From: a virus
Strand: one strand, 5' to 3'
IMG/VR virus record: IMGVR_UViG_3300032313_000518
Span: 46,969-110,968 of that record
DNA: 64,000 nt
Positions 1 through 64,000 of the stretch are shown piece by piece. The position numbers and the translations under genes were made by a program. The notes under the pieces are model-generated. The model had not been told where the DNA came from and did no database searches. It worked only from the letters and a program-made list of their open reading frames with translations. The first letter of the stretch is position 1; every line of letters starts with the position of its first letter.

Positions 1-327
1 GCAATGAGATGGAGAAGAGCAACTCAATTTGAGGTTTACAATTCTACAATCATTGGATATATGAAAGGTGGTTTCTCAATGGAAAGTAATGAAACTGCAC
101 AATTCTACAAAGATGGTGTAAGTAAGTTTCAGAACAATAAAATTGGTTCATACAACTTATTAAACTTTATCAGTAAGGCAACTACTATTATTACATCGGA
201 TGTAGTTAAAACAAAAGCATTAAGTGAAGGTAATACTGAAATAACTTTAACTCCAACCGAAATAGAAACCTTATCTAAACCAATTTGGACAGCAGGTTGG
301 ACTAAATTCCCAACGAAAGGAAACTAA
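1..327 (+). CDS. C-terminal part of an unidentified protein, open at the 5' edge
   Basis: The reading frame is open from base 1, so the true start probably lies upstream; the first in-window ATG is at base 4 and would give 107 residues. The start RRATQFEVYNSTIIGYMKGG is Ser/Thr/Asn-rich with beta-strand character and recalls the ends of right-handed beta-helix surface proteins of Bacteroidota, but this is an impression from the motif, not an established match. It ends one base before the next ATG, so it probably shares a transcript with the glycosyltransferase gene. Function is unknown. No catalytic motif is visible. Confidence 0.55.
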   Translation, partial: AMRWRRATQFEVYNSTIIGYMKGGFSMESNETAQFYKDGVSKFQNNKIGSYNLLNFISKATTIITSDVVKTKALSEGNTEITLTPTEIETLSKPIWTAGWTKFPTKGN

Positions 328-328
328 A

Positions 329-1042
329 ATGAAAGATAAATTAACTATCATCATCCCATCAAAAAACGAAAGCGATACTTTATATGATTGCTTACAATTT
401 TTGTATAATCAAACGGATATAGATGGTTTTAGAGTTATAGTAGCAGATATATCAGATGACCCATATTCGGTTGGTATTTTATATAAAGCAAGAAGTAATT
501 TCAAAGATAAATTAAAAATTGAAGTAATAAAAGGTGGGTATCCATCGGAAGGTAGATTGGCAGGTTCTAAACTTGCCAATACTCCTTACATTCTGTTTTT
601 AGATGCAGATGTATTTCTTACAAACCATAGTTTGTTAAGTGATATATTCAAAAAGTTGGAAACAACAAAGATAGAACTATTAACTACACCATTTCAAACT
701 TCTAAAAAATGGAATTGGGTGTTTCGTATTTTTGATATATTCCAATGGTTGAGTGTAAAGATAAACTCACCATTTGCAGTAGGTGGATTTCAGTTATGGG
801 ATAGACAAGCATATTGGAAAGTAGGGGGATATAAAAAAGATGAATTGTTTGCGGAAGATTATTCACTTTCATCAAAATCAAATCCAAAGTATTTTCATAT
901 ACATAAAACAAACGGAGTTTGGACATCACCTCGTAGATTTCAAAACAAAGGAGTATTCTATATGGTTTCTTTAATGATGCAAAGTTACATCAACAGAAAT
1001 AATCCTGAATTTTTCAAACAACATCACAATTATTGGGTTTAA
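329..1042 (+). CDS. GT-A fold glycosyltransferase, family 2 type
   Basis: The protein has 237 residues. The N-terminus, IIIPSKNESDTLYDCLQFL, is the nucleotide-sugar binding start of family 2 glycosyltransferases. FLDADVFL near residue 90 holds the metal-binding DxD, and FAEDYSL near residue 174 supplies the catalytic-base ED pair. This is enough to assign the fold, but not the donor or acceptor sugar. The length is that of a minimal cytoplasmic enzyme without membrane segments. It follows the truncated gene by one base and precedes a membrane peptide, an LpxH-like phosphoesterase and a second glycosyltransferase. The cluster probably modifies host surface glycan or the virion (inference). Confidence 0.82.
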   Translation: MKDKLTIIIPSKNESDTLYDCLQFLYNQTDIDGFRVIVADISDDPYSVGILYKARSNFKDKLKIEVIKGGYPSEGRLAGSKLANTPYILFLDADVFLTNHSLLSDIFKKLETTKIELLTTPFQTSKKWNWVFRIFDIFQWLSVKINSPFAVGGFQLWDRQAYWKVGGYKKDELFAEDYSLSSKSNPKYFHIHKTNGVWTSPRRFQNKGVFYMVSLMMQSYINRNNPEFFKQHHNYWV

Positions 1043-1044
1043 TT

Positions 1045-1140
1045 ATGGGCACTATATTTCCTTTTCTTTTTGGATTTGCAGTTGTTATAGCAGGTTGTAT
1101 TGTTATGATGATTGTAGACCAAATTTCTAAAAAAAGATAA
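1045..1140 (+). CDS. 31-residue single-span membrane peptide
   Basis: This short frame runs ATG to TAA between the glycosyltransferase and the LpxH-like gene. It encodes an N-terminal hydrophobic stretch of about 24 residues (MGTIFPFLFGFAVVIAGCIV and on) followed by the polar tail DQISKKR, so one transmembrane helix with a positively charged cytoplasmic end is likely. Its stop overlaps the next start in TAATG, an arrangement used by several certain gene pairs in this window (10720, 13186, 37414, 52675), which supports translation. The start is two bases after the upstream stop. Function is unknown; a membrane anchor for neighbouring enzymes is a guess. Confidence 0.55.
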   Translation: MGTIFPFLFGFAVVIAGCIVMMIVDQISKKR

Positions 1141-1850
1141 TGTACAAATATATCATAGTATCAGATTTACATTTAGGTACTAAACATAGTAAAGCAAAGG
1201 AGTTCTTACAATTCATAGAAGAGAACCCATGCGAACAACTTATTCTCAATGGGGATATAGTTGATGGATGGGCATTGCAAAGAGGAACTAAATGGAGAAC
1301 ATCTCACACAAAGGTAATTGCTAAACTAATAAAACTATCCACAAAGCAAAAGGTAGTTTGGATACGGGGAAATCACGATGATTTTCTTAAAGATTTTATT
1401 GGTACTAATTTGGGTAATATAAAAATCAGAGAAGATTATATTATTACCGCAGATAAAAGATACTTCATATTTCACGGAGATATTATAGATGTATTTATTA
1501 CAAAATACAAATGGTTATCACAAATAGGAGCGGTTGGATACGATTTTGCTTTATTACTAAATGACGTGTATAATTGGTATCGTAAGTGGAGAAATCTACC
1601 TTATTATTCAATATCACAAAGAATAAAAGAGGGTGTTAAAATAGCAACCAATTATGTTAATGATTTTGAAACAACCGCAATCCGAATGGCAGGTGATAAG
1701 ATGTGTGATGGTGTTATTTGTGGACACATTCACCAACCCGCTGACAGAATGATTGGTAAAAAACACTATCTCAATTCAGGAGATTGGGTTGAGAATATGA
1801 CAGCAATCTGTATAAATGATAACAATAATATAACAATTAAAAGAATATAA
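1140..1850 (+). CDS. LpxH-like calcineurin-type metallophosphoesterase
   Basis: The protein has 236 residues. All metal-binding blocks of the calcineurin superfamily are present in order: SDLHLG (D9, H11), NGDIVDGW (D39), RGNHDD (N78, H79, D80), HGD (H112) and GHIHQP (H196, H198). Length and motif spacing are those of the UDP-2,3-diacylglucosamine hydrolase (LpxH, YbbF) group of lipid A synthesis, which cleaves a pyrophosphate at the membrane surface. The substrate here is uncertain because related proteins act on other phosphoesters. The start overlaps the stop of the upstream membrane peptide. Its place among glycosyltransferases suggests lipid or sugar-phosphate remodelling of the envelope. 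Confidence 0.8.
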   Translation: MYKYIIVSDLHLGTKHSKAKEFLQFIEENPCEQLILNGDIVDGWALQRGTKWRTSHTKVIAKLIKLSTKQKVVWIRGNHDDFLKDFIGTNLGNIKIREDYIITADKRYFIFHGDIIDVFITKYKWLSQIGAVGYDFALLLNDVYNWYRKWRNLPYYSISQRIKEGVKIATNYVNDFETTAIRMAGDKMCDGVICGHIHQPADRMIGKKHYLNSGDWVENMTAICINDNNNITIKRI

Positions 1851-1856
1851 TTGTGA

Positions 1857-1864
1857 TATTTATA
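1857..1864 (+). promoter_or_regulatory. Late-promoter-like box TATTTATA
   Basis: Exact copy of the recurrent 8-mer. It ends 20 bases before the ATG at 1885, inside a 34-base gap. Promoter role is inferred from recurrence at gene starts. Confidence 0.5.
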
Positions 1865-1884
1865 TATACAAACTAAACAAATAA

Positions 1885-2925
1885 ATGTCATCCTCAAAAA
1901 CTCTGTTTATATTAAAAAGAAAACAAAACTATAATCTTTCAACCGATTATAGTGTTGGATTAAGCACCGGCCTGTACAATTCGGCTCAATTTATGAATCA
2001 AATGCTATTAGATGGCGGGTTTGATTCTCAAATGGTAGTTGTAAATGATAATAACGATATAGATAGAGAAGTAACTCTACACAAACCAACCCACGTTATT
2101 ATTGAAGCTCTTTGGGTTGTTCCATCTAAATTCGAAGTTCTTTGCAAATTACATCCAAACGTTAAATGGGTAATTCGTTTACATAGCGAAATACCATTTT
2201 TAGCAAATGAAGGAATGGCAATGGATTGGATTGGGGAATATAGTAAATTTGATAATATTATTATTTCTTGCAACTCACCACAAACTACCAAAGATATTGA
2301 GTTTTATATGAGTACAAAATTGGGTATTAAAAAGAATATAGCTTTTTTACCAAATTTTTATCCACAACAATATAAAACTAAATCATTCAATAAGAAAGGT
2401 GATACGATTCACATAGGATGTTTTGGTGCAATTAGACCTCTAAAAAATCATCTTATACAAGCATTTGCAGCAATTAAGTTTGCAGATGAAATTGGTAAAA
2501 AATTACATTTCCATATCAATTGCGATAGAGTTGAACAAAAAGGAGAACCAATATTAAATAACTTAATAAGTATGTTCAATCATTTAGAACATAAAGGTCA
2601 TAAGTTAGTTCATCATGAGTGGAGTGTTAGAGAGCAATTTATTCAATTATGTTCTACGATGGATATTGGAATTCAGATATCATTTAATGAAACTTTTAAT
2701 ATTGTAGGAGCTGATATAGTTTCACAAGGAGTTCCTTTGGTATCTTCACCTGAAATCCCTTGGGCTAATTCATTATTTACTGCAAGACAAACTAATACTG
2801 ATGATATTGTAGATTCACTATTATGTACTTACGCATATCCAAAAATAAATGTATTATTAAATCAAAGAGGTCTTGAAAAATATACAAATAAAACAAAACA
2901 TATTTGGTTTAAGTTTTTCAAATGA
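1885..2925 (+). CDS. GT-B fold glycosyltransferase
   Basis: The protein has 346 residues. The layout is that of retaining GT-B enzymes. A first Rossmann-like half contains HVIIEALWVVPSKFEVLC and a second half begins near residue 175 with IHIGCFGAIRPLKNH, the usual start of the donor-binding domain. ETFNIVGADIVSQGVPLV near residue 270 corresponds to the EX7E region, with the second Glu replaced by Asp or shifted. No signal peptide or membrane span is visible. It has its own upstream TATTTATA box. Donor and acceptor are unknown. With the family 2 enzyme and the LpxH-like protein it forms a small glycan cluster. Confidence 0.72.
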   Translation: MSSSKTLFILKRKQNYNLSTDYSVGLSTGLYNSAQFMNQMLLDGGFDSQMVVVNDNNDIDREVTLHKPTHVIIEALWVVPSKFEVLCKLHPNVKWVIRLHSEIPFLANEGMAMDWIGEYSKFDNIIISCNSPQTTKDIEFYMSTKLGIKKNIAFLPNFYPQQYKTKSFNKKGDTIHIGCFGAIRPLKNHLIQAFAAIKFADEIGKKLHFHINCDRVEQKGEPILNNLISMFNHLEHKGHKLVHHEWSVREQFIQLCSTMDIGIQISFNETFNIVGADIVSQGVPLVSSPEIPWANSLFTARQTNTDDIVDSLLCTYAYPKINVLLNQRGLEKYTNKTKHIWFKFFK

Positions 2926-2933
2926 TATTTATA
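2926..2933 (+). promoter_or_regulatory. Late-promoter-like box TATTTATA
   Basis: Exact copy of the 8-mer, overlapping nothing and starting right at the end of the upstream gene. It lies 34 bases before the TTG start used for the next gene. Confidence 0.5.
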
Positions 2934-2967
2934 TCCGGTTACACTTTTAAATATAAATCGGATATGA

Positions 2968-4578
2968 TTGAAAAAGTTAAAAGTTTTATTAAGTGTATTA
3001 TTCATATTCTGTCTAGCTTCCAAAGCTAACGGACAAACAACATTTACACAAACATTTATAGATAAGTGTACTGGAGAAGTAAAACTCGCCACCACTACCT
3101 ATGTCAATGGAAATGCCTTTGTATCATTCTATGACCAAATGAAAGTATTCTCACCCGAAGAAGTTCAAAGTGGTGCAATGAAAATTTGGTTACAAGCAGT
3201 TTACCTTGCTTATGCAAATAAGACTTGTGCAACTGCAACGGTAGTTCAACAAACCATTCAACAAACGGTAAACCAAGCAGTTCAACAAGCAGCATCTCAA
3301 GCGGCTCAACAGGCAGCAGCTCAAGCCGCATCACAAGCAGCAGCTCAAGCGGCTTCACAAGCAGCAGCTTCAGCCGCACAATCGGCAGCAGCTTCGGCAG
3401 CTCAATCAGCGGCAAGTTCAGCTGCATCATCTGCTGCTTCTTCTGCGGCAAGTTCAGCGGCAAGTTCAGCTGCATCATCTGCCGCTTCTTCTGCGGCTAG
3501 TGGAGCGGCTTCATCGGCAGCTGGTTCTGCGGCTAGTGGAGCAGCAGCTTCGGCAGCCGGAGCGGCAGTACCACCACCCCCACCAACTCCATCCGCACCT
3601 GCTCCTAGCGCTCCGGCTCCTTCTGGTGGAGGTTCACCTACCCCATCATCAAATAGTTCTTCTGGTGGAGGAAACGGAGGTGGTAGTTCATCACCAAAAG
3701 CAGAAGCAAAAGCTGAGGCAAAAGCTGAGGCAAAAGCCGAAGCTAAAGCTGAATCAAAATCGGAAAGTAAGAGTGAATCTAAATCAGAATCCAAATCCGA
3801 ATCCAAAGAAGAAAGTAAATCCGAAAGTAAAAGTGAGGAAAAGAAAGAAGAATCAAAATCGGAATCTAAAAAAGAAGAAAAGAAAGAAGAGAAAAAGGAA
3901 GAGAAGAAACAAAAAGCAGCACCAATAAATCCATTATTATTGGCATCGGATTTAAGTGTAGTAGAATCCGAACCTGGTAGTTGGCAGGCAATCCTATCAA
4001 CTGGTGTATCTCGTTCATCAATGGCTGGAGATGAAAGTTATTCAGCTAGTTCAATGATTTGGAGTAATCTAAAACAATTTGCCCTAAGTGGTGGTTATAC
4101 TAAGATGAACTTCAAAGATGGAGCATTACATTCTATGAACTCATACTCACTAACTGGTGCATATTTGGATAGAACCTATATGAGTTTAGTTGGATTGACA
4201 GTAATAATACCACACCCAAAGATTGGAGTATATGGATACAATGTTGGTTTAGTTAATCTATTCTCACCAAAAGAAGGTGGGGGATATGGATATAGTGTAA
4301 GTAATTCTGGTGTTCTATTTTGGACTAAACCATATCAAACTACAAAGAAATTAACACTATCACCGCAAGTGTTTACAATGTTACCTGGTGGAAGTTGGGA
4401 TACAACCAATGGTACATTCACTTATAGTTCCGATGTTGGATTATTATTGGGTACTTCGATTGATTACAAAATCAGTAAACGTTTTGGATTTAGTTTTAAT
4501 TACAAAATCAATACGTCTACTGCTGCAGGGGCTCCGATATTAAGTAACTTTTTAATTGGTTCTAGATTGATGCTTTAA
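2968..4578 (+). CDS. Secreted protein: signal peptide, Ala-rich and Lys/Glu-rich spacers, beta-barrel-like C-terminus
   Basis: The protein has 536 residues from a TTG codon. TTG is chosen because it places a perfect signal peptide at the N-terminus (MKKLKVLLSVLFIFCLASKA, cleavage probably after ANG); the nearby ATG at 2964 is out of frame and closes after 21 codons. Residues about 90-195 are repeats of Gln/Ser with Ala-Ala. A Pro/Ser/Gly stretch and then about 80 residues of KAEAK, SKSE and KKEEK repeats follow. From about residue 325 the chain alternates polar and hydrophobic residues with many Gly, Ser and Tyr, like outer-membrane barrel strands. An outer-membrane protein with a periplasm-spanning stalk is the best reading. 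Superinfection exclusion, surface modification or lysis are all possible roles. Confidence 0.7.
   Translation: MKKLKVLLSVLFIFCLASKANGQTTFTQTFIDKCTGEVKLATTTYVNGNAFVSFYDQMKVFSPEEVQSGAMKIWLQAVYLAYANKTCATATVVQQTIQQTVNQAVQQAASQAAQQAAAQAASQAAAQAASQAAASAAQSAAASAAQSAASSAASSAASSAASSAASSAASSAASSAASGAASSAAGSAASGAAASAAGAAVPPPPPTPSAPAPSAPAPSGGGSPTPSSNSSSGGGNGGGSSSPKAEAKAEAKAEAKAEAKAESKSESKSESKSESKSESKEESKSESKSEEKKEESKSESKKEEKKEEKKEEKKQKAAPINPLLLASDLSVVESEPGSWQAILSTGVSRSSMAGDESYSASSMIWSNLKQFALSGGYTKMNFKDGALHSMNSYSLTGAYLDRTYMSLVGLTVIIPHPKIGVYGYNVGLVNLFSPKEGGGYGYSVSNSGVLFWTKPYQTTKKLTLSPQVFTMLPGGSWDTTNGTFTYSSDVGLLLGTSIDYKISKRFGFSFNYKINTSTAAGAPILSNFLIGSRLML
3258..3560 (+). repeat. GCN-rich repeats coding QAA and SAA units
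   Basis: Degenerate tandem units of 6-12 bases built from gca/gcg/gct with caa, tca or agt codons encode runs of Ala-Ala separated by Gln or Ser. They lie inside the secreted protein gene and are richer in G+C than the surroundings. Varied synonymous codons suggest selection at the protein level. Confidence 0.75.
3694..3920 (+). repeat. Lys/Glu/Ser tandem repeats (KAEAK, SKSE, KKEEK)
   Basis: Three successive repeat types encode a highly charged stretch predicted to be an extended helix. It lies between the Pro/Gly-rich hinge and the C-terminal beta-rich domain of the secreted protein. The alternate frames are also open here, which produces long spurious reading frames. Confidence 0.75.
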
Positions 4579-4715
4579 GAAATAACTTCTTTATCTATAT
4601 GTAAAGGTTCAGTATGTTGTCTTTGCTTTCTAACACCATAATGAGTTGTTGTTTTTGCAATTGTAGCTCCTAAAGAACCACAAATTAAAATTATTGTAAT
4701 TAATAAATTTATCAT
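4575..4715 (-). CDS. 46-residue small membrane protein on the minus strand
   Basis: Reading the gap on the minus strand gives an ATG at 4715-4713 and a TAA at 4577-4575. The protein begins MINLLITIILICGSLGATIA, a hydrophobic signal-anchor segment, followed by a polar basic tail ending DKEVIS. It is convergent with and overlaps the last three bases of the secreted-protein gene. It is one of only two minus-strand genes supported here. Evidence is limited to the membrane-anchor pattern and to filling an otherwise empty 319-base gap. No promoter was recognised. Function is unknown. Confidence 0.4.
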   Translation of the reverse strand: MINLLITIILICGSLGATIAKTTTHYGVRKQRQHTEPLHIDKEVIS

Positions 4716-4870
4716 TTTTTTGTATTATTTGTATTGTTTTATCACTTTTCTAATATAAGTATTGGAAAAATACTAAAAAGATAATAAAAATAGGATTTTC
4801 CCAATAAGTTAAAAAAGGTTCTTTATATAATACAAAAATATTATAATTTTATTGATTATTAAGTATTTAA
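4716..4870. other. A+T-rich intergenic stretch
   Basis: Almost pure A/T, with no reading frame of note on either strand. It separates the minus-strand membrane peptide from the promoter-like box at 4871. Host-type -7 boxes were looked for and not found; the nearest string, TATTATTTG, has one base too many. Confidence 0.5.
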
Positions 4871-4878
4871 TATTTATT
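4871..4878 (+). promoter_or_regulatory. Late-promoter-like box, variant TATTTATT
   Basis: Last base differs from the common 8-mer. It ends 19 bases before the ATG at 4898, within the usual spacing range. Confidence 0.42.
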
Positions 4879-4897
4879 GGTGTAAAAAATATACATT

Positions 4898-5524
4898 ATG
4901 AACACGTTTCTTAAATTAGGTGTAATCGTTATAGCAATCGCAGTTGGAATATTTATATTCCGTGAATGTTCTTCATCGGATACGCCGGGTGAAACTGTGA
5001 ATGTGGATGGTAAAAAGTATGAGTTAATAAAACACAAAATTGATACTTTTGTTGTTGAGCACACTCAAATAAAATATAAAAGAGGACAAGATATCTACCA
5101 CGAAACAATTGTGGAAAAAGAAAAGAGAGTAGAAGTACCTATTTATATTAAATCTGATAGTGAAAGAATTGTCAGAGAGTATCATCAAAAAGTTTTGTAT
5201 AAAGATAAGTTAGTATTAGAAAATAATTTGGGAACAATTGAATTAACTGATACTATATCTATGAATAAGATTATTGGCAGAAAGTGGAACGCTCAAATAA
5301 GAGAAAGAACCATAACTGATACCAAAATAGTAAAAGAGTTACCAAAGAATCAAGTCTACATTGGAGCACAAACTATAATTGGGAATTCAACTGTAATGGC
5401 TGGACCACAACTTACATTGAAAACTAAAAAAGATAATATGTATGGTGCCGGAGTATTGATTGATGGTAATGGAAACAAATACTTAGGAGTTTCAGTTGGT
5501 TGGAAAATTAGACTTAAAAAATAA
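4898..5524 (+). CDS. Inner-membrane anchored periplasmic protein
   Basis: The protein has 208 residues. Residues about 5-22 (LKLGVIVIAIAVGIFIF) form one membrane helix. It is followed by a charged segment rich in Lys, Glu, Thr and Tyr, predicted to be beta and coil (residues 30-145), and a Gly-rich end with barrel-like alternation (VYIGAQTIIGNSTVMAGP, then GAGVLIDGNGNKYLGVSVGW). The pattern resembles membrane-tethered envelope proteins common in Bacteroidota phages. A spanin-like role is conceivable but there is no lipobox or defined spanin feature. It stops one base before the Ntn hydrolase-like ATG, so the two are co-transcribed. Confidence 0.6.
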   Translation: MNTFLKLGVIVIAIAVGIFIFRECSSSDTPGETVNVDGKKYELIKHKIDTFVVEHTQIKYKRGQDIYHETIVEKEKRVEVPIYIKSDSERIVREYHQKVLYKDKLVLENNLGTIELTDTISMNKIIGRKWNAQIRERTITDTKIVKELPKNQVYIGAQTIIGNSTVMAGPQLTLKTKKDNMYGAGVLIDGNGNKYLGVSVGWKIRLKK

Positions 5525-5525
5525 A

Positions 5526-6332
5526 ATGCTCAACGAGTGTATCATTGTATCTAAAGAAGTTGGTGATAAGTTCATCTTAGCTAAAAATAGAGATAGAGCT
5601 TACAAACCAAAATTAGAAATTATCCACACTATCATAAATGGTGTGGAGGTTGCATACATTCACGATATGATTACCGATTGGAGTGAGGGTATGAACGAGT
5701 TTGGAATTGGTATTGTAAATTCAGCTCTAATGGTAGGACATGATGAGGCAGAAGCAAAGTTGGTAAAGAAGAGTGGTAAACCATCCAAAGATGGAAAGAA
5801 AATTAGAACTGCACTTTCACAAAAAACTTTAAGAGAAGCAATCAAAGCAGCAGTATTAACTGATGGTGGTGTAAACGGACATACATTTGTTTCATCTCCA
5901 AAGTATATGGTTAGTATTGAAAAGACATCAAAACACAGACCTAATATTATTTTACACAATATGGAAAATCCAGTTGTTCGTACAAATCACGGACATATGT
6001 TTACTGATGCTGGATACACACATGGACAAAAATACTTATCATCTAAAATGAGAAAGATATCAGCTGAAAAATCAGTTGATAAAGTTGAAGATTGGAAAGA
6101 GATTGCAAATGCAATGAGAAAAGAATTCTTTCCAAAACAATCTCAACTTAATATGGCAAGAAAATCTAAAGAGATGTTCACATCATCTCAAACTGTACTT
6201 AACCTTACTGATAGAATATTACAAATAGAATATTTTACTGATAACGTCCAAGAGTTTGTTGGTATAACTAATAAGTTACCAAAGGACTACAAAGCTAAAA
6301 TCAGTATCGTAGTAAAACCAATTCAATCCTAA
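5526..6332 (+). CDS. Putative Ntn-hydrolase (C45/choloylglycine hydrolase-like amidase)
   Basis: The protein has 268 residues from ATG 5526; an in-frame upstream start at 5496 would overlap the previous gene and is rejected. MLNECIIVSKEVGDKFILAK followed by NRDRAY resembles Ntn hydrolases that cut linear amide bonds: a Cys near the N-terminus (C5) and an AKNRD strand at about residues 19-23. EFGIGIVNSALMV near residue 60 resembles the (N)E.G(L)..N strand that follows. If C5 is the nucleophile, removal of four residues would be needed, unlike Cys2 enzymes, so catalytic competence is uncertain. The substrate could be peptidoglycan, acyl-homoserine lactone or an antibiotic-like amide. No signal peptide is seen. 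Confidence 0.42.
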   Translation: MLNECIIVSKEVGDKFILAKNRDRAYKPKLEIIHTIINGVEVAYIHDMITDWSEGMNEFGIGIVNSALMVGHDEAEAKLVKKSGKPSKDGKKIRTALSQKTLREAIKAAVLTDGGVNGHTFVSSPKYMVSIEKTSKHRPNIILHNMENPVVRTNHGHMFTDAGYTHGQKYLSSKMRKISAEKSVDKVEDWKEIANAMRKEFFPKQSQLNMARKSKEMFTSSQTVLNLTDRILQIEYFTDNVQEFVGITNKLPKDYKAKISIVVKPIQS

Positions 6333-6348
6333 CTTTTTATAGTTTAGA

Positions 6349-6356
6349 TATTTATA
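6349..6356 (+). promoter_or_regulatory. Late-promoter-like box TATTTATA
   Basis: Exact 8-mer, 27 bases before the ATG at 6384. It heads the operon 6384-10158 that includes the spike-like protein and tail lysin. Confidence 0.52.
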
Positions 6357-6383
6357 TACAAGCAATATATAAATAAAATTACT

Positions 6384-6776
6384 ATGTCAACCGATTTCGA
6401 ATTATTCAAAGGTAAAACATTAGGTTCACTTTTTGAGGACATCTATAATAACCAAACACAAAAGAAAGCAAAAATATCCGAACTAATCATTGAACTAAAA
6501 AAAATGGTTAGACACGCAGGTGATATGGCTGTTATAGGTCCTTTAATTAGAGATTTAATAGATACATCGGTAAAGAATGATGACCAATTGGTTAAGTTGG
6601 CAAACCTTGCTCAAAAACTAATAGTATCTGAAAAAAAATCGGAGGGGGATGATGGATTCCTTTCAGCATTTGAAAAAGAACAATTACTAAAAGATATTGA
6701 AGATACTCAATTAGAATTAGAAAGAGTAGATGAATTAGAAAACGAAATAGAGGAGCTTAAATTAAAAGTTAAATAA
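6384..6776 (+). CDS. Helical protein at the head of the baseplate operon
   Basis: The protein has 130 residues and is almost wholly alpha-helical, with a C-terminal coiled coil (residues about 95-130, heptads of Leu, Ile and Glu). The central part, GPLIRDLIDTSVKNDDQLVK, is a run that I associate with small baseplate-region proteins of marine T4-like phages, without a defined function. It abuts the spike-like gene directly (stop then ATG). A baseplate hub assembly or chaperone role fits the position but is inference. Confidence 0.62.
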   Translation: MSTDFELFKGKTLGSLFEDIYNNQTQKKAKISELIIELKKMVRHAGDMAVIGPLIRDLIDTSVKNDDQLVKLANLAQKLIVSEKKSEGDDGFLSAFEKEQLLKDIEDTQLELERVDELENEIEELKLKVK

Positions 6777-8009
6777 ATGTCGGAAAGAACAGACGCACTT
6801 GCAAATTTAGATAAAGAATTATTAAAAAAAGGTGTTGATTTGGTCACTATTGGATATGTTCATGATGTGATTTTAGATGAAACGCATCCAAAAGCCGAAG
6901 GTAATTCCGCTTATATTGGTGCTATTTTATATTCAAATTCAACTACCATTTCTGGTGATACTGATTTATTTATAGCACTACCAATAGATAGAAATATAAA
7001 AAATTTACCAGTAAAAAATGAAAGAGTTCAAATACATCATTTTGGTCAAAGTGAAAAATACTCTTTAATAGAAAATTCATCAAATCCATCGGTAACTGCA
7101 AATGAAAGTCAAATAGCAGGAGCTATAGCTGGTGGTTCTACTGGAAACCAACCACCACCCAAAATTGATATAGATGTAGCTGTAACTGAAACTGCAAAAA
7201 CAAATACGGATACTTCTAAAAAATACAATGGGTATGGTAAATATTATAAAGGTCAAATAGGAATTCATAATTTAAAAATGTACGAAGGTGATAATGTAAT
7301 TCAAAGTAGATTTGGACAATCGATACGTTTTAGTGGTTATAATAATCCAAACAGTACATTTTCACCAACAATCATTATTAGAAATAAAGAAACTTCACTA
7401 AATCAAGGTAACACCAAAGCCAAGATATCAGTAGAGGAGGATATAAATAGGGATGGTAGTAGTATAGTATTATCTTCCAATGAATACCAATTACCATTTC
7501 AGCCTGGTAATTTAGATGAAAAAGGAAATAGTGATTGGAGTGAAAATGCAAGTCCAATAAGTTGGCTGCCAGGTACATTTCCATCAAAATTGGTTGGTGA
7601 CCAAATTTTAATAAATTCTGGTAGAATTATAATATCATCAAAATCAGCAGAAATGCTTTTTTATTCTAAAAAAGATTATGGATTTATATCAGAGGGAATG
7701 CTTCACATAGATAATAAGCAAGGTATAAGAGCAATTGTTGGTGATAAAATACTTATAAAAACAAATAGTCAAGATATAAAATTTATAACAGACCAAGGAA
7801 AAATTGAATTAGGTAATATTAATTTAGAACCATTGGTTATGGGAAATAAATTGGTAAATATTTTAAAAGATTTAATAAGTTTAATTACTCAACAGCAATA
7901 TCTAACTCCATCTGGTCCAAGTGCGGAAGGGCCGGTAAACAAACCGCAATTTGATTCTCTAGCATCTAAATTAGATACTATATTAAGTGCTTTAAATAAA
8001 ACATCATAA
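6777..8009 (+). CDS. Baseplate hub/central spike protein, gp5-like OB-fold
   Basis: The protein has 410 residues. The N-terminal 110 residues (VTIGYVHDVILDETHPKAEG, then YIGAILYS, VKNERVQIHHFG) read as the OB-fold of gp5/VgrG spike proteins. A Ser/Thr linker and a beta-rich middle follow. The end, LVMGNKLVNILKDLISLITQ, resembles the C-termini of spike-associated proteins. Unlike T4 gp5, no lysozyme domain is inserted; the muralytic activity seems to lie in the next gene, which starts one base after this stop. It would act at the tip of the tail tube in the baseplate centre. The identification rests on pattern and position. Confidence 0.6.
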   Translation: MSERTDALANLDKELLKKGVDLVTIGYVHDVILDETHPKAEGNSAYIGAILYSNSTTISGDTDLFIALPIDRNIKNLPVKNERVQIHHFGQSEKYSLIENSSNPSVTANESQIAGAIAGGSTGNQPPPKIDIDVAVTETAKTNTDTSKKYNGYGKYYKGQIGIHNLKMYEGDNVIQSRFGQSIRFSGYNNPNSTFSPTIIIRNKETSLNQGNTKAKISVEEDINRDGSSIVLSSNEYQLPFQPGNLDEKGNSDWSENASPISWLPGTFPSKLVGDQILINSGRIIISSKSAEMLFYSKKDYGFISEGMLHIDNKQGIRAIVGDKILIKTNSQDIKFITDQGKIELGNINLEPLVMGNKLVNILKDLISLITQQQYLTPSGPSAEGPVNKPQFDSLASKLDTILSALNKTS

Positions 8010-8010
8010 T

Positions 8011-10158
8011 ATGTCTTGGGACACATTTAAAGAAACTATATTAATAGTTGCAAACAATCCTAAAAGTATACCTGATAGAAATACTGTTGCAAAACTTTAT
8101 GCAAATGCATATGATACTGCTATAAAAAATGGAGGAGATACTAAAAACCAAACCCGTTTAATTAAAGGTAATGTTGAAAGTATGAGAGTAGCGTTTTTAG
8201 CTGCATTGGAAAAGGGTGTTACAACCTATGGACCTTATGATTTAGTTGCTCAAATGGGAGATGGTGTTAAGGCATATTGGGCAAATGCTACAATGGATAA
8301 GTATCCGGTTCCAATTGAATTACCCAATGGTGCGGTTGCCAACATAAACATTGTAGAAAATAACATAATTGAGGTAGGTGAGTGGTTAGAACCACTATCA
8401 ACACCATCTGCACCAAAGCCAGCAAATACACCACCTCCTGCACCAAAACAAAACCCAAAACCTTCCGATGATTATAATTTAAGAAAAATGTTGGATGATG
8501 CTGGTTATGCGGCCATAAAAAAATATGAAGATGAGGATGGTTGTGTTTCTTTAATAAGTGGTAAAACGGGATTGCAACTTACGGATTATAAAAAAGTTGG
8601 ATGTGGTGGGTATAACCCTGGACAAGATGCTCAAGAAAGAATTATAAAAGAAAGAATAAAAAATGTATTAGGATTTGATGTTTGGGCTAAAATACCACCC
8701 ATATTTAGAATGCAAATATATTCATTTATGTATAATGCCGATTCTACTGCAGATACGGCAACTGTAAAGGGTGACAAATTCAGATGGATTGCTGGCTTGT
8801 TGCAGGCAGCAAAAAATGAAACATCTCAATATAGAGCAAGCGTTAGAACGAATCAAATAATAAGAGATTTTGAAATACCTTATTTGAAAACATTAACAAC
8901 TGCTGATTTTCAAAAAATCTATCCAACTTATCTTAAAGTTTTAGATGAGATGTACAAAGCCATTAGTGATGCTGAGTTACAATCGTTAGCAAATAAAACA
9001 ACAAATGCAGAAAAAGCATTAGTTGTAAAGAAAGCATCAGGTTATAATCTTACTTGGAAAGATAGACCTTCTAAAATTCAAACACATTACGAATCCTCTA
9101 TTTTTGGAAAAAAAGATAAATCACCGCAAGAAGTTGGACAAACTAATGACCCATCGAAACAAACAACGGAAGAACCAACATCTAATATTCCATTAAAATC
9201 AGGTCCTATTCCACCAACAAATAATACTTCACTATTTGTTGATTATTTTATAAGAACCGCAATTGACCATTTAAATACAATAAAAGGAATAATTATTACA
9301 CAATCAAGTTATGGTATAATTAATGGACCTGGTGTATTAAATTGGAAAGGATATACGGTAAAAGGTACTGTTCAGACAAGACAAATTATTTCAGTTGGTG
9401 ATTTTACAGACAAATTAAAAGATTATTTAATATCTCAAGGTATTGTAGAAACAGAAGAAATAGTAGATGAAAATTCAGATGAAAAGGGAGGTGATGCCGT
9501 AACCTACACAAAATATAAAGGAGGAAGCAAACAACAAAAAAATGCAATGGCAAGTGCACTATTAAATGTACACAAAATCGGTACATATACAGATTATAAA
9601 GATTGGAAACAACCAAAGGGTAAAAATAATTTTTCAGTAGGATTTGATGTGGGACTTTGTGCTCAATGGACATTTAATATAGCTAAAAATTATGTTTTTT
9701 ATCTTAATGGGTTTGGTTCAAAATCAGATGGTCCTGCTTATAGAGCAGGTGCTAATGCAAATGAACGTGGATACTGGACTTCATTAAAATTTTTAGGTTA
9801 TAGATTGGATATTGATACTACGTTTGAATCCAAAGCACCTTTAGTAGCATTATTATCAGATGCTGAAAAATTTAATATAGGTGATGTTGCTGTATATTTT
9901 GGAACAGATGGTATAGAATTACCAGGTCATACACAAATATTTACAGGTGGATATGGTAGCGATTATCCTAAAGCCGGATATGGTACAGCAGCACCCAATC
10001 GTCCCAAGAAAAAATATTTAGAAAAGGGAGGGTGGGATAATGTTTCAAATTGGGAAACTGATGCTTACAACAACTATGGGAGTTCAATGGTTTATAGAAG
10101 TAAATCCAGTTCATCAAAAACTTGGAGATTATTGATATTTAGAGCACCATCCAAATAA
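8011..10158 (+). CDS. Bimodular tail-associated lysin with a CHAP-like cysteine peptidase domain
   Basis: The protein has 715 residues. Residues 1-130 are a small helical domain, followed by a Pro/Ala linker. Residues about 155-340 look like a lysozyme-like helical domain (KKYEDEDGCVSLISGKTGLQ, IPPIFRMQIYSFMYNADS) with acidic residues early in the domain. A second Pro/Thr linker follows. The C-terminal domain has C550 in GLCAQWTF and H640 in PGHTQIFTG with GDVAVYF before it, the Cys...GD...GH order of CHAP/NlpC-type amidases and endopeptidases. It follows the spike-like gene by one base, so local peptidoglycan digestion during injection is the likely role. It could alternatively be a free endolysin, but no holin lies beside it. 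Confidence 0.62.
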   Translation: MSWDTFKETILIVANNPKSIPDRNTVAKLYANAYDTAIKNGGDTKNQTRLIKGNVESMRVAFLAALEKGVTTYGPYDLVAQMGDGVKAYWANATMDKYPVPIELPNGAVANINIVENNIIEVGEWLEPLSTPSAPKPANTPPPAPKQNPKPSDDYNLRKMLDDAGYAAIKKYEDEDGCVSLISGKTGLQLTDYKKVGCGGYNPGQDAQERIIKERIKNVLGFDVWAKIPPIFRMQIYSFMYNADSTADTATVKGDKFRWIAGLLQAAKNETSQYRASVRTNQIIRDFEIPYLKTLTTADFQKIYPTYLKVLDEMYKAISDAELQSLANKTTNAEKALVVKKASGYNLTWKDRPSKIQTHYESSIFGKKDKSPQEVGQTNDPSKQTTEEPTSNIPLKSGPIPPTNNTSLFVDYFIRTAIDHLNTIKGIIITQSSYGIINGPGVLNWKGYTVKGTVQTRQIISVGDFTDKLKDYLISQGIVETEEIVDENSDEKGGDAVTYTKYKGGSKQQKNAMASALLNVHKIGTYTDYKDWKQPKGKNNFSVGFDVGLCAQWTFNIAKNYVFYLNGFGSKSDGPAYRAGANANERGYWTSLKFLGYRLDIDTTFESKAPLVALLSDAEKFNIGDVAVYFGTDGIELPGHTQIFTGGYGSDYPKAGYGTAAPNRPKKKYLEKGGWDNVSNWETDAYNNYGSSMVYRSKSSSSKTWRLLIFRAPSK

Positions 10159-10181
10159 ATCCCAAAAATAAACAATTTAAA

Positions 10182-10189
10182 TATTTATA
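10182..10189 (+). promoter_or_regulatory. Late-promoter-like box TATTTATA
   Basis: Exact 8-mer, 24 bases before the ATG at 10214. It heads the baseplate wedge operon (10214-16885). Confidence 0.55.
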
Positions 10190-10213
10190 TTAACAACAAC
10201 GAAAGATAATCAA

Positions 10214-10720
10214 ATGAATACGGATAAATTATTAAAAGCTATTCAAATTCTTATCAAAGAGGAGTTAAAACAACAACTCCCTGCTTTGATTAAAGAAGGA
10301 GTAAAAGCGGAAATGAAAAAGGTTTTAGCGGAAGGAAATACTAAACCGCAACCTAAAAAAGAAAGTGAAGGTTTTTCAATGGCTAAAGCAATATTGGGAG
10401 ATGATACTATTAAAGAATCGCTTGAAACTAAAGTAGTATCAAACAAACAATTTAGTAAAAACCCAATGATTAACCAAATTCTAAATGAAACTGCAATGGC
10501 TCCTGTGAGCAACGATGGCGGATTTAGAACAATGAATTTTGGACAGGGTGATATGGGGTCTGTTGTAGGTAGAACCGCAGTAGCTGAAAAAATGGGATAT
10601 GGTGATTTAGCTAGAGGACCTCAACCAAGTGGATTGGGTGTTCAAACTGGAGTGCCTGAATTAGATAAAGCATTGAATAGAGATTATTCGGAATTAGTAA
10701 AACGATTTAATAAAAAATAA
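10214..10720 (+). CDS. Unidentified protein preceding the gp25 homologue
   Basis: The protein has 168 residues. The first 45 form an amphipathic helix (KLLKAIQILIKEELKQQLPA). The rest is Gly/Pro-rich and probably flexible, ending LNRDYSELVKRFNKK. Two segments, VLAEG near residue 39 and ILNET near residue 95, fit the [ILV]-x-E rule for prohead protease sites, but the gene sits with baseplate genes so this may be chance. Its stop overlaps the gp25 start in TAATG, implying coupled translation. Function is unknown; a baseplate accessory protein is likely from position. Confidence 0.62.
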   Translation: MNTDKLLKAIQILIKEELKQQLPALIKEGVKAEMKKVLAEGNTKPQPKKESEGFSMAKAILGDDTIKESLETKVVSNKQFSKNPMINQILNETAMAPVSNDGGFRTMNFGQGDMGSVVGRTAVAEKMGYGDLARGPQPSGLGVQTGVPELDKALNRDYSELVKRFNKK

Positions 10721-11148
10721 TGGCAGTAATATTAGGTAAAAAATTAGTTAAAGATACTAAAAATTATAATGATTATGCAGTTGGTATAACATTGCCAATA
10801 CAAATTGGAAATACTGCATTTAATCAATCATTTAGTGTTACCGAACAAGTAAAATCTAATATTAAAAACTTACTATTAACAAAGAAATATGAAAGAGTTA
10901 TGCAACCTGAATTAGGAAGTGGATTGCAAGAACTTTTGTTTCAATTTAACAATGATGATTTGGCTGGGGATATTGAAGATACAATAGTAAACGCATTATC
11001 TTTGTGGCTTCCATATGTAACAGTTGATACTATATTGATTGAGCAGTCAAACGAATTAAAAGATATGAATTCATTAAATGTTTCTGTTAAATTTAAAATA
11101 TTAAATAATCCATCTCTTGAGGTAGTAACATTTAAAGTAAGGGTATAA
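10720..11148 (+). CDS. 25: Baseplate wedge subunit, gp25-like
   Basis: The protein has 142 residues, close to T4 gp25 (132). The core NIKNLLLTKKYERVMQPELG followed by SGLQELLF is the typical gp25/W family signature, a helix then a conserved Glu-Pro(Glu)-Leu-Gly-Ser loop. VTVDTILIEQ and LNVSVKFKI are the last beta strands. In T4-like phages gp25 joins gp6 in the wedge core that attaches the sheath. The neighbouring gp6 homologue four bases downstream confirms the assignment. The start overlaps the preceding stop. Confidence 0.88.
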   Translation: MAVILGKKLVKDTKNYNDYAVGITLPIQIGNTAFNQSFSVTEQVKSNIKNLLLTKKYERVMQPELGSGLQELLFQFNNDDLAGDIEDTIVNALSLWLPYVTVDTILIEQSNELKDMNSLNVSVKFKILNNPSLEVVTFKVRV

Positions 11149-11152
11149 TTAT

Positions 11153-13186
11153 ATGGCAATAACTACAACAAATAAAAACTTTAAAAATAAAGGAAAAGAT
11201 ATAAAATATCTTGGTAAAGATTTTACTAGCTTTAGAAGTAATTTAATAGAATTCGCTAAAACATATTTTCCTAAATCATATTCTGATTTTAATGAAACTT
11301 CACCAGGTATGATGTTTATTGAAATGGCGTCATATGTTGGTGATGTTCTTTCATATTATGTAGATGATACTTTTAAAGAATCATTAATGCCATATGCAGA
11401 AGATATTCAAAGTGTAATTGCATTATCTCAATTTTTAGGGTATAAACCAAAAGTAACGGCTCCTGCAATTACTGATATAGCTGTCTATCAATTAGTTCCA
11501 TCGATTGGTACCGGTACATCAAATATACCCGATTCAAAATATTATTTAAGAATAAAAGAAGGAATGGTTGTGGAATCAACCAATACTATTCAATTCAGAA
11601 CAACTAGTTTATTGGATTTTTCAGATTCAAATAATAGACAAATAACTGTTTACCAAAGAGATTCAAATACAGGAGAACCAACTTTTTATTTGGTAAAAAA
11701 ATACGTTCAGGTTATATCTGCAATACAAAAACAAGAAACTTTTACATTTGGTACATATCAACCATTTCAAACTATTGATTTGATTGATACGAATGTAATA
11801 CAAATATATGATGTAAGAGATTCTAATAATAACAAATATTATGAAGTTCCGTATTTAGGACAGGAGATGATATTTGTTGATGAACCAAATAATGAAATAA
11901 ACGATCCTGATTTGGTTCAATTTAAAGACACAGTACCTTATGTATTAAAAACTATAAAAACGCCAAAACGATTTGTAGCTAAAGTAAATCAAGATAGTAC
12001 AACTACATTACAATTTGGAGCAGGTGACCCATCTGCTAGTGATGAACAATTAATTCCAAATCTTAAAAACGTTGGATTGGGATTACCAAACTCTATTAGT
12101 AGATTAGAAGAATCATTTGACCCAACAAATTTCTTAAAAACAAAAACTTATGGTACATCTCCATCAAATACTAATATAATTGTTAAGTATTATGTAGGTG
12201 GTGGGGTTGAATCTAATGTAGCACAGCGTACTATAACAAAAATAGCATCTGTTGAATATGATGAAAATTCTTCAACATTTACAAATCAACAATTACCCGT
12301 TTATAATTCAATAAAAAAATCATTATCAGTTGATAATGAAATGCCTGCGGTTGGTGGTCGTGGTGGTGAAACCATAGAAGAAATTAGACAAAATGCATTA
12401 GCAAACTTTGGCGCACAAAATAGAGCAGTAACTGCACGAGATTATCAAGTAAGAGCATTATCTTTACCATCTAAATATGGTGGTATAGCTAAAGTATATG
12501 CAACTGCAGATGGTACATTAGATAATAATTCACCCGCATCTATATTATCATCACCAAATCATTTACAAGAGTTTACTGATTTAGTAATGAGTTTTGTAAA
12601 TAAACCTGACATACAAGAACCAACATCAGCTGTAGTTAAGCAAGAACTTACTAAATATTTAGTTGGTAAAGAATCTAATTTAAAAGAAAAAAATAATCCA
12701 TTTGCAATTAATCTTTATTTGTTGGGTTATAATTTAAACAATCAATTAACAAATTTAAATAGAGCAGTAAAGGAAAATCTTAAAACATACTTAAATGAAT
12801 ACAGAATAATGACCGATGCTATTAATATAAGTGACGGATTTGTTATTAATATAGGAATTGATTTTGAGATAATTACTTATAAAAATTATAATAAGAGTGA
12901 AGTTTTAACAAATGTAATTACTGAATTAAAAAATTATTTCAATATTGATAATTGGACATTTAATCAAACTATAAATTTAAGTGAGGTTGAGTTAATGATT
13001 GCAAATATAGAGGGAGTATCATCAGTACCAATGTTAAAAATAACAAATAAATGTGGTGGTAACTATTCAAGTAATTCATATAATATAGATGCGGCAACTA
13101 AAAGTAAGGTAGTATATCCATCGTTAGACCCATCGGTTTTTGAAGTTAAGTTTCCGGATTCAGACATTAAAGGAAGAGCAAAATAA
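11153..13186 (+). CDS. 6: Baseplate wedge subunit, gp6-like (gpJ family)
   Basis: The protein has 677 residues; T4 gp6 has 660. DFTSFRSNLIEFAKTYFPKS and PGMMFIEMASYVGDVLSYYV form the N-terminal helical domain shared by gp6 proteins. GRGGETIEEIRQNALANFGA followed by QNRAVTARDYQVRALSLPSK near residues 400-440 is the most conserved gp6/gpJ signature. The C-terminal part (FNQTINLSEVELMIANIEGV) matches the gpJ-like end. It builds the iris ring of the baseplate together with gp25. It lies four bases after gp25 and overlaps the next gene in TAATG. Confidence 0.9.
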   Translation: MAITTTNKNFKNKGKDIKYLGKDFTSFRSNLIEFAKTYFPKSYSDFNETSPGMMFIEMASYVGDVLSYYVDDTFKESLMPYAEDIQSVIALSQFLGYKPKVTAPAITDIAVYQLVPSIGTGTSNIPDSKYYLRIKEGMVVESTNTIQFRTTSLLDFSDSNNRQITVYQRDSNTGEPTFYLVKKYVQVISAIQKQETFTFGTYQPFQTIDLIDTNVIQIYDVRDSNNNKYYEVPYLGQEMIFVDEPNNEINDPDLVQFKDTVPYVLKTIKTPKRFVAKVNQDSTTTLQFGAGDPSASDEQLIPNLKNVGLGLPNSISRLEESFDPTNFLKTKTYGTSPSNTNIIVKYYVGGGVESNVAQRTITKIASVEYDENSSTFTNQQLPVYNSIKKSLSVDNEMPAVGGRGGETIEEIRQNALANFGAQNRAVTARDYQVRALSLPSKYGGIAKVYATADGTLDNNSPASILSSPNHLQEFTDLVMSFVNKPDIQEPTSAVVKQELTKYLVGKESNLKEKNNPFAINLYLLGYNLNNQLTNLNRAVKENLKTYLNEYRIMTDAINISDGFVINIGIDFEIITYKNYNKSEVLTNVITELKNYFNIDNWTFNQTINLSEVELMIANIEGVSSVPMLKITNKCGGNYSSNSYNIDAATKSKVVYPSLDPSVFEVKFPDSDIKGRAK

Positions 13187-14256
13187 TGGCATACTATTTT
13201 TTAACAGCATCAAAAGATGCATCGGTTTATTTACAACAGCCTAACCAAAATACTGGGCTTGATGAAATATTAGAAATTAGTAAAGTTTATTATGGTAACA
13301 TAAAAGATGTTGCTAGAAGTATAATTAAATTTGATGTTGGATTTTTATCATCATCAATTTCAACCGGTACAATTGGATTGGATTCTGCTAATTTAATTTT
13401 AAGAGAAACTGAAAGTGAAGAACTTCCATTAGAATATACTATATATGCAAATCCACTTTCTGGAAGTTGGGATATGGGTATTGGTACACGATTTGATAAT
13501 GTATCTACGGCTGGTGTAACTTGGAATTACAGAGAGGGTGATACTAAAAAAGACTGGTTAGAAAATAATCTTAATTTAGGAACTGATGCCAATCCAAATA
13601 ATGGAACTGGTGGAACTTGGTGGACTGGTTATGGTGGTACTCAATCATATAGTTACCAAACAGCGGATATTAATATGGATGTTAAATCTATATTAAACGC
13701 ATGGATGAGTAGTTCTATTCCAAATGATGGATTTTTATTAAGATATTCCGATGTGGTTGAAAATAATACTGAAGATTATGGAATACTTAAATTTTTTAGT
13801 AAAGAAACACATACTATATATCAACCTAAAATTAGTATTGGGTGGAATGACCAATCATTTGTAACAGCTTCATTGACTGCTTTGACTTCCGAAGATATTA
13901 AAGTTAGTATATCTAATCTAAAAAAAGAATATAAATTAGGTAGTACTCCAAAATTAAGAATATTAGCTAGAGAACTATATCCATTAAAAACTTTTACAAA
14001 TACATTCGCTTATAATAGCGTTAAGTACTTACCACAAACAACATATTATCAGATAAAAGATTTTTCATCTGATGATGTAATAGTACCATTTTCGGACTAT
14101 TCAAAAGTAAGTTGTGATTCAAATGGAAATTATATAAATTTAAATCTTTCAAATTGGGAGGCTAATAGAACATATAAAATAGAATTTAAAATTGAACAAA
14201 ATGGTGGTGTTCAATATTTTGATAATAGTATAACATTTGATATAGTCAAATACTAA
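13186..14256 (+). CDS. Baseplate/tail protein with a DNRLRE-like domain
   Basis: The protein has 356 residues. The N-terminal 210 residues (FLTASKDASVYLQQPNQNTG, RSIIKFDV, ANLILRETE, GILKFFSKETH) follow the DNRLRE pattern: a declaration of strands, a conserved R-S-I-I-K-F-D, and a final F-x-S-K-E segment. DNRLRE domains are beta-sandwich modules of extracellular and phage structural proteins. The C-terminal half is another beta domain. Translation is coupled to gp6 by TAATG, placing it as a wedge or wedge-periphery component in the position where T4 has gp7 and gp8, though no homology to those is visible. Confidence 0.65.
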   Translation: MAYYFLTASKDASVYLQQPNQNTGLDEILEISKVYYGNIKDVARSIIKFDVGFLSSSISTGTIGLDSANLILRETESEELPLEYTIYANPLSGSWDMGIGTRFDNVSTAGVTWNYREGDTKKDWLENNLNLGTDANPNNGTGGTWWTGYGGTQSYSYQTADINMDVKSILNAWMSSSIPNDGFLLRYSDVVENNTEDYGILKFFSKETHTIYQPKISIGWNDQSFVTASLTALTSEDIKVSISNLKKEYKLGSTPKLRILARELYPLKTFTNTFAYNSVKYLPQTTYYQIKDFSSDDVIVPFSDYSKVSCDSNGNYINLNLSNWEANRTYKIEFKIEQNGGVQYFDNSITFDIVKY

Positions 14257-14258
14257 AA

Positions 14259-15263
14259 ATGGTAGTAGACACTAGTGGTTTAAAAAACGAACAAAAAATT
14301 AAAGAACTTTTAATTAAAGGTTCTGAAGCAATCACGACTAAAAATGATTTTGGTGTTCATATATTTAGTGGTTCTGCTATGGATGATGGAATCATATCTG
14401 CCAAACTACAAAAACCAAAATATGATAATTCTGAAATTCAAAAAACAGTCGATGTTCGAATAATAGAATTATTACCCCCATCCACTCCTGATGTTCCTGA
14501 TACTGTTTTGAGAAGCGTATATAATCCCGTAACTCAATCTGTAATAGATTTAACTTTTCAAGTTCAAACATTAAATGGTATTGTAAGTAATTTAACTGCA
14601 AAAGTTAAAGAAATAGAAATAGTTTCTCAAAGTTTAAAAATTGATATTGATTCAAAGGAATTAATAGTTGCAACTGCACAAAATCAAACCACACAAACAA
14701 ATACAAAGATATCAACAACTGTTATTAATTTGCAAAATGCAATACAAAAAGCAACTAACGAAGCACTACAAAGAGTTTCACTTTTTGCAAGAAATCAATC
14801 GTTGCAAACGGAAAATGAAAATTTAAAAGACCAATTATTTGGAAAAGCTGCAAAAATAGCAGAAGGAGCTAAAGTTGGGCAAGATTTCTCTGTTAAATCA
14901 ATTGCTAAATCTGATACAAATTTAGGTGATTTGGCATTTACTGCAAAGTGGGATGGTAATGGTGGTGTAACATGGATAAATGGGCCGGATATTGAAGTAT
15001 ATAATTTTACAAAAGATGCAATAACATTATCATTTTTTCCAAGCGGACAAGTTGGTGATGTATTCTACACTCCAAGTTCAGTAACGTTACAACCATCCGA
15101 AACTAAAATTGTAAAAATAGCAACAAAACCAAATGTTATATCTGATAAACCACCAAGAAGTGCTAATCAAGGTGATGTTACTTATACAGCTGCATTAACT
15201 GTTAAATCAAAAACATCATCAGCTACACTATCAGCTACATTTAAGAAAATAGGATTTGTATAA
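14259..15263 (+). CDS. Wedge-region protein with coiled coil and Ig-like C-terminus
   Basis: The protein has 334 residues. Residues 1-85 are mixed; residues about 90-205 form a long coiled coil (heptad positions filled by Leu, Ile and Val, with many Gln and Thr). Residues 215-334 form a beta-sandwich, Ig-like domain (LGDLAFTAKWDGNGGVTWIN; YTAALTVKSKTSSATLSA). Spacing of two bases from the upstream gene and eleven from the downstream one puts it in the baseplate operon. A trimeric fibre or a structural pin on the baseplate is plausible. I do not recognise a named family. Confidence 0.62.
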   Translation: MVVDTSGLKNEQKIKELLIKGSEAITTKNDFGVHIFSGSAMDDGIISAKLQKPKYDNSEIQKTVDVRIIELLPPSTPDVPDTVLRSVYNPVTQSVIDLTFQVQTLNGIVSNLTAKVKEIEIVSQSLKIDIDSKELIVATAQNQTTQTNTKISTTVINLQNAIQKATNEALQRVSLFARNQSLQTENENLKDQLFGKAAKIAEGAKVGQDFSVKSIAKSDTNLGDLAFTAKWDGNGGVTWINGPDIEVYNFTKDAITLSFFPSGQVGDVFYTPSSVTLQPSETKIVKIATKPNVISDKPPRSANQGDVTYTAALTVKSKTSSATLSATFKKIGFV

Positions 15264-15274
15264 ATTAAAATAAA

Positions 15275-16885
15275 ATGGCATTACAAACATTTAAGGAGGT
15301 AATACAAAACAAAGGATATAGAATTAGTTCTAAAGATAGACAAATTTTTGAAAAAGAAAATTTGCAATCTTTCTTTGGATTAAGTGATTCTGATGTAATT
15401 GAATTTGTAGTTTATGATGCAAACGATAATCAATTATCACAAGCTAATTATGGATTGGTTAGATATATAAAATTATCAACCCAAAATATTAAAGATTATA
15501 TCTTAATTCCAACTGGTACTGTTTTTCAAAAATACAAATTCCCAAAAGAATATTTTATTGATGTAGAACGATTACTTAAAGAAGCTGGATATACAAATGG
15601 TATATTTAAAACACAAGTAACATTATTAAATAAAAGGGTTGGTAGTGGTGAAGAACCAAATAATAAATTATGGATTTCCGAAATATCACCATCTAGAACA
15701 GAGATAAGATTATATCCTCTTAAAAAAGGTTTAGAAGAACATGCTGATTTGCAAGAAAGATTTAATATATTTACAAATAATAAAAATTTTAGAGAGGATA
15801 CTATATACAATATATCTACTTTTTTAGAAAAAATAAAAGCCGATTATATAACCGAACTTATTAAAAATAAATATACGGCAAAATGGTTTGATACATTAAG
15901 AGCTGAATTTAAAATAGCAAATTTTGATGAATTTGCTACAAAGATAAGAAATGTATTTGTACAAGCATCTGAATATGAATTTTCTAATAGATTTTCAACA
16001 ATAGGACAGCCTAATTATGGACAGGTAAAATCAACTAAACAAAATTTAGATTTATCTGTATTGGATATAACAAATACTTGTAAAAGAATTTTAACAGAAG
16101 TTATAAGTCATTATTTATTGTATCCTGATGTTAAAACAAAAGCAACTTTTGATTATGGATTTAATGTAAGTAATGATTATGTTACATCCGTATTACAAAG
16201 AAATGAAAGTGATACTGTGATAAATACGTTATTTCCGGTTCTTAGACAAACTACTATTTTAAAAGCTCCTGCTACTCCATTGGATACGGCTGTAACAAAG
16301 GAAGACCCAAGTAAACCAGCAGGTCCTGTTATTATAATAGAACAACCAAATCCAGAAAAACCAAAAACACCAGGCACAAATAATCCATACGATGGACAAA
16401 TTGATAAACCAAGCGATGCACCGCAAAGACCAAAACCACCGGTAGGAGGACCTCCAAAAGCAAATCCAATCGAAACCGACCCATTTGGAAATCCGACAGG
16501 TGGAGTTGCTGATCCTGTTCCACCACTTGGTGGCGGTGGAAATACTATTCCACCGGAGGGTGGAGCAACTACAAATCCATTGGAGGAAAATCCCGATGGA
16601 ACTTTAACTGGTGGAGGAACTACTCCTACTGATATACCTACTGCGGGTGGGGGAACTACTGGTGCACCAACCAATCCTTTTGCTGGAATTTATATACCTC
16701 CTATTCAAATAGCAATAGGTCCGCAAATACCTAATATTCCAAACCCACCATATGATGATAATCCGGTAATTACTGTACCTCCTGATAGTAATCCATATAT
16801 TGATAATCCATTTACAAATCCTAGTGATTTAGGTGCAAGTCCAGTAGATGGTGGTTTGGGATATGATGGATATTTTGGAAGTTAA
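15275..16885 (+). CDS. Baseplate-associated protein with a Pro/Gly-rich tail
   Basis: The protein has 536 residues. The globular N-terminal 330 residues include LWISEISPSRTEIRLYPLKK, a phrase I associate with baseplate-region proteins of marine T4-like phages, and a helical segment with FNIFTNNKNF. From about residue 345 to the end the chain is a Pro/Gly/Asn/Thr-rich low-complexity tail (PPLGGGGNTIPPEGGATTNP), probably extended and surface exposed. It is the last gene of the operon begun at 10214; the next gene has its own promoter-like box. Function is inferred from position only. Confidence 0.6.
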   Translation: MALQTFKEVIQNKGYRISSKDRQIFEKENLQSFFGLSDSDVIEFVVYDANDNQLSQANYGLVRYIKLSTQNIKDYILIPTGTVFQKYKFPKEYFIDVERLLKEAGYTNGIFKTQVTLLNKRVGSGEEPNNKLWISEISPSRTEIRLYPLKKGLEEHADLQERFNIFTNNKNFREDTIYNISTFLEKIKADYITELIKNKYTAKWFDTLRAEFKIANFDEFATKIRNVFVQASEYEFSNRFSTIGQPNYGQVKSTKQNLDLSVLDITNTCKRILTEVISHYLLYPDVKTKATFDYGFNVSNDYVTSVLQRNESDTVINTLFPVLRQTTILKAPATPLDTAVTKEDPSKPAGPVIIIEQPNPEKPKTPGTNNPYDGQIDKPSDAPQRPKPPVGGPPKANPIETDPFGNPTGGVADPVPPLGGGGNTIPPEGGATTNPLEENPDGTLTGGGTTPTDIPTAGGGTTGAPTNPFAGIYIPPIQIAIGPQIPNIPNPPYDDNPVITVPPDSNPYIDNPFTNPSDLGASPVDGGLGYDGYFGS

Positions 16886-16893
16886 AAAAAATA

Positions 16894-16901
16894 TATTTAT
16901 A
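16894..16901 (+). promoter_or_regulatory. Late-promoter-like box TATTTATA
   Basis: Exact 8-mer, 26 bases before the ATG at 16928. Confidence 0.55.
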
Positions 16902-16927
16902 AAGTAATAACACATAAGAAATAACAA

Positions 16928-19900
16928 ATGCTAACAGAAGCAGAAAAAGCCGAAGCAAAACTAATTGGTCTTACAGAAGAACAATACCTAATGTTAAAAA
17001 AAAATAACACATTAGAATTGTATAAAGCTGCAGGTAATTTAGCAGATATTGGTAAAAAAATATCATCGGGTGAAATTAATTTGTTTCCTAATGGGTTAAA
17101 TATACCATTACAATTGTCAGCATTACAATTTGGTGATACTGTAATGCCATCTTATACTGTAGTTGAATATCCAGATGGTAGACCTCCTTTTATTTATAAT
17201 TCAGCAAACCCATACAACGTACCAAAAAGCGAGAAAGAATGGAAAGACATATTAAAAGGTGCAATATCTGCTAAAAATGATTTAACTGGTGATATACCAT
17301 TACCACCGGTGGACCCAACTGATTTAAATTTACCAGAAAATACTATATTTACTGTATTTGTTGCATTAAATGGGGCTAATAATTCTGCAGCTTTTATTAA
17401 AGGTGGTGAAACGTTTAGATTAAAACAAGGTTTAAATGAAATAAAAGTAGATGTTGGTACAAAACTTACATTTATAAGTGCTGACCAAAAACTATATAAC
17501 GTATCGGAAATAAATGTAGTATCCGCTAATGTAAAGAAAAATGTAAAATCATCAAAAACTACTCCAATTATTACATGTGAAATTACTGTGAATGGGGTTT
17601 ACAATGTAGATATTTATACGGAATCGAATACAGTAACTCAAACTACAAATCTTATTTTACCTGAAATAAAATTAGGAAACTCCGAATTAAAACGCTACAA
17701 TATAAATACTGATACTGGAATACCAATTGGTATTATTAAAATAGGTAAAGTTGAGCAAGTAACGGCATACATAAATCGAAAATCTTATAAATTTACAAAT
17801 TTAGGCACAGAAACAAATGCAGTAATTGTAATACCTGATTCTGCATTTACACAAGTTGGAAGCTATAAAACTATTTTAGTTCCTTATAATTCAAGTGTAG
17901 GTGATGGTAATGCGTTAGAATTTCAAATTAGTGCGGTTGAGGAAATGAATGTGGGTACGCCTGATATACGAAACATAACATTCCCATCAGTATTATATGG
18001 ACCAGATTATGTTGGTACGGATGTTGATTTTCAAATTTCTTATGATTCTGTTGATACTGATTTTGTACGAATAAAAAAATTAGGAGGAACATCTTATATT
18101 CAAGTAACCAAAGCTGGAACTGTTGATTTAAATTTTAAAAAATTATTAGAATTAGATGGTACGCAAATTTCGGAAGATGAAGATAAAATACGTCTTAGTT
18201 TAGTTTTAACTCCATATAATGTAAGTGGATATAAAGTATTAACAGGACTGGGAGAAAGAATTTCAATTAACTTTGATAAAGGTAATTTAACAATACCAAG
18301 ATCAGTAGCTATCAATAGAATTGCGGAAGCATTTACTTCTCAATTTGATGATAGTATATTTGTAGATGAAACTTCAAAATACCTTACTCACTTATTACAC
18401 TTAGGTAATGGTGATAATAAAGTAATTACAACTTGGGTTGGTAGTCAAAATTCTTTAATTGTAAAATTATATGAACCACTATCAACTACCATACAAACAA
18501 ATAGACAAGTTTGGATTTCAAAAGTTCAATCAAATCCAATTGTTGAAACCGTAACTTTAAATGAAACTGTACAAAATGTATGTACACCATTAAAAGGACC
18601 TAATTTTTCATTAGAGCCTGATAATGGAATTGGGTATAAAGTATTTAATGATTTAATTGGTAGTGGTTCTAATACTTCAAATGATTTAGTAACAAAATAT
18701 TTAGAAACATCTGGTATTGATACTACTAAATTAAGTATAGCTTACGCAAGTGGTTCATCTACATCAGCCGAATATTTGTTTACTAATTTTGTAAACTTTA
18801 GTTCTGCTGAAGAAAGAGTTAATAATTTCTTTTATAAAATACAATTATTACAAAATTATAAAACCAGATATTCCGAATTAATAGCAGATACATTTATATC
18901 ACCATATGAAGATGTTGATGCAACCATATTAACAGAAGATGGATTGTTTAAAACAGTTACTGAAGATGGTATTTTTGAAATTAACTGGGAAATTTTTCAA
19001 TATAAAGGTGTTGCTCAATTAGAAGAAGCAAAAATTTTATTAAATACAATAAATGGTATAATTAAAGGATTTGATGGATTTGAAAATTGGTTATATACAG
19101 ATACCACATATACAACATTATCGTACCCAAAAACAACATATACTCATCCTATAACAGGCTTAACAACAAACATTATCAAACCAACAACTGATAATGATGT
19201 AATTAGTTGGTATGAATATATTATAGATGTTTGTGCTGAATTTGATAAATACAATCCAAATTATTTAGTAAATAATATACCAACATTTATAAGCGAAGAC
19301 TATGATAACAGTGATTTCATAGTGTTCTTAGATATGATTGGGCAGCATTTTGATATTATTTGGGTGTACATAAATGCTCTAAAAGGAAATAAAATATTAG
19401 AAGAAAAACAAATAAAAGGGGTTACTAATAAATTTATTTACAACCTATTGGAATCAATGGGTTGGGAAGGTAAGCGAGCGTTTGATTCGGAGTTTTTATG
19501 GGAATATGTATTTGGAACTAATAAAGAAGGTTTTCAAAAATATTCAATGCCATTAGAAGATGCAAACAATCAAGTTTGGAGAAGAATCTTAAACAATCTA
19601 CCATATCTATTAAAACATAAAGGAACATCAAGAGCTATGAAAGCTGTAATGGCTTGTTATGGCGTACCCCAATCCATGTTGACGATAATGGAATTTGGTG
19701 GACCTCAAGACCCAACCAAAAGTGGTAGTACTAAATTTACATTTGATGATAGAACTGCTGCAATTAAATTAAAAAATGATTCATCTGTTGTTGTACCTTG
19801 GAAATCGGTAAATGGTTCATACCCTAAAAGTATTGAATTCAGAATAAAACCTGATAGTGTAAAAAATACTAGAATAATATCAAGTTCTCAATTCTATTTA

Positions 19901-21871
19901 GATATAGAACAAACTACTGGTTCATTTGCAACCTTAACATTTGGATTGGGCAATAATGCAATATCAGCACCTTATATAGAAACACCATTTATATCGGCTT
20001 CCGTATCAACTACATATTTTCCATCTGGATTTGATTATGTTTTAGGACCTGATACTGTTAGTGGTAGTTCATATTTTCCACTATCTACTGAACATTATAG
20101 TAATGTTTTAATAAATAGATATCCTTTGGGGGGTCAATTATCATCTGCATCTTTGTATGAAGTATTACTAAAAACATCCGATGGGCAACGAATAATCAAT
20201 TCGGTAAGTATGTCTTTTGTTAGTACAAAAGAATGTTGGGAAAGTGGTTCTTATTTATCAATTGGTAATGATTTTATAGGTAATTTAGATGAATTCCGTT
20301 TATGGAAAGTTCCATTACAACCATCTAAATTTGAAAATCATACATTACACCCAGACGCAATAAATGGTAATTCATATACTGCATCAACTGCAGATTTAAT
20401 GTTCCGTTTGGATTTTGAATATCCAAAAGATAGAATATTAGACCCTTATATTAAAAACGTATCATTGAGTAATCAATACGCTGAAAATTCAGCTACTGCA
20501 AGTAATATTTGGGCAAATTCATCATATCCATATCAATACGAAGCATATGATAGAACAGTAACAGCTACTGTTCCATCTTTAGGATTAAATTATTCAAACA
20601 AAATAAGATTAGAAGAACAACAACTTATTGGTAATTTATCACATAAAGTAAGAGCAACCAACAAATCATTTGATAGAGCACCAATTGATTCAAACCGATT
20701 GGGTATATTCATGTCTCCAATAAAAGAGTTGAATATGGATATTGTAAAAGCATTTGGTGATTTTAATATTGATAATTATATTGGAGACCCATCGGATGAA
20801 TACAAAAATTCATATAGAGAACTTGATAATTTAAGAAAATATTACTTCCAACGTTTGGATAGAAATATGAATGAATATATCCAATTAGTAAGATATATTG
20901 ATAAATCTTTATTTGATGTATTGGATGATTTAGCTCCTGCTAGAGCAAAAGTTTCTAAAGGTCTTTTAATCGAACCTCATTATTTAGAAAGAAGTAAAAC
21001 TAAATGGGATAAACCAAAATCAGAAAGAGGTGATTATGAAAGTGTTGTAAATGCAAATCAGTACAATGAAATAGAATTTTCATATGAAAGTAAAGATGCT
21101 TTAATAGATGCAACTCAAATAGCAACATTAGTTTCCGATTTACCATCGTATGATGCTTTAGTAAATACTGATGAAGTTTATCTAATTGAATCGGAAAACA
21201 ATGGATATGAAACGGAAATATCCACTAATGATGTTTATGTAATAGAAACGGAATATCCAACATATCCACCTACTGGTTCTGTAGAAATATATATACCAAC
21301 TGGTGCCACTATAACTGCTGAAATTGATTCGTTTAATACAACCATTGTTGGTATGAATCCTGAATCATTGGCAAACGCTGGTTTTGGTTTATATGGAGAA
21401 AATGGTAATGCTATTGTATCTACTATTGAACCTATTTTTGGTAATTATCAAACAAGTGGAAGTAGAAAAAGTGTATTTTTAGTAAAAGAACAATTTACTA
21501 CAAAAGTTTCAACTCAAACAAAAGGATGGCCTGTAAATGGCGCACCTTTGGGTGAGCAAGTTTTATATGAAGATATAGTAAACACAAAATACAGATATAA
21601 AGTTTCAGTTTTACCATTTAGTGGAAGTATCACTATTGGAAATCAAACAACAGAAGTGACTTCATTGAATGGGTATTTTCCAACACACTATAAGTTTGTA
21701 AACAACTTATCCAACGGATTGCAAAAATTATTTTGGAAAGGTTCTGTACAAAGTGCAGCAACAACACCTGATGGTTTAGACCCAGTTGAAATATTTACTA
21801 CCAATCCTAATATACTTAAAGTTGCTAAAACGGGTAGAGGAAGTGGTGAACCAATACTTATTGTGGAGTAA
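16928..21871 (+). CDS. Very large baseplate/tail protein with gpI-like and LamG-like regions
   Basis: The protein has 1647 residues. Residues 1-560 are several beta-sandwich modules. The region near residues 880-930 (WRRILNNLPYLLKHKGTSRA, MKAVMACYGVPQSMLTIMEF) is like the helical core of P2 gpI-type tail proteins, which carry the phrase L-x-x-K-G-T followed by a helix. After it, FEFRIKPDS-like strands, then YLSIGNDFIGNLDEFRLWKV near residue 1120, are characteristic of LamG/concanavalin domains. The C-terminal 350 residues contain helices (YYFQRLDRNMNEYIQLVRYI) and a beta end. It probably links the baseplate to fibres. T4 gp7 or gp10 would be positional equivalents, not shown homologues. Confidence 0.65.
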   Translation: MLTEAEKAEAKLIGLTEEQYLMLKKNNTLELYKAAGNLADIGKKISSGEINLFPNGLNIPLQLSALQFGDTVMPSYTVVEYPDGRPPFIYNSANPYNVPKSEKEWKDILKGAISAKNDLTGDIPLPPVDPTDLNLPENTIFTVFVALNGANNSAAFIKGGETFRLKQGLNEIKVDVGTKLTFISADQKLYNVSEINVVSANVKKNVKSSKTTPIITCEITVNGVYNVDIYTESNTVTQTTNLILPEIKLGNSELKRYNINTDTGIPIGIIKIGKVEQVTAYINRKSYKFTNLGTETNAVIVIPDSAFTQVGSYKTILVPYNSSVGDGNALEFQISAVEEMNVGTPDIRNITFPSVLYGPDYVGTDVDFQISYDSVDTDFVRIKKLGGTSYIQVTKAGTVDLNFKKLLELDGTQISEDEDKIRLSLVLTPYNVSGYKVLTGLGERISINFDKGNLTIPRSVAINRIAEAFTSQFDDSIFVDETSKYLTHLLHLGNGDNKVITTWVGSQNSLIVKLYEPLSTTIQTNRQVWISKVQSNPIVETVTLNETVQNVCTPLKGPNFSLEPDNGIGYKVFNDLIGSGSNTSNDLVTKYLETSGIDTTKLSIAYASGSSTSAEYLFTNFVNFSSAEERVNNFFYKIQLLQNYKTRYSELIADTFISPYEDVDATILTEDGLFKTVTEDGIFEINWEIFQYKGVAQLEEAKILLNTINGIIKGFDGFENWLYTDTTYTTLSYPKTTYTHPITGLTTNIIKPTTDNDVISWYEYIIDVCAEFDKYNPNYLVNNIPTFISEDYDNSDFIVFLDMIGQHFDIIWVYINALKGNKILEEKQIKGVTNKFIYNLLESMGWEGKRAFDSEFLWEYVFGTNKEGFQKYSMPLEDANNQVWRRILNNLPYLLKHKGTSRAMKAVMACYGVPQSMLTIMEFGGPQDPTKSGSTKFTFDDRTAAIKLKNDSSVVVPWKSVNGSYPKSIEFRIKPDSVKNTRIISSSQFYLDIEQTTGSFATLTFGLGNNAISAPYIETPFISASVSTTYFPSGFDYVLGPDTVSGSSYFPLSTEHYSNVLINRYPLGGQLSSASLYEVLLKTSDGQRIINSVSMSFVSTKECWESGSYLSIGNDFIGNLDEFRLWKVPLQPSKFENHTLHPDAINGNSYTASTADLMFRLDFEYPKDRILDPYIKNVSLSNQYAENSATASNIWANSSYPYQYEAYDRTVTATVPSLGLNYSNKIRLEEQQLIGNLSHKVRATNKSFDRAPIDSNRLGIFMSPIKELNMDIVKAFGDFNIDNYIGDPSDEYKNSYRELDNLRKYYFQRLDRNMNEYIQLVRYIDKSLFDVLDDLAPARAKVSKGLLIEPHYLERSKTKWDKPKSERGDYESVVNANQYNEIEFSYESKDALIDATQIATLVSDLPSYDALVNTDEVYLIESENNGYETEISTNDVYVIETEYPTYPPTGSVEIYIPTGATITAEIDSFNTTIVGMNPESLANAGFGLYGENGNAIVSTIEPIFGNYQTSGSRKSVFLVKEQFTTKVSTQTKGWPVNGAPLGEQVLYEDIVNTKYRYKVSVLPFSGSITIGNQTTEVTSLNGYFPTHYKFVNNLSNGLQKLFWKGSVQSAATTPDGLDPVEIFTTNPNILKVAKTGRGSGEPILIVE

Positions 21872-21892
21872 TTGGAAAATAAAAATAAGTTA

Positions 21893-21900
21893 TATTTATA
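21893..21900 (+). promoter_or_regulatory. Late-promoter-like box TATTTATA
   Basis: Exact 8-mer, 24 bases before the ATG at 21925. Confidence 0.55.
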
Positions 21901-21924
21901 TAATATAGAATAAACGCATAACAA

Positions 21925-22554
21925 ATGGCATATTTAGATAATTCAGAAATAACAGTAGATGCAATTTTAACCAAAAAAGGTAGACAAAAATTAGCATCCG
22001 GTCAATCTCTAAACATTACAAAGTTCGCTTTGGCAGATGATGAAATTGATTATACATTATACGAACCAGCACATCCAAAAGGTTCGGCATATTATGATTC
22101 TGCAATCAGAGCAATTCCTGTAACGGAAGCATCTCCTGATGAGACTCAAGTATTAAGATATAAATTGGTAACTTTACCAAAAGGAACAACACAAATCCCA
22201 GTGGTTAAATTGGGTGTAACTGCAATTGCAGTAAATCAAACCGAAGGTGGTGTGGGATTAACTCCAACAACTTCTCCTGCTGGAAATCAAAATTCTGGAT
22301 ACACTGTTGTATTAGCAGACCAAAGAGCAGGTACATTAACTGTAACTTCTGGAGCAACTGGAACTGGAACTATTCCTGTATTCTTAGGTGAAGAAATTAC
22401 AACAACCGCACAGGTAGTTAGTGGTTTAGAATTTAGATTTACTCCAAATCCTAACTTAACTATTTCTGTTGCAACAACAATAACGGTTTATGGTAATGAA
22501 ACAGGAGGTTCTCAAACAATACCGGTAACTGTAACATACAAACAAACAGTATAA
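21925..22554 (+). CDS. Conserved T4-like virion protein
   Basis: The protein has 209 residues. The N-terminus MAYLDNSEITVDAILTKKGR with KLASGQSLNITKFALADDEI following is a recognisable start of a family of structural proteins in marine T4-like phages: a short strand, DAxLTxxGR, then ITKFALxDDEIDY. The rest is Thr/Gly/Val-rich beta structure. It shares a transcript with the next gene thirteen bases downstream. A tail or baseplate decoration role is likely; no enzyme motif is present. Confidence 0.65.
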   Translation: MAYLDNSEITVDAILTKKGRQKLASGQSLNITKFALADDEIDYTLYEPAHPKGSAYYDSAIRAIPVTEASPDETQVLRYKLVTLPKGTTQIPVVKLGVTAIAVNQTEGGVGLTPTTSPAGNQNSGYTVVLADQRAGTLTVTSGATGTGTIPVFLGEEITTTAQVVSGLEFRFTPNPNLTISVATTITVYGNETGGSQTIPVTVTYKQTV

Positions 22555-22567
22555 TAAAATATAGAAA

Positions 22568-23806
22568 ATGGCACTAATAAATAACGCAGCAGTTTCGGCA
22601 GAGATTTTACGAATAGTAAACGCTGGTACGTTCACATCCGAAGAAGTCGTTGCAGCTCTTAATAGAGCATTACCAGCTGGACAGCAAGTTGCATCTGGTA
22701 CTGGAACTACAACTGGAATATACAAAAGATTTGGAGAATTTGATAAAGTAAACGCAAAAACTGAAGTAGTAACTACTGGTTTATGGAGTGGTGATGCTGG
22801 TTCATTAACTACATTCTTTACATCATCAACTCAAGCAATAAATACTAATAAAAGTGGTTTTTATTATTACAATGCATATTCGGTAAATCCAGAAACGGAT
22901 ACAACTGCGGAAGTTCAATTTGCAGTAGCATATGGACACGTTGATGGTAGTGGTTCAATTACATTATCAAATGATGATAACTCATTATTAGCAACAAAAG
23001 CAACATATGCACAATATCGTTCAATGTTGTTAGACCCAACTGATAGTAAATTCTCATTTGATAATAGTTCAAACATATCGGTGGATTCAAATGATATCTA
23101 TGTAATCAATTTAGCTAGAAATAGATTTAGAGAAAAAATTGATGCTGGTAACTGGTCATTAAGTTTGAGTGGTTCTAGTGGAATATTTACTTTTATTGAT
23201 GATAGTGGTAAGAAATTTAGTGATGAGGATGGTTTAAGTGGTAGAGTATTTAAAGTTGTTCATGGTACATTAAATTTAGGAACACAAAATGCAGCAACTG
23301 TAACTACAACAACAGCACCAAACGGATTGGGATATGGATTATTTTATCCTGATAGAGGACTTATTGTACTAAATCCATCCGCAATTGCATCTAAAGTTGG
23401 TGATATATTAACTCAAACAGTATATACACCAATTGGTTCTACTATTATTAGTGGTAGTTTGGCTGGTAATTTGGCTGTTGATAAAGAACAAATAAATCAA
23501 GCTAGATTATATCAATCTATTAAAGGTGGTGGTGATTTTGAAATGAGAAGAACTGAAAACATTTCAACTCAGCATTTCTTTGTAAGAGCAACAAATAGAG
23601 AGTTCAACTACTCTAACAACCCAACGTATGTAAATACAGATGGAACATTTGTTGAAACTACATTTAAAACTGACCCATATACTTATATTACAACAATAGG
23701 TTTATTAAATGATGCAAACGAATTAATTGCGGTGGCTAAAACATCTCAACCAATTGCAAAATCATTTGATAAGGAAGTTTTAATTAAAGTTAAATTATCA
23801 TTCTAA
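22568..23806 (+). CDS. Virion structural protein, paralogue A
   Basis: The protein has 412 residues, Ser/Thr/Asn-rich and mostly beta. The last 90 residues (FVRATNREFNYSNNPTY; YITTIGLLNDANELIAVAKT) match the C-terminus of the protein encoded at 23892: an E-F-N-(Y/H)-S-x-N-P-T block, then YITTIGL and a V-A-K-x-x-Q-P-I end. The two are therefore paralogues over that part. The gene is followed by a strong terminator. This C-terminal module recurs in tail-region proteins of T4-like marine phages as I know them, but its exact place in the virion is not established. Confidence 0.66.
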   Translation: MALINNAAVSAEILRIVNAGTFTSEEVVAALNRALPAGQQVASGTGTTTGIYKRFGEFDKVNAKTEVVTTGLWSGDAGSLTTFFTSSTQAINTNKSGFYYYNAYSVNPETDTTAEVQFAVAYGHVDGSGSITLSNDDNSLLATKATYAQYRSMLLDPTDSKFSFDNSSNISVDSNDIYVINLARNRFREKIDAGNWSLSLSGSSGIFTFIDDSGKKFSDEDGLSGRVFKVVHGTLNLGTQNAATVTTTTAPNGLGYGLFYPDRGLIVLNPSAIASKVGDILTQTVYTPIGSTIISGSLAGNLAVDKEQINQARLYQSIKGGGDFEMRRTENISTQHFFVRATNREFNYSNNPTYVNTDGTFVETTFKTDPYTYITTIGLLNDANELIAVAKTSQPIAKSFDKEVLIKVKLSF

Positions 23807-23830
23807 TACAATTAATTAGATAAATTGAAG

Positions 23831-23854
23831 ACCTCCAATTCGTTGGGGGTTTTT
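23831..23854 (+). terminator. Rho-independent terminator with a TTCG tetraloop
   Basis: Stem ACCTCCAA (23831-23838) pairs with TTGGGGGT (23843-23850) around the very stable loop TTCG, with one G-T pair, followed by TTTTC and more T. It ends the 21925-23806 transcript. Confidence 0.88.
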
Positions 23855-23865
23855 CTTTTTATTCA

Positions 23866-23873
23866 TATTTATA
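23866..23873 (+). promoter_or_regulatory. Late-promoter-like box TATTTATA
   Basis: Exact 8-mer between the terminator and the ATG at 23892 (18 bases). A terminator immediately upstream supports a new transcription unit here. Confidence 0.62.
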
Positions 23874-23891
23874 TAAAAGTAAATAATTCAA

Positions 23892-24863
23892 ATGCTTAAA
23901 GAAATTTCAAAATCTGATATTATTGTTAGACCTTTTAAGGTTTATAAAGAATGGACATTAGATGAAAACGATATACATCCTATATTTGCTTTAAGTGGAA
24001 GTAGTGGTAATTTTGATGATACCATTGATGAAGTTAGTTATGGTGTTTCTAAAAAAAGTTTATACGCTTCGATTAAATCGCAGTTCTACCGTAATTCAGC
24101 AACAGCATCTATTTTTACCGAAGTTGGTAGACGAAAATCATATGCTTCAACCGATGAAAGAAATTTAGAAGATGAGTTGGTTGTATTTTCAATTCCACAA
24201 ACTTATTATGGTGAGGGTATTAAAGTTGGTACTGTTACTTTATTGGATGATGACACAAATAGGACTTTATCCGATGATGGGTATTCTAATTTAATAGATT
24301 CTGGAAGTAACATAAAAGGAAATATATTCTATGATAGAGGTATGGTTATTGTAACGAAAGATATTACATCTGGTTCAAACTTCAATACTTTTAGATTAGA
24401 TTATCGTTCTACCAAAACAATTTATGAAAATGAAATATTCATATCAGTTTTAGAAAACGAATTTAATCATTCTCAAAATCCAACTGCGGTTTATGAATCT
24501 GGAGCAGGAACACAAACATTAATATTTACAGACCCAAATGATATAACAGGTGTAAACAAATTTTCAAAGAAAGTATATGCATCTGGTGTAAAATATGTAA
24601 AGAAAAAAACTAATTTACCTAACGGAAGTGGTTCTTTGGATTATAGAATACAATCAAAATTAGACCCAACAAAGTACGGAAGTTTTGATGATTATGATGA
24701 GTATGGAACTACTGATAGAACTGGTTCTTATTTAGCTCCTTATATCACAACAATTGGGTTATACGATGATAGTTTAAATATGGTAGCTGTTGCAAAATTA
24801 CCCCAACCCATAAAATCACTTCCAGATTACCCTGTAAACTTTATAATACGTTTCGATACATAA
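23892..24863 (+). CDS. Virion structural protein, paralogue B
   Basis: The protein has 323 residues. The C-terminal region (ISVLENEFNHSQNPTAVY, then YITTIGLYDDSLNMVAVAKL and PQPIKS) aligns with the end of the 22568 protein, while the N-terminal 180 residues differ. It has its own promoter-like box after a terminator, so the two paralogues are independently transcribed. Beta-rich throughout, with no signal peptide or catalytic motif. A baseplate or tail component is inferred from the neighbourhood. Confidence 0.66.
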   Translation: MLKEISKSDIIVRPFKVYKEWTLDENDIHPIFALSGSSGNFDDTIDEVSYGVSKKSLYASIKSQFYRNSATASIFTEVGRRKSYASTDERNLEDELVVFSIPQTYYGEGIKVGTVTLLDDDTNRTLSDDGYSNLIDSGSNIKGNIFYDRGMVIVTKDITSGSNFNTFRLDYRSTKTIYENEIFISVLENEFNHSQNPTAVYESGAGTQTLIFTDPNDITGVNKFSKKVYASGVKYVKKKTNLPNGSGSLDYRIQSKLDPTKYGSFDDYDEYGTTDRTGSYLAPYITTIGLYDDSLNMVAVAKLPQPIKSLPDYPVNFIIRFDT

Positions 24864-24868
24864 TGTTA

Positions 24869-24876
24869 TATTTATA
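24869..24876 (+). promoter_or_regulatory. Late-promoter-like box TATTTATA
   Basis: Exact 8-mer, 20 bases before the ATG at 24897. Confidence 0.5.
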
Positions 24877-24896
24877 GGTAATTAAATAATTTAAAA

Positions 24897-25097
24897 ATGT
24901 CAAAAATATTAGAATTATACGGTAAAAATGGACCTAAAACAGGTCAAATAGATACAAAGGGTAGAGATAAAACTCCAATTGGAAATGAATTTCCATTTCC
25001 AGGTTCTAAAGATTTATCAAGAGATGAAACAGTCTTACAAAAATCAAGAAATGGAAAATTGAATACAACAAAATATTCAACTACCATAAAGAAATAA
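24897..25097 (+). CDS. Small basic protein of unknown function
   Basis: The protein has 66 residues, rich in Lys, Gly and Thr, with little predicted secondary structure beyond the first helix (SKILELYGKNG). It stops one base before the GIY-YIG-like gene and has its own promoter-like box. I do not recognise it. Being small, basic and late-promoter controlled, it could be a virion component, but that is a guess. Confidence 0.5.
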   Translation: MSKILELYGKNGPKTGQIDTKGRDKTPIGNEFPFPGSKDLSRDETVLQKSRNGKLNTTKYSTTIKK

Positions 25098-25098
25098 A

Positions 25099-25506
25099 AT
25101 GAATTGGTTATATGAGGGAAATATTGTTACGGAAGAAGACGTACCTGTTGGTGCGGTGGGATTCGTATATAAAATAATTCACACTCCAACTGGTAGATAT
25201 TATATAGGTAAGAAATCACTTACATCAACTAGGAAATTAGCACCACTCAAAGGACAAAAAAGAAAAAGAACAGTAACCAAATCTTCGGATTGGGAAAAAT
25301 ACTATTCTTCAAACGATTGGATTAAAGAACAAATAAAGGAAGGTAAAGCTGAAGAATTCAGTAGAGAAATCATCCAATACTGCTTCTCTAAAAAATCATT
25401 AACATATTACGAAATCTATTGGCAGTTTCATTATAATGTACTTGCCGATGATAATGCAATAAACGAAAACCTAATGGGTAAATTCTATCGTAGGGATTTA
25501 CTTTAA
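25099..25506 (+). CDS. GIY-YIG-like endonuclease domain protein
   Basis: The protein has 135 residues. VGFVYKIIHTPTGRYYIGKK at about residues 14-33 carries the GIY-YIG pattern, here VYK-x10-YIG. SDWEKYYSSNDWIKEQIKEG and YYEIYWQFHYNV supply the following Arg/Lys-rich helix and conserved Glu. This is the T4-like stand-alone group related to Seg endonucleases; such proteins cut DNA with loose specificity and often act as homing nucleases. It lacks an obvious DNA-binding C-terminal module, so it may be a degenerate or single-domain form. It follows the small basic gene by one base. Confidence 0.66.
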   Translation: MNWLYEGNIVTEEDVPVGAVGFVYKIIHTPTGRYYIGKKSLTSTRKLAPLKGQKRKRTVTKSSDWEKYYSSNDWIKEQIKEGKAEEFSREIIQYCFSKKSLTYYEIYWQFHYNVLADDNAINENLMGKFYRRDLL

Positions 25507-25517
25507 ACACAAAAGTT

Positions 25518-25718
25518 ATGACAATACCTGAAATATCAAAAAAATACGGAATCTCCGAAGCATATTTAAATGCAAAAGATGATGCAGTACAAATTGCAGC
25601 AGCATCTATATTAGATTTAAAAGCTATGGTTGAGCAAAATCATCCAAAAGAAACCATCACAAAGAAAATGCAGTTTTTAGCAGACTTCTTATATGATGTA
25701 AAAAATTCTAATCATTAA
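25518..25718 (+). CDS. Small helical protein of unknown function
   Basis: The protein has 66 residues. The start TIPEISKKYGISEAYLNAKD looks like a helix-turn-helix opening (I-S-K-K-Y-G-I-S-E-A-Y-L), followed by two helices. It could bind DNA, but the fold is too short to be sure. It is last in the group begun at 24897 and is followed by a host-type promoter for the primase. Confidence 0.48.
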   Translation: MTIPEISKKYGISEAYLNAKDDAVQIAAASILDLKAMVEQNHPKETITKKMQFLADFLYDVKNSNH

Positions 25719-25742
25719 TTTGGAATTGTAAAATAATCTTCG

Positions 25743-25750
25743 TATATTTG
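25743..25750 (+). promoter_or_regulatory. Bacteroidota-type promoter, -7 box TATATTTG
   Basis: TATATTTG fits the TAnnTTTG -7 element of the Bacteroidota primary sigma factor. TTG at 25720-25722 lies 20 bases upstream and can serve as the -33 element. The ATG of the primase follows 19 bases after the box. Confidence 0.66.
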
Positions 25751-25769
25751 TAAGATTATAATCCAAATT

Positions 25770-26708
25770 ATGCTATCTGGTAAAAATAAAATTGTAGTTA
25801 TATCGATTTTAGACACAACGCTTGGTGTTGGTTCATCTCTTAAAGGGAATGAGCAACAACACCATTGTCCATTCTGTCATCATCACAAAAAGAAACTACA
25901 AGTAAATTTAGATACACAACAATGGCATTGTTGGGTGTGCAACTCCAAAGGACGTTCTATTACATCTCTTCTTCGTAAACTAAATGTTGATAGGAGAGAT
26001 TTGGATAGGTTACATAAAATCTATGGAGATGAACCTGCATACTCACCAACAGAAGAGTATGTAATCAAATTACAATTACCTAAAGAGTTCAAACAATTGT
26101 ATTTCAAACCATCAGGTCTATTCAATCCAATATACAACACTGCAATCCATTACCTAAAACAAAGAGGTATTAAAGAATCGGAGATTGTAAAATATAACAT
26201 CGGATATTGTGAAGATGGATTATATGGTGGTAGAATTATTATACCATCCTATGATGATAGTGGTGAGTTAAACTATTTTATTGCTCGTTCTTTTTATGAG
26301 GATGAAAAGATGAAATACAAAAACCCACCTGTTAATAGAGATGTGATTGTGTTTGAAAATCAAATTAATTGGAATGAACCCATCACATTAGTTGAGGGGG
26401 CATTTGATGCATTCTCCGTGAAGAGAAATGTAATTCCTCTATTGGGTAAATTCTTATTAAGTAAATTAAAGAATAAGATTTTTGAAAAAGGTGTAAAAGA
26501 AATTACCATAATGTTAGATTCAGATGCTATTGAAGATTCCACAAAGCATTCGGAATGGTTTATTAAAAACGGAATCAAAGTTAAGAATATAATACCTACC
26601 GGTAAAGATGCTGGGGAGTTGGGATACGAAAGAGTAAACGAACTTATTAAAACTACTACTGAAACTGGTTGGGATGATTTAGTCCTTGCCAAATTAAACA
26701 ACGTATGA
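25770..26708 (+). CDS. 61: DNA primase, gp61-like (CHC2 zinc finger and TOPRIM)
   Basis: The protein has 312 residues; T4 gp61 has 342. A zinc-binding site with C33, C36, C54 and C57 (HHCPFCHHHKKK; WHCWVCNSKGRS) is followed by the GRSITSLLRKLN helix. The TOPRIM core lies at residues about 205-255 with LVEGAFDAFSV and ITIMLDSDAIED (metal-binding E and DxD). It makes RNA primers on the lagging strand with a replicative helicase, which is not in this window. Its stop overlaps the start of the recombination nuclease gene (ATGA), so they are co-transcribed from the host-type promoter. Confidence 0.9.
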   Translation: MLSGKNKIVVISILDTTLGVGSSLKGNEQQHHCPFCHHHKKKLQVNLDTQQWHCWVCNSKGRSITSLLRKLNVDRRDLDRLHKIYGDEPAYSPTEEYVIKLQLPKEFKQLYFKPSGLFNPIYNTAIHYLKQRGIKESEIVKYNIGYCEDGLYGGRIIIPSYDDSGELNYFIARSFYEDEKMKYKNPPVNRDVIVFENQINWNEPITLVEGAFDAFSVKRNVIPLLGKFLLSKLKNKIFEKGVKEITIMLDSDAIEDSTKHSEWFIKNGIKVKNIIPTGKDAGELGYERVNELIKTTTETGWDDLVLAKLNNV

Positions 26709-29700
26709 GTATAAAAAGAATATATCACATTGCAGATGTTCATATCCGTAATGTAAAAAGACACAACGAATATAGACAAGTATTTGAAAAAATGTTTGAA
26801 GAGATTCGTAAGAGGGGAACTGAAGATTCACTCATTTATTTAGCTGGAGATATTGCCCATGCTAAATTAGAAATGAGTCCTGAATTATTAAAAGAAATTA
26901 GTTGGTTATTTACGGAGTGTTCTAAACATTGTGAAACTATCCTCATTGCAGGAAATCACGATTGTAATATGAACAACTCTGATAGATTGGATGTTTTGAC
27001 TCCAATCGTAGATGCATTGAATCTACCAAACTTTCATTACCTTAGAGATACGCAAGTATATTCAATTGGTGGAATCGATTTTTCAGTATTCTCTATTTTT
27101 GATAAAAGGGATAATTGGATTACAGCAGATAAACTATTTGGTAACAAAAAGATTGCACTATTTCACGGACCATTAGATACATCCACAACCGATGTAGGAT
27201 ATGTGGTAAGTAGTAGACACTTTAAGCCGGAGATATTTGATGGGTTTGATTTAGCTCTATTGGGAGATATCCATAAGAGACAAGAAATTATATCGGAGGC
27301 AGGATGTAAGATTGTATATGCTGGTTCATTAGTACAACAAAATTTTGGAGAGAGTTTAGATAAGCATGGATTTGTAGTTTGGGATATGGATACTCTAAAC
27401 TATGAAGAAGTTGATATCCAAAACGAATACGGATACTACACTATGAATGTGGATAATGGTATTGTGCCCGATGTGGATGATATGCCTGTTCATCCCCGGT
27501 TAAGGGTTAAATTATCCAACACCGATACTGCGGATACTAAAAGAGTGGTAACGGAGATTAAGATGAAGTACAACGTAGATGACTTTACAATCATTCGGAC
27601 AGACTCATTCTCAAAGAGTAAGACGGGTAATAGAAGTAGTAAGTTGGACTTCGAAGATATATCCGATATTAACCACCAGAACTCTCTCATATCGGAGTAT
27701 GTTAAACGAATGATGCCATACACTACCGAAGATGATTTGAAGGGCTTAGAAACGATAAATAGAGATGTAAATAGTAGAATCGTAACGGAAGATATTCATA
27801 GAAATATTCATTGGAAACCTGTAAGATTCGAATTCAGTAATATGTTCTCTTATGGGGAGGATAATACAATCAACTTTGATAAGATAGGTGGGTTAATGGG
27901 ATTGTTTGCACCAAACGCAGCTGGTAAATCCTCACTCTTTGATGCCATTTCATTCTGTCTTTTTGATAAGTGTAGTAGAGCATTCAAAGCAGGAAACATT
28001 CTAAACAATCGTAAGGATACCTTTAGTTGTAAGTTGGAGATTGAGATTGATGGGGTAAGGTACTTTATTCAAAGGGAAGCAAAGACAGTGAGTAAGGGTA
28101 AGAGTGTTAAGGTAGATGTACAATTTTGGAAAGAGAATGGAGATGGTACGGAAATTCTAAATGGAACGGAACGTAGAGATACCAATAACATCATTGAGCA
28201 GTATGTTGGTAGGTATGAAGATTTTGTTCTAACTGCCCTTTCATTGCAAGGAAACAACGCCCTATTCATTGATAAATCTCAAAGTGAAAGAAAGGAATTA
28301 CTTTCTCAATTTATGGGATTAACTATCTTTGATAAATTATATGAAACGGCAAATGAAGATATTAAAGAAGTAACAACACTTATCAGAAATTTTAAGAGGA
28401 CCGACTTTACTTCCGAATTAGCAGAAAAGCAAAGTGAACTCAAAGAAAAGAAAGAAGAGTTTAATACATTGGATACTGAATCTAAGGAGTTGGAAACCCA
28501 AAAGAGTGAGTTAGAAAAAGAAATTATTCAGCTATCACAACAATTGACTCCAATGGATGGTAATTTAAACATTGATAGTTTGAATACCAAAAAATCAAAT
28601 TTGGATGAAAGTATTGAAAAGCAAATTGAAAAGATGACCGATAAGGCATCTAAATTGGAAGAGTACGAATCTGCATTAGAACAAATCGGAAAGAGTATTA
28701 CGGAAAGTAAATTATACGATGGTAATCCAATTGATTATATGTACACTAAATTTACAACTCTTCAATCTACATACACATCATCATTACACTCGATTGATAA
28801 ATTACACATATCATTAGATGCTAACAAAGAAAAGTTATCTCATTTAGAAAAGCATGAGTATGACCCTAATTGTAATTTTTGTATGAACAACGTATTTGTA
28901 AAGGATGCAAAGGAAACCGAAAAGATAGTTGGGGAGCAGTTGATTGTATTAGAAGAATTGGAAAGAGGTTCAAAAACAATTACTCAAAATCTACAATCAT
29001 TGAAGGATGTTAAATCTCAATATGATTTATGGATTTCTTTAACTGAAAAACAAAAGAAAGGTAATACATTATCTGATAGTACCAAATTGGAGTTAGAGCA
29101 GATGGAAACTCAATTGCGTTTATTCCAACACCAATTGGAAGCAGTTGAGGGGGATATCCAACGTTATAATGATAATTTGGAAACTATTTCTAAAAACAAA
29201 GAGATACAAACCAAAATATCAGAACTAACAACATCTAAAAAAGAAATTGAAAGTAAGATAGAAACTGCTAAAAAGAAACTTCTAAAGTTATCATCCGATA
29301 CCGGTTCTATTAACACATTCATTAAAGATATGAAAGCTAAGATGGTTGAGGTTAAGGATTTGGAAACAAAGAATCAATTGTACACATTTTATTTAGATGC
29401 GGTTAAGAGAGATGGAATTCCATATGAATTGATTACTAAAGCTCTACCTGTAATTGAAGAAGAGATTAATAACATATTAGGACAGGTTGTTGATTTTGGA
29501 ATTGTAATGGATACTGATGGTAAAAACATCAACGCTAAGATAGTTTACGATGACCAGGAATGGGCATTGGAAATGTGTAGTGGTATGGAGAAGTTTGTTA
29601 GTGGATTGGCAATCAGAGTTGCTCTTATTAACATATGTAATCTACCTAGACCAAACTTCTTAGTAATTGATGAGGGGTTTGGTACATTGGATTCCGATAA

Positions 29701-29848
29701 TCTATCATCCCTATTTATGATGATGCAATATCTTAAAACTCAATTTGATTTTATTTGGATGATTTCTCATCTGGAACAAATGAGAGATATTGTAGATGGA
29801 CTAATTGAAATTAAAAAAGATAATGGTTTCAGTAAGATTAACTTTTAA
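26705..29848 (+). CDS. Fused recombination endonuclease: gp47/Mre11-like plus gp46/Rad50-like
   Basis: One 1047-residue frame holds both subunits. The N-terminal half carries the Mre11 phosphoesterase motifs: ADVHIR (D11, H13), LAGDIAH, AGNHDCN, HGP and LGDIHKRQ, up to about residue 340. From about residue 375 it is a Rad50/SbcC ATPase: Walker A FAPNAAGKSSLFDAISF near residue 402, a long coiled coil, a zinc hook CNFC (C723, C726), ABC signature region CSGMEKFVSGLAIRVALINI, and Walker B FLVIDEGFGTLD near residue 985. In T4 the two halves are separate genes 47 and 46 (339 and 560 residues). The enzyme processes DNA ends for recombination-dependent replication. No frameshift or internal stop is present. 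Confidence 0.92.
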   Translation: MSIKRIYHIADVHIRNVKRHNEYRQVFEKMFEEIRKRGTEDSLIYLAGDIAHAKLEMSPELLKEISWLFTECSKHCETILIAGNHDCNMNNSDRLDVLTPIVDALNLPNFHYLRDTQVYSIGGIDFSVFSIFDKRDNWITADKLFGNKKIALFHGPLDTSTTDVGYVVSSRHFKPEIFDGFDLALLGDIHKRQEIISEAGCKIVYAGSLVQQNFGESLDKHGFVVWDMDTLNYEEVDIQNEYGYYTMNVDNGIVPDVDDMPVHPRLRVKLSNTDTADTKRVVTEIKMKYNVDDFTIIRTDSFSKSKTGNRSSKLDFEDISDINHQNSLISEYVKRMMPYTTEDDLKGLETINRDVNSRIVTEDIHRNIHWKPVRFEFSNMFSYGEDNTINFDKIGGLMGLFAPNAAGKSSLFDAISFCLFDKCSRAFKAGNILNNRKDTFSCKLEIEIDGVRYFIQREAKTVSKGKSVKVDVQFWKENGDGTEILNGTERRDTNNIIEQYVGRYEDFVLTALSLQGNNALFIDKSQSERKELLSQFMGLTIFDKLYETANEDIKEVTTLIRNFKRTDFTSELAEKQSELKEKKEEFNTLDTESKELETQKSELEKEIIQLSQQLTPMDGNLNIDSLNTKKSNLDESIEKQIEKMTDKASKLEEYESALEQIGKSITESKLYDGNPIDYMYTKFTTLQSTYTSSLHSIDKLHISLDANKEKLSHLEKHEYDPNCNFCMNNVFVKDAKETEKIVGEQLIVLEELERGSKTITQNLQSLKDVKSQYDLWISLTEKQKKGNTLSDSTKLELEQMETQLRLFQHQLEAVEGDIQRYNDNLETISKNKEIQTKISELTTSKKEIESKIETAKKKLLKLSSDTGSINTFIKDMKAKMVEVKDLETKNQLYTFYLDAVKRDGIPYELITKALPVIEEEINNILGQVVDFGIVMDTDGKNINAKIVYDDQEWALEMCSGMEKFVSGLAIRVALINICNLPRPNFLVIDEGFGTLDSDNLSSLFMMMQYLKTQFDFIWMISHLEQMRDIVDGLIEIKKDNGFSKINF

Positions 29849-30005
29849 CAGATGGTAATATATTTTTTGGTTGGGGTTTTGATGATACTTTTTCTTTTAT
29901 CAAAGCTTCAACTAACCCATTTATTTTATAACCCCTTTCTTTACAAAATTCTTTTAGTGATTGATGTATCTCTACATCAATTTGTATCATTGCATACTTT
30001 TTCAT
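29838..30005 (-). CDS. Ribbon-helix-helix DNA-binding protein (Arc/CopG/MetJ type), minus strand
   Basis: Reading the gap on the minus strand gives ATG at 30005-30003 and TAA at 29840-29838, a 55-residue protein. It begins MKKYAMIQIDVEIHQSLKEF, and GYKINGLVEALIKEKV follows. That is the RHH pattern: a short beta strand (YAMIQIDV), a first helix (EIHQSLKEFCKERG), a turn with INGLVE, and a second helix (EALIKEKV), then a Pro/Lys-rich tail. Such dimers repress promoters. It overlaps the end of the fused nuclease by 11 bases, convergently. Its start lies 43 bases from the divergent ATG at 30049, so it may control that gene or itself. Confidence 0.72.
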   Translation of the reverse strand: MKKYAMIQIDVEIHQSLKEFCKERGYKINGLVEALIKEKVSSKPQPKNILPSVKS

Positions 30006-30036
30006 TCTTTAGATTTCTTTAGATATAATTATATGA

Positions 30037-30044
30037 TATTTATA
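30037..30044. promoter_or_regulatory. TATTTATA box between divergent genes (TATAAATA on the minus strand)
   Basis: Exact 8-mer, but only 4 bases before the + strand ATG at 30049, so that transcript would be leaderless. On the minus strand it reads TATAAATA, 31 bases before the RHH gene start. Which direction is used cannot be told. Confidence 0.4.
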
Positions 30045-30048
30045 AAAT

Positions 30049-31119
30049 ATGGAAGAAAAATATTTATCTTTTGATTCTTGGTTGGGTGGTGTTTCTAATG
30101 TTAAAATGTCTTATGAACTAATAGCAGCTATTAGTATTATTACAAATAGAACAATTATATTACCACCAAAAGTATATTGTTGCTTTTTTTCAAATGTGAA
30201 TGAAAAATCTACATTTTTTGATATATGGAATATTTTAGATAAAGAAGCATTTATTACCCAATTTAAATGTGTGGAATACGAAGATGTTCCAGAATATAAA
30301 ATGCTTGAAAATGATTGTCAGTATTTTGAAAATGTAAATAATATTGCATTAACTATAATGTTTGGTGATGAATTTAAACAAACAGGTGTACAAGAGGCAA
30401 TTGGAAATAGAGTTATTGTAAATACTATAAATGATACTGATGATTTTAACCAATTTAGTGTTAATAGAGAAGAGGTTAGTGTAAATTACAATCATAAATT
30501 TATACATTTTCCAAGAAATTTATTTGGTCATTTTTACTATAACATTTACGGAAATGGGGCTGTAGAACGGAATTTAATAAAACAAAAAATAAAAAAAGGA
30601 ATAGTTTATAAAAACCAATATTTTGATTTAGCAAAAAAAGTAAAATTAAAAATAGGAGAATATAATTCAATTCATATAAGAAGAAATGATTTTATTCATG
30701 TTAATGCTAATCATGCAATACCACAATTGGATAATTTAATGAATGATATAAAGGATAGAATACCAAACAATATTCCACTATACATAGCCACAGATGAAAA
30801 AAACAAAATTTTATTTGATTTTTTAAAAGAAAGATACACTATATATTTTTTAGAAGATTTTTTTAAAGATTTAAATCAATATGAATCATTGGTAATTGAC
30901 CAAATAATATGTAGTGAATCTGATATATTTTTGGGAAGTAAATTATCAACATTTAGTGATTATATAAACATAATAAGAGGATATTTTGGAAAAAAAGATT
31001 TTCACAGAGAAGGAACTAATTTTAAAATGAAAACTTTGGTTTATAATAAATTTCCTTGGGAAGTTGAAGAGCATTGCTGGGACAAGATACATTCCTATCG
31101 TTGGAATGATGAAATTTAA
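30049..31119 (+). CDS. Putative fucosyltransferase-like glycosyltransferase (O-FucT/GT11-like)
   Basis: The protein has 356 residues. SIHIRRNDF near residue 210 is the HxRRxD type GDP-fucose binding motif of alpha-1,2/alpha-1,6 and protein O-fucosyltransferases. N-terminal WLGGVSNVKMSYELIAAISI resembles the GGxxNQ-type opening of GT-B fucosyltransferases. IPLYIATDEKNKILFDFLKE and VIDQIICSESDIFLGSKLST (Ser/Thr-rich final motif) complete the pattern. Donor is probably GDP-fucose; the acceptor is unknown. The gene stands alone, 85 bases before the large fibre gene, suggesting a role in glycosylating fibre or cell surface. It could instead be a related GDP-sugar enzyme. Confidence 0.62.
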   Translation: MEEKYLSFDSWLGGVSNVKMSYELIAAISIITNRTIILPPKVYCCFFSNVNEKSTFFDIWNILDKEAFITQFKCVEYEDVPEYKMLENDCQYFENVNNIALTIMFGDEFKQTGVQEAIGNRVIVNTINDTDDFNQFSVNREEVSVNYNHKFIHFPRNLFGHFYYNIYGNGAVERNLIKQKIKKGIVYKNQYFDLAKKVKLKIGEYNSIHIRRNDFIHVNANHAIPQLDNLMNDIKDRIPNNIPLYIATDEKNKILFDFLKERYTIYFLEDFFKDLNQYESLVIDQIICSESDIFLGSKLSTFSDYINIIRGYFGKKDFHREGTNFKMKTLVYNKFPWEVEEHCWDKIHSYRWNDEI

Positions 31120-31176
31120 TTCTAAAGTTTTCTAAAGAAAAATTTATAAAATAATTTTAATAATAAATTATCTAAA

Positions 31177-31184
31177 TATTTATG
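31177..31184 (+). promoter_or_regulatory. Late-promoter-like box, variant TATTTATG
   Basis: Seven of eight bases match the common motif. It ends 20 bases before the fibre ATG at 31205. Confidence 0.42.
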
Positions 31185-31204
31185 ATTAACAATACTAGAA
31201 TCTT

Positions 31205-34200
31205 ATGGCAAGAATTAAAAAATATGCACCAACGTTAAATGAAAAATTAACAACTTTTCAAACATTTATTGTTGATACAAACCCCAATTCCGACTATTTT
31301 AGAATTAGTGAATTTAAAGAAACATTAACTGGTGGTAAGAACGGATTTCAAATTGAAGGTTCTGAACATTTATTAGAAAGTACCGAAATTAAAATAGAAG
31401 TATTAGATGTTGAGGGAAATACAGTTTACTATGAACCTGGCGATGGTATACCTGAATACTATGAAGGTATATCAAAAATTGTATCAGTTCACATCTATGA
31501 AGATACTCCTATTGGTGAAGCAATAATTACCGTATTAGGTGAATTAAAAACATATGTAGATGAAGATGGTGTTGTTAGAGATGTTCCAACTGAATGGAAA
31601 GGAATTTATAATTGTAAGTGGGAACGAAGAGTAAAAATAAATAAATTTCTTTCAAATGAAGATAAGGTTAGATTTTATAGAAGACCTAAAGTAACAATAG
31701 CAGAAATTGTAAAACCATTATTTTCAAATGTAGTAACTCCAAAAACAAATACTGGAAATGTAAGTGGAATACCATTATTTCCAATTGCTGGAACTAATTT
31801 AAGTCAATACACATTACCAACATCTTATTTATTAAAAATCACCGATACCGGTAACTTTAGTGCATGGACTGGGTCTGTTGTTGAAAATACAATAAGCATA
31901 CCATCATTAGATTATACAACAACTGCTCAAGAAGTAATAAACAAAACGGAGTTAGTCGTAACAACTCCATACACCCAAAATGGATTAGTAAGTTCTTTTA
32001 CAAATACACCATATACAACTACATTCAATTACACAGAAGGTCTTGATAATTTAGCAACCGCATTAACTGGTTCATTTGCAAAAATAACACTTACCGATTT
32101 AACATCTTTTGTTGGGGATGTTGCTAGAGTTAAAGTATTTAGAAAATCACAAACTGATTTATCCGATTATCAATTTGTACAAGAAATAGCATTAGAAGCA
32201 AATGAATTGTTGGTAGATTTAGCTACAACAACCAAAAACCAAGAAAATTACGGATTATTTACAACCAATATTATCAATAATTATTGGATTGAATCTTCAG
32301 CAAATATAACAGCTACTTACAATCAAACATATTTGTACGATTCTGCTAAATTAGATAGTGTATCCGGTGTTAATAAATTTTACACATCCGAATATATTCC
32401 TATAACAAAAGATGTAGAATATACTTTAGATTTTAATATTAGATTGGGTGCTAACGTATCGGCTAATAATTATATAAGAGTATTTTTAAGTGGTTCTTTG
32501 AATGGAGGAGCTGTTCAAATTGAACAAAATATAACTACAATAACATCAAGCGATTCTTTATTACAAAAAACAATATCCACCAATAATATAAAAGCTGAAG
32601 AAATTCAAAATGCTAGATTATATTTTGAGGTAGTTGGTAGTAATTGGTATATTGCAAATGTTAGTTTACGAGCATCCAAAGAAACAGCATTTTCACCCGA
32701 TGAAATAACATTTATACAACCAGTACCAAGAAGTTTACCGGTACAAACATTTATATATAAATTTGAGTTTTATGATATAAATAACAATTATATACCTGTA
32801 TTAGTTGAAAAACAAAAAACATTCAATGGTGGTAATTTACAAACAATACAAAAAAGTTTACAATTACTACCATCATCTTTGTATTTTCAATTTGATTCCG
32901 GTTCAAATCCAGTTCCACCAACTTCTATAAACATTAAAGTTGTAAAAACATTATTAACTGGTTCTGTTCGATATACATCTCAATCATTTGATTATGATGG
33001 TAGTACCCACACTGCTTTACAATATGCAGGTGGGCAATATCCTGGTGTATTAAATCAAGCAAATCCTGATAATGTAATATTAACTGTTGCAAACTTTACT
33101 GGTAGTAGAAGTGATAAAAATGTACAATATTTAGAAATAACTGGTGAAGTGGAAGGATTTACTGATACTATTGTTATAACAAAAGTATTGGATGGATTTG
33201 GTGGTGTAAACTATATTATTAGACCGTATAGAGGAACTCAAATCAGAAATAGTAGTACTGCTTCATTAGAAATTCAAGCGGTAAGAATTGATGGTGTTAA
33301 TGAGATTATTTTAAATGATACAATTGGAAGACCAAAAGGGTGGCATACTTATCAACTTCACGTATTATCAGCATCATTAGACCCATTGAACGAACCCGAA
33401 AAGTTTATCAATTTACAAAAAGCAGTCAATCAAAATTATATTAAAGGATTATCTGTTGGACAATTGGGTAGTAAACAACTAAACTACAATGCAATATTTA
33501 ATAGAGATTCTATAAATAAAGTAAGAGTAGTTTATATATTATCTTCTGGTTCAATAACACAACAACCTGCGTTTATAGCATCTGCATCTGTATTATCATC
33601 TATAAATTTGGAGGATTTGCAAGATGGTTTAGATGCTGGGTTTATGGCATATAATACGGATACGTTTACTATCAATCCAAGAACACAAACTATATTCACA
33701 CCGGTATCGGCAAGTGTTACTGGTTCATTTTATAAAAGAGGAACTAACGCAGAACCATTTACCGCATCATTTGAGGTATTCCCATCAATGTCTTTAAATT
33801 TAGATTATGAGCCTGAATATTGGATGTATTATGTAACTGGTAAATTTCATCCAAATATTTCGGTAGTAGCAATTGATGAAAAGAAAAGAACAATTCCATC
33901 AAGAGCAGTTAGTTCATATACAGGATTACCAATATCTCAAAGTAAAACATTAACTGTAACTTTAACTTATACTGAAGATTATACATCATCATCTATAAGT
34001 TTAGATAAGACATTTACAATAGTACCTGAAGGAAAGCCTGGTGATGAGAGTATTGTGTTTGAAGTAGTACCTGCTAATGTAACTTTAAATTCAAATTCGG
34101 AAGGAATTGTTTTGGATTACAAACCATCCATAACTGATATTAAATTAAAGCAAGGTAGTAGATATTTGGTATTTACTGGTAGTAGAGATGCTGGTACGTT

Positions 34201-37200
34201 TCATATTGCATCATCTTCAATTAGTTCACAAAATATAACTCCGGGTAATGTACACTTTACATCATCATTTGGAGTACCATATACGGCATCTTTAATAGTA
34301 TCCGCATCTTCAAATCTTACGGATTTAAGTGGTAGTATAACATATCCATTGATTATACATCCATATTATACATCATCGATATATACACAAAGTATAGTAC
34401 AAAATTATACAAAAGCAGTTGATGGGCCTCCGCAAATTGATGTAATAATAACACCCGCCAATATTACATTAAATGCCGATGAGGTTGGATATGTATCAAC
34501 ATACGCATCTGCACAAACTACAATTCAATTAAAAGAAGCTGGTAAGTTTTTGGTATTTAATACAGCATCAACTTCACCTGGTACATTTAGATTATTAACA
34601 TCAGCTAGTAAAAATATAACCGCAAGTTTAAGTGGTGTTGGAACTACTACTGTTACTGCATCATTTAGTAGATTTGATTATCCATATGTATCAGCTAGTA
34701 TTGTTTATAATATTTTAGCACATCCATATTCATTAGGACCCGGTCATAGATTTACATCATCAGTATTTGAAAGAACTCAAAATATTACAAAAAATGTTGC
34801 ATCATCTGCCGCAAGAAGTGTTAAATTAGCAGCATCATCGTATAGTGTAACATATGATAGTGATGGACAAGTTGTTAATCCAACGGATGGTATTACTTTA
34901 GTAGCAACCGCATTTAATACATCGGGTTCAAAATATTATCAATTTTTCAAAGATGATGTTTCACAAGGACCTATAACGGCAGTTGCAACTAGAACAATTG
35001 GACCTGAAGATGCGGTTGCTGCTGGTGAAATTGCAACTTGGAAAGTAACATTGAGAGATGGTAGTAGTTCAACCGCTGCACCAATTAAAGCACAGGATTC
35101 TATTACAATTACTGGAATACGGGAAGGTATAAAATCATATAATGGGTATCTAACAAATGAAAGTTCTACGATTGTATATACGGTACAAGGTACAATATCA
35201 TTTACAAATACAGGTACAACAATAGTAGCATCAAAAGGTAATACAACATTAACTGCGGTAACTTCATTTAGTGCACAATCTCAAGACCCATTTGGAAATA
35301 ACATTGGTTCATTGGGTGAGTACAAAGTAACAATACATTCTAAATCAGCTAATATAACATTGGCTGGCTCTTTAGTATCTGGAAGTACAGTGCCTGTTGT
35401 TAGTGGACAAGCTACTATTGGAAACGTAATTGGATGGACCTCACCAACAACAATTTTAACTGGGGCTGTTGTTTATAGAATTGATTTTGAAAATGGAAAA
35501 CAAGTTCTTTTCAAAACACAATCTATGGCAATTCAATTGGAGGGTAAAGTTGGACCTGGTATTGTATTCAGAGGTCCTTGGAGTTCAACTGTTGACCAGT
35601 ATTATTATGACCCATCTATTGGAAGAAGAGATGCGGTTTTATATGGAGGAACGGGTGGAACATACTATGCAGCTAAATCCGGTAGTGGGGATACTACTTA
35701 TTTAAATCCAAGTGCAAATACATACTTCTCTGGTTCTGTTGGTGATGCTACAGCTGGTGGTTATGTAACTTATTTAAATTACAAAACGCCGGGAATTGAT
35801 ACTGATTATTGGGAAGCATTAGGAACACAAGAATTATTTGTGGCAGCTAAGATTGCAATTTTTGAAGAATCATATGTTCAAAATACAATCAACGTTGGTA
35901 CAAACGCATTGGGTTCTGCCGCAAATATTATCCTTTATGGAAACGTTGATAGACCTTATATTTCAATAGGTCAAACTGGTACAATTGGATATGGAAATAG
36001 TGGTATATGGTTAGGTACATTTGGTTCTCCTGGTTTCACAAGTCGTTTATCTTTAGTTGGTAGTGGTGGTTCATTAACATGGGATGGTAATAATTTATCA
36101 GTTAGTGGGGCTGTAAACGCAACCACTGGTACTTTTAGTGGATATGTTACGGCGGGTGGAGTACAATTGGGAGCTGCTCTTCCAACTAATCCAATTGGGT
36201 CTGGTACTGCTAATGGTTTATATATAAATACACACAATTATTTTGTAGATAATGGAACAACTACCGTATTTAAAGCAGGTAATGCTTCAAATTATGTAAG
36301 TTGGGATGGGAGTAATCTTAATATAAGTGGTGGTGGTACATTTACAGGTGAACTTAGTGGTGGTACTATTAATATTGGTGGAAATGATGCAACTAGTTTC
36401 CACGTAGATTCTGCAGGACAAATGTGGCTAGGTGCAGGAAATAGTGGATTTGCTACGGCACCATTTAAGGTTACTGCTGCAGGTGCTTTAAGTGCAGCAA
36501 GTGCAAATATAACTGGTTCTATATCGGTAAGTAGTGGTACATTTACTGGATTTATTGATGTTGATGGATTTTATATTGGTAAAAATGTATATTCAACTTA
36601 CTCTGGAATTTTTAATGGCACCAGTCGTTGGACTACCGATGGTTCGATTACTCTTAACGCAGGTAACATTGGTGGTGATACAACACAAGGATTGAGTATA
36701 TTAAATAACTCATTTTGTTCATATAGAGGAAATCTTTTAGTTGCTACACCTGCTAATTATGATTCAAACCATTGGTTAAGTTATGTAACAATTGGAGTTT
36801 CACCATCTACATTTGGTGTTTTGGATAATAATACAATGTATTTGGGTAGAAGTGTGAATGGTTCAAATAATGGTATTTATATGAACTCTACAAACTATTG
36901 GTACGCTGGTAGTAATTCAACAAACCCATCTATGAAAGCTGATATAGTTGGTGGTTCTATAAGTGGTATATCATCATTAGGTGTTAGTGGGGCAATTACT
37001 GGAACCAGTTTAGCTATATCTAATGCAACTGCTGCAAATGGTACTATAACCGCAACTGGAAATATTACGGCATTTTTTTCCGATGAAAGATTAAAAACAA
37101 AATTGGGTAATATTGATAATGCAATAAATAAAATATCTAAACTAAACGGATTTTACTATACAACCAATGAGTTAGCAAATTCATTTGGATATACTGATAC

Positions 37201-37414
37201 CAAAACACAATTAGGTTTATCCGCACAAGAAGTACAAAGTGTATTTCCTAATATTGTATCATTGGCACCATTTGATATGAAAGAAAATACTATGGATGAA
37301 TCTAAATCTGGAGAAAATTACTTAACAATTGATTACTCCAAATTAGTACCTGTATTAGTTGAGGCAATAAAAGAATTGAAAGCAGAAATTGAAGAATTAA
37401 AAAGAAATAAATAA
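31205..37414 (+). CDS. Long tail fibre with a C-terminal S74 self-cleaving chaperone
   Basis: The protein has 2069 residues. The N-terminal part (ARIKKYAPTLNEKLTTFQTF) is a virion-attachment domain of a type seen in marine T4-like phages. Ser/Thr-rich beta modules follow, including two similar successive domains of about 130 residues (near residues 950-1200) that begin VPANVTLN and TPANITLN. Beta-helix-like repeats of Gly, Thr and Ser occur from about residue 1600. The end is the intramolecular chaperone/peptidase S74: FFSDERLKTKLGNIDNAINK with catalytic Ser1959, then LGLSAQEVQSVFPNIV and a C-terminal coiled coil. S74 domains drive trimer folding and then cut themselves off; here about 110 residues would be released. 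It recognises the host surface. Confidence 0.88.
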   Translation: MARIKKYAPTLNEKLTTFQTFIVDTNPNSDYFRISEFKETLTGGKNGFQIEGSEHLLESTEIKIEVLDVEGNTVYYEPGDGIPEYYEGISKIVSVHIYEDTPIGEAIITVLGELKTYVDEDGVVRDVPTEWKGIYNCKWERRVKINKFLSNEDKVRFYRRPKVTIAEIVKPLFSNVVTPKTNTGNVSGIPLFPIAGTNLSQYTLPTSYLLKITDTGNFSAWTGSVVENTISIPSLDYTTTAQEVINKTELVVTTPYTQNGLVSSFTNTPYTTTFNYTEGLDNLATALTGSFAKITLTDLTSFVGDVARVKVFRKSQTDLSDYQFVQEIALEANELLVDLATTTKNQENYGLFTTNIINNYWIESSANITATYNQTYLYDSAKLDSVSGVNKFYTSEYIPITKDVEYTLDFNIRLGANVSANNYIRVFLSGSLNGGAVQIEQNITTITSSDSLLQKTISTNNIKAEEIQNARLYFEVVGSNWYIANVSLRASKETAFSPDEITFIQPVPRSLPVQTFIYKFEFYDINNNYIPVLVEKQKTFNGGNLQTIQKSLQLLPSSLYFQFDSGSNPVPPTSINIKVVKTLLTGSVRYTSQSFDYDGSTHTALQYAGGQYPGVLNQANPDNVILTVANFTGSRSDKNVQYLEITGEVEGFTDTIVITKVLDGFGGVNYIIRPYRGTQIRNSSTASLEIQAVRIDGVNEIILNDTIGRPKGWHTYQLHVLSASLDPLNEPEKFINLQKAVNQNYIKGLSVGQLGSKQLNYNAIFNRDSINKVRVVYILSSGSITQQPAFIASASVLSSINLEDLQDGLDAGFMAYNTDTFTINPRTQTIFTPVSASVTGSFYKRGTNAEPFTASFEVFPSMSLNLDYEPEYWMYYVTGKFHPNISVVAIDEKKRTIPSRAVSSYTGLPISQSKTLTVTLTYTEDYTSSSISLDKTFTIVPEGKPGDESIVFEVVPANVTLNSNSEGIVLDYKPSITDIKLKQGSRYLVFTGSRDAGTFHIASSSISSQNITPGNVHFTSSFGVPYTASLIVSASSNLTDLSGSITYPLIIHPYYTSSIYTQSIVQNYTKAVDGPPQIDVIITPANITLNADEVGYVSTYASAQTTIQLKEAGKFLVFNTASTSPGTFRLLTSASKNITASLSGVGTTTVTASFSRFDYPYVSASIVYNILAHPYSLGPGHRFTSSVFERTQNITKNVASSAARSVKLAASSYSVTYDSDGQVVNPTDGITLVATAFNTSGSKYYQFFKDDVSQGPITAVATRTIGPEDAVAAGEIATWKVTLRDGSSSTAAPIKAQDSITITGIREGIKSYNGYLTNESSTIVYTVQGTISFTNTGTTIVASKGNTTLTAVTSFSAQSQDPFGNNIGSLGEYKVTIHSKSANITLAGSLVSGSTVPVVSGQATIGNVIGWTSPTTILTGAVVYRIDFENGKQVLFKTQSMAIQLEGKVGPGIVFRGPWSSTVDQYYYDPSIGRRDAVLYGGTGGTYYAAKSGSGDTTYLNPSANTYFSGSVGDATAGGYVTYLNYKTPGIDTDYWEALGTQELFVAAKIAIFEESYVQNTINVGTNALGSAANIILYGNVDRPYISIGQTGTIGYGNSGIWLGTFGSPGFTSRLSLVGSGGSLTWDGNNLSVSGAVNATTGTFSGYVTAGGVQLGAALPTNPIGSGTANGLYINTHNYFVDNGTTTVFKAGNASNYVSWDGSNLNISGGGTFTGELSGGTINIGGNDATSFHVDSAGQMWLGAGNSGFATAPFKVTAAGALSAASANITGSISVSSGTFTGFIDVDGFYIGKNVYSTYSGIFNGTSRWTTDGSITLNAGNIGGDTTQGLSILNNSFCSYRGNLLVATPANYDSNHWLSYVTIGVSPSTFGVLDNNTMYLGRSVNGSNNGIYMNSTNYWYAGSNSTNPSMKADIVGGSISGISSLGVSGAITGTSLAISNATAANGTITATGNITAFFSDERLKTKLGNIDNAINKISKLNGFYYTTNELANSFGYTDTKTQLGLSAQEVQSVFPNIVSLAPFDMKENTMDESKSGENYLTIDYSKLVPVLVEAIKELKAEIEELKRNK

Positions 37415-38577
37415 TGGCATTACAATCATCAGGACCAATTTCAATGAATGATATGAATACCGATAGAAGTATTGCGTCTGGTACTCAAATAGATTTAGCA
37501 ACGGCCGGTACTGCGTATGGTGTTTCTTATAATACAATTGGAACTGATGATTTAAAATTTTCTGAGTTTTATGGATTAAGTGTACCATCACCAACACCAC
37601 CAACACCACCATCTTATAGAACTATTCAATTGGGTAATCCACCGGGTGATAATACCACCGCAGCAGCTTGTGCTATAACAAGTGGATTGACTAAATATAT
37701 ATCTTATAGTTTTGCAATTACAAATGGTTTGGTAATATATGATAATTCTGCATTATCAACACAAACATATAATAGTGACCCTTATAGTGGTAATTATGCT
37801 ATGTTATATGATACAAATGCTGGATTTAGATATGCGGTTACATTTGATTCGGCTGGTGTTGTAGCTACTGTTTATGATTGTTTAGGTGGTACACCTGTAC
37901 CTCCATCACCACCAACCCCACCAACGCCTACGCCTACGCCAACGCCAACGCCAACACCAACGCCAACACCAACGCCAACGCCAACACCTACGCCACCACC
38001 ACCAACACCACCACCAACACCACCATATTCATATTTATTGAATAATGGAGGAGAAGCTACTGGAGTTGATGCATGTAATGAATACAATTCATTTGTAAGA
38101 GCAACTTATTATTCCAATCAATCAAGCATTACAACTGGAACGACTTTGTATTTGTCGGATTATGTAACGGTTGTATCTGATGGATATTATTCAAATGGTA
38201 CTAATTATTGGTATTTTGGTGGGGGTGTTACTTCCGATTTGGGTACATCTTGTGGAGGTTCGCCAACACCTACACCAACACCAACACCTACACCAACACC
38301 TACACCAACGCCAACGCCAACACCAACACCAAGTTATAATACTTTCTTCTTAGGAATTGGAAAAGATAACTTTGGTGATGCTTGTCTTGAAAGTAGTTAT
38401 CCAATTACTGTATATGCTCCCAATACACCTATTGATTACAATACTACATTGTATGATGATATTACTTTTACTACTCCGTTTAGTGCATTGCAAGATTATT
38501 GGTATAAAGACCAAGATTCTGGTAAAGTTGTAGAACTTAGTAGTGGTGCAGTTATACAACAATATATTCAATGTTAG
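37414..38577 (+). CDS. Tail adhesin-like protein: three related domains joined by Thr-Pro repeats
   Basis: The protein has 387 residues. The N-terminal 60 (MALQSSGPISMNDMNTDRSI; FSEFYGLS) resemble the start of short fibre or tip proteins of T4-like phages. Three domains of about 75-95 residues follow, each with an early Ala-Cys or Asp-Ala-Cys, a T-x-LY strand, a YWY or similar strand, and a final Cys (AACAITSG, DACNEYNS, DACLESSY). They are linked by TP repeats at about residues 165-200 and 281-305. Cys pairs may form disulfides. Translation is coupled to the fibre gene by TAATG. An adhesin carried on the fibre is the likely role; the TP linkers are candidate O-glycosylation sites. Confidence 0.68.
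   Translation: MALQSSGPISMNDMNTDRSIASGTQIDLATAGTAYGVSYNTIGTDDLKFSEFYGLSVPSPTPPTPPSYRTIQLGNPPGDNTTAAACAITSGLTKYISYSFAITNGLVIYDNSALSTQTYNSDPYSGNYAMLYDTNAGFRYAVTFDSAGVVATVYDCLGGTPVPPSPPTPPTPTPTPTPTPTPTPTPTPTPTPTPPPPTPPPTPPYSYLLNNGGEATGVDACNEYNSFVRATYYSNQSSITTGTTLYLSDYVTVVSDGYYSNGTNYWYFGGGVTSDLGTSCGGSPTPTPTPTPTPTPTPTPTPTPTPSYNTFFLGIGKDNFGDACLESSYPITVYAPNTPIDYNTTLYDDITFTTPFSALQDYWYKDQDSGKVVELSSGAVIQQYIQC
37901..38025 (+). repeat. Thr-Pro codon repeats (ccaacg / ccaaca units)
   Basis: Imperfect 6-base tandem units encode alternating Pro and Thr inside the adhesin gene. Mixed acg and aca codons show drift between units. Such arrays vary in length by slippage. Confidence 0.85.
38262..38334 (+). repeat. 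Second Thr-Pro codon repeat array
   Basis: Same 6-base units as the array at 37901, placed between the second and third adhesin domains. The shared unit suggests duplication together with the domain. Confidence 0.85.
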
Positions 38578-38626
38578 TATTATAACTCCTTTTTGGGGTG
38601 TAGTTATTAAAAACTAAAAAAACATA

Positions 38627-38634
38627 TATTTATA
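38627..38634 (+). promoter_or_regulatory. Late-promoter-like box TATTTATA
   Basis: Exact 8-mer, 22 bases before the ATG at 38657. Confidence 0.55.
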
Positions 38635-38656
38635 TATAAACATATAGAATAAAATT

Positions 38657-38938
38657 ATGGCACAAAAAACTGAAAAATTAGCAGAAGAAACCTATAAAAA
38701 ATTGGTTGATTTGCAAACTGAAATAAATGGTTTAGTAAATACAATTGGAACTGCACATTTACAAATTAGAGCATTGAATGGGGAATTAAAAAATCTAAAT
38801 CTTTCATTGATGGGTGTTGAAAAAACATTTGATGAAAAAAACGAAGAGTTAAATGATGTTTTAAGGGTATTGGAAAAAACATATCCATCAGCAGAAATAG
38901 ATTTAGCAGATGGTACAATTACTTATCAAGAAAATTAG
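38657..38938 (+). CDS. Small coiled-coil protein, paralogue of the 42347 gene
   Basis: The protein has 93 residues and is nearly all coiled coil (LQTEINGLVNTIGTAHLQIR and on, heptads with Leu/Ile). The end LEKTYPSAEIDLADGTITYQ aligns with the end of the protein at 42347 (E-K-x-Y-P, then I-x-x-x-x-G-T-x-x-Y-Q). It has its own late-type box and is followed by a host-type promoter, so it is monocistronic. A virion or assembly protein is likely from the promoter type; function is unknown. Confidence 0.6.
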   Translation: MAQKTEKLAEETYKKLVDLQTEINGLVNTIGTAHLQIRALNGELKNLNLSLMGVEKTFDEKNEELNDVLRVLEKTYPSAEIDLADGTITYQEN

Positions 38939-38958
38939 GAAATATAAAAAAAGTTTCG

Positions 38959-38966
38959 TATATTTG
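38959..38966 (+). promoter_or_regulatory. Bacteroidota-type promoter, -7 box TATATTTG
   Basis: Shares the ten bases GTATATTTGT with the boxes at 25743 and 55554. The -33 region is weak (TTAGG). The ATG at 38972 is only 5 bases downstream, so the transcript would be leaderless or nearly so. Confidence 0.58.
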
Positions 38967-38971
38967 TTACA

Positions 38972-41152
38972 ATGAATAATACACGTAAAAAAATATTATA
39001 CGTTGCTCCTCACTTATCTACTGGAGGGCTTCCACAATACCTATTAAAGCAAATTGAACATTTCTACAAAGATTACCAAATAAAGGTAGTTGAAGTTAGA
39101 AATAGTGGTGGTGATGCATTTGTGGTTCAAAAAAACAAAATCAAAGCATTAGTTCCCATTCACACTTTATATGAGGATAAATCGGATATACTAAAAGTTA
39201 TAGATGATTTTGAACCTGATATTATACACTTTCAGGAAATTCCACAGCATGATTTGGATTATGATATATTAGATAAAATTTGGGATACCAATCGTAAGTA
39301 TTTTATTATATCATCAACACATGGTTCATTTACAGACCCTGATGCAATTATTTATCAACCCGATAGATATATTTTAGTATCTGAATGGAGTAGAAAAAAG
39401 TTTGAACATTTGGGTATTGATACTATGTTATGGGAGTATCCAATTGAAGATATCAAATACGATAAAGATAAAGCAAAGGAGGTATTGGGATTTGAAAAAG
39501 ATTGGAAGCACGTTCTCAATATGGGATTGTTTGCTCCCGGCAAAAACCAAGCTGAAATCTTTGAGGTAGCTAGATTGTTGGAGAAATACAAAATCAAATT
39601 TCACTTTGTAGGAAATCAAGCTATGAACTTTGAGGATTATTGGAAACCTTTAATGGAAGATAAACCATCTAATTGTGTAATATGGGGAGAACGAAATGAT
39701 GCTGATAAGTTTTACGCAGCAGCTGATTTCTTTTACTTTTCAACACTTTGGGAATTAAATCCATTATCAATCAAAGAAGCACTTTCTTATAAACTACCAT
39801 GTATCTTTAGAAGGTTACATACCTATTTGGATACATATGATACCAACCCATTGGTAACTTATATTGATGGTAATGTACCTGAAACTAAAAAAATTATATT
39901 AGAACAACTAAAGCCTGAATTTGGAGAAATAAGTGGATGGTTTAGTTATAAAGATATGTACAAAGATATAGTTCAGGCTGGTTATGATGGGTGTGAATTT
40001 GTGGAGATTGGGACATGGATGGGTAAATCTACCAACTATATGGTTCAAAAAATAAAAGAATCTGGTAAACGTATTCACTTTACAACCATAGATACATTTA
40101 AGGGAAGTCCATCGGAAGATTGGCATACGCCTGTAATACAAGATTATAATGGAGATTTATTTCCTGAGTTCATTGATAATACACTCCTATCAAACAATTA
40201 TGGATTATTTGATATTATAAAAGATGATTCACTAAATGCGGTTAATCAATTTAAGAATAATAGTATTGATTACATAATGATTGATGGAGGACACTCATAT
40301 ACCGAAGTTACTAATGATTTAAACTCTTGGTATAAAAAAGTAAAACCGGGTGGAATTATTAGTGGAGATGATTATACTATTTCAACTGAAACAACTCAAG
40401 CAGTTGATGATTTCTTTTATGGACAATTTGATAAAACATATTATAGAGCATTCCTAAGAAAGAAACCAAGAATACAAATTAAACATCTATTAACATCTCC
40501 ATTTAACGCAAGAGAATATATTAGTATTGCTTCTATAAAACAATTACAAAAGTATGGAATTGATTATACTCAAAGTATAACTGAAGTGTATAAGGATATT
40601 CCACCTATTGAACATTGTAGAAGACCTGAACATATAAGTAAAGATAATAAGCCGGGTGAGTTATGGCCTGGTGCTGGATTGGGTTGGATAACTGGTGGAC
40701 ATTATGGGTGTTATTTAGCACATAAGAACGCAGTTGATAGTTTGGATTCTAAATACGATTACACTCTTATATTCGAAGCAGATGCGTTCATATATACCGG
40801 CTTAGAAGAGTTTGTAGATATAGTTCATAAAGCATGTTTCATTTCAGAAAGAGATGATGTGTACTACATTGGATTGGCAAATAATCCATCTCGTTCAAAA
40901 GAAAAGGTAGATGAGTTATTTTCACAAACTGCACATAACCAAGACCTTGCACATGCGTATTTAGTCCGAAACAAAGATAAACAATGGTGGAACGATAGAA
41001 TAGCAGATTGTGAATGGGATGTTGGTGATTTATGGTACAACCACATATTTGCTAAATATCCAATGAAACGATACACTACAAACAAAATGTATAGTAATCA
41101 GACAGAGGGATTCTCATTATTAGACCAAACAATTAAAACTTGGAACGTATGA
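38972..41152 (+). CDS. Three-domain fusion: GT-B glycosyltransferase, class I methyltransferase, GT25-like glycosyltransferase
   Basis: The protein has 726 residues. Domain 1 (1 to about 310): ILYVAPHLSTGGLPQYLLKQ start of GT4-type enzymes, HVLNMGLFAPGKNQAEIFEV donor-domain start, and ELNPLSIKEALSYKLPCIFR with the EX7E-like acidic motif. Domain 2 (about 320-515): FVEIGTWMGKSTNYMVQKIK SAM-binding motif I, DYIMIDGGHSYTEVTNDLNS and KPGGIISGDDY, the methyltransferase-24 pattern. Domain 3 (about 520-726): WITGGHYGCYLAHKNAVDSL and YTLIFEADAFIYTGLEEFVD with an acidic E-x-D motif, as in family 25 LPS glycosyltransferases. All three probably act on one glycan. The gene overlaps the next by ATGA. Confidence 0.8.
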   Translation: MNNTRKKILYVAPHLSTGGLPQYLLKQIEHFYKDYQIKVVEVRNSGGDAFVVQKNKIKALVPIHTLYEDKSDILKVIDDFEPDIIHFQEIPQHDLDYDILDKIWDTNRKYFIISSTHGSFTDPDAIIYQPDRYILVSEWSRKKFEHLGIDTMLWEYPIEDIKYDKDKAKEVLGFEKDWKHVLNMGLFAPGKNQAEIFEVARLLEKYKIKFHFVGNQAMNFEDYWKPLMEDKPSNCVIWGERNDADKFYAAADFFYFSTLWELNPLSIKEALSYKLPCIFRRLHTYLDTYDTNPLVTYIDGNVPETKKIILEQLKPEFGEISGWFSYKDMYKDIVQAGYDGCEFVEIGTWMGKSTNYMVQKIKESGKRIHFTTIDTFKGSPSEDWHTPVIQDYNGDLFPEFIDNTLLSNNYGLFDIIKDDSLNAVNQFKNNSIDYIMIDGGHSYTEVTNDLNSWYKKVKPGGIISGDDYTISTETTQAVDDFFYGQFDKTYYRAFLRKKPRIQIKHLLTSPFNAREYISIASIKQLQKYGIDYTQSITEVYKDIPPIEHCRRPEHISKDNKPGELWPGAGLGWITGGHYGCYLAHKNAVDSLDSKYDYTLIFEADAFIYTGLEEFVDIVHKACFISERDDVYYIGLANNPSRSKEKVDELFSQTAHNQDLAHAYLVRNKDKQWWNDRIADCEWDVGDLWYNHIFAKYPMKRYTTNKMYSNQTEGFSLLDQTIKTWNV

Positions 41153-42297
41153 TATACGAAAATTTAAAAAGAAATATAAATAACATAACCGAAGTAAAAA
41201 ACAACGTATCAGTTAATTTTGTTAAAGGTGCTTTTGTAGAAATCAAAGGACCTTATAAAGCAGAATACGTTGTTGATTTTATAGATAATAGAAGTGGTAA
41301 ACGAATATTTTCTACTAATATTGGAAACAATTGTTGGACAAAATGTACACATGAATATTTTATAGAATGGAAAATACAAATTTATCAAAATGGTAAACTT
41401 TGGTATGAACATCTATATGATGCAACTGATAAAAGAGTTTACATTCCATTAGATTCAAAAGCATTGGGTGATACGATGGCTTGGTTTCCATATGTAGATG
41501 AGTTCCGTAAAAAACATAATTGTAAAGTTGTAACATCTACATTTATGAATGAGCTATTTATAGATGAATACCCTGAATTAGAGTTTATTAAACCAGGTGA
41601 AGCGGCCGATGGTTTATATGCAATGTATTCAATCGGATTATTTTATAATGATAACAATGAACCAAACCTACTAAAAAATCCAAACGATTTTAGAAAGCAA
41701 CCATTACAAAAAATGTCTTCGGATATTTTAGGATTGGAATATGTGGAGATTAGACCTAAAATAAAACAAAATCCAATTGAAATAAATTCAGAACTAAAAC
41801 AAATTTGTATTGGTGTATTTGGTACGGCTCAACCTAAATTTTGGAATAATAAAGATGGTTGGCAGTATGTAGTTGATTGGTTAAACTCAAAAGGATACAC
41901 TGTTAAACTTATATCAAAAGAGGGAGATGATTATATGGGGAATAAATTACCAACTGGAATTGTTAAACATCCAAACGGTCCTTTAAGTGATGTAATTGAT
42001 GAACTTAGGAAATCAAAAGCATTTATAGGAATTGGTAGTGGTTTAAGTTGGTTAAGTTGGGCAGTTAATACTCCAACGGTATTGGTGAGTGGATTCTCAT
42101 ATGATTGGGCAGAGATGCAAGATTGTGTAAGAATTGCAGCACCAAAAGGAAAATGTGAAGGATGTTTTAATCGTTATAGATTAGATGCTGGGGATTGGAA
42201 TTGGTGTCCCGACCACAAAGGTACGGATAGACAATTTGAATGTACTAAATCAATAACACCACAATCAGTAATAAAAGAATTAGAAAAATTCTTATAA
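41149..42297 (+). CDS. Autotransporter heptosyltransferase-like enzyme (TibC/AAH family)
   Basis: The protein has 382 residues from ATG 41149, which overlaps the upstream stop in ATGA; the in-frame TTG at 41140 is rejected. The N-terminal 95 residues form a beta domain. SKALGDTMAWFPYVDEFRKK is the GT9-like donor domain start, and GIGSGLSWLSWAVNTPTVLV the conserved C-terminal core. A four-cysteine finger follows: C336 and C339 (GKCEGC), C353 (WNWCPDHKGT) and C365 (RQFECTKSI). In the BAHT family this finger holds iron and the enzymes O-heptosylate autotransporter adhesins from ADP-heptose. I infer that fibre or adhesin Ser/Thr residues are modified here; a glycan acceptor is also possible. Confidence 0.78.
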   Translation: MIYENLKRNINNITEVKNNVSVNFVKGAFVEIKGPYKAEYVVDFIDNRSGKRIFSTNIGNNCWTKCTHEYFIEWKIQIYQNGKLWYEHLYDATDKRVYIPLDSKALGDTMAWFPYVDEFRKKHNCKVVTSTFMNELFIDEYPELEFIKPGEAADGLYAMYSIGLFYNDNNEPNLLKNPNDFRKQPLQKMSSDILGLEYVEIRPKIKQNPIEINSELKQICIGVFGTAQPKFWNNKDGWQYVVDWLNSKGYTVKLISKEGDDYMGNKLPTGIVKHPNGPLSDVIDELRKSKAFIGIGSGLSWLSWAVNTPTVLVSGFSYDWAEMQDCVRIAAPKGKCEGCFNRYRLDAGDWNWCPDHKGTDRQFECTKSITPQSVIKELEKFL

Positions 42298-42313
42298 AAA
42301 TTAAAAAAGAGTA

Positions 42314-42321
42314 TATTTATA
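42314..42321 (+). promoter_or_regulatory. Late-promoter-like box TATTTATA
   Basis: Exact 8-mer, 25 bases before the ATG at 42347. Confidence 0.55.
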
Positions 42322-42346
42322 TATAAACAAACAAAACAATAATATT

Positions 42347-42709
42347 ATGGCATTAGATGTTCCACAAATACAAAACGTAGAGATTGCAACTGCAAAATTA
42401 GATGAAGATGTAATCAAACAAATTCAAGAGTTAAACCAAAAATCTGCTTTATTAATTCAGGAGTTTGGAGGAATCTACATTAGAAAACAACAAATTGAAG
42501 AAGAATTGCTTCGTATGGATGAGTTTTTAGAAAAAGGTAATGATGAATACAAAATGTATCAACAACAATTAAACGAAATTGGAGAGCAAGTTGATGAAAA
42601 ATATCCACAAGGTAGAATCAACATTCAAGAGGGTACTGTTCAATATCAACCAGGTGCACCAACTCGTAAGCAATTGGCTGAGCAACAAACTCAACAAGCT
42701 AACCAATAA
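42347..42709 (+). CDS. Small coiled-coil protein, paralogue of the 38657 gene
   Basis: The protein has 120 residues. A coiled coil covers residues 20-85 and the end (VDEKYPQGRINIQEGTVQYQ) matches the C-terminus of the 38657 protein. The extra C-terminal tail is Gln-rich (LAEQQTQQANQ). It is monocistronic between two late-type boxes. The two paralogues flank the host-promoter-driven glycosyltransferase operon. Function is unknown. Confidence 0.6.
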   Translation: MALDVPQIQNVEIATAKLDEDVIKQIQELNQKSALLIQEFGGIYIRKQQIEEELLRMDEFLEKGNDEYKMYQQQLNEIGEQVDEKYPQGRINIQEGTVQYQPGAPTRKQLAEQQTQQANQ

Positions 42710-42721
42710 AAATTTATTCTA

Positions 42722-42729
42722 TATTTATA
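42722..42729 (+). promoter_or_regulatory. Late-promoter-like box TATTTATA
   Basis: Exact 8-mer, 26 bases before the ATG at 42756. Confidence 0.55.
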
Positions 42730-42755
42730 TAGTATAAAGAGTAATACTATATTTA

Positions 42756-45700
42756 ATGAGTGAATTATCTAACTTTTTAGTAGAAAGCATATTAGGAGAA
42801 TCTGTCGAAATGGAAAACGTAATAGTTGTCTATTCCGGCAGATTTCAACCGTTTCATAAAGGGCATTTCGCCACATACAAACAACTTGTATCAAAATTCG
42901 GAAAGAATGATGTTTATATAGCAACATCTAACAAAACCGATAGCCAAAAATCTCCATTTGATTTCAGAGAGAAAAAAACTATAATGACTAAAATGTTTGG
43001 TATTCCATCAAACAAAATAGTTCAGGTTAAAAACCCATACCAACCAACGGAAATTGTAAGTTCATACGATGCAGCTAAGACTGGTTTAATAGTTGTAGTT
43101 GGTGAGAAGGATGAGCAACGTTTAGGTGGAAACTATTTTACTCCATATAAAGGTAAGGTGGAGATGGGATATTTGGATAAAGGATACGTTTACGCTTCAC
43201 CATCACAATCAAACCCAATTAGTGGAACTGATGTTCGTAATTGGTTAGGTAATGGGACTGATGAGGAAAAAAAAGAAGGATTCTTAAAAGCTTATCCAAA
43301 GTTTGATGCAACTGTTTTCAAATTCATTACATTAAAATTAAGAAAACTTTCTGAAGATATTAACTTAGATGTAAATGTAGGTGATACTCTTTTAATGGGT
43401 AAGTTTAAGAATAAAAGAGTAGTTGTAAAAAATATTGATAAAGATGAGCATGGTATGCCAACTATCAATGGTAAGAAAGCAACAACATTTAGAATACCAC
43501 CAAAATCAAATCTATTTAATGAATCATCATTAGGCGGATACTCAGCTGAAGCAGGTGAGCCTGAAACTGGATATGTTGCGGATGGACAAAAAAGATTGAT
43601 AAATAAAGCAAAACCAGAACCTTGGTTTAAGCAAGGTGGATATAAACAATTACATGTACCACAGGGTGATTGGATTAGAGGTAAAGGTAAAAATAGAGAT
43701 AACGATTCAACATTTAGAAAAGTTTACTATAAAGTAACCAATATAGATACGAGTGATTTGGACCCTGCTAAAGACCCACATAAAGTTGAAGATTGGAAAG
43801 AAGTAAAACCAAAGAAAAAAATTAAAAAACCAAAAAGATTTTGGGAAGATACTGAATTGGATACAAACTTATCATTAATATCCGAAGAGGATTTAAATCA
43901 AATAGCAGAAGATTATATGGCTGCATTGGATGAAATGGGACTTGGTGGAGGAGCTGGTGTAGGTTTATCATTGCCAGGTGGATTCATAAATGGAGCACCA
44001 AAAGCAGATGATGTTGCCAAAGTAAGTAAGAAGTTGAAGAATAAAGGAATGAGTGGGTATGAGGAGATTGATGAAGATATTAATTCCGATACGATAGAAT
44101 GTTCAAATTGTGGATGGGAATGGGAAAAATCTGAAGGTGGTGAACATCCATATACATGCCATAAATGTGGTAATGATAATTCCGATGAACCAATAGAAGA
44201 TTTAACGGAGATGGCTGAAATGGCTAAATCTGATTTAGACCAAGTTGAAAAATACGCAGATGCCCAATTATCTCCTGAAGATATTGAGTTGGGAAAAGAG
44301 AGTGACCATTTCTTCCAAAGATTAAATGACCCTCGTAATGGTAAACAAATATCTCCAGCTGAACTAACTGGTTTCTTTAAGAGATTAGCAAAAAATAAAA
44401 AGAAATTTTTAGATTTTATAAAACAATATAAGGAGTTTGTTGTTAAAGATAAGAGAACAAACATTAACATTCCGTTTATGGCAGTAGCAAACAAATTGAT
44501 TGCTAAAACCATAATGAGAAAAGATGATTTCAAATCTTCAACACCCGTCTATGTAACGGAACAAATACTAAACGAAGGTGGAGCTTATGGACACATGCAT
44601 CATCCGTTTGATATTGAAATGAACCTTACGTTCTCTGACCTAAAGAACATTGTTAAGAAGGCACTTACTGGAGATTTGGATGTAGCAAGAGAAAAGACAG
44701 ATGGACAGGCATTGGCAATCAGTTGGGTAAACGGAAGATTAGTTGCAGCTCGTAACAAATCACATCTAAAGAATAAAGGTGAGGGTGCTATGACAATAGG
44801 ACAGGTAGCAGATAAGTTTGGTGGTAGAGGTGGATTAACCGATGCTTACAACTTTGCTATGAAAGATTTATCAAAAGCAATTGGCTCATTATCCGAACCA
44901 CAAAGAAAAAAGGTATTCAATGATGGTAGTTCGTTTATGAATTTGGAAGTAATATACCCAACATCAGTAAACGTAATTCCATACAACCAACCGCTATTAG
45001 TATTTCACGGAACATTTGATTATGATATTGATGGTAACATAACTGGTGAGAACCAAACATCAGCAAGAATATTAGCTGGTATGATTAAGCAGATAAATGC
45101 AAGTGTTCAATCCAAATACACAATACAAGGACCTCCAATGCAAAAATTACCAAAGAGTGAGGATTTAACAAAACTACAATCAAAGTATATGAGTATGATA
45201 TCTAAACTACAAAGTGAGTTTGGGTTATCTGATTCGGATGGGGTAGCTGATTATCATCAAGCTTGGTGGAGTAACTTTGTGGATAAAAACGCAAAGGGTT
45301 TAGATGCACAAGAAAAGATTGGTTTGGTTAAGAGATGGGCATTTGGTGATAAAGGATTCAGAATAGCAACAATACAAGACCCTAAGTTAAGAAGTTGGGC
45401 AGATAATACCGAAAAGAAAGACCAAGCTAAAATAGCAAAAGATAACCTAATGAAATTTGAAGAAATATTCTTAGGAGTTGGGGCAGATGTTCTTTCATTT
45501 ATGGAATCCGTACTTACTGCAAATCCAACGGAAGCAACTAAACAAATGGTAGCTAGATTGCATAAGACGGTTGATGATGTTAGAAAGTTGGGAGACCCTA
45601 AAAAATTGGACAAACTTAAATTAGAATTGCAAAGATTACAGGCGTTGGGTGGTTTTGAAAAGATAGTTCCAAACGAAGGTATCGTATTTGTATATAACGG

Positions 45701-45767
45701 AAACACTTACAAATTAACAGGAGCATTCGCTCCACTTAATCAGATATTAGGTCTTTTTTACGAATAA
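42756..45767 (+). CDS. Multidomain protein: NMNAT-type nucleotidyltransferase, zinc ribbon, ligase-like adenylation domain
   Basis: The protein has 1003 residues. A short N-terminal peptide (SELSNFLVESILGESVEMEN) precedes the nucleotidyltransferase domain, whose GRFQPFHKGH (residues 28-37) is the HxGH adenylyl-transfer motif and NPISGTDVRNWL resembles the second, ISxTxxR motif of NadM/NadR enzymes. The middle carries low-complexity Lys/Pro modules and a zinc ribbon (C449, C452, C468, C471). Residues about 615-1003 contain REKTDGQALAISW with K647, the K-x-D-G lysine of the DNA/RNA ligase superfamily, and FMNLEVIYP as the motif III acidic strand. NAD synthesis plus nucleic-acid repair is a tempting pairing, but neither activity is shown. 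The N-terminal ILGES could be a prohead protease site. Confidence 0.68.
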   Translation: MSELSNFLVESILGESVEMENVIVVYSGRFQPFHKGHFATYKQLVSKFGKNDVYIATSNKTDSQKSPFDFREKKTIMTKMFGIPSNKIVQVKNPYQPTEIVSSYDAAKTGLIVVVGEKDEQRLGGNYFTPYKGKVEMGYLDKGYVYASPSQSNPISGTDVRNWLGNGTDEEKKEGFLKAYPKFDATVFKFITLKLRKLSEDINLDVNVGDTLLMGKFKNKRVVVKNIDKDEHGMPTINGKKATTFRIPPKSNLFNESSLGGYSAEAGEPETGYVADGQKRLINKAKPEPWFKQGGYKQLHVPQGDWIRGKGKNRDNDSTFRKVYYKVTNIDTSDLDPAKDPHKVEDWKEVKPKKKIKKPKRFWEDTELDTNLSLISEEDLNQIAEDYMAALDEMGLGGGAGVGLSLPGGFINGAPKADDVAKVSKKLKNKGMSGYEEIDEDINSDTIECSNCGWEWEKSEGGEHPYTCHKCGNDNSDEPIEDLTEMAEMAKSDLDQVEKYADAQLSPEDIELGKESDHFFQRLNDPRNGKQISPAELTGFFKRLAKNKKKFLDFIKQYKEFVVKDKRTNINIPFMAVANKLIAKTIMRKDDFKSSTPVYVTEQILNEGGAYGHMHHPFDIEMNLTFSDLKNIVKKALTGDLDVAREKTDGQALAISWVNGRLVAARNKSHLKNKGEGAMTIGQVADKFGGRGGLTDAYNFAMKDLSKAIGSLSEPQRKKVFNDGSSFMNLEVIYPTSVNVIPYNQPLLVFHGTFDYDIDGNITGENQTSARILAGMIKQINASVQSKYTIQGPPMQKLPKSEDLTKLQSKYMSMISKLQSEFGLSDSDGVADYHQAWWSNFVDKNAKGLDAQEKIGLVKRWAFGDKGFRIATIQDPKLRSWADNTEKKDQAKIAKDNLMKFEEIFLGVGADVLSFMESVLTANPTEATKQMVARLHKTVDDVRKLGDPKKLDKLKLELQRLQALGGFEKIVPNEGIVFVYNGNTYKLTGAFAPLNQILGLFYE

Positions 45768-45794
45768 TTTTTAACGTTTTTTCCAAAAAGTATA

Positions 45795-45802
45795 TACTTA
45801 TA
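45795..45802 (+). promoter_or_regulatory. Late-promoter-like box, variant TACTTATA
   Basis: One base differs from the common 8-mer. It ends 23 bases before the ATG at 45826. Confidence 0.42.
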
Positions 45803-45825
45803 TATACGAATATATAGGAAATAAT

Positions 45826-46515
45826 ATGGCAAAAGAATTCAATCGAAAGTACATGCATCCGACTCGTAGAAAGTTATCGGATATGGTATTACGTGGGCAG
45901 GAATATGAAACAAATGCACAAATCTCATTATCAGTAAATCCAGAAGCTAATATTACTAGAGAAGTTGGAGAAACTTGGACTGATTCAAATGGAGTTCAAT
46001 GGGAACAAAAAAAATGGGGTAAGGAGCAAATATCATCATTAAGTGAAACAATGTCTAGTGTAAGAAATTACCTATCAGAACTTAATAGATGTAAAGGTAC
46101 TGAATGTAAAACAATCAAATTAGGTAGAGTAGATAAAAAGTTAATATCTAAAACAGGATATTGTACAACTTGTCTTGCTAAAAAAGAATTTGAAATAAGA
46201 GTAGATGGGTTGTGGGATGCGTATGAAACCTACAAATTAACATCAAATATGATTGACCACGGAACTGATGTACTTGCTCAATTTAATCAAGCATATAAAG
46301 ATGCAAGACAGGAATATGAGTATGTAAACGAAAATGGTACAACTGAAAAGTGGACTATGGAAAGACCTGTTGAGGAATTAAAAGCAGAAATATTGCTTGA
46401 AATTACCAACGTAGAAGCTGAAGTTGCACAAGTTACAAAATTAAGAAATGAAGCTTGGGAGTTACTAAAAGATAAAAATTACGATTTAGTAAAGCCACCT
46501 AAAGATTTAGTATGA
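45826..46515 (+). CDS. Candidate small terminase subunit or terminase-linked zinc protein
   Basis: The protein has 229 residues and overlaps the large terminase start by ATGA, the usual place for a terminase partner. A four-cysteine site (C89, C94 in RCKGTECK; C113, C116 in YCTTCLAKK) may bind zinc. The C-terminal half is helical with a coiled coil (residues about 175-215, LKAEILLEITNVEAEVAQVT). The gp16 proteins of T4 have a central coiled coil for oligomerisation but no zinc site, so homology is not shown. The assignment rests on position, size and coiled coil. Confidence 0.5.
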   Translation: MAKEFNRKYMHPTRRKLSDMVLRGQEYETNAQISLSVNPEANITREVGETWTDSNGVQWEQKKWGKEQISSLSETMSSVRNYLSELNRCKGTECKTIKLGRVDKKLISKTGYCTTCLAKKEFEIRVDGLWDAYETYKLTSNMIDHGTDVLAQFNQAYKDARQEYEYVNENGTTEKWTMERPVEELKAEILLEITNVEAEVAQVTKLRNEAWELLKDKNYDLVKPPKDLV

Positions 46516-48104
46516 GTAACGGAATACAACAAAAGAAATCTCTAAAGCAAATCATAGGAGAAGAATACATAAAGTGTGCTAGTGACCCTATCCACTTTAT
46601 GAAGAAATATTGTATGATTCAGCATCCGGTGAAAGGTAAAATACCATTTCATCTATTTCCTTTTCAAGAGAAAACACTAACCGAATTTAAGAACCATAGA
46701 TTTAATATCGTTCTTAAATCTCGTCAAACTGGTATCTCCACATTATCAGCAGGTTATGCGTTGTGGAGTATGTTATTCAATACGGATTTTAACGTATTGG
46801 TTATTGCAACAAAACAAGAGGTTGCAAAGAACTTAGTAACAAAAGTAAGAGTAATGTACGAACTATTACCATCGTGGTTAAAGGGTGGTGCATTGGAGGA
46901 TAACAAACTCTCACTTAAATTACAAAATGGTTCACAAATCAAAGCAATTGCTTCCTCACCTGATGCAGGACGTTCGGAAGCCCTATCACTACTAATATTT
47001 GATGAGGCAGCTTTCATTGATGATATCGATGAGATTTGGAAAGCAGCTCAATCTACACTATCAACGGGTGGGGCGTGTATTGCCCTTTCAACTCCCAATG
47101 GTGTGGGTAATTGGTTTCATCAAACGTGGAGTGATGCAGAATCTTCTATAAATCCATTCAACACAATTCGTTTACATTGGACAGTTCATCCAGAAAGAGA
47201 CCAGACGTGGAGAGATGAGCAAGAAAGATTGTTGGGAAGAAAAGGAGCTGCACAAGAATGTGATTGTGACTTTATTTCATCTGGAGATAACGTAATTGAC
47301 CCAGAACTCTTAATGTTCTACAAAGAAACTTATGTTCAAGACCCTGTTTCAAAAGGTGGTATAGATAATAACTTTTGGAGATGGGAATATCCTACATCAA
47401 ATGCATCTTATATGGTTGTAGCTGACGTTGCAAGGGGAGATGGTGCCGATTATTCTACTTTTCACGTTATGGATATTGTAACTGCAACTCAAGTTGGTGA
47501 ATACAAAGGTAAGATGGATACAAAAGATTTTGGAAATTTGTTAGTAGCAATATCAACTGAATATAATGATGCACTATTAGTAATTGAAAACGCAAACATT
47601 GGTTGGGCAACAATACAACAGGTAATAGATAGAGGGTATCGTAACCTATTCTATATGAGTAAAGATTTGAAATATGTAGATGTTGAGAATCAATTAAACA
47701 ATAGATACAGAGCACAAGATAGAGGATTGGTTGCTGGTTTTTCAACAACATCAAATACAAGACCTTTAATCATATCAAAGTTGGATGATTATTTCAGAGA
47801 GAAATCCGTTATAGTTCGTTCATCTCGATTGATTGATGAATTGTTTACATTTATATATTCAAGCGGTAGAGCACAAGCTATGAAGGGTTATAATGATGAC
47901 TTGGTAATGGCATTCTCTATTGGATTATGGGTAAGAGATACCGCACTTCGTTTAAGACAAGAAGGTATTGATTTAACAAAAATGGCAGTAGCTGGAATTA
48001 CTGCAAATACATACGAAGGTGTGTATTCACCATCTAATATGGATGAGAATCCTTGGAAGATGAGAGTGGGTGATACGTTCGAAGATTTATCCCAATGGTT
48101 ATAG
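46512..48104 (+). CDS. 17: Terminase large subunit, gp17-like
   Basis: The protein has 530 residues; T4 gp17 has 610. ATPase domain: Walker A-like KSRQTGIS at residues 69-76, Walker B LLIFDEAAFIDD near residue 162, and STPNGVGNWFH as coupling motif III. Nuclease domain: VADVARGDGADYSTFHVMDI near residue 305 gives the first catalytic Asp, VIENANIGW near residue 360 the Glu, and GYNDDLVMAFSIGLW near residue 462 the last acidic pair. It powers DNA packaging through the portal and cuts concatemers. It overlaps the candidate small subunit upstream. Confidence 0.94.
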   Translation: MSNGIQQKKSLKQIIGEEYIKCASDPIHFMKKYCMIQHPVKGKIPFHLFPFQEKTLTEFKNHRFNIVLKSRQTGISTLSAGYALWSMLFNTDFNVLVIATKQEVAKNLVTKVRVMYELLPSWLKGGALEDNKLSLKLQNGSQIKAIASSPDAGRSEALSLLIFDEAAFIDDIDEIWKAAQSTLSTGGACIALSTPNGVGNWFHQTWSDAESSINPFNTIRLHWTVHPERDQTWRDEQERLLGRKGAAQECDCDFISSGDNVIDPELLMFYKETYVQDPVSKGGIDNNFWRWEYPTSNASYMVVADVARGDGADYSTFHVMDIVTATQVGEYKGKMDTKDFGNLLVAISTEYNDALLVIENANIGWATIQQVIDRGYRNLFYMSKDLKYVDVENQLNNRYRAQDRGLVAGFSTTSNTRPLIISKLDDYFREKSVIVRSSRLIDELFTFIYSSGRAQAMKGYNDDLVMAFSIGLWVRDTALRLRQEGIDLTKMAVAGITANTYEGVYSPSNMDENPWKMRVGDTFEDLSQWL

Positions 48105-48122
48105 TGTTTTAATATTTTTACA

Positions 48123-48130
48123 TATTTATT
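48123..48130 (+). promoter_or_regulatory. Late-promoter-like box, variant TATTTATT
   Basis: One base differs from the common 8-mer. It ends 24 bases before the ATG at 48155. Confidence 0.45.
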
Positions 48131-48154
48131 GTATATATCAAAATACTATTTACT

Positions 48155-48592
48155 ATGATTAAGTTAAAATCTTTACTGAACGAAGATGAGTATATTGACC
48201 AAGCATATGCTATGGGTGATACTCCGCAAGATAATCCAATTGATGATTATGATGAATTGGATGTTGAGCAAGAAGATATGGATGATTTTATTACATTCTT
48301 AAAAGGGTACTCAAACGAATTGGATGAGGCGAATTGTAATTGTGTATTTGAAGCAGAATATCAGGGAAGAGAAGTAAAGTTGGGTAAACCGATGCAAGGC
48401 GATGTGAAGAAATTTAAGGTCTACGTCAAAAACCCAAAAACAGGTAAGGTGATTAAGGTGAATTTTGGACAGAAAGGAATGGTTATTAAAAAAGACAATC
48501 CAGCAAGAAGAAAATCATTTAGAGCAAGAATGAATTGTGATAATCCCGGTCCAAGAACAAAGGCAAACTATTGGAGTTGCCGAAAATGGTAA
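48155..48592 (+). CDS. Small head-region protein with a conserved Cys/Trp-ended basic domain
   Basis: The protein has 145 residues. The N-terminus MIKLKSLLNEDEYIDQ looks like a capsid-targeting peptide ending at an L-x-E protease site; an acidic stretch follows. The C-terminal 65 residues (KVYVKNPKTGKVIKVNFGQK; NPARRKSFRARMNCDNPGPR; YWSCRKW) form a compact basic domain that I recall from T4-like marine phages, where it occurs near portal and protease genes. It is probably a DNA-binding or head-packaged protein. The portal gene follows 11 bases later, on the same transcript. Confidence 0.62.
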   Translation: MIKLKSLLNEDEYIDQAYAMGDTPQDNPIDDYDELDVEQEDMDDFITFLKGYSNELDEANCNCVFEAEYQGREVKLGKPMQGDVKKFKVYVKNPKTGKVIKVNFGQKGMVIKKDNPARRKSFRARMNCDNPGPRTKANYWSCRKW

Positions 48593-48603
48593 AATAGAAA
48601 ATT

Positions 48604-50367
48604 ATGGCAGAAGTAAATGATGATAGAAGTTTTTTTGGTAGATTAAGAAAGTTATTCTCAACACAAGCTGTTGTGCGTATTGATAAAGACGGTAGACGTA
48701 AAGTTGTAGATACCGATGAGAGACAATTCAATACAAACTTTATGAACCTACGTGATAGGTACACAAAGTTACAAAAATCATTCTACGAACAACAAGGTGG
48801 TGCACAATCAATGGCATATGCACAAGTTCGCAGAGAATTATTCAGAGATTATGATGCAATGGATAATGACCCGATACTTTCATCGGCATTAGACATTTAT
48901 GCCGATGAATCAACTACAAAAGATGAGTATGGTGAGGTATTAACAATCAAATCATCTAACGAAAATGTAAAAGAAGCATTACACAACCTATTCTACGATG
49001 TAATGAACGTAGAGTTTAACTTATGGCCTTGGGTTCGTAATATGGTTAAGTATGGTGATTTCTTTTTGGCATTGGAGATTGGTGAGAATGCTGGTATTGT
49101 AAACGTAAAACCATATTCAACATATAATACTGAAAGATTAGAAAATACTGACCCACAAAATCCTAACTATGTTAAGTTTAAAGTGGAGTTGGATGAGATT
49201 GGTAAAAAAGAATATGAGAACTATGAAATGGCTCACTTCCGTTTACTTTCAGATACAAACTTCCTACCATACGGAAAATCAATGTTGGAAGGTGCACGAA
49301 GAATTTGGAAACAATTAACTCTTATGGAAGATGCGATGTTAATTCATCGTATTATGAGAGCACCTGAAAAGAGAGTATTCAAAATTGATATTGGTAACAT
49401 TCCACCGCAAGAGGTTGATAACTATATGCAAAAGATTATCAACAAAATGAAAAAAACTCCATTCGTTGATAGAAATACAGGAGATTACAACTTAAAATAC
49501 AATATCCAAAACCTTACGGAAGATTTCTTCTTACCTGTTAGAGGTGGAGATAGTGGTACATCAATTGAAAACATTAGTGGTTTAGAATATACTGCAACGG
49601 AAGATATTGATTACTTAAAGAACAAATTATTTGCTGCATTGAGAGTACCAAAGGCTTACTTATCATATGATGAGAACGTAAATGGTAAAGCAACTCTTGC
49701 GGCAGAGGATGTTCGTTTTGCAAGAACTGTGGAAAGAATTCAAAGAACGGTGGTAAGTGAATTAACTAAAATAGCAATTGTTCACTTAGCAGCTCAAGGT
49801 ATTGATGATGCTGAAATGGTAAACTTTGAATTAACTCTTACAAACTCATCTACAATCTATGAGCAAGAGAAAGTAAATCTTTGGAGTGAGAAAGTAAGAT
49901 TGGGAACTGATATTAAAGCAATGAATATGTTATCTACGGATTGGGTATATCATAATGTATTTAATATGAGTGAAGAGGAGATAAATACTGAAAGAGCTAA
50001 GGTAATATTAGATATCAAAGATAGATTTAGACACAACTCAATTGAACAGCAAGGTGAAGACCCGGCAAATCCACCAAAACAACAAAATGTGGAGCAGGAG
50101 ATAGAGGAGTTGAAATTGGGTATGAATCAAGACAAAGGTGGTAGACCAAGAGAAGGTAATACTTATGGTAAAGATAAGCATCCATATGGTAGAGACCCTT
50201 TGGGTGATAAAGAAAATCACGGAGAAAGAAAAAGAGAAAATAGAAACATACCAAGTGCAAAATTAGCAAAAGAATATGTGAATGGAATATCAGCTAAAAG
50301 AAAGGTTTTGATTGAAAAATCAGGTATGTTAGATGAAAAAAATCTATTAGATGACACGAAAATTTAA
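48604..50367 (+). CDS. 20: Portal vertex protein, gp20-like
   Basis: The protein has 587 residues; T4 gp20 has 524. PILSSALDIYADESTTKDEY near residue 95 and the following IKSSN are typical of T4-type portals. RVPKAYLSYDENVNGKATLA near residue 355 followed by DVRFARTVERIQ is the conserved crown/wing signature. The C-terminal 80 residues are Lys/Glu/Gly-rich and probably disordered. The dodecamer forms the DNA entry channel and nucleates prohead assembly. The terminase gene precedes and the protease follows, as in T4 gene order 17-20-21-22-23. Confidence 0.92.
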   Translation: MAEVNDDRSFFGRLRKLFSTQAVVRIDKDGRRKVVDTDERQFNTNFMNLRDRYTKLQKSFYEQQGGAQSMAYAQVRRELFRDYDAMDNDPILSSALDIYADESTTKDEYGEVLTIKSSNENVKEALHNLFYDVMNVEFNLWPWVRNMVKYGDFFLALEIGENAGIVNVKPYSTYNTERLENTDPQNPNYVKFKVELDEIGKKEYENYEMAHFRLLSDTNFLPYGKSMLEGARRIWKQLTLMEDAMLIHRIMRAPEKRVFKIDIGNIPPQEVDNYMQKIINKMKKTPFVDRNTGDYNLKYNIQNLTEDFFLPVRGGDSGTSIENISGLEYTATEDIDYLKNKLFAALRVPKAYLSYDENVNGKATLAAEDVRFARTVERIQRTVVSELTKIAIVHLAAQGIDDAEMVNFELTLTNSSTIYEQEKVNLWSEKVRLGTDIKAMNMLSTDWVYHNVFNMSEEEINTERAKVILDIKDRFRHNSIEQQGEDPANPPKQQNVEQEIEELKLGMNQDKGGRPREGNTYGKDKHPYGRDPLGDKENHGERKRENRNIPSAKLAKEYVNGISAKRKVLIEKSGMLDEKNLLDDTKI

Positions 50368-50385
50368 CAAATAAAAAAAGGTTTA

Positions 50386-50393
50386 TATTTATA
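50386..50393 (+). promoter_or_regulatory. Late-promoter-like box TATTTATA
   Basis: Exact 8-mer, 41 bases before the ATG at 50435, a longer leader than usual. Confidence 0.48.
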
Positions 50394-50434
50394 TGTGTTA
50401 CTATACGGTCGTAAGTTAAATATAGGGTAAATAA

Positions 50435-51316
50435 ATGAAAAAAATAAAACATTCCAAGTTCAAAAATACTGGAGTGTTATTTGAATTATTAGTAAGACAA
50501 ATAACATTAGAGGTATTAAACGGAGACAAAACGGAAAATGCTAAAAAGATAGTTAAGGAGTTTTTTGCTCCTGGTACGGAACTTAATAAAGAGTTGCGTT
50601 TGTACGAACTACTTTTAAAAGAAAAATATAATACGGAAAGTAGAGCAGAGAAATTTGTAGATACCGTATCGCAAGCTCACTCAAAATTAAATGAGGGAAA
50701 GTTAGCTAAAGAAAAATATGGTTTGATTAAAGAAATTGGTGCTAAATTTGAAATAGAGCAATTCCTTTCATCACCGATTACTAACTACAAAGTATTAGCT
50801 TCAATATATAAAGTATTTGAATCTAAAAAATCGGAAAACTACGATATCAAAGATATATTCAATTCAAAGATTACCCTGATTGAAAACATCATAGCAAGAC
50901 CTGCTAAAGTAGAAGCAGTTAAAAATGTAGAATCCGTTAAATTAATGGAAACCTATTCTCAACAAGAAAAAGATTTACGTTTATTGACTTATAAAATTCT
51001 TGTTGAAAGTTTTAATAAAAAATATACTAATTTAGATGAAAAACAAAAAGGTTTGTTAAAAGAGTATATTAACAATATGAGTAACACAACAAAATTCAAA
51101 GATTATGTTGCCGTAGAAATTCCTAAAATTGCAAAAGAGTTGAGATTAATCGAAACTAAAGTTTGTGATAAAGTAACTAAAATCAAATTATTAGAAACAA
51201 TTTCAGTATTAGAAAAAATGAAGATTGGAAAGACTGTTTCTGATTCTCAAGTTTCATCTATTATGCTTTCTTATGAATTAGTTAAAGAATTAAAAAACAA
51301 AGTAAATGGAAAATAA
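50435..51316 (+). CDS. Helical head-region protein
   Basis: The protein has 293 residues, almost all alpha-helical and rich in Lys and Glu (KIKHSKFKNTGVLFELLVRQ start; LRLLTYKILVESFNKKYTNL). I recall similar proteins between portal and protease genes of marine T4-like phages, without a tested function. It overlaps the next ATG by 11 bases. A prohead core or assembly role is inferred from its place in the operon that leads to gp21. Confidence 0.62.
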   Translation: MKKIKHSKFKNTGVLFELLVRQITLEVLNGDKTENAKKIVKEFFAPGTELNKELRLYELLLKEKYNTESRAEKFVDTVSQAHSKLNEGKLAKEKYGLIKEIGAKFEIEQFLSSPITNYKVLASIYKVFESKKSENYDIKDIFNSKITLIENIIARPAKVEAVKNVESVKLMETYSQQEKDLRLLTYKILVESFNKKYTNLDEKQKGLLKEYINNMSNTTKFKDYVAVEIPKIAKELRLIETKVCDKVTKIKLLETISVLEKMKIGKTVSDSQVSSIMLSYELVKELKNKVNGK

Positions 51317-51872
51317 ATTAAGAGAAATAATCAGAGGTTTAGTTAGAGAAATTCAATCCGAAAAAGAATTGGAAGAAATGACTGGAACTGGTGCAGTTGC
51401 TGGTTATGATACTCCAAACGCATTTTCTAAACCCGGTCAAAGTGGAAAGAAAAACAATAGATTGGCCAAAGTTACTGGTGGAACTGTTGTAGATGATTTA
51501 GAAGAAGCTAAGATAAAAGAAAATATGGGTGTATTAGATTTACAACCTGAAAAAGCAAAACCAACTGCAACTCCTGCGAAAGATGAAAATGATAAAGATG
51601 ATGAAATGGCTAATGTATCCTCAATGGAATTAGTTGAAAATCGTTGGTTAGAATTAAAAAGAGAAGATGCTTCTCCGCAAAAGAAAATAGCAGTAGGATT
51701 GAGAAGTGTAAAATCTCAATTATCAGAAATAGAAAAATTTGTTAATTGGTATTCAAGATTAAAAACTGAAAACAATTTGGACAGAACAGGTTATTATAAA
51801 AGAACATATAGTAACTTAAATACTATCAAAGAAAGATTAAATAAAATAGCGGAGAAAATCCACTCAATGTAA
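51306..51872 (+). CDS. Head-region protein with a TGAVAGYDTP module
   Basis: The protein has 188 residues. An N-terminal amphipathic helix ENKLREIIRGLVREIQSEKE is followed by GTGAVAGYDTPNAFSKPGQS, a phrase common in proteins of marine T4-like head clusters. A Lys/Asp/Glu-rich linker leads to a C-terminal helical pair (AVGLRSVKSQLSEIEKFVNW). EMTG, VDDLEEA and LVENR contain possible protease sites. It is probably a core or packaged protein; no enzymatic motif is seen. Confidence 0.6.
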   Translation: MENKLREIIRGLVREIQSEKELEEMTGTGAVAGYDTPNAFSKPGQSGKKNNRLAKVTGGTVVDDLEEAKIKENMGVLDLQPEKAKPTATPAKDENDKDDEMANVSSMELVENRWLELKREDASPQKKIAVGLRSVKSQLSEIEKFVNWYSRLKTENNLDRTGYYKRTYSNLNTIKERLNKIAEKIHSM

Positions 51873-51873
51873 T

Positions 51874-52080
51874 ATGGCAGGAATAACAAAACAAAGACTA
51901 AAAGAATTAGTTAAGGAAGTAATGGTAGAAGAAACTGAATATCAGGCATTCTTCCAAAAGGCATTAGATAAAGCTGGTAAATCTATCCCATCTATGAGTG
52001 ATGATGAAAAAAAGGCATTCTTTGATAAAATTGATTCAGCTTGGAATGGTAAGGGTGAAAAATCCGAATCCGTAAAATAA
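51874..52080 (+). CDS. Small head-region protein
   Basis: The protein has 68 residues. The first 20, AGITKQRLKELVKEVMVEET, form an amphipathic helix ending in V-x-E-E, like the targeting peptides of neighbours. SIPSMSDDEKKAFFDKIDSA followed by WNGKGE is a module I associate with short proteins of T4-like head operons. It starts one base after the upstream stop and ends seven bases before gp21. It is probably packaged with the core. Confidence 0.58.
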   Translation: MAGITKQRLKELVKEVMVEETEYQAFFQKALDKAGKSIPSMSDDEKKAFFDKIDSAWNGKGEKSESVK

Positions 52081-52087
52081 TAACAAA

Positions 52088-52675
52088 ATGAAGAATCTTT
52101 TAATAGAAACCAAATTATTCGAAGGAAAGGTAGAAGAGGATGCTGGTGGTAGAACTATCGTTAAAGGTGTTCTTCAAAGAGCTGGTGCGGAGAATCAAAA
52201 TGGTAGAGTATATCCAAAGCCTACATTAATGAGAGAAGCTCAAAAATATGAGCAACTTATCAAAGAACGTAGAGCATTAGGTGAATTAGACCACCCCGAT
52301 TCAACTGTAATCAATTTAAAGAACGTATCACACAATGTTAGAGAAATACATTGGGAGGGAGATGATTTATGTGGTACGGTTGAAATCCTTGCAACCCCAT
52401 CTGGTAATATCCTTAAAGAATTACTTAAAGCTGGTATCCTATTAGGTATATCATCAAGAGGTATGGGTTCTACAAAACAAATGGAAGGAAATAAAGTAGA
52501 AGTTCAGGAAGATTTTGAGCTTATAGGTTGGGATTTTGTTTCTAATCCATCTACACATGGTGCATTTATGGTACCTGTAAACGAATCAGTAACAAAACAA
52601 ATTGGAACTGATGTTTGCGGAGACTATTGCAAAGCACAAGATTTAATGAGAGAAATTATAACTGAAATATCATAA
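52088..52675 (+). CDS. 21: Prohead core protein protease, gp21-like (family S80)
   Basis: The protein has 195 residues; T4 gp21 has 212. GELDHPD with His69 and GISSRGMGS with Ser122 or Ser123 are the catalytic signature of the T4 prohead protease family. AENQNGRVYPKPTLMREAQK is the conserved N-terminal strand-helix block, and WDFVSNPSTHGAF the last one. In T4 the protease cuts core and capsid proteins after Glu in [IL]-x-E-[AG] contexts and then itself. Its own N-terminus (LLIET, LFEGK) has matching sites. Its presence makes processing of the capsid and the multi-linker protein at 56941 plausible. The stop overlaps the next start in TAATG. Confidence 0.92.
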   Translation: MKNLLIETKLFEGKVEEDAGGRTIVKGVLQRAGAENQNGRVYPKPTLMREAQKYEQLIKERRALGELDHPDSTVINLKNVSHNVREIHWEGDDLCGTVEILATPSGNILKELLKAGILLGISSRGMGSTKQMEGNKVEVQEDFELIGWDFVSNPSTHGAFMVPVNESVTKQIGTDVCGDYCKAQDLMREIITEIS

Positions 52676-53232
52676 TGAGCAAGCCATTTGACATATACGA
52701 TTATGTACACAACAATAAGATTAGCTTAAAAGTAGAAGCTAATAGAAAAGCAACTAATGTAACTAAGGGGTACAATGACATTCGTAAAACTAATTTAAAC
52801 GAAGTAAAGATTGTAAACGGAAAGTTTAGCATTAAAGAAAGTTTAAACGGAGATAAAAGACCTTTGAGTAATGAGGTTAAGAAACACTTTTTAGAAATTA
52901 TCTCTACATACAACACATTTCAAGAGCAAATGCAAAGAGCATCCGATTTAACGGAGGTTGCAAATACTTTGGGTGGAATTGTTGAAGCAGCAAAAGAATT
53001 AACTTTAAGAGAAACTGCCGATTGGTTTGATGGTGTGACCGTTAAACGTAATATGGGTGAATTGGATAAGATGGATAAAAGTTTCCAAAAGTTCGCAGTA
53101 GAAGCAAAGGCAATGGATGAAAGATTACATTCATTATACGAAGATATGGGACACATTCTATCTCGTTACTATGAGATTGCGGATATTCAGCCGGATGTTA
53201 TGAGAGAGAGATTGGGTTTAAGAAAAAAATAA
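52675..53232 (+). CDS. Helical protein after the prohead protease
   Basis: The protein has 185 residues. The N-terminal 60 are basic and polar (SKPFDIYDYVHNNKISLKVE), the rest helical (EVANTLGGIVEAAKELTLRE; AVEAKAMDERLHSLYEDMGH). Translation is coupled to gp21 by TAATG. Position suggests a small core or scaffold-associated protein, the role filled by gp67/gp68 in T4, but no sequence tie was recognised. Confidence 0.6.
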   Translation: MSKPFDIYDYVHNNKISLKVEANRKATNVTKGYNDIRKTNLNEVKIVNGKFSIKESLNGDKRPLSNEVKKHFLEIISTYNTFQEQMQRASDLTEVANTLGGIVEAAKELTLRETADWFDGVTVKRNMGELDKMDKSFQKFAVEAKAMDERLHSLYEDMGHILSRYYEIADIQPDVMRERLGLRKK

Positions 53233-53233
53233 G

Positions 53234-53851
53234 ATGATTCGTTTAACCGAAATGTTTAACTTTGCGGATAGTTCTACTTATGGTAAATTAAAACCACAAT
53301 TAGGACAGGTAATGTCTAATCCTTATGCAAGAGCATTTGCTCCGCAAGTTAAGGAGGGTGATGAACCTGACCACGAAGTATCTATGGCAAATAACACTTT
53401 AGATGCAATCATTAAACATGCTACCGAATTAAAATCTAAAATAGGTGGCAACGAAAAGAACATACCTGCGTGGATTCAAGACCACATTACAAATGCAGGA
53501 AACTTTATTTCACAAGCAGCATCCAATTATCACGAATACGGAAAGAACGAATCAAAGCAACAAATCAAAGAAGCAACTGCAAAGTTTGATTTTGCTCAAG
53601 CGAATGGTATTCAATTCTATGTATCATCTCCAAATAACAATATAGTTTTATTACCACAATCAAAAAAAGAAATTGAAAAGATTGATATGATAAAACAAAA
53701 ATTGGGTGATGGTGCAGATGACGATTTTTTATCATTATTAAAAATCCGTTTAGAAAAGAAATTAGGAATTTCAGTAATACCAAATAAAAGATATGGTGGA
53801 GCTGGTTACGCATTTGACATTGATACTGACAAATTATTTAAGAAATTATAA
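53234..53851 (+). CDS. Probable head-packaged protein
   Basis: The protein has 205 residues. The N-terminus MIRLTEMFNFADSSTYGKLK resembles the MIRL/MIKL starts of the next gene and of 48155. Residues about 48-105 (EVSMANNTLDAIIKHATELK; PAWIQDHITNAGNFISQAAS; NYHEYGK) form a module seen repeatedly in proteins of marine T4-like head regions. QIKEATAKF at about residue 115 fits I-x-E-A. The C-terminal domain is mixed alpha/beta. It starts one base after the upstream stop and ends one base before the next ATG. Confidence 0.6.
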   Translation: MIRLTEMFNFADSSTYGKLKPQLGQVMSNPYARAFAPQVKEGDEPDHEVSMANNTLDAIIKHATELKSKIGGNEKNIPAWIQDHITNAGNFISQAASNYHEYGKNESKQQIKEATAKFDFAQANGIQFYVSSPNNNIVLLPQSKKEIEKIDMIKQKLGDGADDDFLSLLKIRLEKKLGISVIPNKRYGGAGYAFDIDTDKLFKKL

Positions 53852-53852
53852 A

Positions 53853-55502
53853 ATGATTAGATTAAACCAACTACTTAAAGAGGAAACGTTTACCGCAACT
53901 AATAAATCAACTGGTAAAACTTCTGTATTCAAATCTAAAGATAGTAGAGATGCTGCAATCAAAGCAGGTACACATGATGCTATGAAAGATAAAGAACAAC
54001 CAAAATCAGCACCAAGAGCAGCTGGTAATAGTATGTTTGGTGGAGATTATGCAAAAGATAGAGGTGGTGAGGCTCCTAAAGCTGATACTACTTCAACTCC
54101 TAAAGTAGATATGGGTGTAGATTCAGTTGTATATAACAAAAGAACAAAGACAGTTGGTATTGTACGAATGGGAGATGAAAGAGGTGAAACTAAAACTGAT
54201 GCAGATGGTAATGTAAATACCGATGAGTTAGAACCATACAATCCAATGAAGTATCCACACCAAAAGGATGCACAAGTTGCACCATCTACAACAAAAGAAA
54301 TAGATAGTAGAGGATTGTACAAACCATTTTCTCAATCAGCTAACGAACCTAAAAAAATAAATAATCCAACTGAAGCACTTCCAAAAGAAATTTATGCTAA
54401 AATGGATAATGAAGATAGTGATGCTGGTGAAATGGATTATTTATCTTCAACTGATGGTAGTATAAAATATGGTATAGCTAAAGAAGGTGATAAATATTAT
54501 GTAACATTAGGTACTGAAGAAGGTGAAATATTAAAATCTTTTGGAAAAACTAAAGATGCTGGAGAAGCTGCACAAATATTTATGAAAAATTTAGATGCTG
54601 TAAAATCTAAATATAATTTGGATGTGGATTCAAACGAACCAAAAGCAGAACCAGCTAAAAAAAGACCTGGTAATCCTACTGTAAATAAAGAAGCTAAGAA
54701 AACCGCAGAAAAATATGGTATTACTCCTCAAAAGTTGGGTAATGAAAAATATAAAGAAGCAATGTTACAAGCAGCAGTGTCTGCATTAACTGATTCAAAC
54801 TTCCACAGTGAAGCAAGAGAATTAGTTGCAGCAATTGAAGGAAAGCCTGAATTTGCAAAAAAACCGGAGTACCCATCGATGAAAGACCCTAAGTATAAAG
54901 AAAAAATGGCAGATATTCGTAAGAATTCCGCAGATGGTTCGATTTATATGAATGGTACTGGTAAGATTGATGATTATGGTACGGATGTATCACAAGCATC
55001 TGGATGGGATGGTGTTGATGCAGCGGATAGTATTGCATTTACATTAAGAATGAATGGTTTCCATAAAGAAGCAGATTTGATTCAATCGGTATTTGATAAT
55101 AAACCATATATGAAAAATGAGGGTACAATTAAATTAACAAAGTTAATGGAAAATGACCCTTGTTGGAAGGGATACAAACAAGTTGGAATGAAAGATAAGA
55201 ATGGTAGAGAAGTTCCAAATTGTGTACCTGAAGGAGTTGTTAAAGAAGCAGGTATTCCTAAATTATTTTTAAAAATAGAAGCAGTTAAAAAGAAAATAAA
55301 AGAATTAATGGATGCAAGAAAATCTGCAGTAGTTCCATATAATAAAGAAACTGACCCTAAAAAGAAAGAAGCATTAAAACAACCTTTAATTAAATTGACA
55401 GCACAAATAACATCATATCAAAAGAATTTATTAAATCTATTGGATATGGAAGAAAAATATATTCAAACTTTAAATCAAAACGATGAGTTAGAATTATCTT
55501 AA
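53853..55502 (+). CDS. Probable head-packaged multidomain protein
   Basis: The protein has 549 residues from ATG 53853; the in-frame start at 53793 would overlap the upstream gene by 59 bases and is rejected. MIRLNQLLKEETFTATNK is a targeting-like N-terminus with an L-K-E site. Modules follow: a basic segment, a PV-rich linker, a domain with YYVTLGTEEGEILKSFGKTK, a helical domain (AMLQAAVSALTDSNFHSEAR), and NDPCWKGYKQVGMKDKNGRE followed by VPNCVPEG, a Cys-paired module common in T4-like head-region proteins. VVKEAGIP near residue 465 fits V-x-E-A before a C-terminal coiled coil. It ends the operon at a strong terminator. Confidence 0.62.
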   Translation: MIRLNQLLKEETFTATNKSTGKTSVFKSKDSRDAAIKAGTHDAMKDKEQPKSAPRAAGNSMFGGDYAKDRGGEAPKADTTSTPKVDMGVDSVVYNKRTKTVGIVRMGDERGETKTDADGNVNTDELEPYNPMKYPHQKDAQVAPSTTKEIDSRGLYKPFSQSANEPKKINNPTEALPKEIYAKMDNEDSDAGEMDYLSSTDGSIKYGIAKEGDKYYVTLGTEEGEILKSFGKTKDAGEAAQIFMKNLDAVKSKYNLDVDSNEPKAEPAKKRPGNPTVNKEAKKTAEKYGITPQKLGNEKYKEAMLQAAVSALTDSNFHSEARELVAAIEGKPEFAKKPEYPSMKDPKYKEKMADIRKNSADGSIYMNGTGKIDDYGTDVSQASGWDGVDAADSIAFTLRMNGFHKEADLIQSVFDNKPYMKNEGTIKLTKLMENDPCWKGYKQVGMKDKNGREVPNCVPEGVVKEAGIPKLFLKIEAVKKKIKELMDARKSAVVPYNKETDPKKKEALKQPLIKLTAQITSYQKNLLNLLDMEEKYIQTLNQNDELELS

Positions 55503-55525
55503 ATCAAATAAAATATAATTAAAGA

Positions 55526-55552
55526 AAAGCTTGGTAATCCCAAGCTTTTTTT
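55526..55552 (+). terminator. Rho-independent terminator
   Basis: AAAGCTTGG (55526-55534) pairs with CCAAGCTTT (55540-55548) around a five-base loop, followed by a run of seven T. It ends the 50435-55502 transcript and sits directly before a host-type promoter. Confidence 0.88.
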
Positions 55553-55553
55553 G

Positions 55554-55561
55554 TATATTTG
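55554..55561 (+). promoter_or_regulatory. Bacteroidota-type promoter, -7 box TATATTTG
   Basis: TATATTTG follows the terminator. TTG at 55531-55533, inside the hairpin stem, lies exactly 20 bases upstream and could be the -33 element, the same spacing as at 25743. The ATG at 55570 is 8 bases downstream, so the transcript would be almost leaderless. Confidence 0.65.
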
Positions 55562-55569
55562 TGTTATCT

Positions 55570-56901
55570 ATGATAAAACCATTTTCAATACTCGATACCC
55601 GCACCAAAGAATGGCAAGACCGTAAACGTTGGTGGATACAAACCTATAATATCAAATCAGAATTAGGTAGGGAGGATACTCAATCGAATAGTAAGTTTTG
55701 GGATGATGAAGATACTGTTTCGGTATTTGATGCTACTCTATGTGAAAAAATGTATGAGTGGTTTGTTCCAAAGAGTGGTAAAGTATTAGACCCATTTGCA
55801 GGTGGAAGTGTTAGGGGAATTGTAGCAACGGAAATGGGATTCAAATACGATGGAATTGATATATCACAAACACAAATAGAAGCAAATAGAAAACAATCCG
55901 ATAAACCTCGATGGATGGGTGGGGATAGTTACCTATTATTAAATGTATTAGAAGGAAATACCTATGATTTTGTATTCACTTGCCCACCATACTACGATTT
56001 GGAGGTATATAGTGATAATGCGAATGATTTATCAAATATGGCGGATGCGCAATTTGATGATAGATATATTTCTATATTACAAAAATCAGCAGAAAAGTTA
56101 AAGAACAATAGATTCTTTGCAGTTGTGGTATCCGAAGTTAGAGAGGTATCAAAGACAGGAGATTACAAAATTGGAAAGTATAGAGGATTGGTAAACAAAA
56201 CTATTTCAGCAATGGAAGAAGTTGGATTGCACTTCTATAACGATATGGTTCTATTCAACTCACAACATCAGGCTGGAAGAGTGGTAGATACATATTTCAA
56301 ACGTAATCGTAAGGTAGCATCTGTTCATCAAAACGTATTAGTATTTGTAAAAGGAAATCCTGATTTGGCAACGGAAGATATTGAATGGGATGGTACTTAC
56401 AAATGTGTAGTTGGTGGAAAACAATACAAATCATTCAGAGAAGCAGCAATTTCAATCAACCCAAATGAGTTAGTAGCATCTGAAGTAGAAAGAAGATGCC
56501 TTTCACCAAAAACCAAATACAAAGGGTGGCAGGTAATTGGTGAGGAAACATATCCTATCTTAAAATATTGTATAGATGGGTATTACTTTGAATCTCCTGT
56601 ACAGGCAGCAGAGTACATTGAATATAGTGAAACTGAAATTCGTAATCGCTTAGAATCAAAAGCTGACCATTATAGACATTGGAAAAAGTTGGATACTCCA
56701 ATTACAAATATAACTTACGATTCACATGAAAGGACTCTAAAGGATATTCAAGTTAGAGATAAGATACATACGATAAGTTGTGAAGGAGAACTCTTCTACA
56801 CACTAAAGGATGCCGGTGAAAGATTTGGTGTATCGGATGAACGAATCAGACAGAAAATCCAATCGGACAAACATACTGATTACTTTTACTTATTTTCATA
56901 A
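55570..56901 (+). CDS. DNA methyltransferase with three C-terminal NUMOD-like modules
   Basis: The protein has 443 residues from ATG 55570; an in-frame upstream start at 55531 lies within the terminator and is rejected. SAM-binding motif I is KVLDPFAGGSVRGIVATEMG near residue 71; the catalytic motif IV is TCPPYYDLEV with C138-P-P-Y, the CPPY variant of DPPY used by some N6-adenine or N4-cytosine enzymes. Residues about 275-443 contain three repeats, each with a short strand, an aromatic then SFREAA/SPVQAA/TLKDAG helix, and a second helix, resembling the NUMOD1/HTH modules of homing endonucleases. It would methylate phage DNA against host restriction; specificity is unknown. Confidence 0.78.
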   Translation: MIKPFSILDTRTKEWQDRKRWWIQTYNIKSELGREDTQSNSKFWDDEDTVSVFDATLCEKMYEWFVPKSGKVLDPFAGGSVRGIVATEMGFKYDGIDISQTQIEANRKQSDKPRWMGGDSYLLLNVLEGNTYDFVFTCPPYYDLEVYSDNANDLSNMADAQFDDRYISILQKSAEKLKNNRFFAVVVSEVREVSKTGDYKIGKYRGLVNKTISAMEEVGLHFYNDMVLFNSQHQAGRVVDTYFKRNRKVASVHQNVLVFVKGNPDLATEDIEWDGTYKCVVGGKQYKSFREAAISINPNELVASEVERRCLSPKTKYKGWQVIGEETYPILKYCIDGYYFESPVQAAEYIEYSETEIRNRLESKADHYRHWKKLDTPITNITYDSHERTLKDIQVRDKIHTISCEGELFYTLKDAGERFGVSDERIRQKIQSDKHTDYFYLFS

Positions 56902-56908
56902 AACTTAA

Positions 56909-56916
56909 TATTTATT
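56909..56916 (+). promoter_or_regulatory. Late-promoter-like box, variant TATTTATT
   Basis: One base differs from the common 8-mer. It ends 24 bases before the ATG at 56941. Confidence 0.45.
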
Positions 56917-56940
56917 CCATATAACCAAAGGAATAATATT

Positions 56941-58995
56941 ATGCCTGCAAAATCAAAAGCTCAACAACGTTTTATGGGAATGGTTCATGCCGTACAAAAA
57001 GGAGACATGGATGCCCCATCATCGGAAGTTGAAAAAGCAGCTGATTCAATGAGTGATGCAGACGCAAAAGATTACGCATCAACCAAACACAAAGGTTTAC
57101 CCAACCATGTGAAAAAAGAAAATATGGAAAAAGAATTAAAAGAAATCATCCGTCAAACATATAGAGAGAGTTTGAGAGAATCAGTAAACGAAGCTAAGAT
57201 ACAACCAAAAGATGATTGGGGAGTTAGATTAGTTGTAGCTATTAATAATAATGTTGCTGCATTACATACATCCGTTATAAGAGAAAAAAAAGATGTACAG
57301 CAAGCAGTTGCTGCTTTTGGTAATGTGTTAAAAAATGCTATTAAAGAAACTCTAAAGCACAAATACAAACCACATCCAAAATATACTGAAGCTGATAGTA
57401 AAATAAAAACATTTATTTCTGAACTTAAAAAGTTTGAAAATATTGTAGATATGGTTATTTCTAAACCAACAAAATCTGGTATTGTAAAATTGGATGATGC
57501 TTGGAGAAGTATTTGGAATCATAAATTTGGTTCGGCAATTGCCCTATCTGGTGATTTGTTTAATAGTATTATAGAAAACGAATCGGTAAACGAAGCAAAA
57601 TACCCAACCAATTTATATGTTGGTTCTGTAATTTATGGACAAGGATTTACTGGATTAAAAGGAATTGAAGGTGGTAAATACTACAAAGTTGTTGAAATGG
57701 ATGATTATTCAGCAACATTAGTACCATGTGATGAAAAAGGTAAGATAACAGGTTCAAAAAAAGTTAGACATAAATTAGATTCAATCGAAGGTGGTATCAA
57801 AACTGCTAAAAGAGGAGATGAAAACGGAATTGTCATCGAATCAGTAAACGAATCAATATCACATGAAGCAATGGGAATCGCTTCAATGACTAACACTAGA
57901 AAAGAAGCAGTTCAAAAGTTTATTGATGATAACAACTTAAATGCAAAAGAAATATTAACTCACGTTACCAAAGGTAAATTGCCGGAGAGAATTCGTTTTG
58001 TTCAGGCATTAGTTGGAACTCCTAATAATTCTTCTTTCAAATGGTATGTAAAAAATTACGCAAACGAATCGGTAGTAAACGAAGCAATTGATATTAACCA
58101 TTGGAAAAAATATGCAAATGGTGGAGGGCCATTGTTTAGCCGTAAAGTAAAAACTCAACGTGAATTTAATACAGAATTTCGTGAGGTAGCTTATGCTTAT
58201 AATAATGACCCAGATAGTCGTGAAAACAGACTTAAACGTGATAAAATTGAAAAAGTAAAAAAATTAGCACAGGAATTTTTTGATAAAGAGGGTTTTATCA
58301 CATCTAATATTATTGATGAAATGTGGTCTGCAATGGTATCTGGTAAGATAAAGGAAGGCAAGGTAACCGAAGGTAAGAAAGCATTCAAAATAAATCCACC
58401 AATCGGTAGTTCAAAATATAGTATTAGTGCATATGATGGTATAACAAAACACAAAGATGGTAGTCCTTTTTACAATATTCTTATTTTTAAGAACAAAGCA
58501 GATTTAGAAAGAAGAGCTAATTATTTTAGAAGCGAAAAATACATTGAAGAAGCAGTAGTAACCGAAGGAAAGAAAGCATTCAGAATAAATCCACAAATCG
58601 GTAAAGCAAAATATAGTATTAGTGCTCACAATGGTGTATCAAAACACAAAGATGGTAGTGATTTTTGGGATATTCTTATTTTTAAGAACAAAGCGGATTT
58701 AGAAAGAAGAGCTAAATATTTTAGAGGTGAAAAATACATTGAAGAAGCAGTAGTAACGGAAGGAAGATACGATGCAGATTTGGATAAAATTGAAGCAGTA
58801 GTTAAAAACGCAACATCTTTTATGAATGTAGGTTCTGAATTGAAGAAAGCAGGAATTAAATATGATTTCACAACTTCAATGATTCCTATGTATATGATTA
58901 AAGTATCTGGTAACACTATTGCAATTTGTAATAAGAAATATGCAGCTGGTGCGGAGAGAGAAGTGAACGATATAGCAATTGGTTTATTAAATTAA
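56941..58995 (+). CDS. Modular head-region polyprotein with prohead-protease-like linkers
   Basis: The protein has 684 residues. The first 60 (MPAKSKAQQRFMGMVHAVQK; DYASTKHKGLPNHVKKE) belong to the DUF3008 type. Seven linkers follow with the core V-[NT]-E-[AGS]: residues 82-84, 216-218, 302-304, 379-381, 475-477, 540-542 and 605-607, usually within ESVNEA or EAVVTEG. Each lies between independent-looking modules of 60-130 residues. Modules 6 and 7 are a 65-residue tandem duplication. The motif agrees with the T4 rule for gp21 cleavage after Glu before a small residue, and gp21, scaffold and capsid genes are nearby. I infer a core or packaged protein cut into separate peptides. No module has a recognised activity. 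Confidence 0.7.
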   Translation: MPAKSKAQQRFMGMVHAVQKGDMDAPSSEVEKAADSMSDADAKDYASTKHKGLPNHVKKENMEKELKEIIRQTYRESLRESVNEAKIQPKDDWGVRLVVAINNNVAALHTSVIREKKDVQQAVAAFGNVLKNAIKETLKHKYKPHPKYTEADSKIKTFISELKKFENIVDMVISKPTKSGIVKLDDAWRSIWNHKFGSAIALSGDLFNSIIENESVNEAKYPTNLYVGSVIYGQGFTGLKGIEGGKYYKVVEMDDYSATLVPCDEKGKITGSKKVRHKLDSIEGGIKTAKRGDENGIVIESVNESISHEAMGIASMTNTRKEAVQKFIDDNNLNAKEILTHVTKGKLPERIRFVQALVGTPNNSSFKWYVKNYANESVVNEAIDINHWKKYANGGGPLFSRKVKTQREFNTEFREVAYAYNNDPDSRENRLKRDKIEKVKKLAQEFFDKEGFITSNIIDEMWSAMVSGKIKEGKVTEGKKAFKINPPIGSSKYSISAYDGITKHKDGSPFYNILIFKNKADLERRANYFRSEKYIEEAVVTEGKKAFRINPQIGKAKYSISAHNGVSKHKDGSDFWDILIFKNKADLERRAKYFRGEKYIEEAVVTEGRYDADLDKIEAVVKNATSFMNVGSELKKAGIKYDFTTSMIPMYMIKVSGNTIAICNKKYAAGAEREVNDIAIGLLN
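58375..58764 (+). repeat. Tandem 195-base duplication coding two 65-residue modules
   Basis: Copy 1 is 58375-58569 and copy 2 is 58570-58764. Both encode KKAF[KR]INP.IG, then KYSISA, HKDGS, LIFKNKADLERRA, YF, EKYIEEAVVTEG. The copies differ at several positions, in synonymous and non-synonymous ways, so the duplication is not fresh. The repeat unit includes the cleavage-like linker. Confidence 0.85.
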
Positions 58996-59026
58996 AAAAA
59001 ACAAAAATATATAAAAACTAAAGAAA

Positions 59027-59058
59027 ATTAAACATAATTTTATGTTTAATTTTTTTTT
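59027..59058 (+). terminator. Rho-independent terminator (A+T stem)
   Basis: ATTAAACATA (59027-59036) pairs perfectly with TATGTTTAAT (59041-59050) around ATTT, followed by eight T. The stem has only one G-C pair, so it is weaker than the others, but the shape and T-tract are classic. Confidence 0.72.
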
Positions 59059-59061
59059 ATA

Positions 59062-59069
59062 TACTTATT
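59062..59069 (+). promoter_or_regulatory. Possible late-promoter box, variant TACTTATT
   Basis: Two bases differ from the common motif. It follows the terminator at once and lies 141 bases before the scaffold ATG at 59211, far beyond the usual spacing. If used, the capsid operon has a long leader. Confidence 0.35.
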
Positions 59070-59078
59070 GATAACAAT

Positions 59079-59186
59079 AACCTATTTCATATAGGTTTAA
59101 GACAGTTGGTTAATGAATACCCATTTATATGAGGTGACCGAACAACCGAACTACCTACATTGAAGTCCAAAAATCGAATGACTTCA
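59079..59186 (+). promoter_or_regulatory. Structured leader of the scaffold-capsid operon
   Basis: Two inverted repeats are visible: AACCTAT/ATAGGTT (59079-59085 with 59091-59097) and TGAAGTC/GACTTCA (59161-59167 with 59180-59186). Between them a 16-codon frame (59113-59163, start MNTHLYEV) is open. No other gene here has a leader like this. It could stabilise the transcript or control the most highly expressed genes; no T-tract follows, so these are not terminators. Confidence 0.45.
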
Positions 59187-59210
59187 GAATAAGAAAAACA
59201 AAGTAAAAGA

Positions 59211-60311
59211 ATGGCAAGTTCAAAATTATTAAAAGAAGCAATCGCTGACGCTAAAGCTGTACGTGAAACTGCTATTGCCAATGCTAAAATTGCATTAGAA
59301 GAAGCATTTACTCCTCGTTTACAATCTATTCTTTCTAGAAAATTACAAGCCGAAATGGAAGGTGATGAAGACGAAGAAGCAGATATAACCGAAGATAATG
59401 ATACATCTACTGGAATTGGTACTGGTGATAACAAACAACCGGCAGATGCGGCAAATACAGCGCAGACTGACTTAAGTGGTATTTCTAAGCAATCAGCATC
59501 AGCTGGTGATGAGTTAGAAGGACACGATGAAGTTGATGATTTAATGGAAGGCGAAGACGAAGAAGCACCGGCAATGGAAGGTGAAGATGAGGCTGAGTAC
59601 GCAGCAGAAGGTGAAGAAATGGCACCAGAGGCTGATGAAGATGAATTAGATTTGGAATCTATCATCAGAGAATTAGAAGACGAAATCGGAGTTGAAGAAT
59701 CTGATGAGTTAGGATACGAAGACCCAACAGGCGTTGAGAACGCATACGAAGGTGAAGAAGAAGCTCCAGCAGCAGAAGCTCCAGCGGAAGATGAAATGGA
59801 AGCTCCAGCGATGGAAGGAGAAGAAGAAGAAACTATCGATTTAGACGAAATCCTTCGTGAGATGGGTTACGGAGATGATGAAGAAGTTTCTGAAGAAGAA
59901 GAAGCAGGAAACGAAGAAGAAATGGCAGCAATGCAATCTGAATTGAAAGAAGCATATTCAACTATTCAATCTTTGAGAAAAACTATCAACGAAGTAAATT
60001 TATTAAACGCTAAATTACTTTACACTAACAAATTGTTCAGAGGATATAATCTAACTAATGAGCAAAAAATTAAAGTTGTAGAGAATTTAGACAGAACTTC
60101 TAACGTAAGAGAAGTTAAATTGGTTTACGCAACATTATCTGAATCAATGAAATTCACTGGTACTGAAAGAAAAGTAGCAGCTAAGAAAAGCATAACTGAA
60201 GGGTTAGCATCTAAGCCAACTGCATCTACTGCACCAGCAAAACAAATTATTTCAGAAAATACAAATGAATTAGCAAATCGCTTTAAGCAATTAGCTGGTA
60301 TCATTAAATAA
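59211..60311 (+). CDS. 22: Prohead core scaffold protein, gp22-like
   Basis: The protein has 366 residues; T4 gp22 has 269. It starts ASSKLLKEAIADAKAVRETA, a helical targeting-like segment with L-K-E-A. Residues about 45-250 are extremely acidic and Ala-rich (runs of Glu-Asp with MEGEDE and AP). The C-terminal third is helical (ELKEAYSTIQSLRKTINEVN; EQKIKVVENLDRTSNVREVK). Acidic helical content, length and position directly before the capsid gene fit the T4 core protein, which is cut to small peptides by gp21; KSITEGLAS and LKEAYST are candidate sites. Starts shared with T4 are not evident from sequence alone. Confidence 0.78.
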   Translation: MASSKLLKEAIADAKAVRETAIANAKIALEEAFTPRLQSILSRKLQAEMEGDEDEEADITEDNDTSTGIGTGDNKQPADAANTAQTDLSGISKQSASAGDELEGHDEVDDLMEGEDEEAPAMEGEDEAEYAAEGEEMAPEADEDELDLESIIRELEDEIGVEESDELGYEDPTGVENAYEGEEEAPAAEAPAEDEMEAPAMEGEEEETIDLDEILREMGYGDDEEVSEEEEAGNEEEMAAMQSELKEAYSTIQSLRKTINEVNLLNAKLLYTNKLFRGYNLTNEQKIKVVENLDRTSNVREVKLVYATLSESMKFTGTERKVAAKKSITEGLASKPTASTAPAKQIISENTNELANRFKQLAGIIK

Positions 60312-60337
60312 ACAAACTAAACAAAAAATATTATAAA

Positions 60338-61996
60338 ATGGCAAATTTTGATTTATCCAAGTTAATGGAAGGCAAAAACCCACAAGCAGTAATGTTGGCT
60401 GAAACACGTCAATTGAAATCTAAGTGGGAGAAAACCGGTCTATTAGAAGGTATGAAAGATAGAGACCAACACTCTATGGCAGTTCTTTTAGAGAACCAAG
60501 CTAAGCAATTGTTGGACGAGGCAACTCAAACTGGTACTTCTTCTGGTTCAGAAGAGTGGAGTGGTGTAGCTTTACCTTTAGTAAGAAGAATCTTCGGTGA
60601 GATTGCTTCTAAAGAATTCGTTAGTGTACAACCTATGAACTTACCTTCTGGTCTTGTATTCTTCTTAGATTTCAAATATGGCTCAGCACAAGGAGCAGCA
60701 GGACAATTCGGTGGAAAATCACTTTTTGGTGGTACTAACGCAACTGGTTCAGCAGCTAACTTTGGTAGAACTGATGCAGCAACAGGTGGTTTATATGGTG
60801 AAGGCCGTTATGGTTATTCAGTAAACGATGCTACTGCAACTATTACTACTACTCAAGTAAATGGTACAATCACTTCAGCATCTGGTGTAACTTGGTCTGA
60901 AGTTGGATATGATTCAGCAATTTCTGCATCAGTTTCGGCTGGTAAAGTATTTAAATTAACTGTATCTGGTTCAGCAATCGCTTCAACTTTTGATTCTAAT
61001 GCAGTTCGTTCTACATTAGTAACAAACGCTGGTGTATTCGCTAACTTAAACCAATACAACTATTACAACTCAACTTCTGGATTAGCGGTATTATACGTTT
61101 CTGGTTCTACTTTAGCAGCAGCTGGTGGTCCTTCAAACACTATCGTTTACTCTGAAGTTCCTGTAGCTTATGATAGAGGAGATTTCGAAGATTCAACTGC
61201 AAACTCTGCTGGTAACACAACAACTGCATTGGATATCCCTGAAATCGACTTAGAATTGAAATCAGAGGCAATCGTTGCTAAGACTCGTAAGTTGAAAGCA
61301 GTTTGGACTCCTGAATTAGCACAAGACTTAAATGCATATCACTCAATCGATGCAGAAGCTGAATTAACTTCTATGTTATCTGATTATATCTCATTAGAGA
61401 TTGACTTAGAAATCTTAGATATGTTAAAGAGCAACGCATTGACTACTGAATACTGGTCTGCAACTATTGGTGAGGAATTACTTAACAATGGTGCAACTGG
61501 ACAAGCAGCTTGGTCTACTGGTAACTCTTCATTGGCTTACCAAAAGAACACTTGGTTCCAGACTTTAGGAACTAAAATCAATAAGGTATCTAATAAGATT
61601 CACCAATTAACATTAAGAGGTGGAGCTAACTTCATCGTTGCTTCTCCTGATGTTTGTACTATCTTAGAATCTATTCCTGGATTCGTAGTAAACGCTGATA
61701 AAGATGCAACATCTTTCGCAGCTGGTGTAACTCAAGTAGGTGCTATGGCTAATCGCTACACTGTTTACAAAAACCCTTATATGACTTCTAACGAAATCTT
61801 ATTAGGATATAGAGGTAACAACTTCTTAGAGACAGGTGCAGTTTACGCTCCATATGTTCCTTTGATTATGACTCCTTTAGTGTACGACCCACAAAACTTC
61901 ACACCAAGACGCGGAGTTATGACTCGTTACGCTAAGAAAATGGTCCGTCCGGAATACTACGGAAAGATTTATGTTAAAGATTTACAAAACATCTAA
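60338..61996 (+). CDS. 23: Major capsid protein, gp23-like
   Basis: The protein has 552 residues; T4 gp23 has 521. LVRRIFGEIASKEFVSVQPM and NLPSGLVFFLDFKYGS near residues 85-115 are the conserved N-arm and first strand of T4-type capsids. DIPEIDLELKSEAIVAKTRK, LKAVWTPELAQDLNAYHSID and the end (MTPLVYDPQNFTPRRGVMTR; YAKKMVRPEYYGKIYVKDL) are the strongest signatures. LLDE|ATQTG puts a prohead protease site at E61/A62, close to E65/A66 in T4 gp23. It builds the capsid hexamers. A strong terminator follows. Confidence 0.95.
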   Translation: MANFDLSKLMEGKNPQAVMLAETRQLKSKWEKTGLLEGMKDRDQHSMAVLLENQAKQLLDEATQTGTSSGSEEWSGVALPLVRRIFGEIASKEFVSVQPMNLPSGLVFFLDFKYGSAQGAAGQFGGKSLFGGTNATGSAANFGRTDAATGGLYGEGRYGYSVNDATATITTTQVNGTITSASGVTWSEVGYDSAISASVSAGKVFKLTVSGSAIASTFDSNAVRSTLVTNAGVFANLNQYNYYNSTSGLAVLYVSGSTLAAAGGPSNTIVYSEVPVAYDRGDFEDSTANSAGNTTTALDIPEIDLELKSEAIVAKTRKLKAVWTPELAQDLNAYHSIDAEAELTSMLSDYISLEIDLEILDMLKSNALTTEYWSATIGEELLNNGATGQAAWSTGNSSLAYQKNTWFQTLGTKINKVSNKIHQLTLRGGANFIVASPDVCTILESIPGFVVNADKDATSFAAGVTQVGAMANRYTVYKNPYMTSNEILLGYRGNNFLETGAVYAPYVPLIMTPLVYDPQNFTPRRGVMTRYAKKMVRPEYYGKIYVKDLQNI

Positions 61997-62027
61997 TCAA
62001 TAACATACTCTTAGAGTGAATAAAATT

Positions 62028-62054
62028 GGGGGAAAATGGATTTCCCCCTTTTTT
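62028..62054 (+). terminator. Rho-independent terminator after the capsid gene
   Basis: GGGGGAAA (62028-62035) pairs with TTTCCCCC (62041-62048) around a five-base loop, followed by six T. It ends the capsid transcript. Confidence 0.9.
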
Positions 62055-62084
62055 ATGCCCTTTTGGGTTTCCAAAACTATTTGA

Positions 62085-62092
62085 TATTTATA
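62085..62092 (+). promoter_or_regulatory. Late-promoter-like box TATTTATA
   Basis: Exact 8-mer after the capsid terminator, 37 bases before the ATG at 62130. Confidence 0.58.
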
Positions 62093-62129
62093 TGGGTAAA
62101 CGTTATAGTTTAACAAATAATATAAAATA

Positions 62130-62732
62130 ATGGGACAAAGAAAAACAACCATACGAACGGGCACATGGGCACCAAGTTGGGGATATAGTTTAGAAGCATC
62201 TGCTAGTATGGCACAAAATCCAACAAATCAAAATAGAAGTACGGGAACAAACTATTGGGTTACTGGTAGTATGATTATTCCAGCAGGTGTAGCAACAATT
62301 ACATCCGCATCTTATGGATTAGGACCTGTAAATACCACCGCAAAAGTATCAATACCTTTTGAAAACTTTGTCTCCAAACATACATTAATAGCACATGATT
62401 CGGATGATGTTAAAGGATTTTCAATTTTAGCATACAATGGTGTGATATCAACATTAGCTGGATATAATGAATTTAGTAGTAGTACATTTAATAATACATC
62501 ACAATCATATGCTGTAATATATGTTTCCGCATCTAAAGCTAATATGGGAAATATTGGTGGTAATAGTTTGTATTTATCATTAGGTACATCACAAAATAAT
62601 TCAGCAACTCGTAATGGAAACGATTCTACTACAAATGTTAGTGAGCACGTTGCATTTGCTACTAAATATCCAACCGATACAAGAGGATGGACTTTGGTGA
62701 AGGGAGTTTTAACATCTCCAAAAAATCAATAA
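62130..62732 (+). CDS. Beta-rich virion protein of unknown function
   Basis: The protein has 200 residues, rich in Ser, Thr, Asn and Gly, without signal peptide. It starts GQRKTTIRTGTWAPSWGYSL, and the next gene also starts MGQ. HVAFATKYPTDTRGWTLVKG near the end echoes AAFEAKYPNTGRANRDLG of the next protein (A-x-K-Y-P-x-x-x-R). It has its own late-type box after the capsid gene, so an outer capsid or neck decoration protein is a reasonable guess. Confidence 0.58.
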   Translation: MGQRKTTIRTGTWAPSWGYSLEASASMAQNPTNQNRSTGTNYWVTGSMIIPAGVATITSASYGLGPVNTTAKVSIPFENFVSKHTLIAHDSDDVKGFSILAYNGVISTLAGYNEFSSSTFNNTSQSYAVIYVSASKANMGNIGGNSLYLSLGTSQNNSATRNGNDSTTNVSEHVAFATKYPTDTRGWTLVKGVLTSPKNQ

Positions 62733-62770
62733 TAAAGTTACAATAAACTAAAATAAAAATTAATAATAAA

Positions 62771-63010
62771 ATGGGACAAGTAAAAGGAAATCCAACACCA
62801 TCAGCAGAAAATGCAGCATTTGAAGCAAAATACCCAAATACAGGTAGAGCTAATAGAGATTTAGGTCAAATAATTGAATTGGCGGTAGAAGAAGCTATTG
62901 TTGAAGTAGCACCAGCAGTTGTAAAAGCTCCAGCAGTAGAAAAAGCTCCAGTAGTTGTATCCGCTCCAGTAGTTGAAAAAACTCCTACAACGGAAGAAGC
63001 TTCAGTTTAA
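62771..63010 (+). CDS. Small protein with a Val/Ala/Pro-rich tail
   Basis: The protein has 79 residues. The first 40 are ordinary (GQVKGNPTPSAENAAFEAKY); the last 35 are imperfect repeats of APAV, KAP and VVxK-type units (VVKAPAVEKAPVVVSAPVVE). Such Ala/Pro tails are extended. It follows the previous gene by 38 bases and shares an AxKYPxxxR motif with it. It is followed by a terminator. Function is unknown. Confidence 0.55.
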   Translation: MGQVKGNPTPSAENAAFEAKYPNTGRANRDLGQIIELAVEEAIVEVAPAVVKAPAVEKAPVVVSAPVVEKTPTTEEASV

Positions 63011-63042
63011 ATAGAATAACTATCCTTCACAAATATAGTTAG

Positions 63043-63075
63043 AGAGAGAATGGAAACGTTCTCTCTTTTTTATTT
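63043..63075 (+). terminator. Rho-independent terminator
   Basis: AGAGAGAA (63043-63050) pairs with TTCTCTCT (63059-63066) around an eight-base loop, followed by a T-rich tract. It ends the 62130-63010 transcript. Confidence 0.82.
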
Positions 63076-63096
63076 TACCCCTTTCCAATTTTTTTA

Positions 63097-63104
63097 TATT
63101 TATA
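63097..63104 (+). promoter_or_regulatory. Late-promoter-like box TATTTATA
   Basis: Exact 8-mer, after a terminator and 25 bases before the ATG at 63130. Confidence 0.6.
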
Positions 63105-63129
63105 AGAGTATTATAATATTTCAATAAAA

Positions 63130-63510
63130 ATGGCAGCAGGAAAATATTCATTCGTAATAGAACAGGGAGCAACAACAAATTTTCAAATAAATTGGAACAA
63201 TGAAAGTGGTTCGGCAATAGATTTAAGTGGTTATCAGGCTAGAATGCAAATCAGACCGGGTGTTGAATCATCTGATGTCTTTCTTTCATTATCATCATCT
63301 TTAAAGGCTGATAATACGGGAATCAATTTAAGTGGTTCTAATTTCATAACTCCATTGGCAAGTGGTTCAATTGGAGTATATATTTCTGCAGCATCTTCAT
63401 CCGCATTAAATTTTGGTGAAGCATTTTACGATATAGAATTGATAAAAGGTAATGAGGTTACCCGTTTATTAGAAGGTAAAGTTAAGTTATCTAAAAACGT
63501 AACTCGATAG
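63130..63510 (+). CDS. Conserved beta-sandwich virion protein upstream of the collagen-like fibre
   Basis: The protein has 126 residues. AAGKYSFVIEQGATTNFQIN, then IDLSGYQARMQIRPG and EAFYDIELIKGNEVTRLLEG followed by KVKLSKNVTR, form a compact domain that I recognise from many T4-like marine phages, where it usually precedes a fibre or collagen-like gene. It resembles the N-terminal domain of upper baseplate/neck proteins of the BppU type. It probably anchors the fibre encoded next, one base downstream. Confidence 0.7.
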   Translation: MAAGKYSFVIEQGATTNFQINWNNESGSAIDLSGYQARMQIRPGVESSDVFLSLSSSLKADNTGINLSGSNFITPLASGSIGVYISAASSSALNFGEAFYDIELIKGNEVTRLLEGKVKLSKNVTR

Positions 63511-63511
63511 G

Positions 63512-64000
63512 ATGTCAATACAAATAGAAAAAAATATTACAACTGTCCAAGTTGAAATACCAAAAACCAATGTTGCAATTGAAACTGCAGTAACGGAAAT
63601 AACTGTCCAAACTTCACAACCGGAAATAATAATAGCAACGGCAGGAGTTCAAGGACCGGTAGGACCGAGAGGGTTTGATACTGGTACATCAGGAACTTCT
63701 GGAACAAGCGGAGTAAATGGTTCATCAGGAACTTCTGGAATAGGAAGTAATGGTACATCGGGTACATCCGGTTCAAACGGTATAACTGGAGCAGGTGGTA
63801 CGGCTGGTTCATCTGGAACATCAGGTTTAAATGGTACATTCTTTGGAAGTAGTGGAACATCTGGAGTAAGTGGAAGTGGTGGCACAAGTGGTACATCAGG
63901 AACTTCTGGAGTAAGTGGAAGTAGTGGGACTAGTGGTATAAGTGGTAGTGATGGTACAAGCGGCACATCTGGAACAAGTGGCACTTCGGGAACGTCTGGA
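63512..64000 (+). CDS. Collagen-like fibre with GTSG repeats, cut by the window end
   Basis: ATG at 63512 opens a frame that runs off the window without a stop (163 codons seen). The first 45 residues (MSIQIEKNITTVQVEIPKTN) are a beta-type attachment segment, then GVQGPVGPRGFDTG begins a collagen-like Gly-x-y region that becomes (GTS)n with Ser, Asn, Val and Ile substitutions. Collagen-like trimers form slender virion fibres or whiskers. GTS-type triplets are frequent in Bacteroidota phages. The repeat continues past base 64000 so length and C-terminus are unknown. Confidence 0.85.
   Translation, partial: MSIQIEKNITTVQVEIPKTNVAIETAVTEITVQTSQPEIIIATAGVQGPVGPRGFDTGTSGTSGTSGVNGSSGTSGIGSNGTSGTSGSNGITGAGGTAGSSGTSGLNGTFFGSSGTSGVSGSGGTSGTSGTSGVSGSSGTSGISGSDGTSGTSGTSGTSGTSG
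63691..64000 (+). repeat. Nine-base ggtacatca-like repeats (Gly-Thr-Ser)
   Basis: Degenerate 9-base units coding Gly-Thr-Ser or Gly-Ser/Val-Ser tile the fibre gene to the window edge. Synonymous codons vary, so the repeat is kept at protein level. Confidence 0.82.

Follow-up and report, generated by a model that had tools for sequence, protein, structure and literature searches.

Proteins that a phage carries in its head are difficult to recognise, because they are short, change fast and are mostly unannotated. In T4 the prohead protease gp21, which is reported to cleave after L/I-x-E, releases the internal proteins after a hydrophobic-x-Glu site. Their N-terminal propeptides are short (10-19 residues; PMC9026906) and mature IPI has 76 residues (PMC3012670). 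The prohead protease of giant phages trims its own C-terminus, and in SPN3US 13 of the 14 mapped sites remove N-terminal propeptides, the other one being the C-terminal site of the protease. No multi-product precursor was described in the sections bearing on cleavage of the giant-phage literature searched. The polyvalent proteins have been compared by their authors to the polyproteins of RNA viruses (PMC5512222), and 45 virion proteins of the Synechococcus phage S-SCSM1 have been reported from mass spectrometry.

The locus described here lies in a window of 64,000 nucleotides, the whole stretch of DNA that was analysed, which corresponds to positions 46,969-110,968 of IMG/VR record IMGVR_UViG_3300032313_000518 (110,968 bases) from an uncultured T4-related phage. 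It contains an ORF of 684 amino acids that is likely to encode a polyprotein of head cargo on which a gp21-type protease acts in trans; cleavage, packaging and injection are all inferred.

Seven linkers in one reading frame

A preliminary description of the ORF had reported its 684 residues, seven linker cores and the positions of their glutamates, and all of this proved exact. The strict motif [VI][NT]E[AGS] occurs with P1 Glu at residues 84, 218, 304, 381, 477, 542 and 607, that is with spacings of 134, 86, 77, 96, 65 and 65 residues followed by a tail of 77 (Table 1). Shuffling gave an expectation of 0.19, and seven copies were reached in none of 2,000 shuffles. The 128 candidate ORFs of the whole record (35,150 aa) hold only 12 strict motifs, and those outside the 684-aa ORF are single copies in five other ORFs. 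The looser motif [VILM]xE[AGS] was found 12 times against 2.5 expected (reached in 0 of 500 shuffles). It is less specific, as the Glu-rich scaffold-position proteins of two cultured relatives which have capsid and protease in common with the window phage also exceed their shuffles, clearly so in Microcystis phage Mel-JY01 (11 against 2.7) and also in Flavobacterium phage immuto (8 against 3.7).

Table 1. Features of the locus and its surroundings (window positions; L003 and L006 are two close relatives)
Feature	Position	Strand	Remarks
Probable second polyprotein, 1003 aa	42756..45767	+	cytidylyltransferase/NMNAT-like, zinc-ribbon-like, middle and C-terminal domains
Prohead protease (S77, gp21-type)	52088..52675	+	PF03420 E 7.9e-26, residues 23-167
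Putative polyprotein ORF	56941..58995	+	ATG 56941, stop at 58995; 684 aa, 77.0 kDa, pI 9.3
Module 1, residues 1-84	56941..57192	+	DUF3008 domain and helix ending LRE/SVNE/A
Linker 1, SVNE/A, P1 E84	57181..57195	+	DNA homology to L006 ends here
Module 2, residues 85-218	57193..57594	+	predicted all-helical; weak fold matches only, to helical bundles
Linker 2, SVNE/A, P1 E218	57583..57597	+	no DNA break against L003 or L006
Module 3, residues 219-304	57595..57852	+	small SH3/KOW-like beta barrel
Linker 3, SVNE/S, P1 E304	57841..57855	+	DNA break against L006
Module 4, residues 305-381	57853..58083	+	helical
Linker 4, VVNE/A, P1 E381	58072..58086	+	DNA break against L003 and L006
Module 5, residues 382-477	58084..58371	+	DNA 98.3% identical in L003
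Linker 5, KVTE/G, P1 E477	58360..58374	+	DNA break against L003 and L006
Module 6a, residues 478-542	58372..58566	+	
Linker 6, VVTE/G, P1 E542	58555..58569	+	DNA break against L003 and L006
Module 6b, residues 543-607	58567..58761	+	tandem copy of 6a, 80% identical
Linker 7, VVTE/G, P1 E607	58750..58764	+	DNA break against L006
Module 7, residues 608-684	58762..58992	+	
Acidic putative scaffold	59211..60311	+	named by position and acidic composition only; carries SITE/G (E330)
Major capsid protein (Gp23 family)	60338..61996	+	PF07068 E 3.6e-75; conserved LLDE/A at E61

Other parts of the preliminary description held less fully. The linkers were said to be mostly ESVNEA or EAVVTEG; each string is literally present at two of the seven, and the others read ESVNES, ESVVNEA and KVTEG. 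The cutting context of T4 gp21 was given as [IL]-x-E-[AG]. P3, unlike the Ile/Leu of T4 gp21, is Val at all seven linkers, and this counts against the main reading. The literal T4 specificity is therefore unmet at the linkers themselves. Five of them are double sites, namely LRE/SVNE/A (E80/E84), VIE/SVNE/S (E300/E304), IKE/GKVTE/G (E472/E477) and, twice, IEE/AVVTE/G (E537/E542 and E602/E607), and Leu or Ile is found only at the companions E80, E472, E537 and E602. The seven V-x-E linkers do meet the definition of the gp21-type substrate class, that is Glu at P1 and a hydrophobic P3 like that of the sites in the protease and capsid protein of this phage. The modules had been called independent, which does not hold for the tandem pair 6a/6b. 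An explanation of the linkers as simple repeats was rejected: most of the modules they separate are unrelated, and 6a/6b is the sole tandem duplication.

Module 1 is a DUF3008 domain (Pfam PF11450; 28.5 bits against a curated cut-off of 24, residues 3-57). It has no 10-19-residue leader of the T4 kind, the first site of the protein being at residue 80/84. Modules 2-7 gave no confident family in sequence searches of Pfam, PHROGs, NCBIfam, PADLOC or PDB, and no peptidase model of Pfam, PHROGs or NCBIfam matched the chain at E 1 or better. Seven of the eight modules are basic (pI 8.0-9.7; module 1, 6.8). The modules evolve under purifying selection, with dN/dS of 0.00-0.26 in 10 of 11 comparisons and 0.51 in one with few changes. 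A first multiple alignment of module fragments, misplaced by the aligner, was excluded.

The one confident structure was the model of modules 3-4 (mean pLDDT 84), in which the linker lies in a lower-confidence coil separating two folds. The full-length model, built on a 10-row alignment, was poor (mean pLDDT 49). All seven linker glutamates fall below pLDDT 50 in it, but so do 395 of the 684 residues, and this is weak evidence. Its fold search returned helical bundles (best E 0.027), with module 2 apparently driving the matches. Module 3 matched SH3/KOW/FeoA-like barrels with a best Z of 6.8, which may reflect merely a common arrangement. No viral structure was matched at E 0.001 or better. 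The matches are to common arrangements only, and no module function is assigned from them.

Modules are exchanged at the linkers

Modules of the 684-aa ORF were found again in 49 other viral contigs, in varied orders and genes. The module-bearing set comprised 48 distinct ORFs including that of the window, or 42 after clustering. The preliminary description had proposed looking for shuffled modules with the same linker in related phages, and these exist: 58 module families were shared by at least 2 of 107 non-redundant ORFs, and 45 of them had at least two different upstream neighbours. The sample held 201 families, of which 143 were met once. This tally cut the ORFs at the motif itself, and some cuts are due to chance. 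A survey of 80 loci measured open frames from stop to stop with no control for chance, and six or more of these loci are contigs already present in the first set. Many short ORFs of head clusters in other contigs have module 7 at their C-terminal end or close to it, and the module 5 DNA of L003 belongs to a different gene immediately upstream of the protease. Module 3 stands alone behind a 10-residue leader in the head cluster of a related phage (L054:7971-8252; MIKLNDLLSE/AKYPTN...), meeting the leader criterion of T4 internal proteins (LSE/A). A zinc-ribbon module stands alone in L042 behind MIKLKDILNE; the next residue is Lys, so that the criterion is met in part.

Junctions outside the window conform closely to the motif. 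From 56 junction rows, 11 in which the alignment started at module residue 3-6 were dropped and six from the window were removed. P1 was Glu in all 39 cleanly aligned rows that remained, and 36 fitted [VILM]xE/[AGSV], the three exceptions deviating at P1' (Asp, Asp and Thr). P3 was V in 29, I in 7 and L in 3, while P2 varied (N, T, K, R, S, H). Each distinct upstream context entered the count a single time, and the 39 rows share descent and are not independent events. Six of the dropped rows had Glu at the computed P1; of the five without it, one lacked upstream sequence, one was off by one residue and three lay at least 3 residues from the nearest site. In uncut proteins, 122 of 337 alignment starts fell within 6 residues of [VILM]xE[AGS] against a mean of 45 (maximum 65) in 1,000 random placements, and 157 of 350 ends against 47 (maximum 70). 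The majority of limits were nevertheless farther from any site (215 starts, 193 ends), and few were exactly on one (4 starts, 20 ends).

It might be argued that the linkers are mere flexible joints and that the chain is a single structural or core protein which is never cut. Cleavage has indeed not been demonstrated, and the module 3-4 model places linker 3 between its two folds, where a flexible joint would be expected. On the other side, the 39 joints all combine a hydrophobic P3 with Glu at P1, the specificity positions of the protease class (PMC9026906), and relatives carry some modules within separate genes or as genes of their own. An uncut multidomain protein appears unlikely.

At the DNA level, the breaks in homology to L003 and L006 inside the gene lie no more than about 31 bases from six of the seven linkers, while the neighbouring cluster is mostly alignable at 88-98% identity. 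The capsid proteins of the window phage and L003 are 99% identical, yet their module content differs. The linker without such a DNA break is linker 2; in other contigs the module 3 that lies downstream of it has other upstream sequences. Linker codons, window rows included, are strikingly constant (V, GTA in 34 of 35; N, AAC in 24 of 28; E, GAA in 44 of 45) when compared with seven neighbouring genes (106 of 219, 104 of 226 and 235 of 312, respectively). They are more uniform than protein constraint demands, and shared DNA ancestry therefore explains part of the sameness of the motif. The window holds 10 copies of the 9-mer GTAAACGAA where 0.5 would be expected; four are in linkers, one is in the protease and five are elsewhere. 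The module-bearing ORFs of the first set of contigs contain 112 copies, every one of them in the frame of the linker, with 39 outside these ORFs in 610,532 bases. These counts cannot separate selection on DNA from selection on protein, because the copies are inherited together with the modules.

The uniform codons and the ends of DNA homology could also mean that the linker owes its spread to copying and is mainly a recombination seam, any resemblance to a protease site being incidental. However, variants with other DNA retain the protease class (IKE/G, LRE/G, LKE/G, LSE/A), the motif is also present in the protease, and a role in DNA exchange can coexist with cleavage. We consider this alternative very improbable.

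Head genes and the proposed maturation

The preliminary description placed a gp21 homologue, a scaffold and a capsid gene nearby. Protease and capsid were confirmed; the scaffold has no supporting family model. The protease scored 91.2 bits with Peptidase_S77 (Pfam cut-off 27) and matched phrog_207 at E 2e-50. It carries the linker motif itself, VNE/S (E166), at the edge of its C-terminal domain; the aligned column reads E/[SG] in 25 of the 26 rows covering the region, with V, L or M at P3 in 23. In the capsid protein a [LIV]xE/A site is kept in 20 of 22 rows, but two more conserved [LM]xE sites at residues 11 and 37 leave the maturation site ambiguous. The link to the protease is strengthened by this recurrence of the motif at the C-terminal site of the protease and by the conserved capsid site. 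The 1003-aa protein has the sites LVE/S (E10), LGE/S (E15) and LNE/G (E607), but its loose sites are at chance level (3 against 3.0); its C-terminal domain (44577-45764) gave four weak PDB matches to ribosomal protein eS6 (E 0.044-0.29). A location in the head cluster is usual for these modules: with the window counted, a canonical head gene (terminase, portal, protease, scaffold-position or capsid) flanks them in 43 of 50 contigs, and in seven none was present within the fetched stretch.

Among cultured relatives, no VNE/VTE linker chain comparable to the 684-aa ORF was seen in the 13 (Mel-JY01) and 12 (immuto) genes examined in the head-cluster region. Loose sites of immuto number 7 against 1.5 in ORF 199 and 7 against 3.5 in the NMNAT gene, and ORF 191 has one MNE/SVNE/G. 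Proteins sharing a module with L027 have 0 (S-BM3), 2 (P-SSM2: VEE/G, VNE/G) and 1 (Rhizobium phage) sites, none clearly above chance. The annotated virion proteins of S-SCSM1 include an NMNAT and a stand-alone DUF3008 homologue of module 1, which lends indirect support to a place in the mature head; these relatives are single proteins rather than polyproteins, and the virion-annotated genes 89-93 have 5, 2, 2, 4 and 0 loose sites, without a computed expectation. As far as the cultured relatives examined can tell, the multi-linker form is known solely from uncultured contigs. The preliminary description knew of no phage head polyprotein with repeated linkers, and we found none described in the literature searched, while many uncultured contigs show the form.

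The explanation we prefer is as follows. About eight small, mostly basic modules of 65-134 aa would be made as one translated chain, which would join other core proteins inside the prohead core. During head maturation the S77 protease would cut in trans after each linker Glu, giving about eight products sized like T4 internal proteins. After their release the modules would stay alongside the DNA inside the head, and by analogy with those proteins would probably pass into the host during infection. The linker would serve both as protease site and as seam for the exchange of modules between phages. Packaging in the head is likely but inferred, there being no proteomics for this uncultured phage, and the function of each module is likewise inferential. 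That several peptides reach the capsid from one frame, as originally suggested, is supported by comparison only; neither cleavage nor virion presence has direct evidence. For the suggested injection together with the DNA, the only basis is inference from the T4 internal proteins.

A further alternative is a disposable core protein like T4 gp22, gp67 and gp68, which would shape the prohead and be chopped up, most fragments leaving before packaging. In T4, core proteins are broken into several pieces, most of which are removed (PMC9026906), the gene lies between protease and capsid, and the putative scaffold also has loose sites (7 against 3.5 expected). However, modules 3 and 4 are predicted to be folded, the modules are basic and under purifying selection, and a strictly morphogenetic core would not be expected to vary between phages with nearly identical capsids such as the window phage and L003. 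This, too, we regard as unlikely.

The head-cargo polyprotein would provide a natural scheme by which a single gene loads several proteins into a T4-type head, and would show a DNA phage using a strategy like that of RNA viruses with its own capsid protease. It predicts specific neo-N-termini visible to virion mass spectrometry, and a readable delimiter would let chains be parsed into individual head-cargo candidates straight from sequence. A bolder reading, which we hold to be about as likely as not, is that T4-type phages of natural waters have a cassette system for head cargo, with a large reservoir of modules in polyproteins and one short sequence acting both as the protease site that releases each module in the head and as the DNA seam for their gain, loss and reordering. 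If true, the injected payload could be changed without altering capsid genes.

Comparison with known systems

The T4 internal proteins (IPI, IPII, IPIII and Alt, with their capsid targeting sequence) are likewise small, diverse and fast-changing head cargo. The size of mature IPI falls within the module range, and two modules are single genes with a T4-like leader in relatives (L054 and L042). The T4 proteins are separate genes, whereas the 684-aa ORF strings up to eight in one frame with internal sites. Cutting at several sites by the prohead protease, as proposed here, is known for gp22, gp67 and gp68, but their pieces are mostly discarded while the modules are conserved and swapped as units. 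The ejection proteins and prohead proteases of phiKZ and SPN3US are cut after Glu by a distant relative of gp21 with a lineage-specific P3. Cytidylyltransferase/NMNAT and DUF3008 proteins of cyanophages have homologous domains and are annotated as, or reported among, virion proteins; they are single proteins, and the relevant sections of the papers do not link them to protease sites.

Polyvalent proteins, known from phages and plasmids (Iyer et al. 2017), also combine several unrelated domains per chain, are highly mosaic and are delivered to the host. The 684-aa ORF meets the criterion of unrelated domains in one chain that are mosaic between elements. The difference lies in release, which in polyvalent proteins is credited to an embedded peptidase and in the 684-aa chain is predicted to be performed in trans by the prohead protease at repeated sites.

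A head-cluster gene with repeated cleavage-type sites

The proposed polyprotein gene lies within a T4-type head cluster (see table). The preliminary description placed the linker glutamates at E84, E218, E304, E381, E477, E542 and E607, and this held exactly. Seven strict motifs in 684 residues compare with a mean of 0.19 after shuffling, and none of 2,000 shuffles gave seven. The whole record (110,968 bases, 128 candidate ORFs, 35,150 residues) contains 12 strict motifs, 7 of them in the polyprotein; the remaining 5 occur singly in five ORFs, including the prohead protease and the scaffold-position gene. In five of the seven linkers a second site, of the form [VILM]xE[AGS], lies 4 or 5 residues upstream, making these linkers double; such loose sites number 12 in the polyprotein versus 2.5 expected. 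Both the repetition of the sites and the head-cluster location are shown. The named isolates with the most similar capsid proteins are phages of Microcystis, Flavobacterium and Rhodothermus (39-52% identity); a match of 53.6% identity belongs to an uncultured phage record without annotation.

Features of the head region and related ORFs
Feature	Position	Strand	Remarks
1003-aa protein	42756-45767		looks like a second head polyprotein
Terminase	46512-48104		head cluster
ORF starting MIKLKSLLNE	48155-48592		
Portal	48604-50367		head cluster
S77 protease	52088-52675		head cluster
ORF starting MIRLTEMFN	53234		without Glu
ORF starting MIRLNQLLKE	53853-55502		internal Met of 53793 ORF
DNA methylase	55531-56901		C-terminal I-TevI-type DNA-binding domain; inside head cluster, directly before polyprotein
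Polyprotein	56941-58995	+	684 residues, seven [VI][NT]E[AGS] cores
Acidic gene in scaffold position	59211-60311		between polyprotein and capsid genes
Capsid, Gp23 family	60338-61996		head cluster
Long proline-rich ORFs	63537-63984	antisense	window end
ORF starting MIKLKSILSE	record position 11859		upstream of window

The proline-rich antisense ORFs suggest that the + strand may encode something repetitive there, possibly collagen-like.

The full-length protein was modelled poorly (mean pLDDT 49), and all seven linker glutamates fell in stretches of pLDDT <50, as did 58% of the whole chain. A model of modules 3-4 (19 rows; mean pLDDT 84, pTM 0.52) predicted a small beta barrel and a helical bundle, with linker 3 in the connecting coil (block mean pLDDT 67). 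The expectation that linkers would be exposed was met there, for one joint only.

Module borders and exchange at the linkers

Searching with the whole protein and four single modules retrieved 49 further IMG/VR contigs, some of them near-duplicates; including the window there were 48 distinct ORFs, or 42 after clustering. In the fetched flanks at least one gene of the window cluster was matched in all 50 contigs (the first 49 plus the window), and a manual count found terminase, portal, protease, scaffold or capsid in only 43 of the 50. Certain DUF3008-led chains may possibly sit outside the head cluster in their genomes.

The order of recognised modules differs between contigs (primes denote diverged and x unrecognised stretches): 1-2-3-4-4'-6-7 in L003, 1-x-2-3-x-4-6 in L004, 1-3-4 in L008, 1-3-6 in L014, 4-3 in L017, 3-7 in L053 and 7-6 in L043. 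Many short ORFs carry module 7 at or close to their C-terminus. Excluding the window, 39 junctions had an alignment beginning at module residue 1 or 2; in all of them P1 (the residue before the predicted cut, here marked by a slash) was Glu and P3 was V, I or L. The pattern [VILM]xE/[AGSV] fitted 36 of the 39, the other three having Asp, Asp and Thr at P1'. Upstream of module 7, 13 rows carried VNE, INE, IKE, LKE, LRE or VTE, always followed by G. Eleven junctions with less clean alignments were left out; Glu was present at the computed P1 in 6 and absent in 5.

Because cutting the queries at linkers could favour agreement between linkers and borders, the comparison was rerun with uncut proteins. 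In the 42 clustered ORFs, 122/337 internal alignment starts and 157/350 ends lay within 6 residues of a [VILM]xE[AGS]-type site, whereas 1,000 random placements gave means of 45 and 47 (maxima 65 and 70). The majority of alignment ends therefore lie elsewhere, and only 4 starts and 20 ends fall exactly on a site. The excess near sites is nevertheless well above random placement, with the reservation that the events are related by ancestry and not independent. That the linkers are module borders is shown.

Exchange at these sites is likewise shown. Outside the polyprotein gene, the head clusters of two close relatives, L003 and L006, are 88-98% and 91-95% identical in DNA to that of the window. 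Inside it, homology is interrupted no more than about 31 bases from linkers 4, 5 and 6 in L003, and from linkers 1, 3, 4, 5, 6 and 7 in L006; linker 2 showed no break in either of the two pairs compared. Breaks also occur beyond the gene, for example in L003 at 52074 and 54104. The DNA of module 5 (58065-58357) is 98.3% identical to part of a different L003 gene immediately upstream of the protease, so exchange is recent. Linker codons are uniform (GTA for 34/35 Val, AAC for 24/28 Asn, GAA for 44/45 Glu) compared with seven neighbouring genes (106/219, 104/226 and 235/312). In our view this reflects common ancestry of the DNA, or a linker that acts as a recombination seam, in addition to selection at the protein level. 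Purifying selection acts on the modules: of 11 dN/dS comparisons, 10 gave 0.00-0.26 and one gave 0.51.

Scanning for a single DNA form of the linker located it in at least 120 stretches. Eighty loci were analysed, at least 6 of them contigs of the first set. Of their 113 linker-DNA sites, 108 lie in an open frame of 80 codons or more when read as predicted, and 70 of 83 ORFs had at least two [VIL][NTKSR]E[AGS] sites (51 had at least three). A window head-cluster gene was matched at E 1e-6 in 62 of the 80 (portal 40, protease 29, capsid 13). From 107 non-redundant ORFs of both sets, 396 modules of at least 40 residues were cut, giving 201 sequence families; 58 were found in at least two proteins, and 45 of these had at least two different upstream neighbours.

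Five to seven sites are carried by ORFs of a group of uncultured contigs (L091, L136, L151, L156, L159, L122, L123 and L152). In Flavobacterium phage immuto, ORF 199, immediately before the protease, has seven loose sites versus 1.5 expected and is a possible cultured relative.

Sites in the protease, capsid and other proteins

The protease and capsid protein of the same phage carry the matching class of site, which is shown. Relatives of the S77 protease have a conserved domain-end site that reads VNE, LNE, MNE, LQE, MGE or TNE, with S or G as the next residue. The alignment had 28 rows, two without the site region; E/[SG] stood in the aligned column in 25 of the 26 usable rows (two with Thr at P3), and in the remaining row, the immuto protease, the site SLNE/G was two columns off. 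In the capsid protein 20 of 22 rows have KQLLDE/A, QLLSE/A, QLVTE/A, QLISE/A or QIVSE/A near residue 61, which we tentatively take to be the maturation site; of the other two, one carries a P1' Thr and the sequence of the second is truncated there. Since two further sites are conserved, near residues 11 and 37 (KTGLLE/G and variants), this choice rests on T4 precedent. T4 gp21 cleaves after L/I-x-E, the phiKZ and SPN3US specificities are S/A-x-E and A-x-E, and gp21-type proteases cut back their own C-termini (PMC9026906, PMC10052503, PMC5694885). By analogy, a V/L/I-x-E lineage would be consistent with this published lineage-specific P3 pattern.

The 1003-aa protein has leader sites LVE/S and LGE/S, then a cytidylyltransferase/NMNAT-like domain and weak zinc-ribbon matches; LNE/G lies ahead of a C-terminal domain bearing the motif KTDG. 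Its loose-site total is not above chance, and several relatives likewise have [VIL]xE sites ahead of this C-terminal domain. KTDG recalls nucleotidyltransferase/ligase enzymes; a PDB sequence search with the C-terminal domain found no ligase. The domain at about 481-602, which comes before LNE/G, is also found in Flavobacterium, Methylophilales and Sinorhizobium phages, there separate from the other parts of the protein. In Synechococcus phage S-SCSM1 a 69-residue DUF3008 protein, with NMNAT (N-terminus MKSFLQFLKE/A) two genes upstream, belongs to a gene run annotated 'virion protein', the DUF3008 status resting on annotation; mass spectrometry of this phage's virions reportedly identified 45 proteins. 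NMNAT/cytidylyltransferases have been reported in further cyanophage virions, with the authors' caveat that some proteins may be carry-over (PMC10665884, PMC3037559).

Proposed maturation and comparison with T4

We infer that the linkers would be cleaved in trans as the head matures, and that the freed modules would stay in the head and then enter the host. The functions of the modules are also inferred. Cleavage and packaging, judged jointly and by inference, are likely.

Module 3 occurs in L054 as a separate 93-residue gene between the protease and capsid genes, starting MIKLNDLLSE/AKYPTNLYVG, and in L042 a gene related to the zinc-ribbon portion of the 1003-aa protein starts MIKLKDILNE, then Lys. 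Both have the T4 capsid-targeting layout of a 10-residue leader with a hydrophobic-x-Glu end (PMC9026906).

The starts MIKLKSLLNE, MIRLNQLLKE and MIKLKSILSE in the table resemble a common head-targeting leader, although each is followed by D or E instead of A, G or S. Leader-like ORF starts were also seen in uncultured contigs (MKLKSLLKE/S in L122, MKKLSQLLKE/S in L123, MKKLKDLLKE/S in L152).

Mature T4 IPI has 76 residues (PMC3012670), compared with 65-134 in the window modules, of which 7 of 8 have a pI of 8.0-9.7. The chief difference from T4 gp21 is Val at P3 in the window linkers, as against L/I in T4. Literature searches, limited to open-licence full text and without most subscription papers, turned up multi-cut T4 core proteins, giant-phage propeptides and polyvalent proteins; a head polyprotein punctuated by repeats of a prohead-protease linker did not appear among them.
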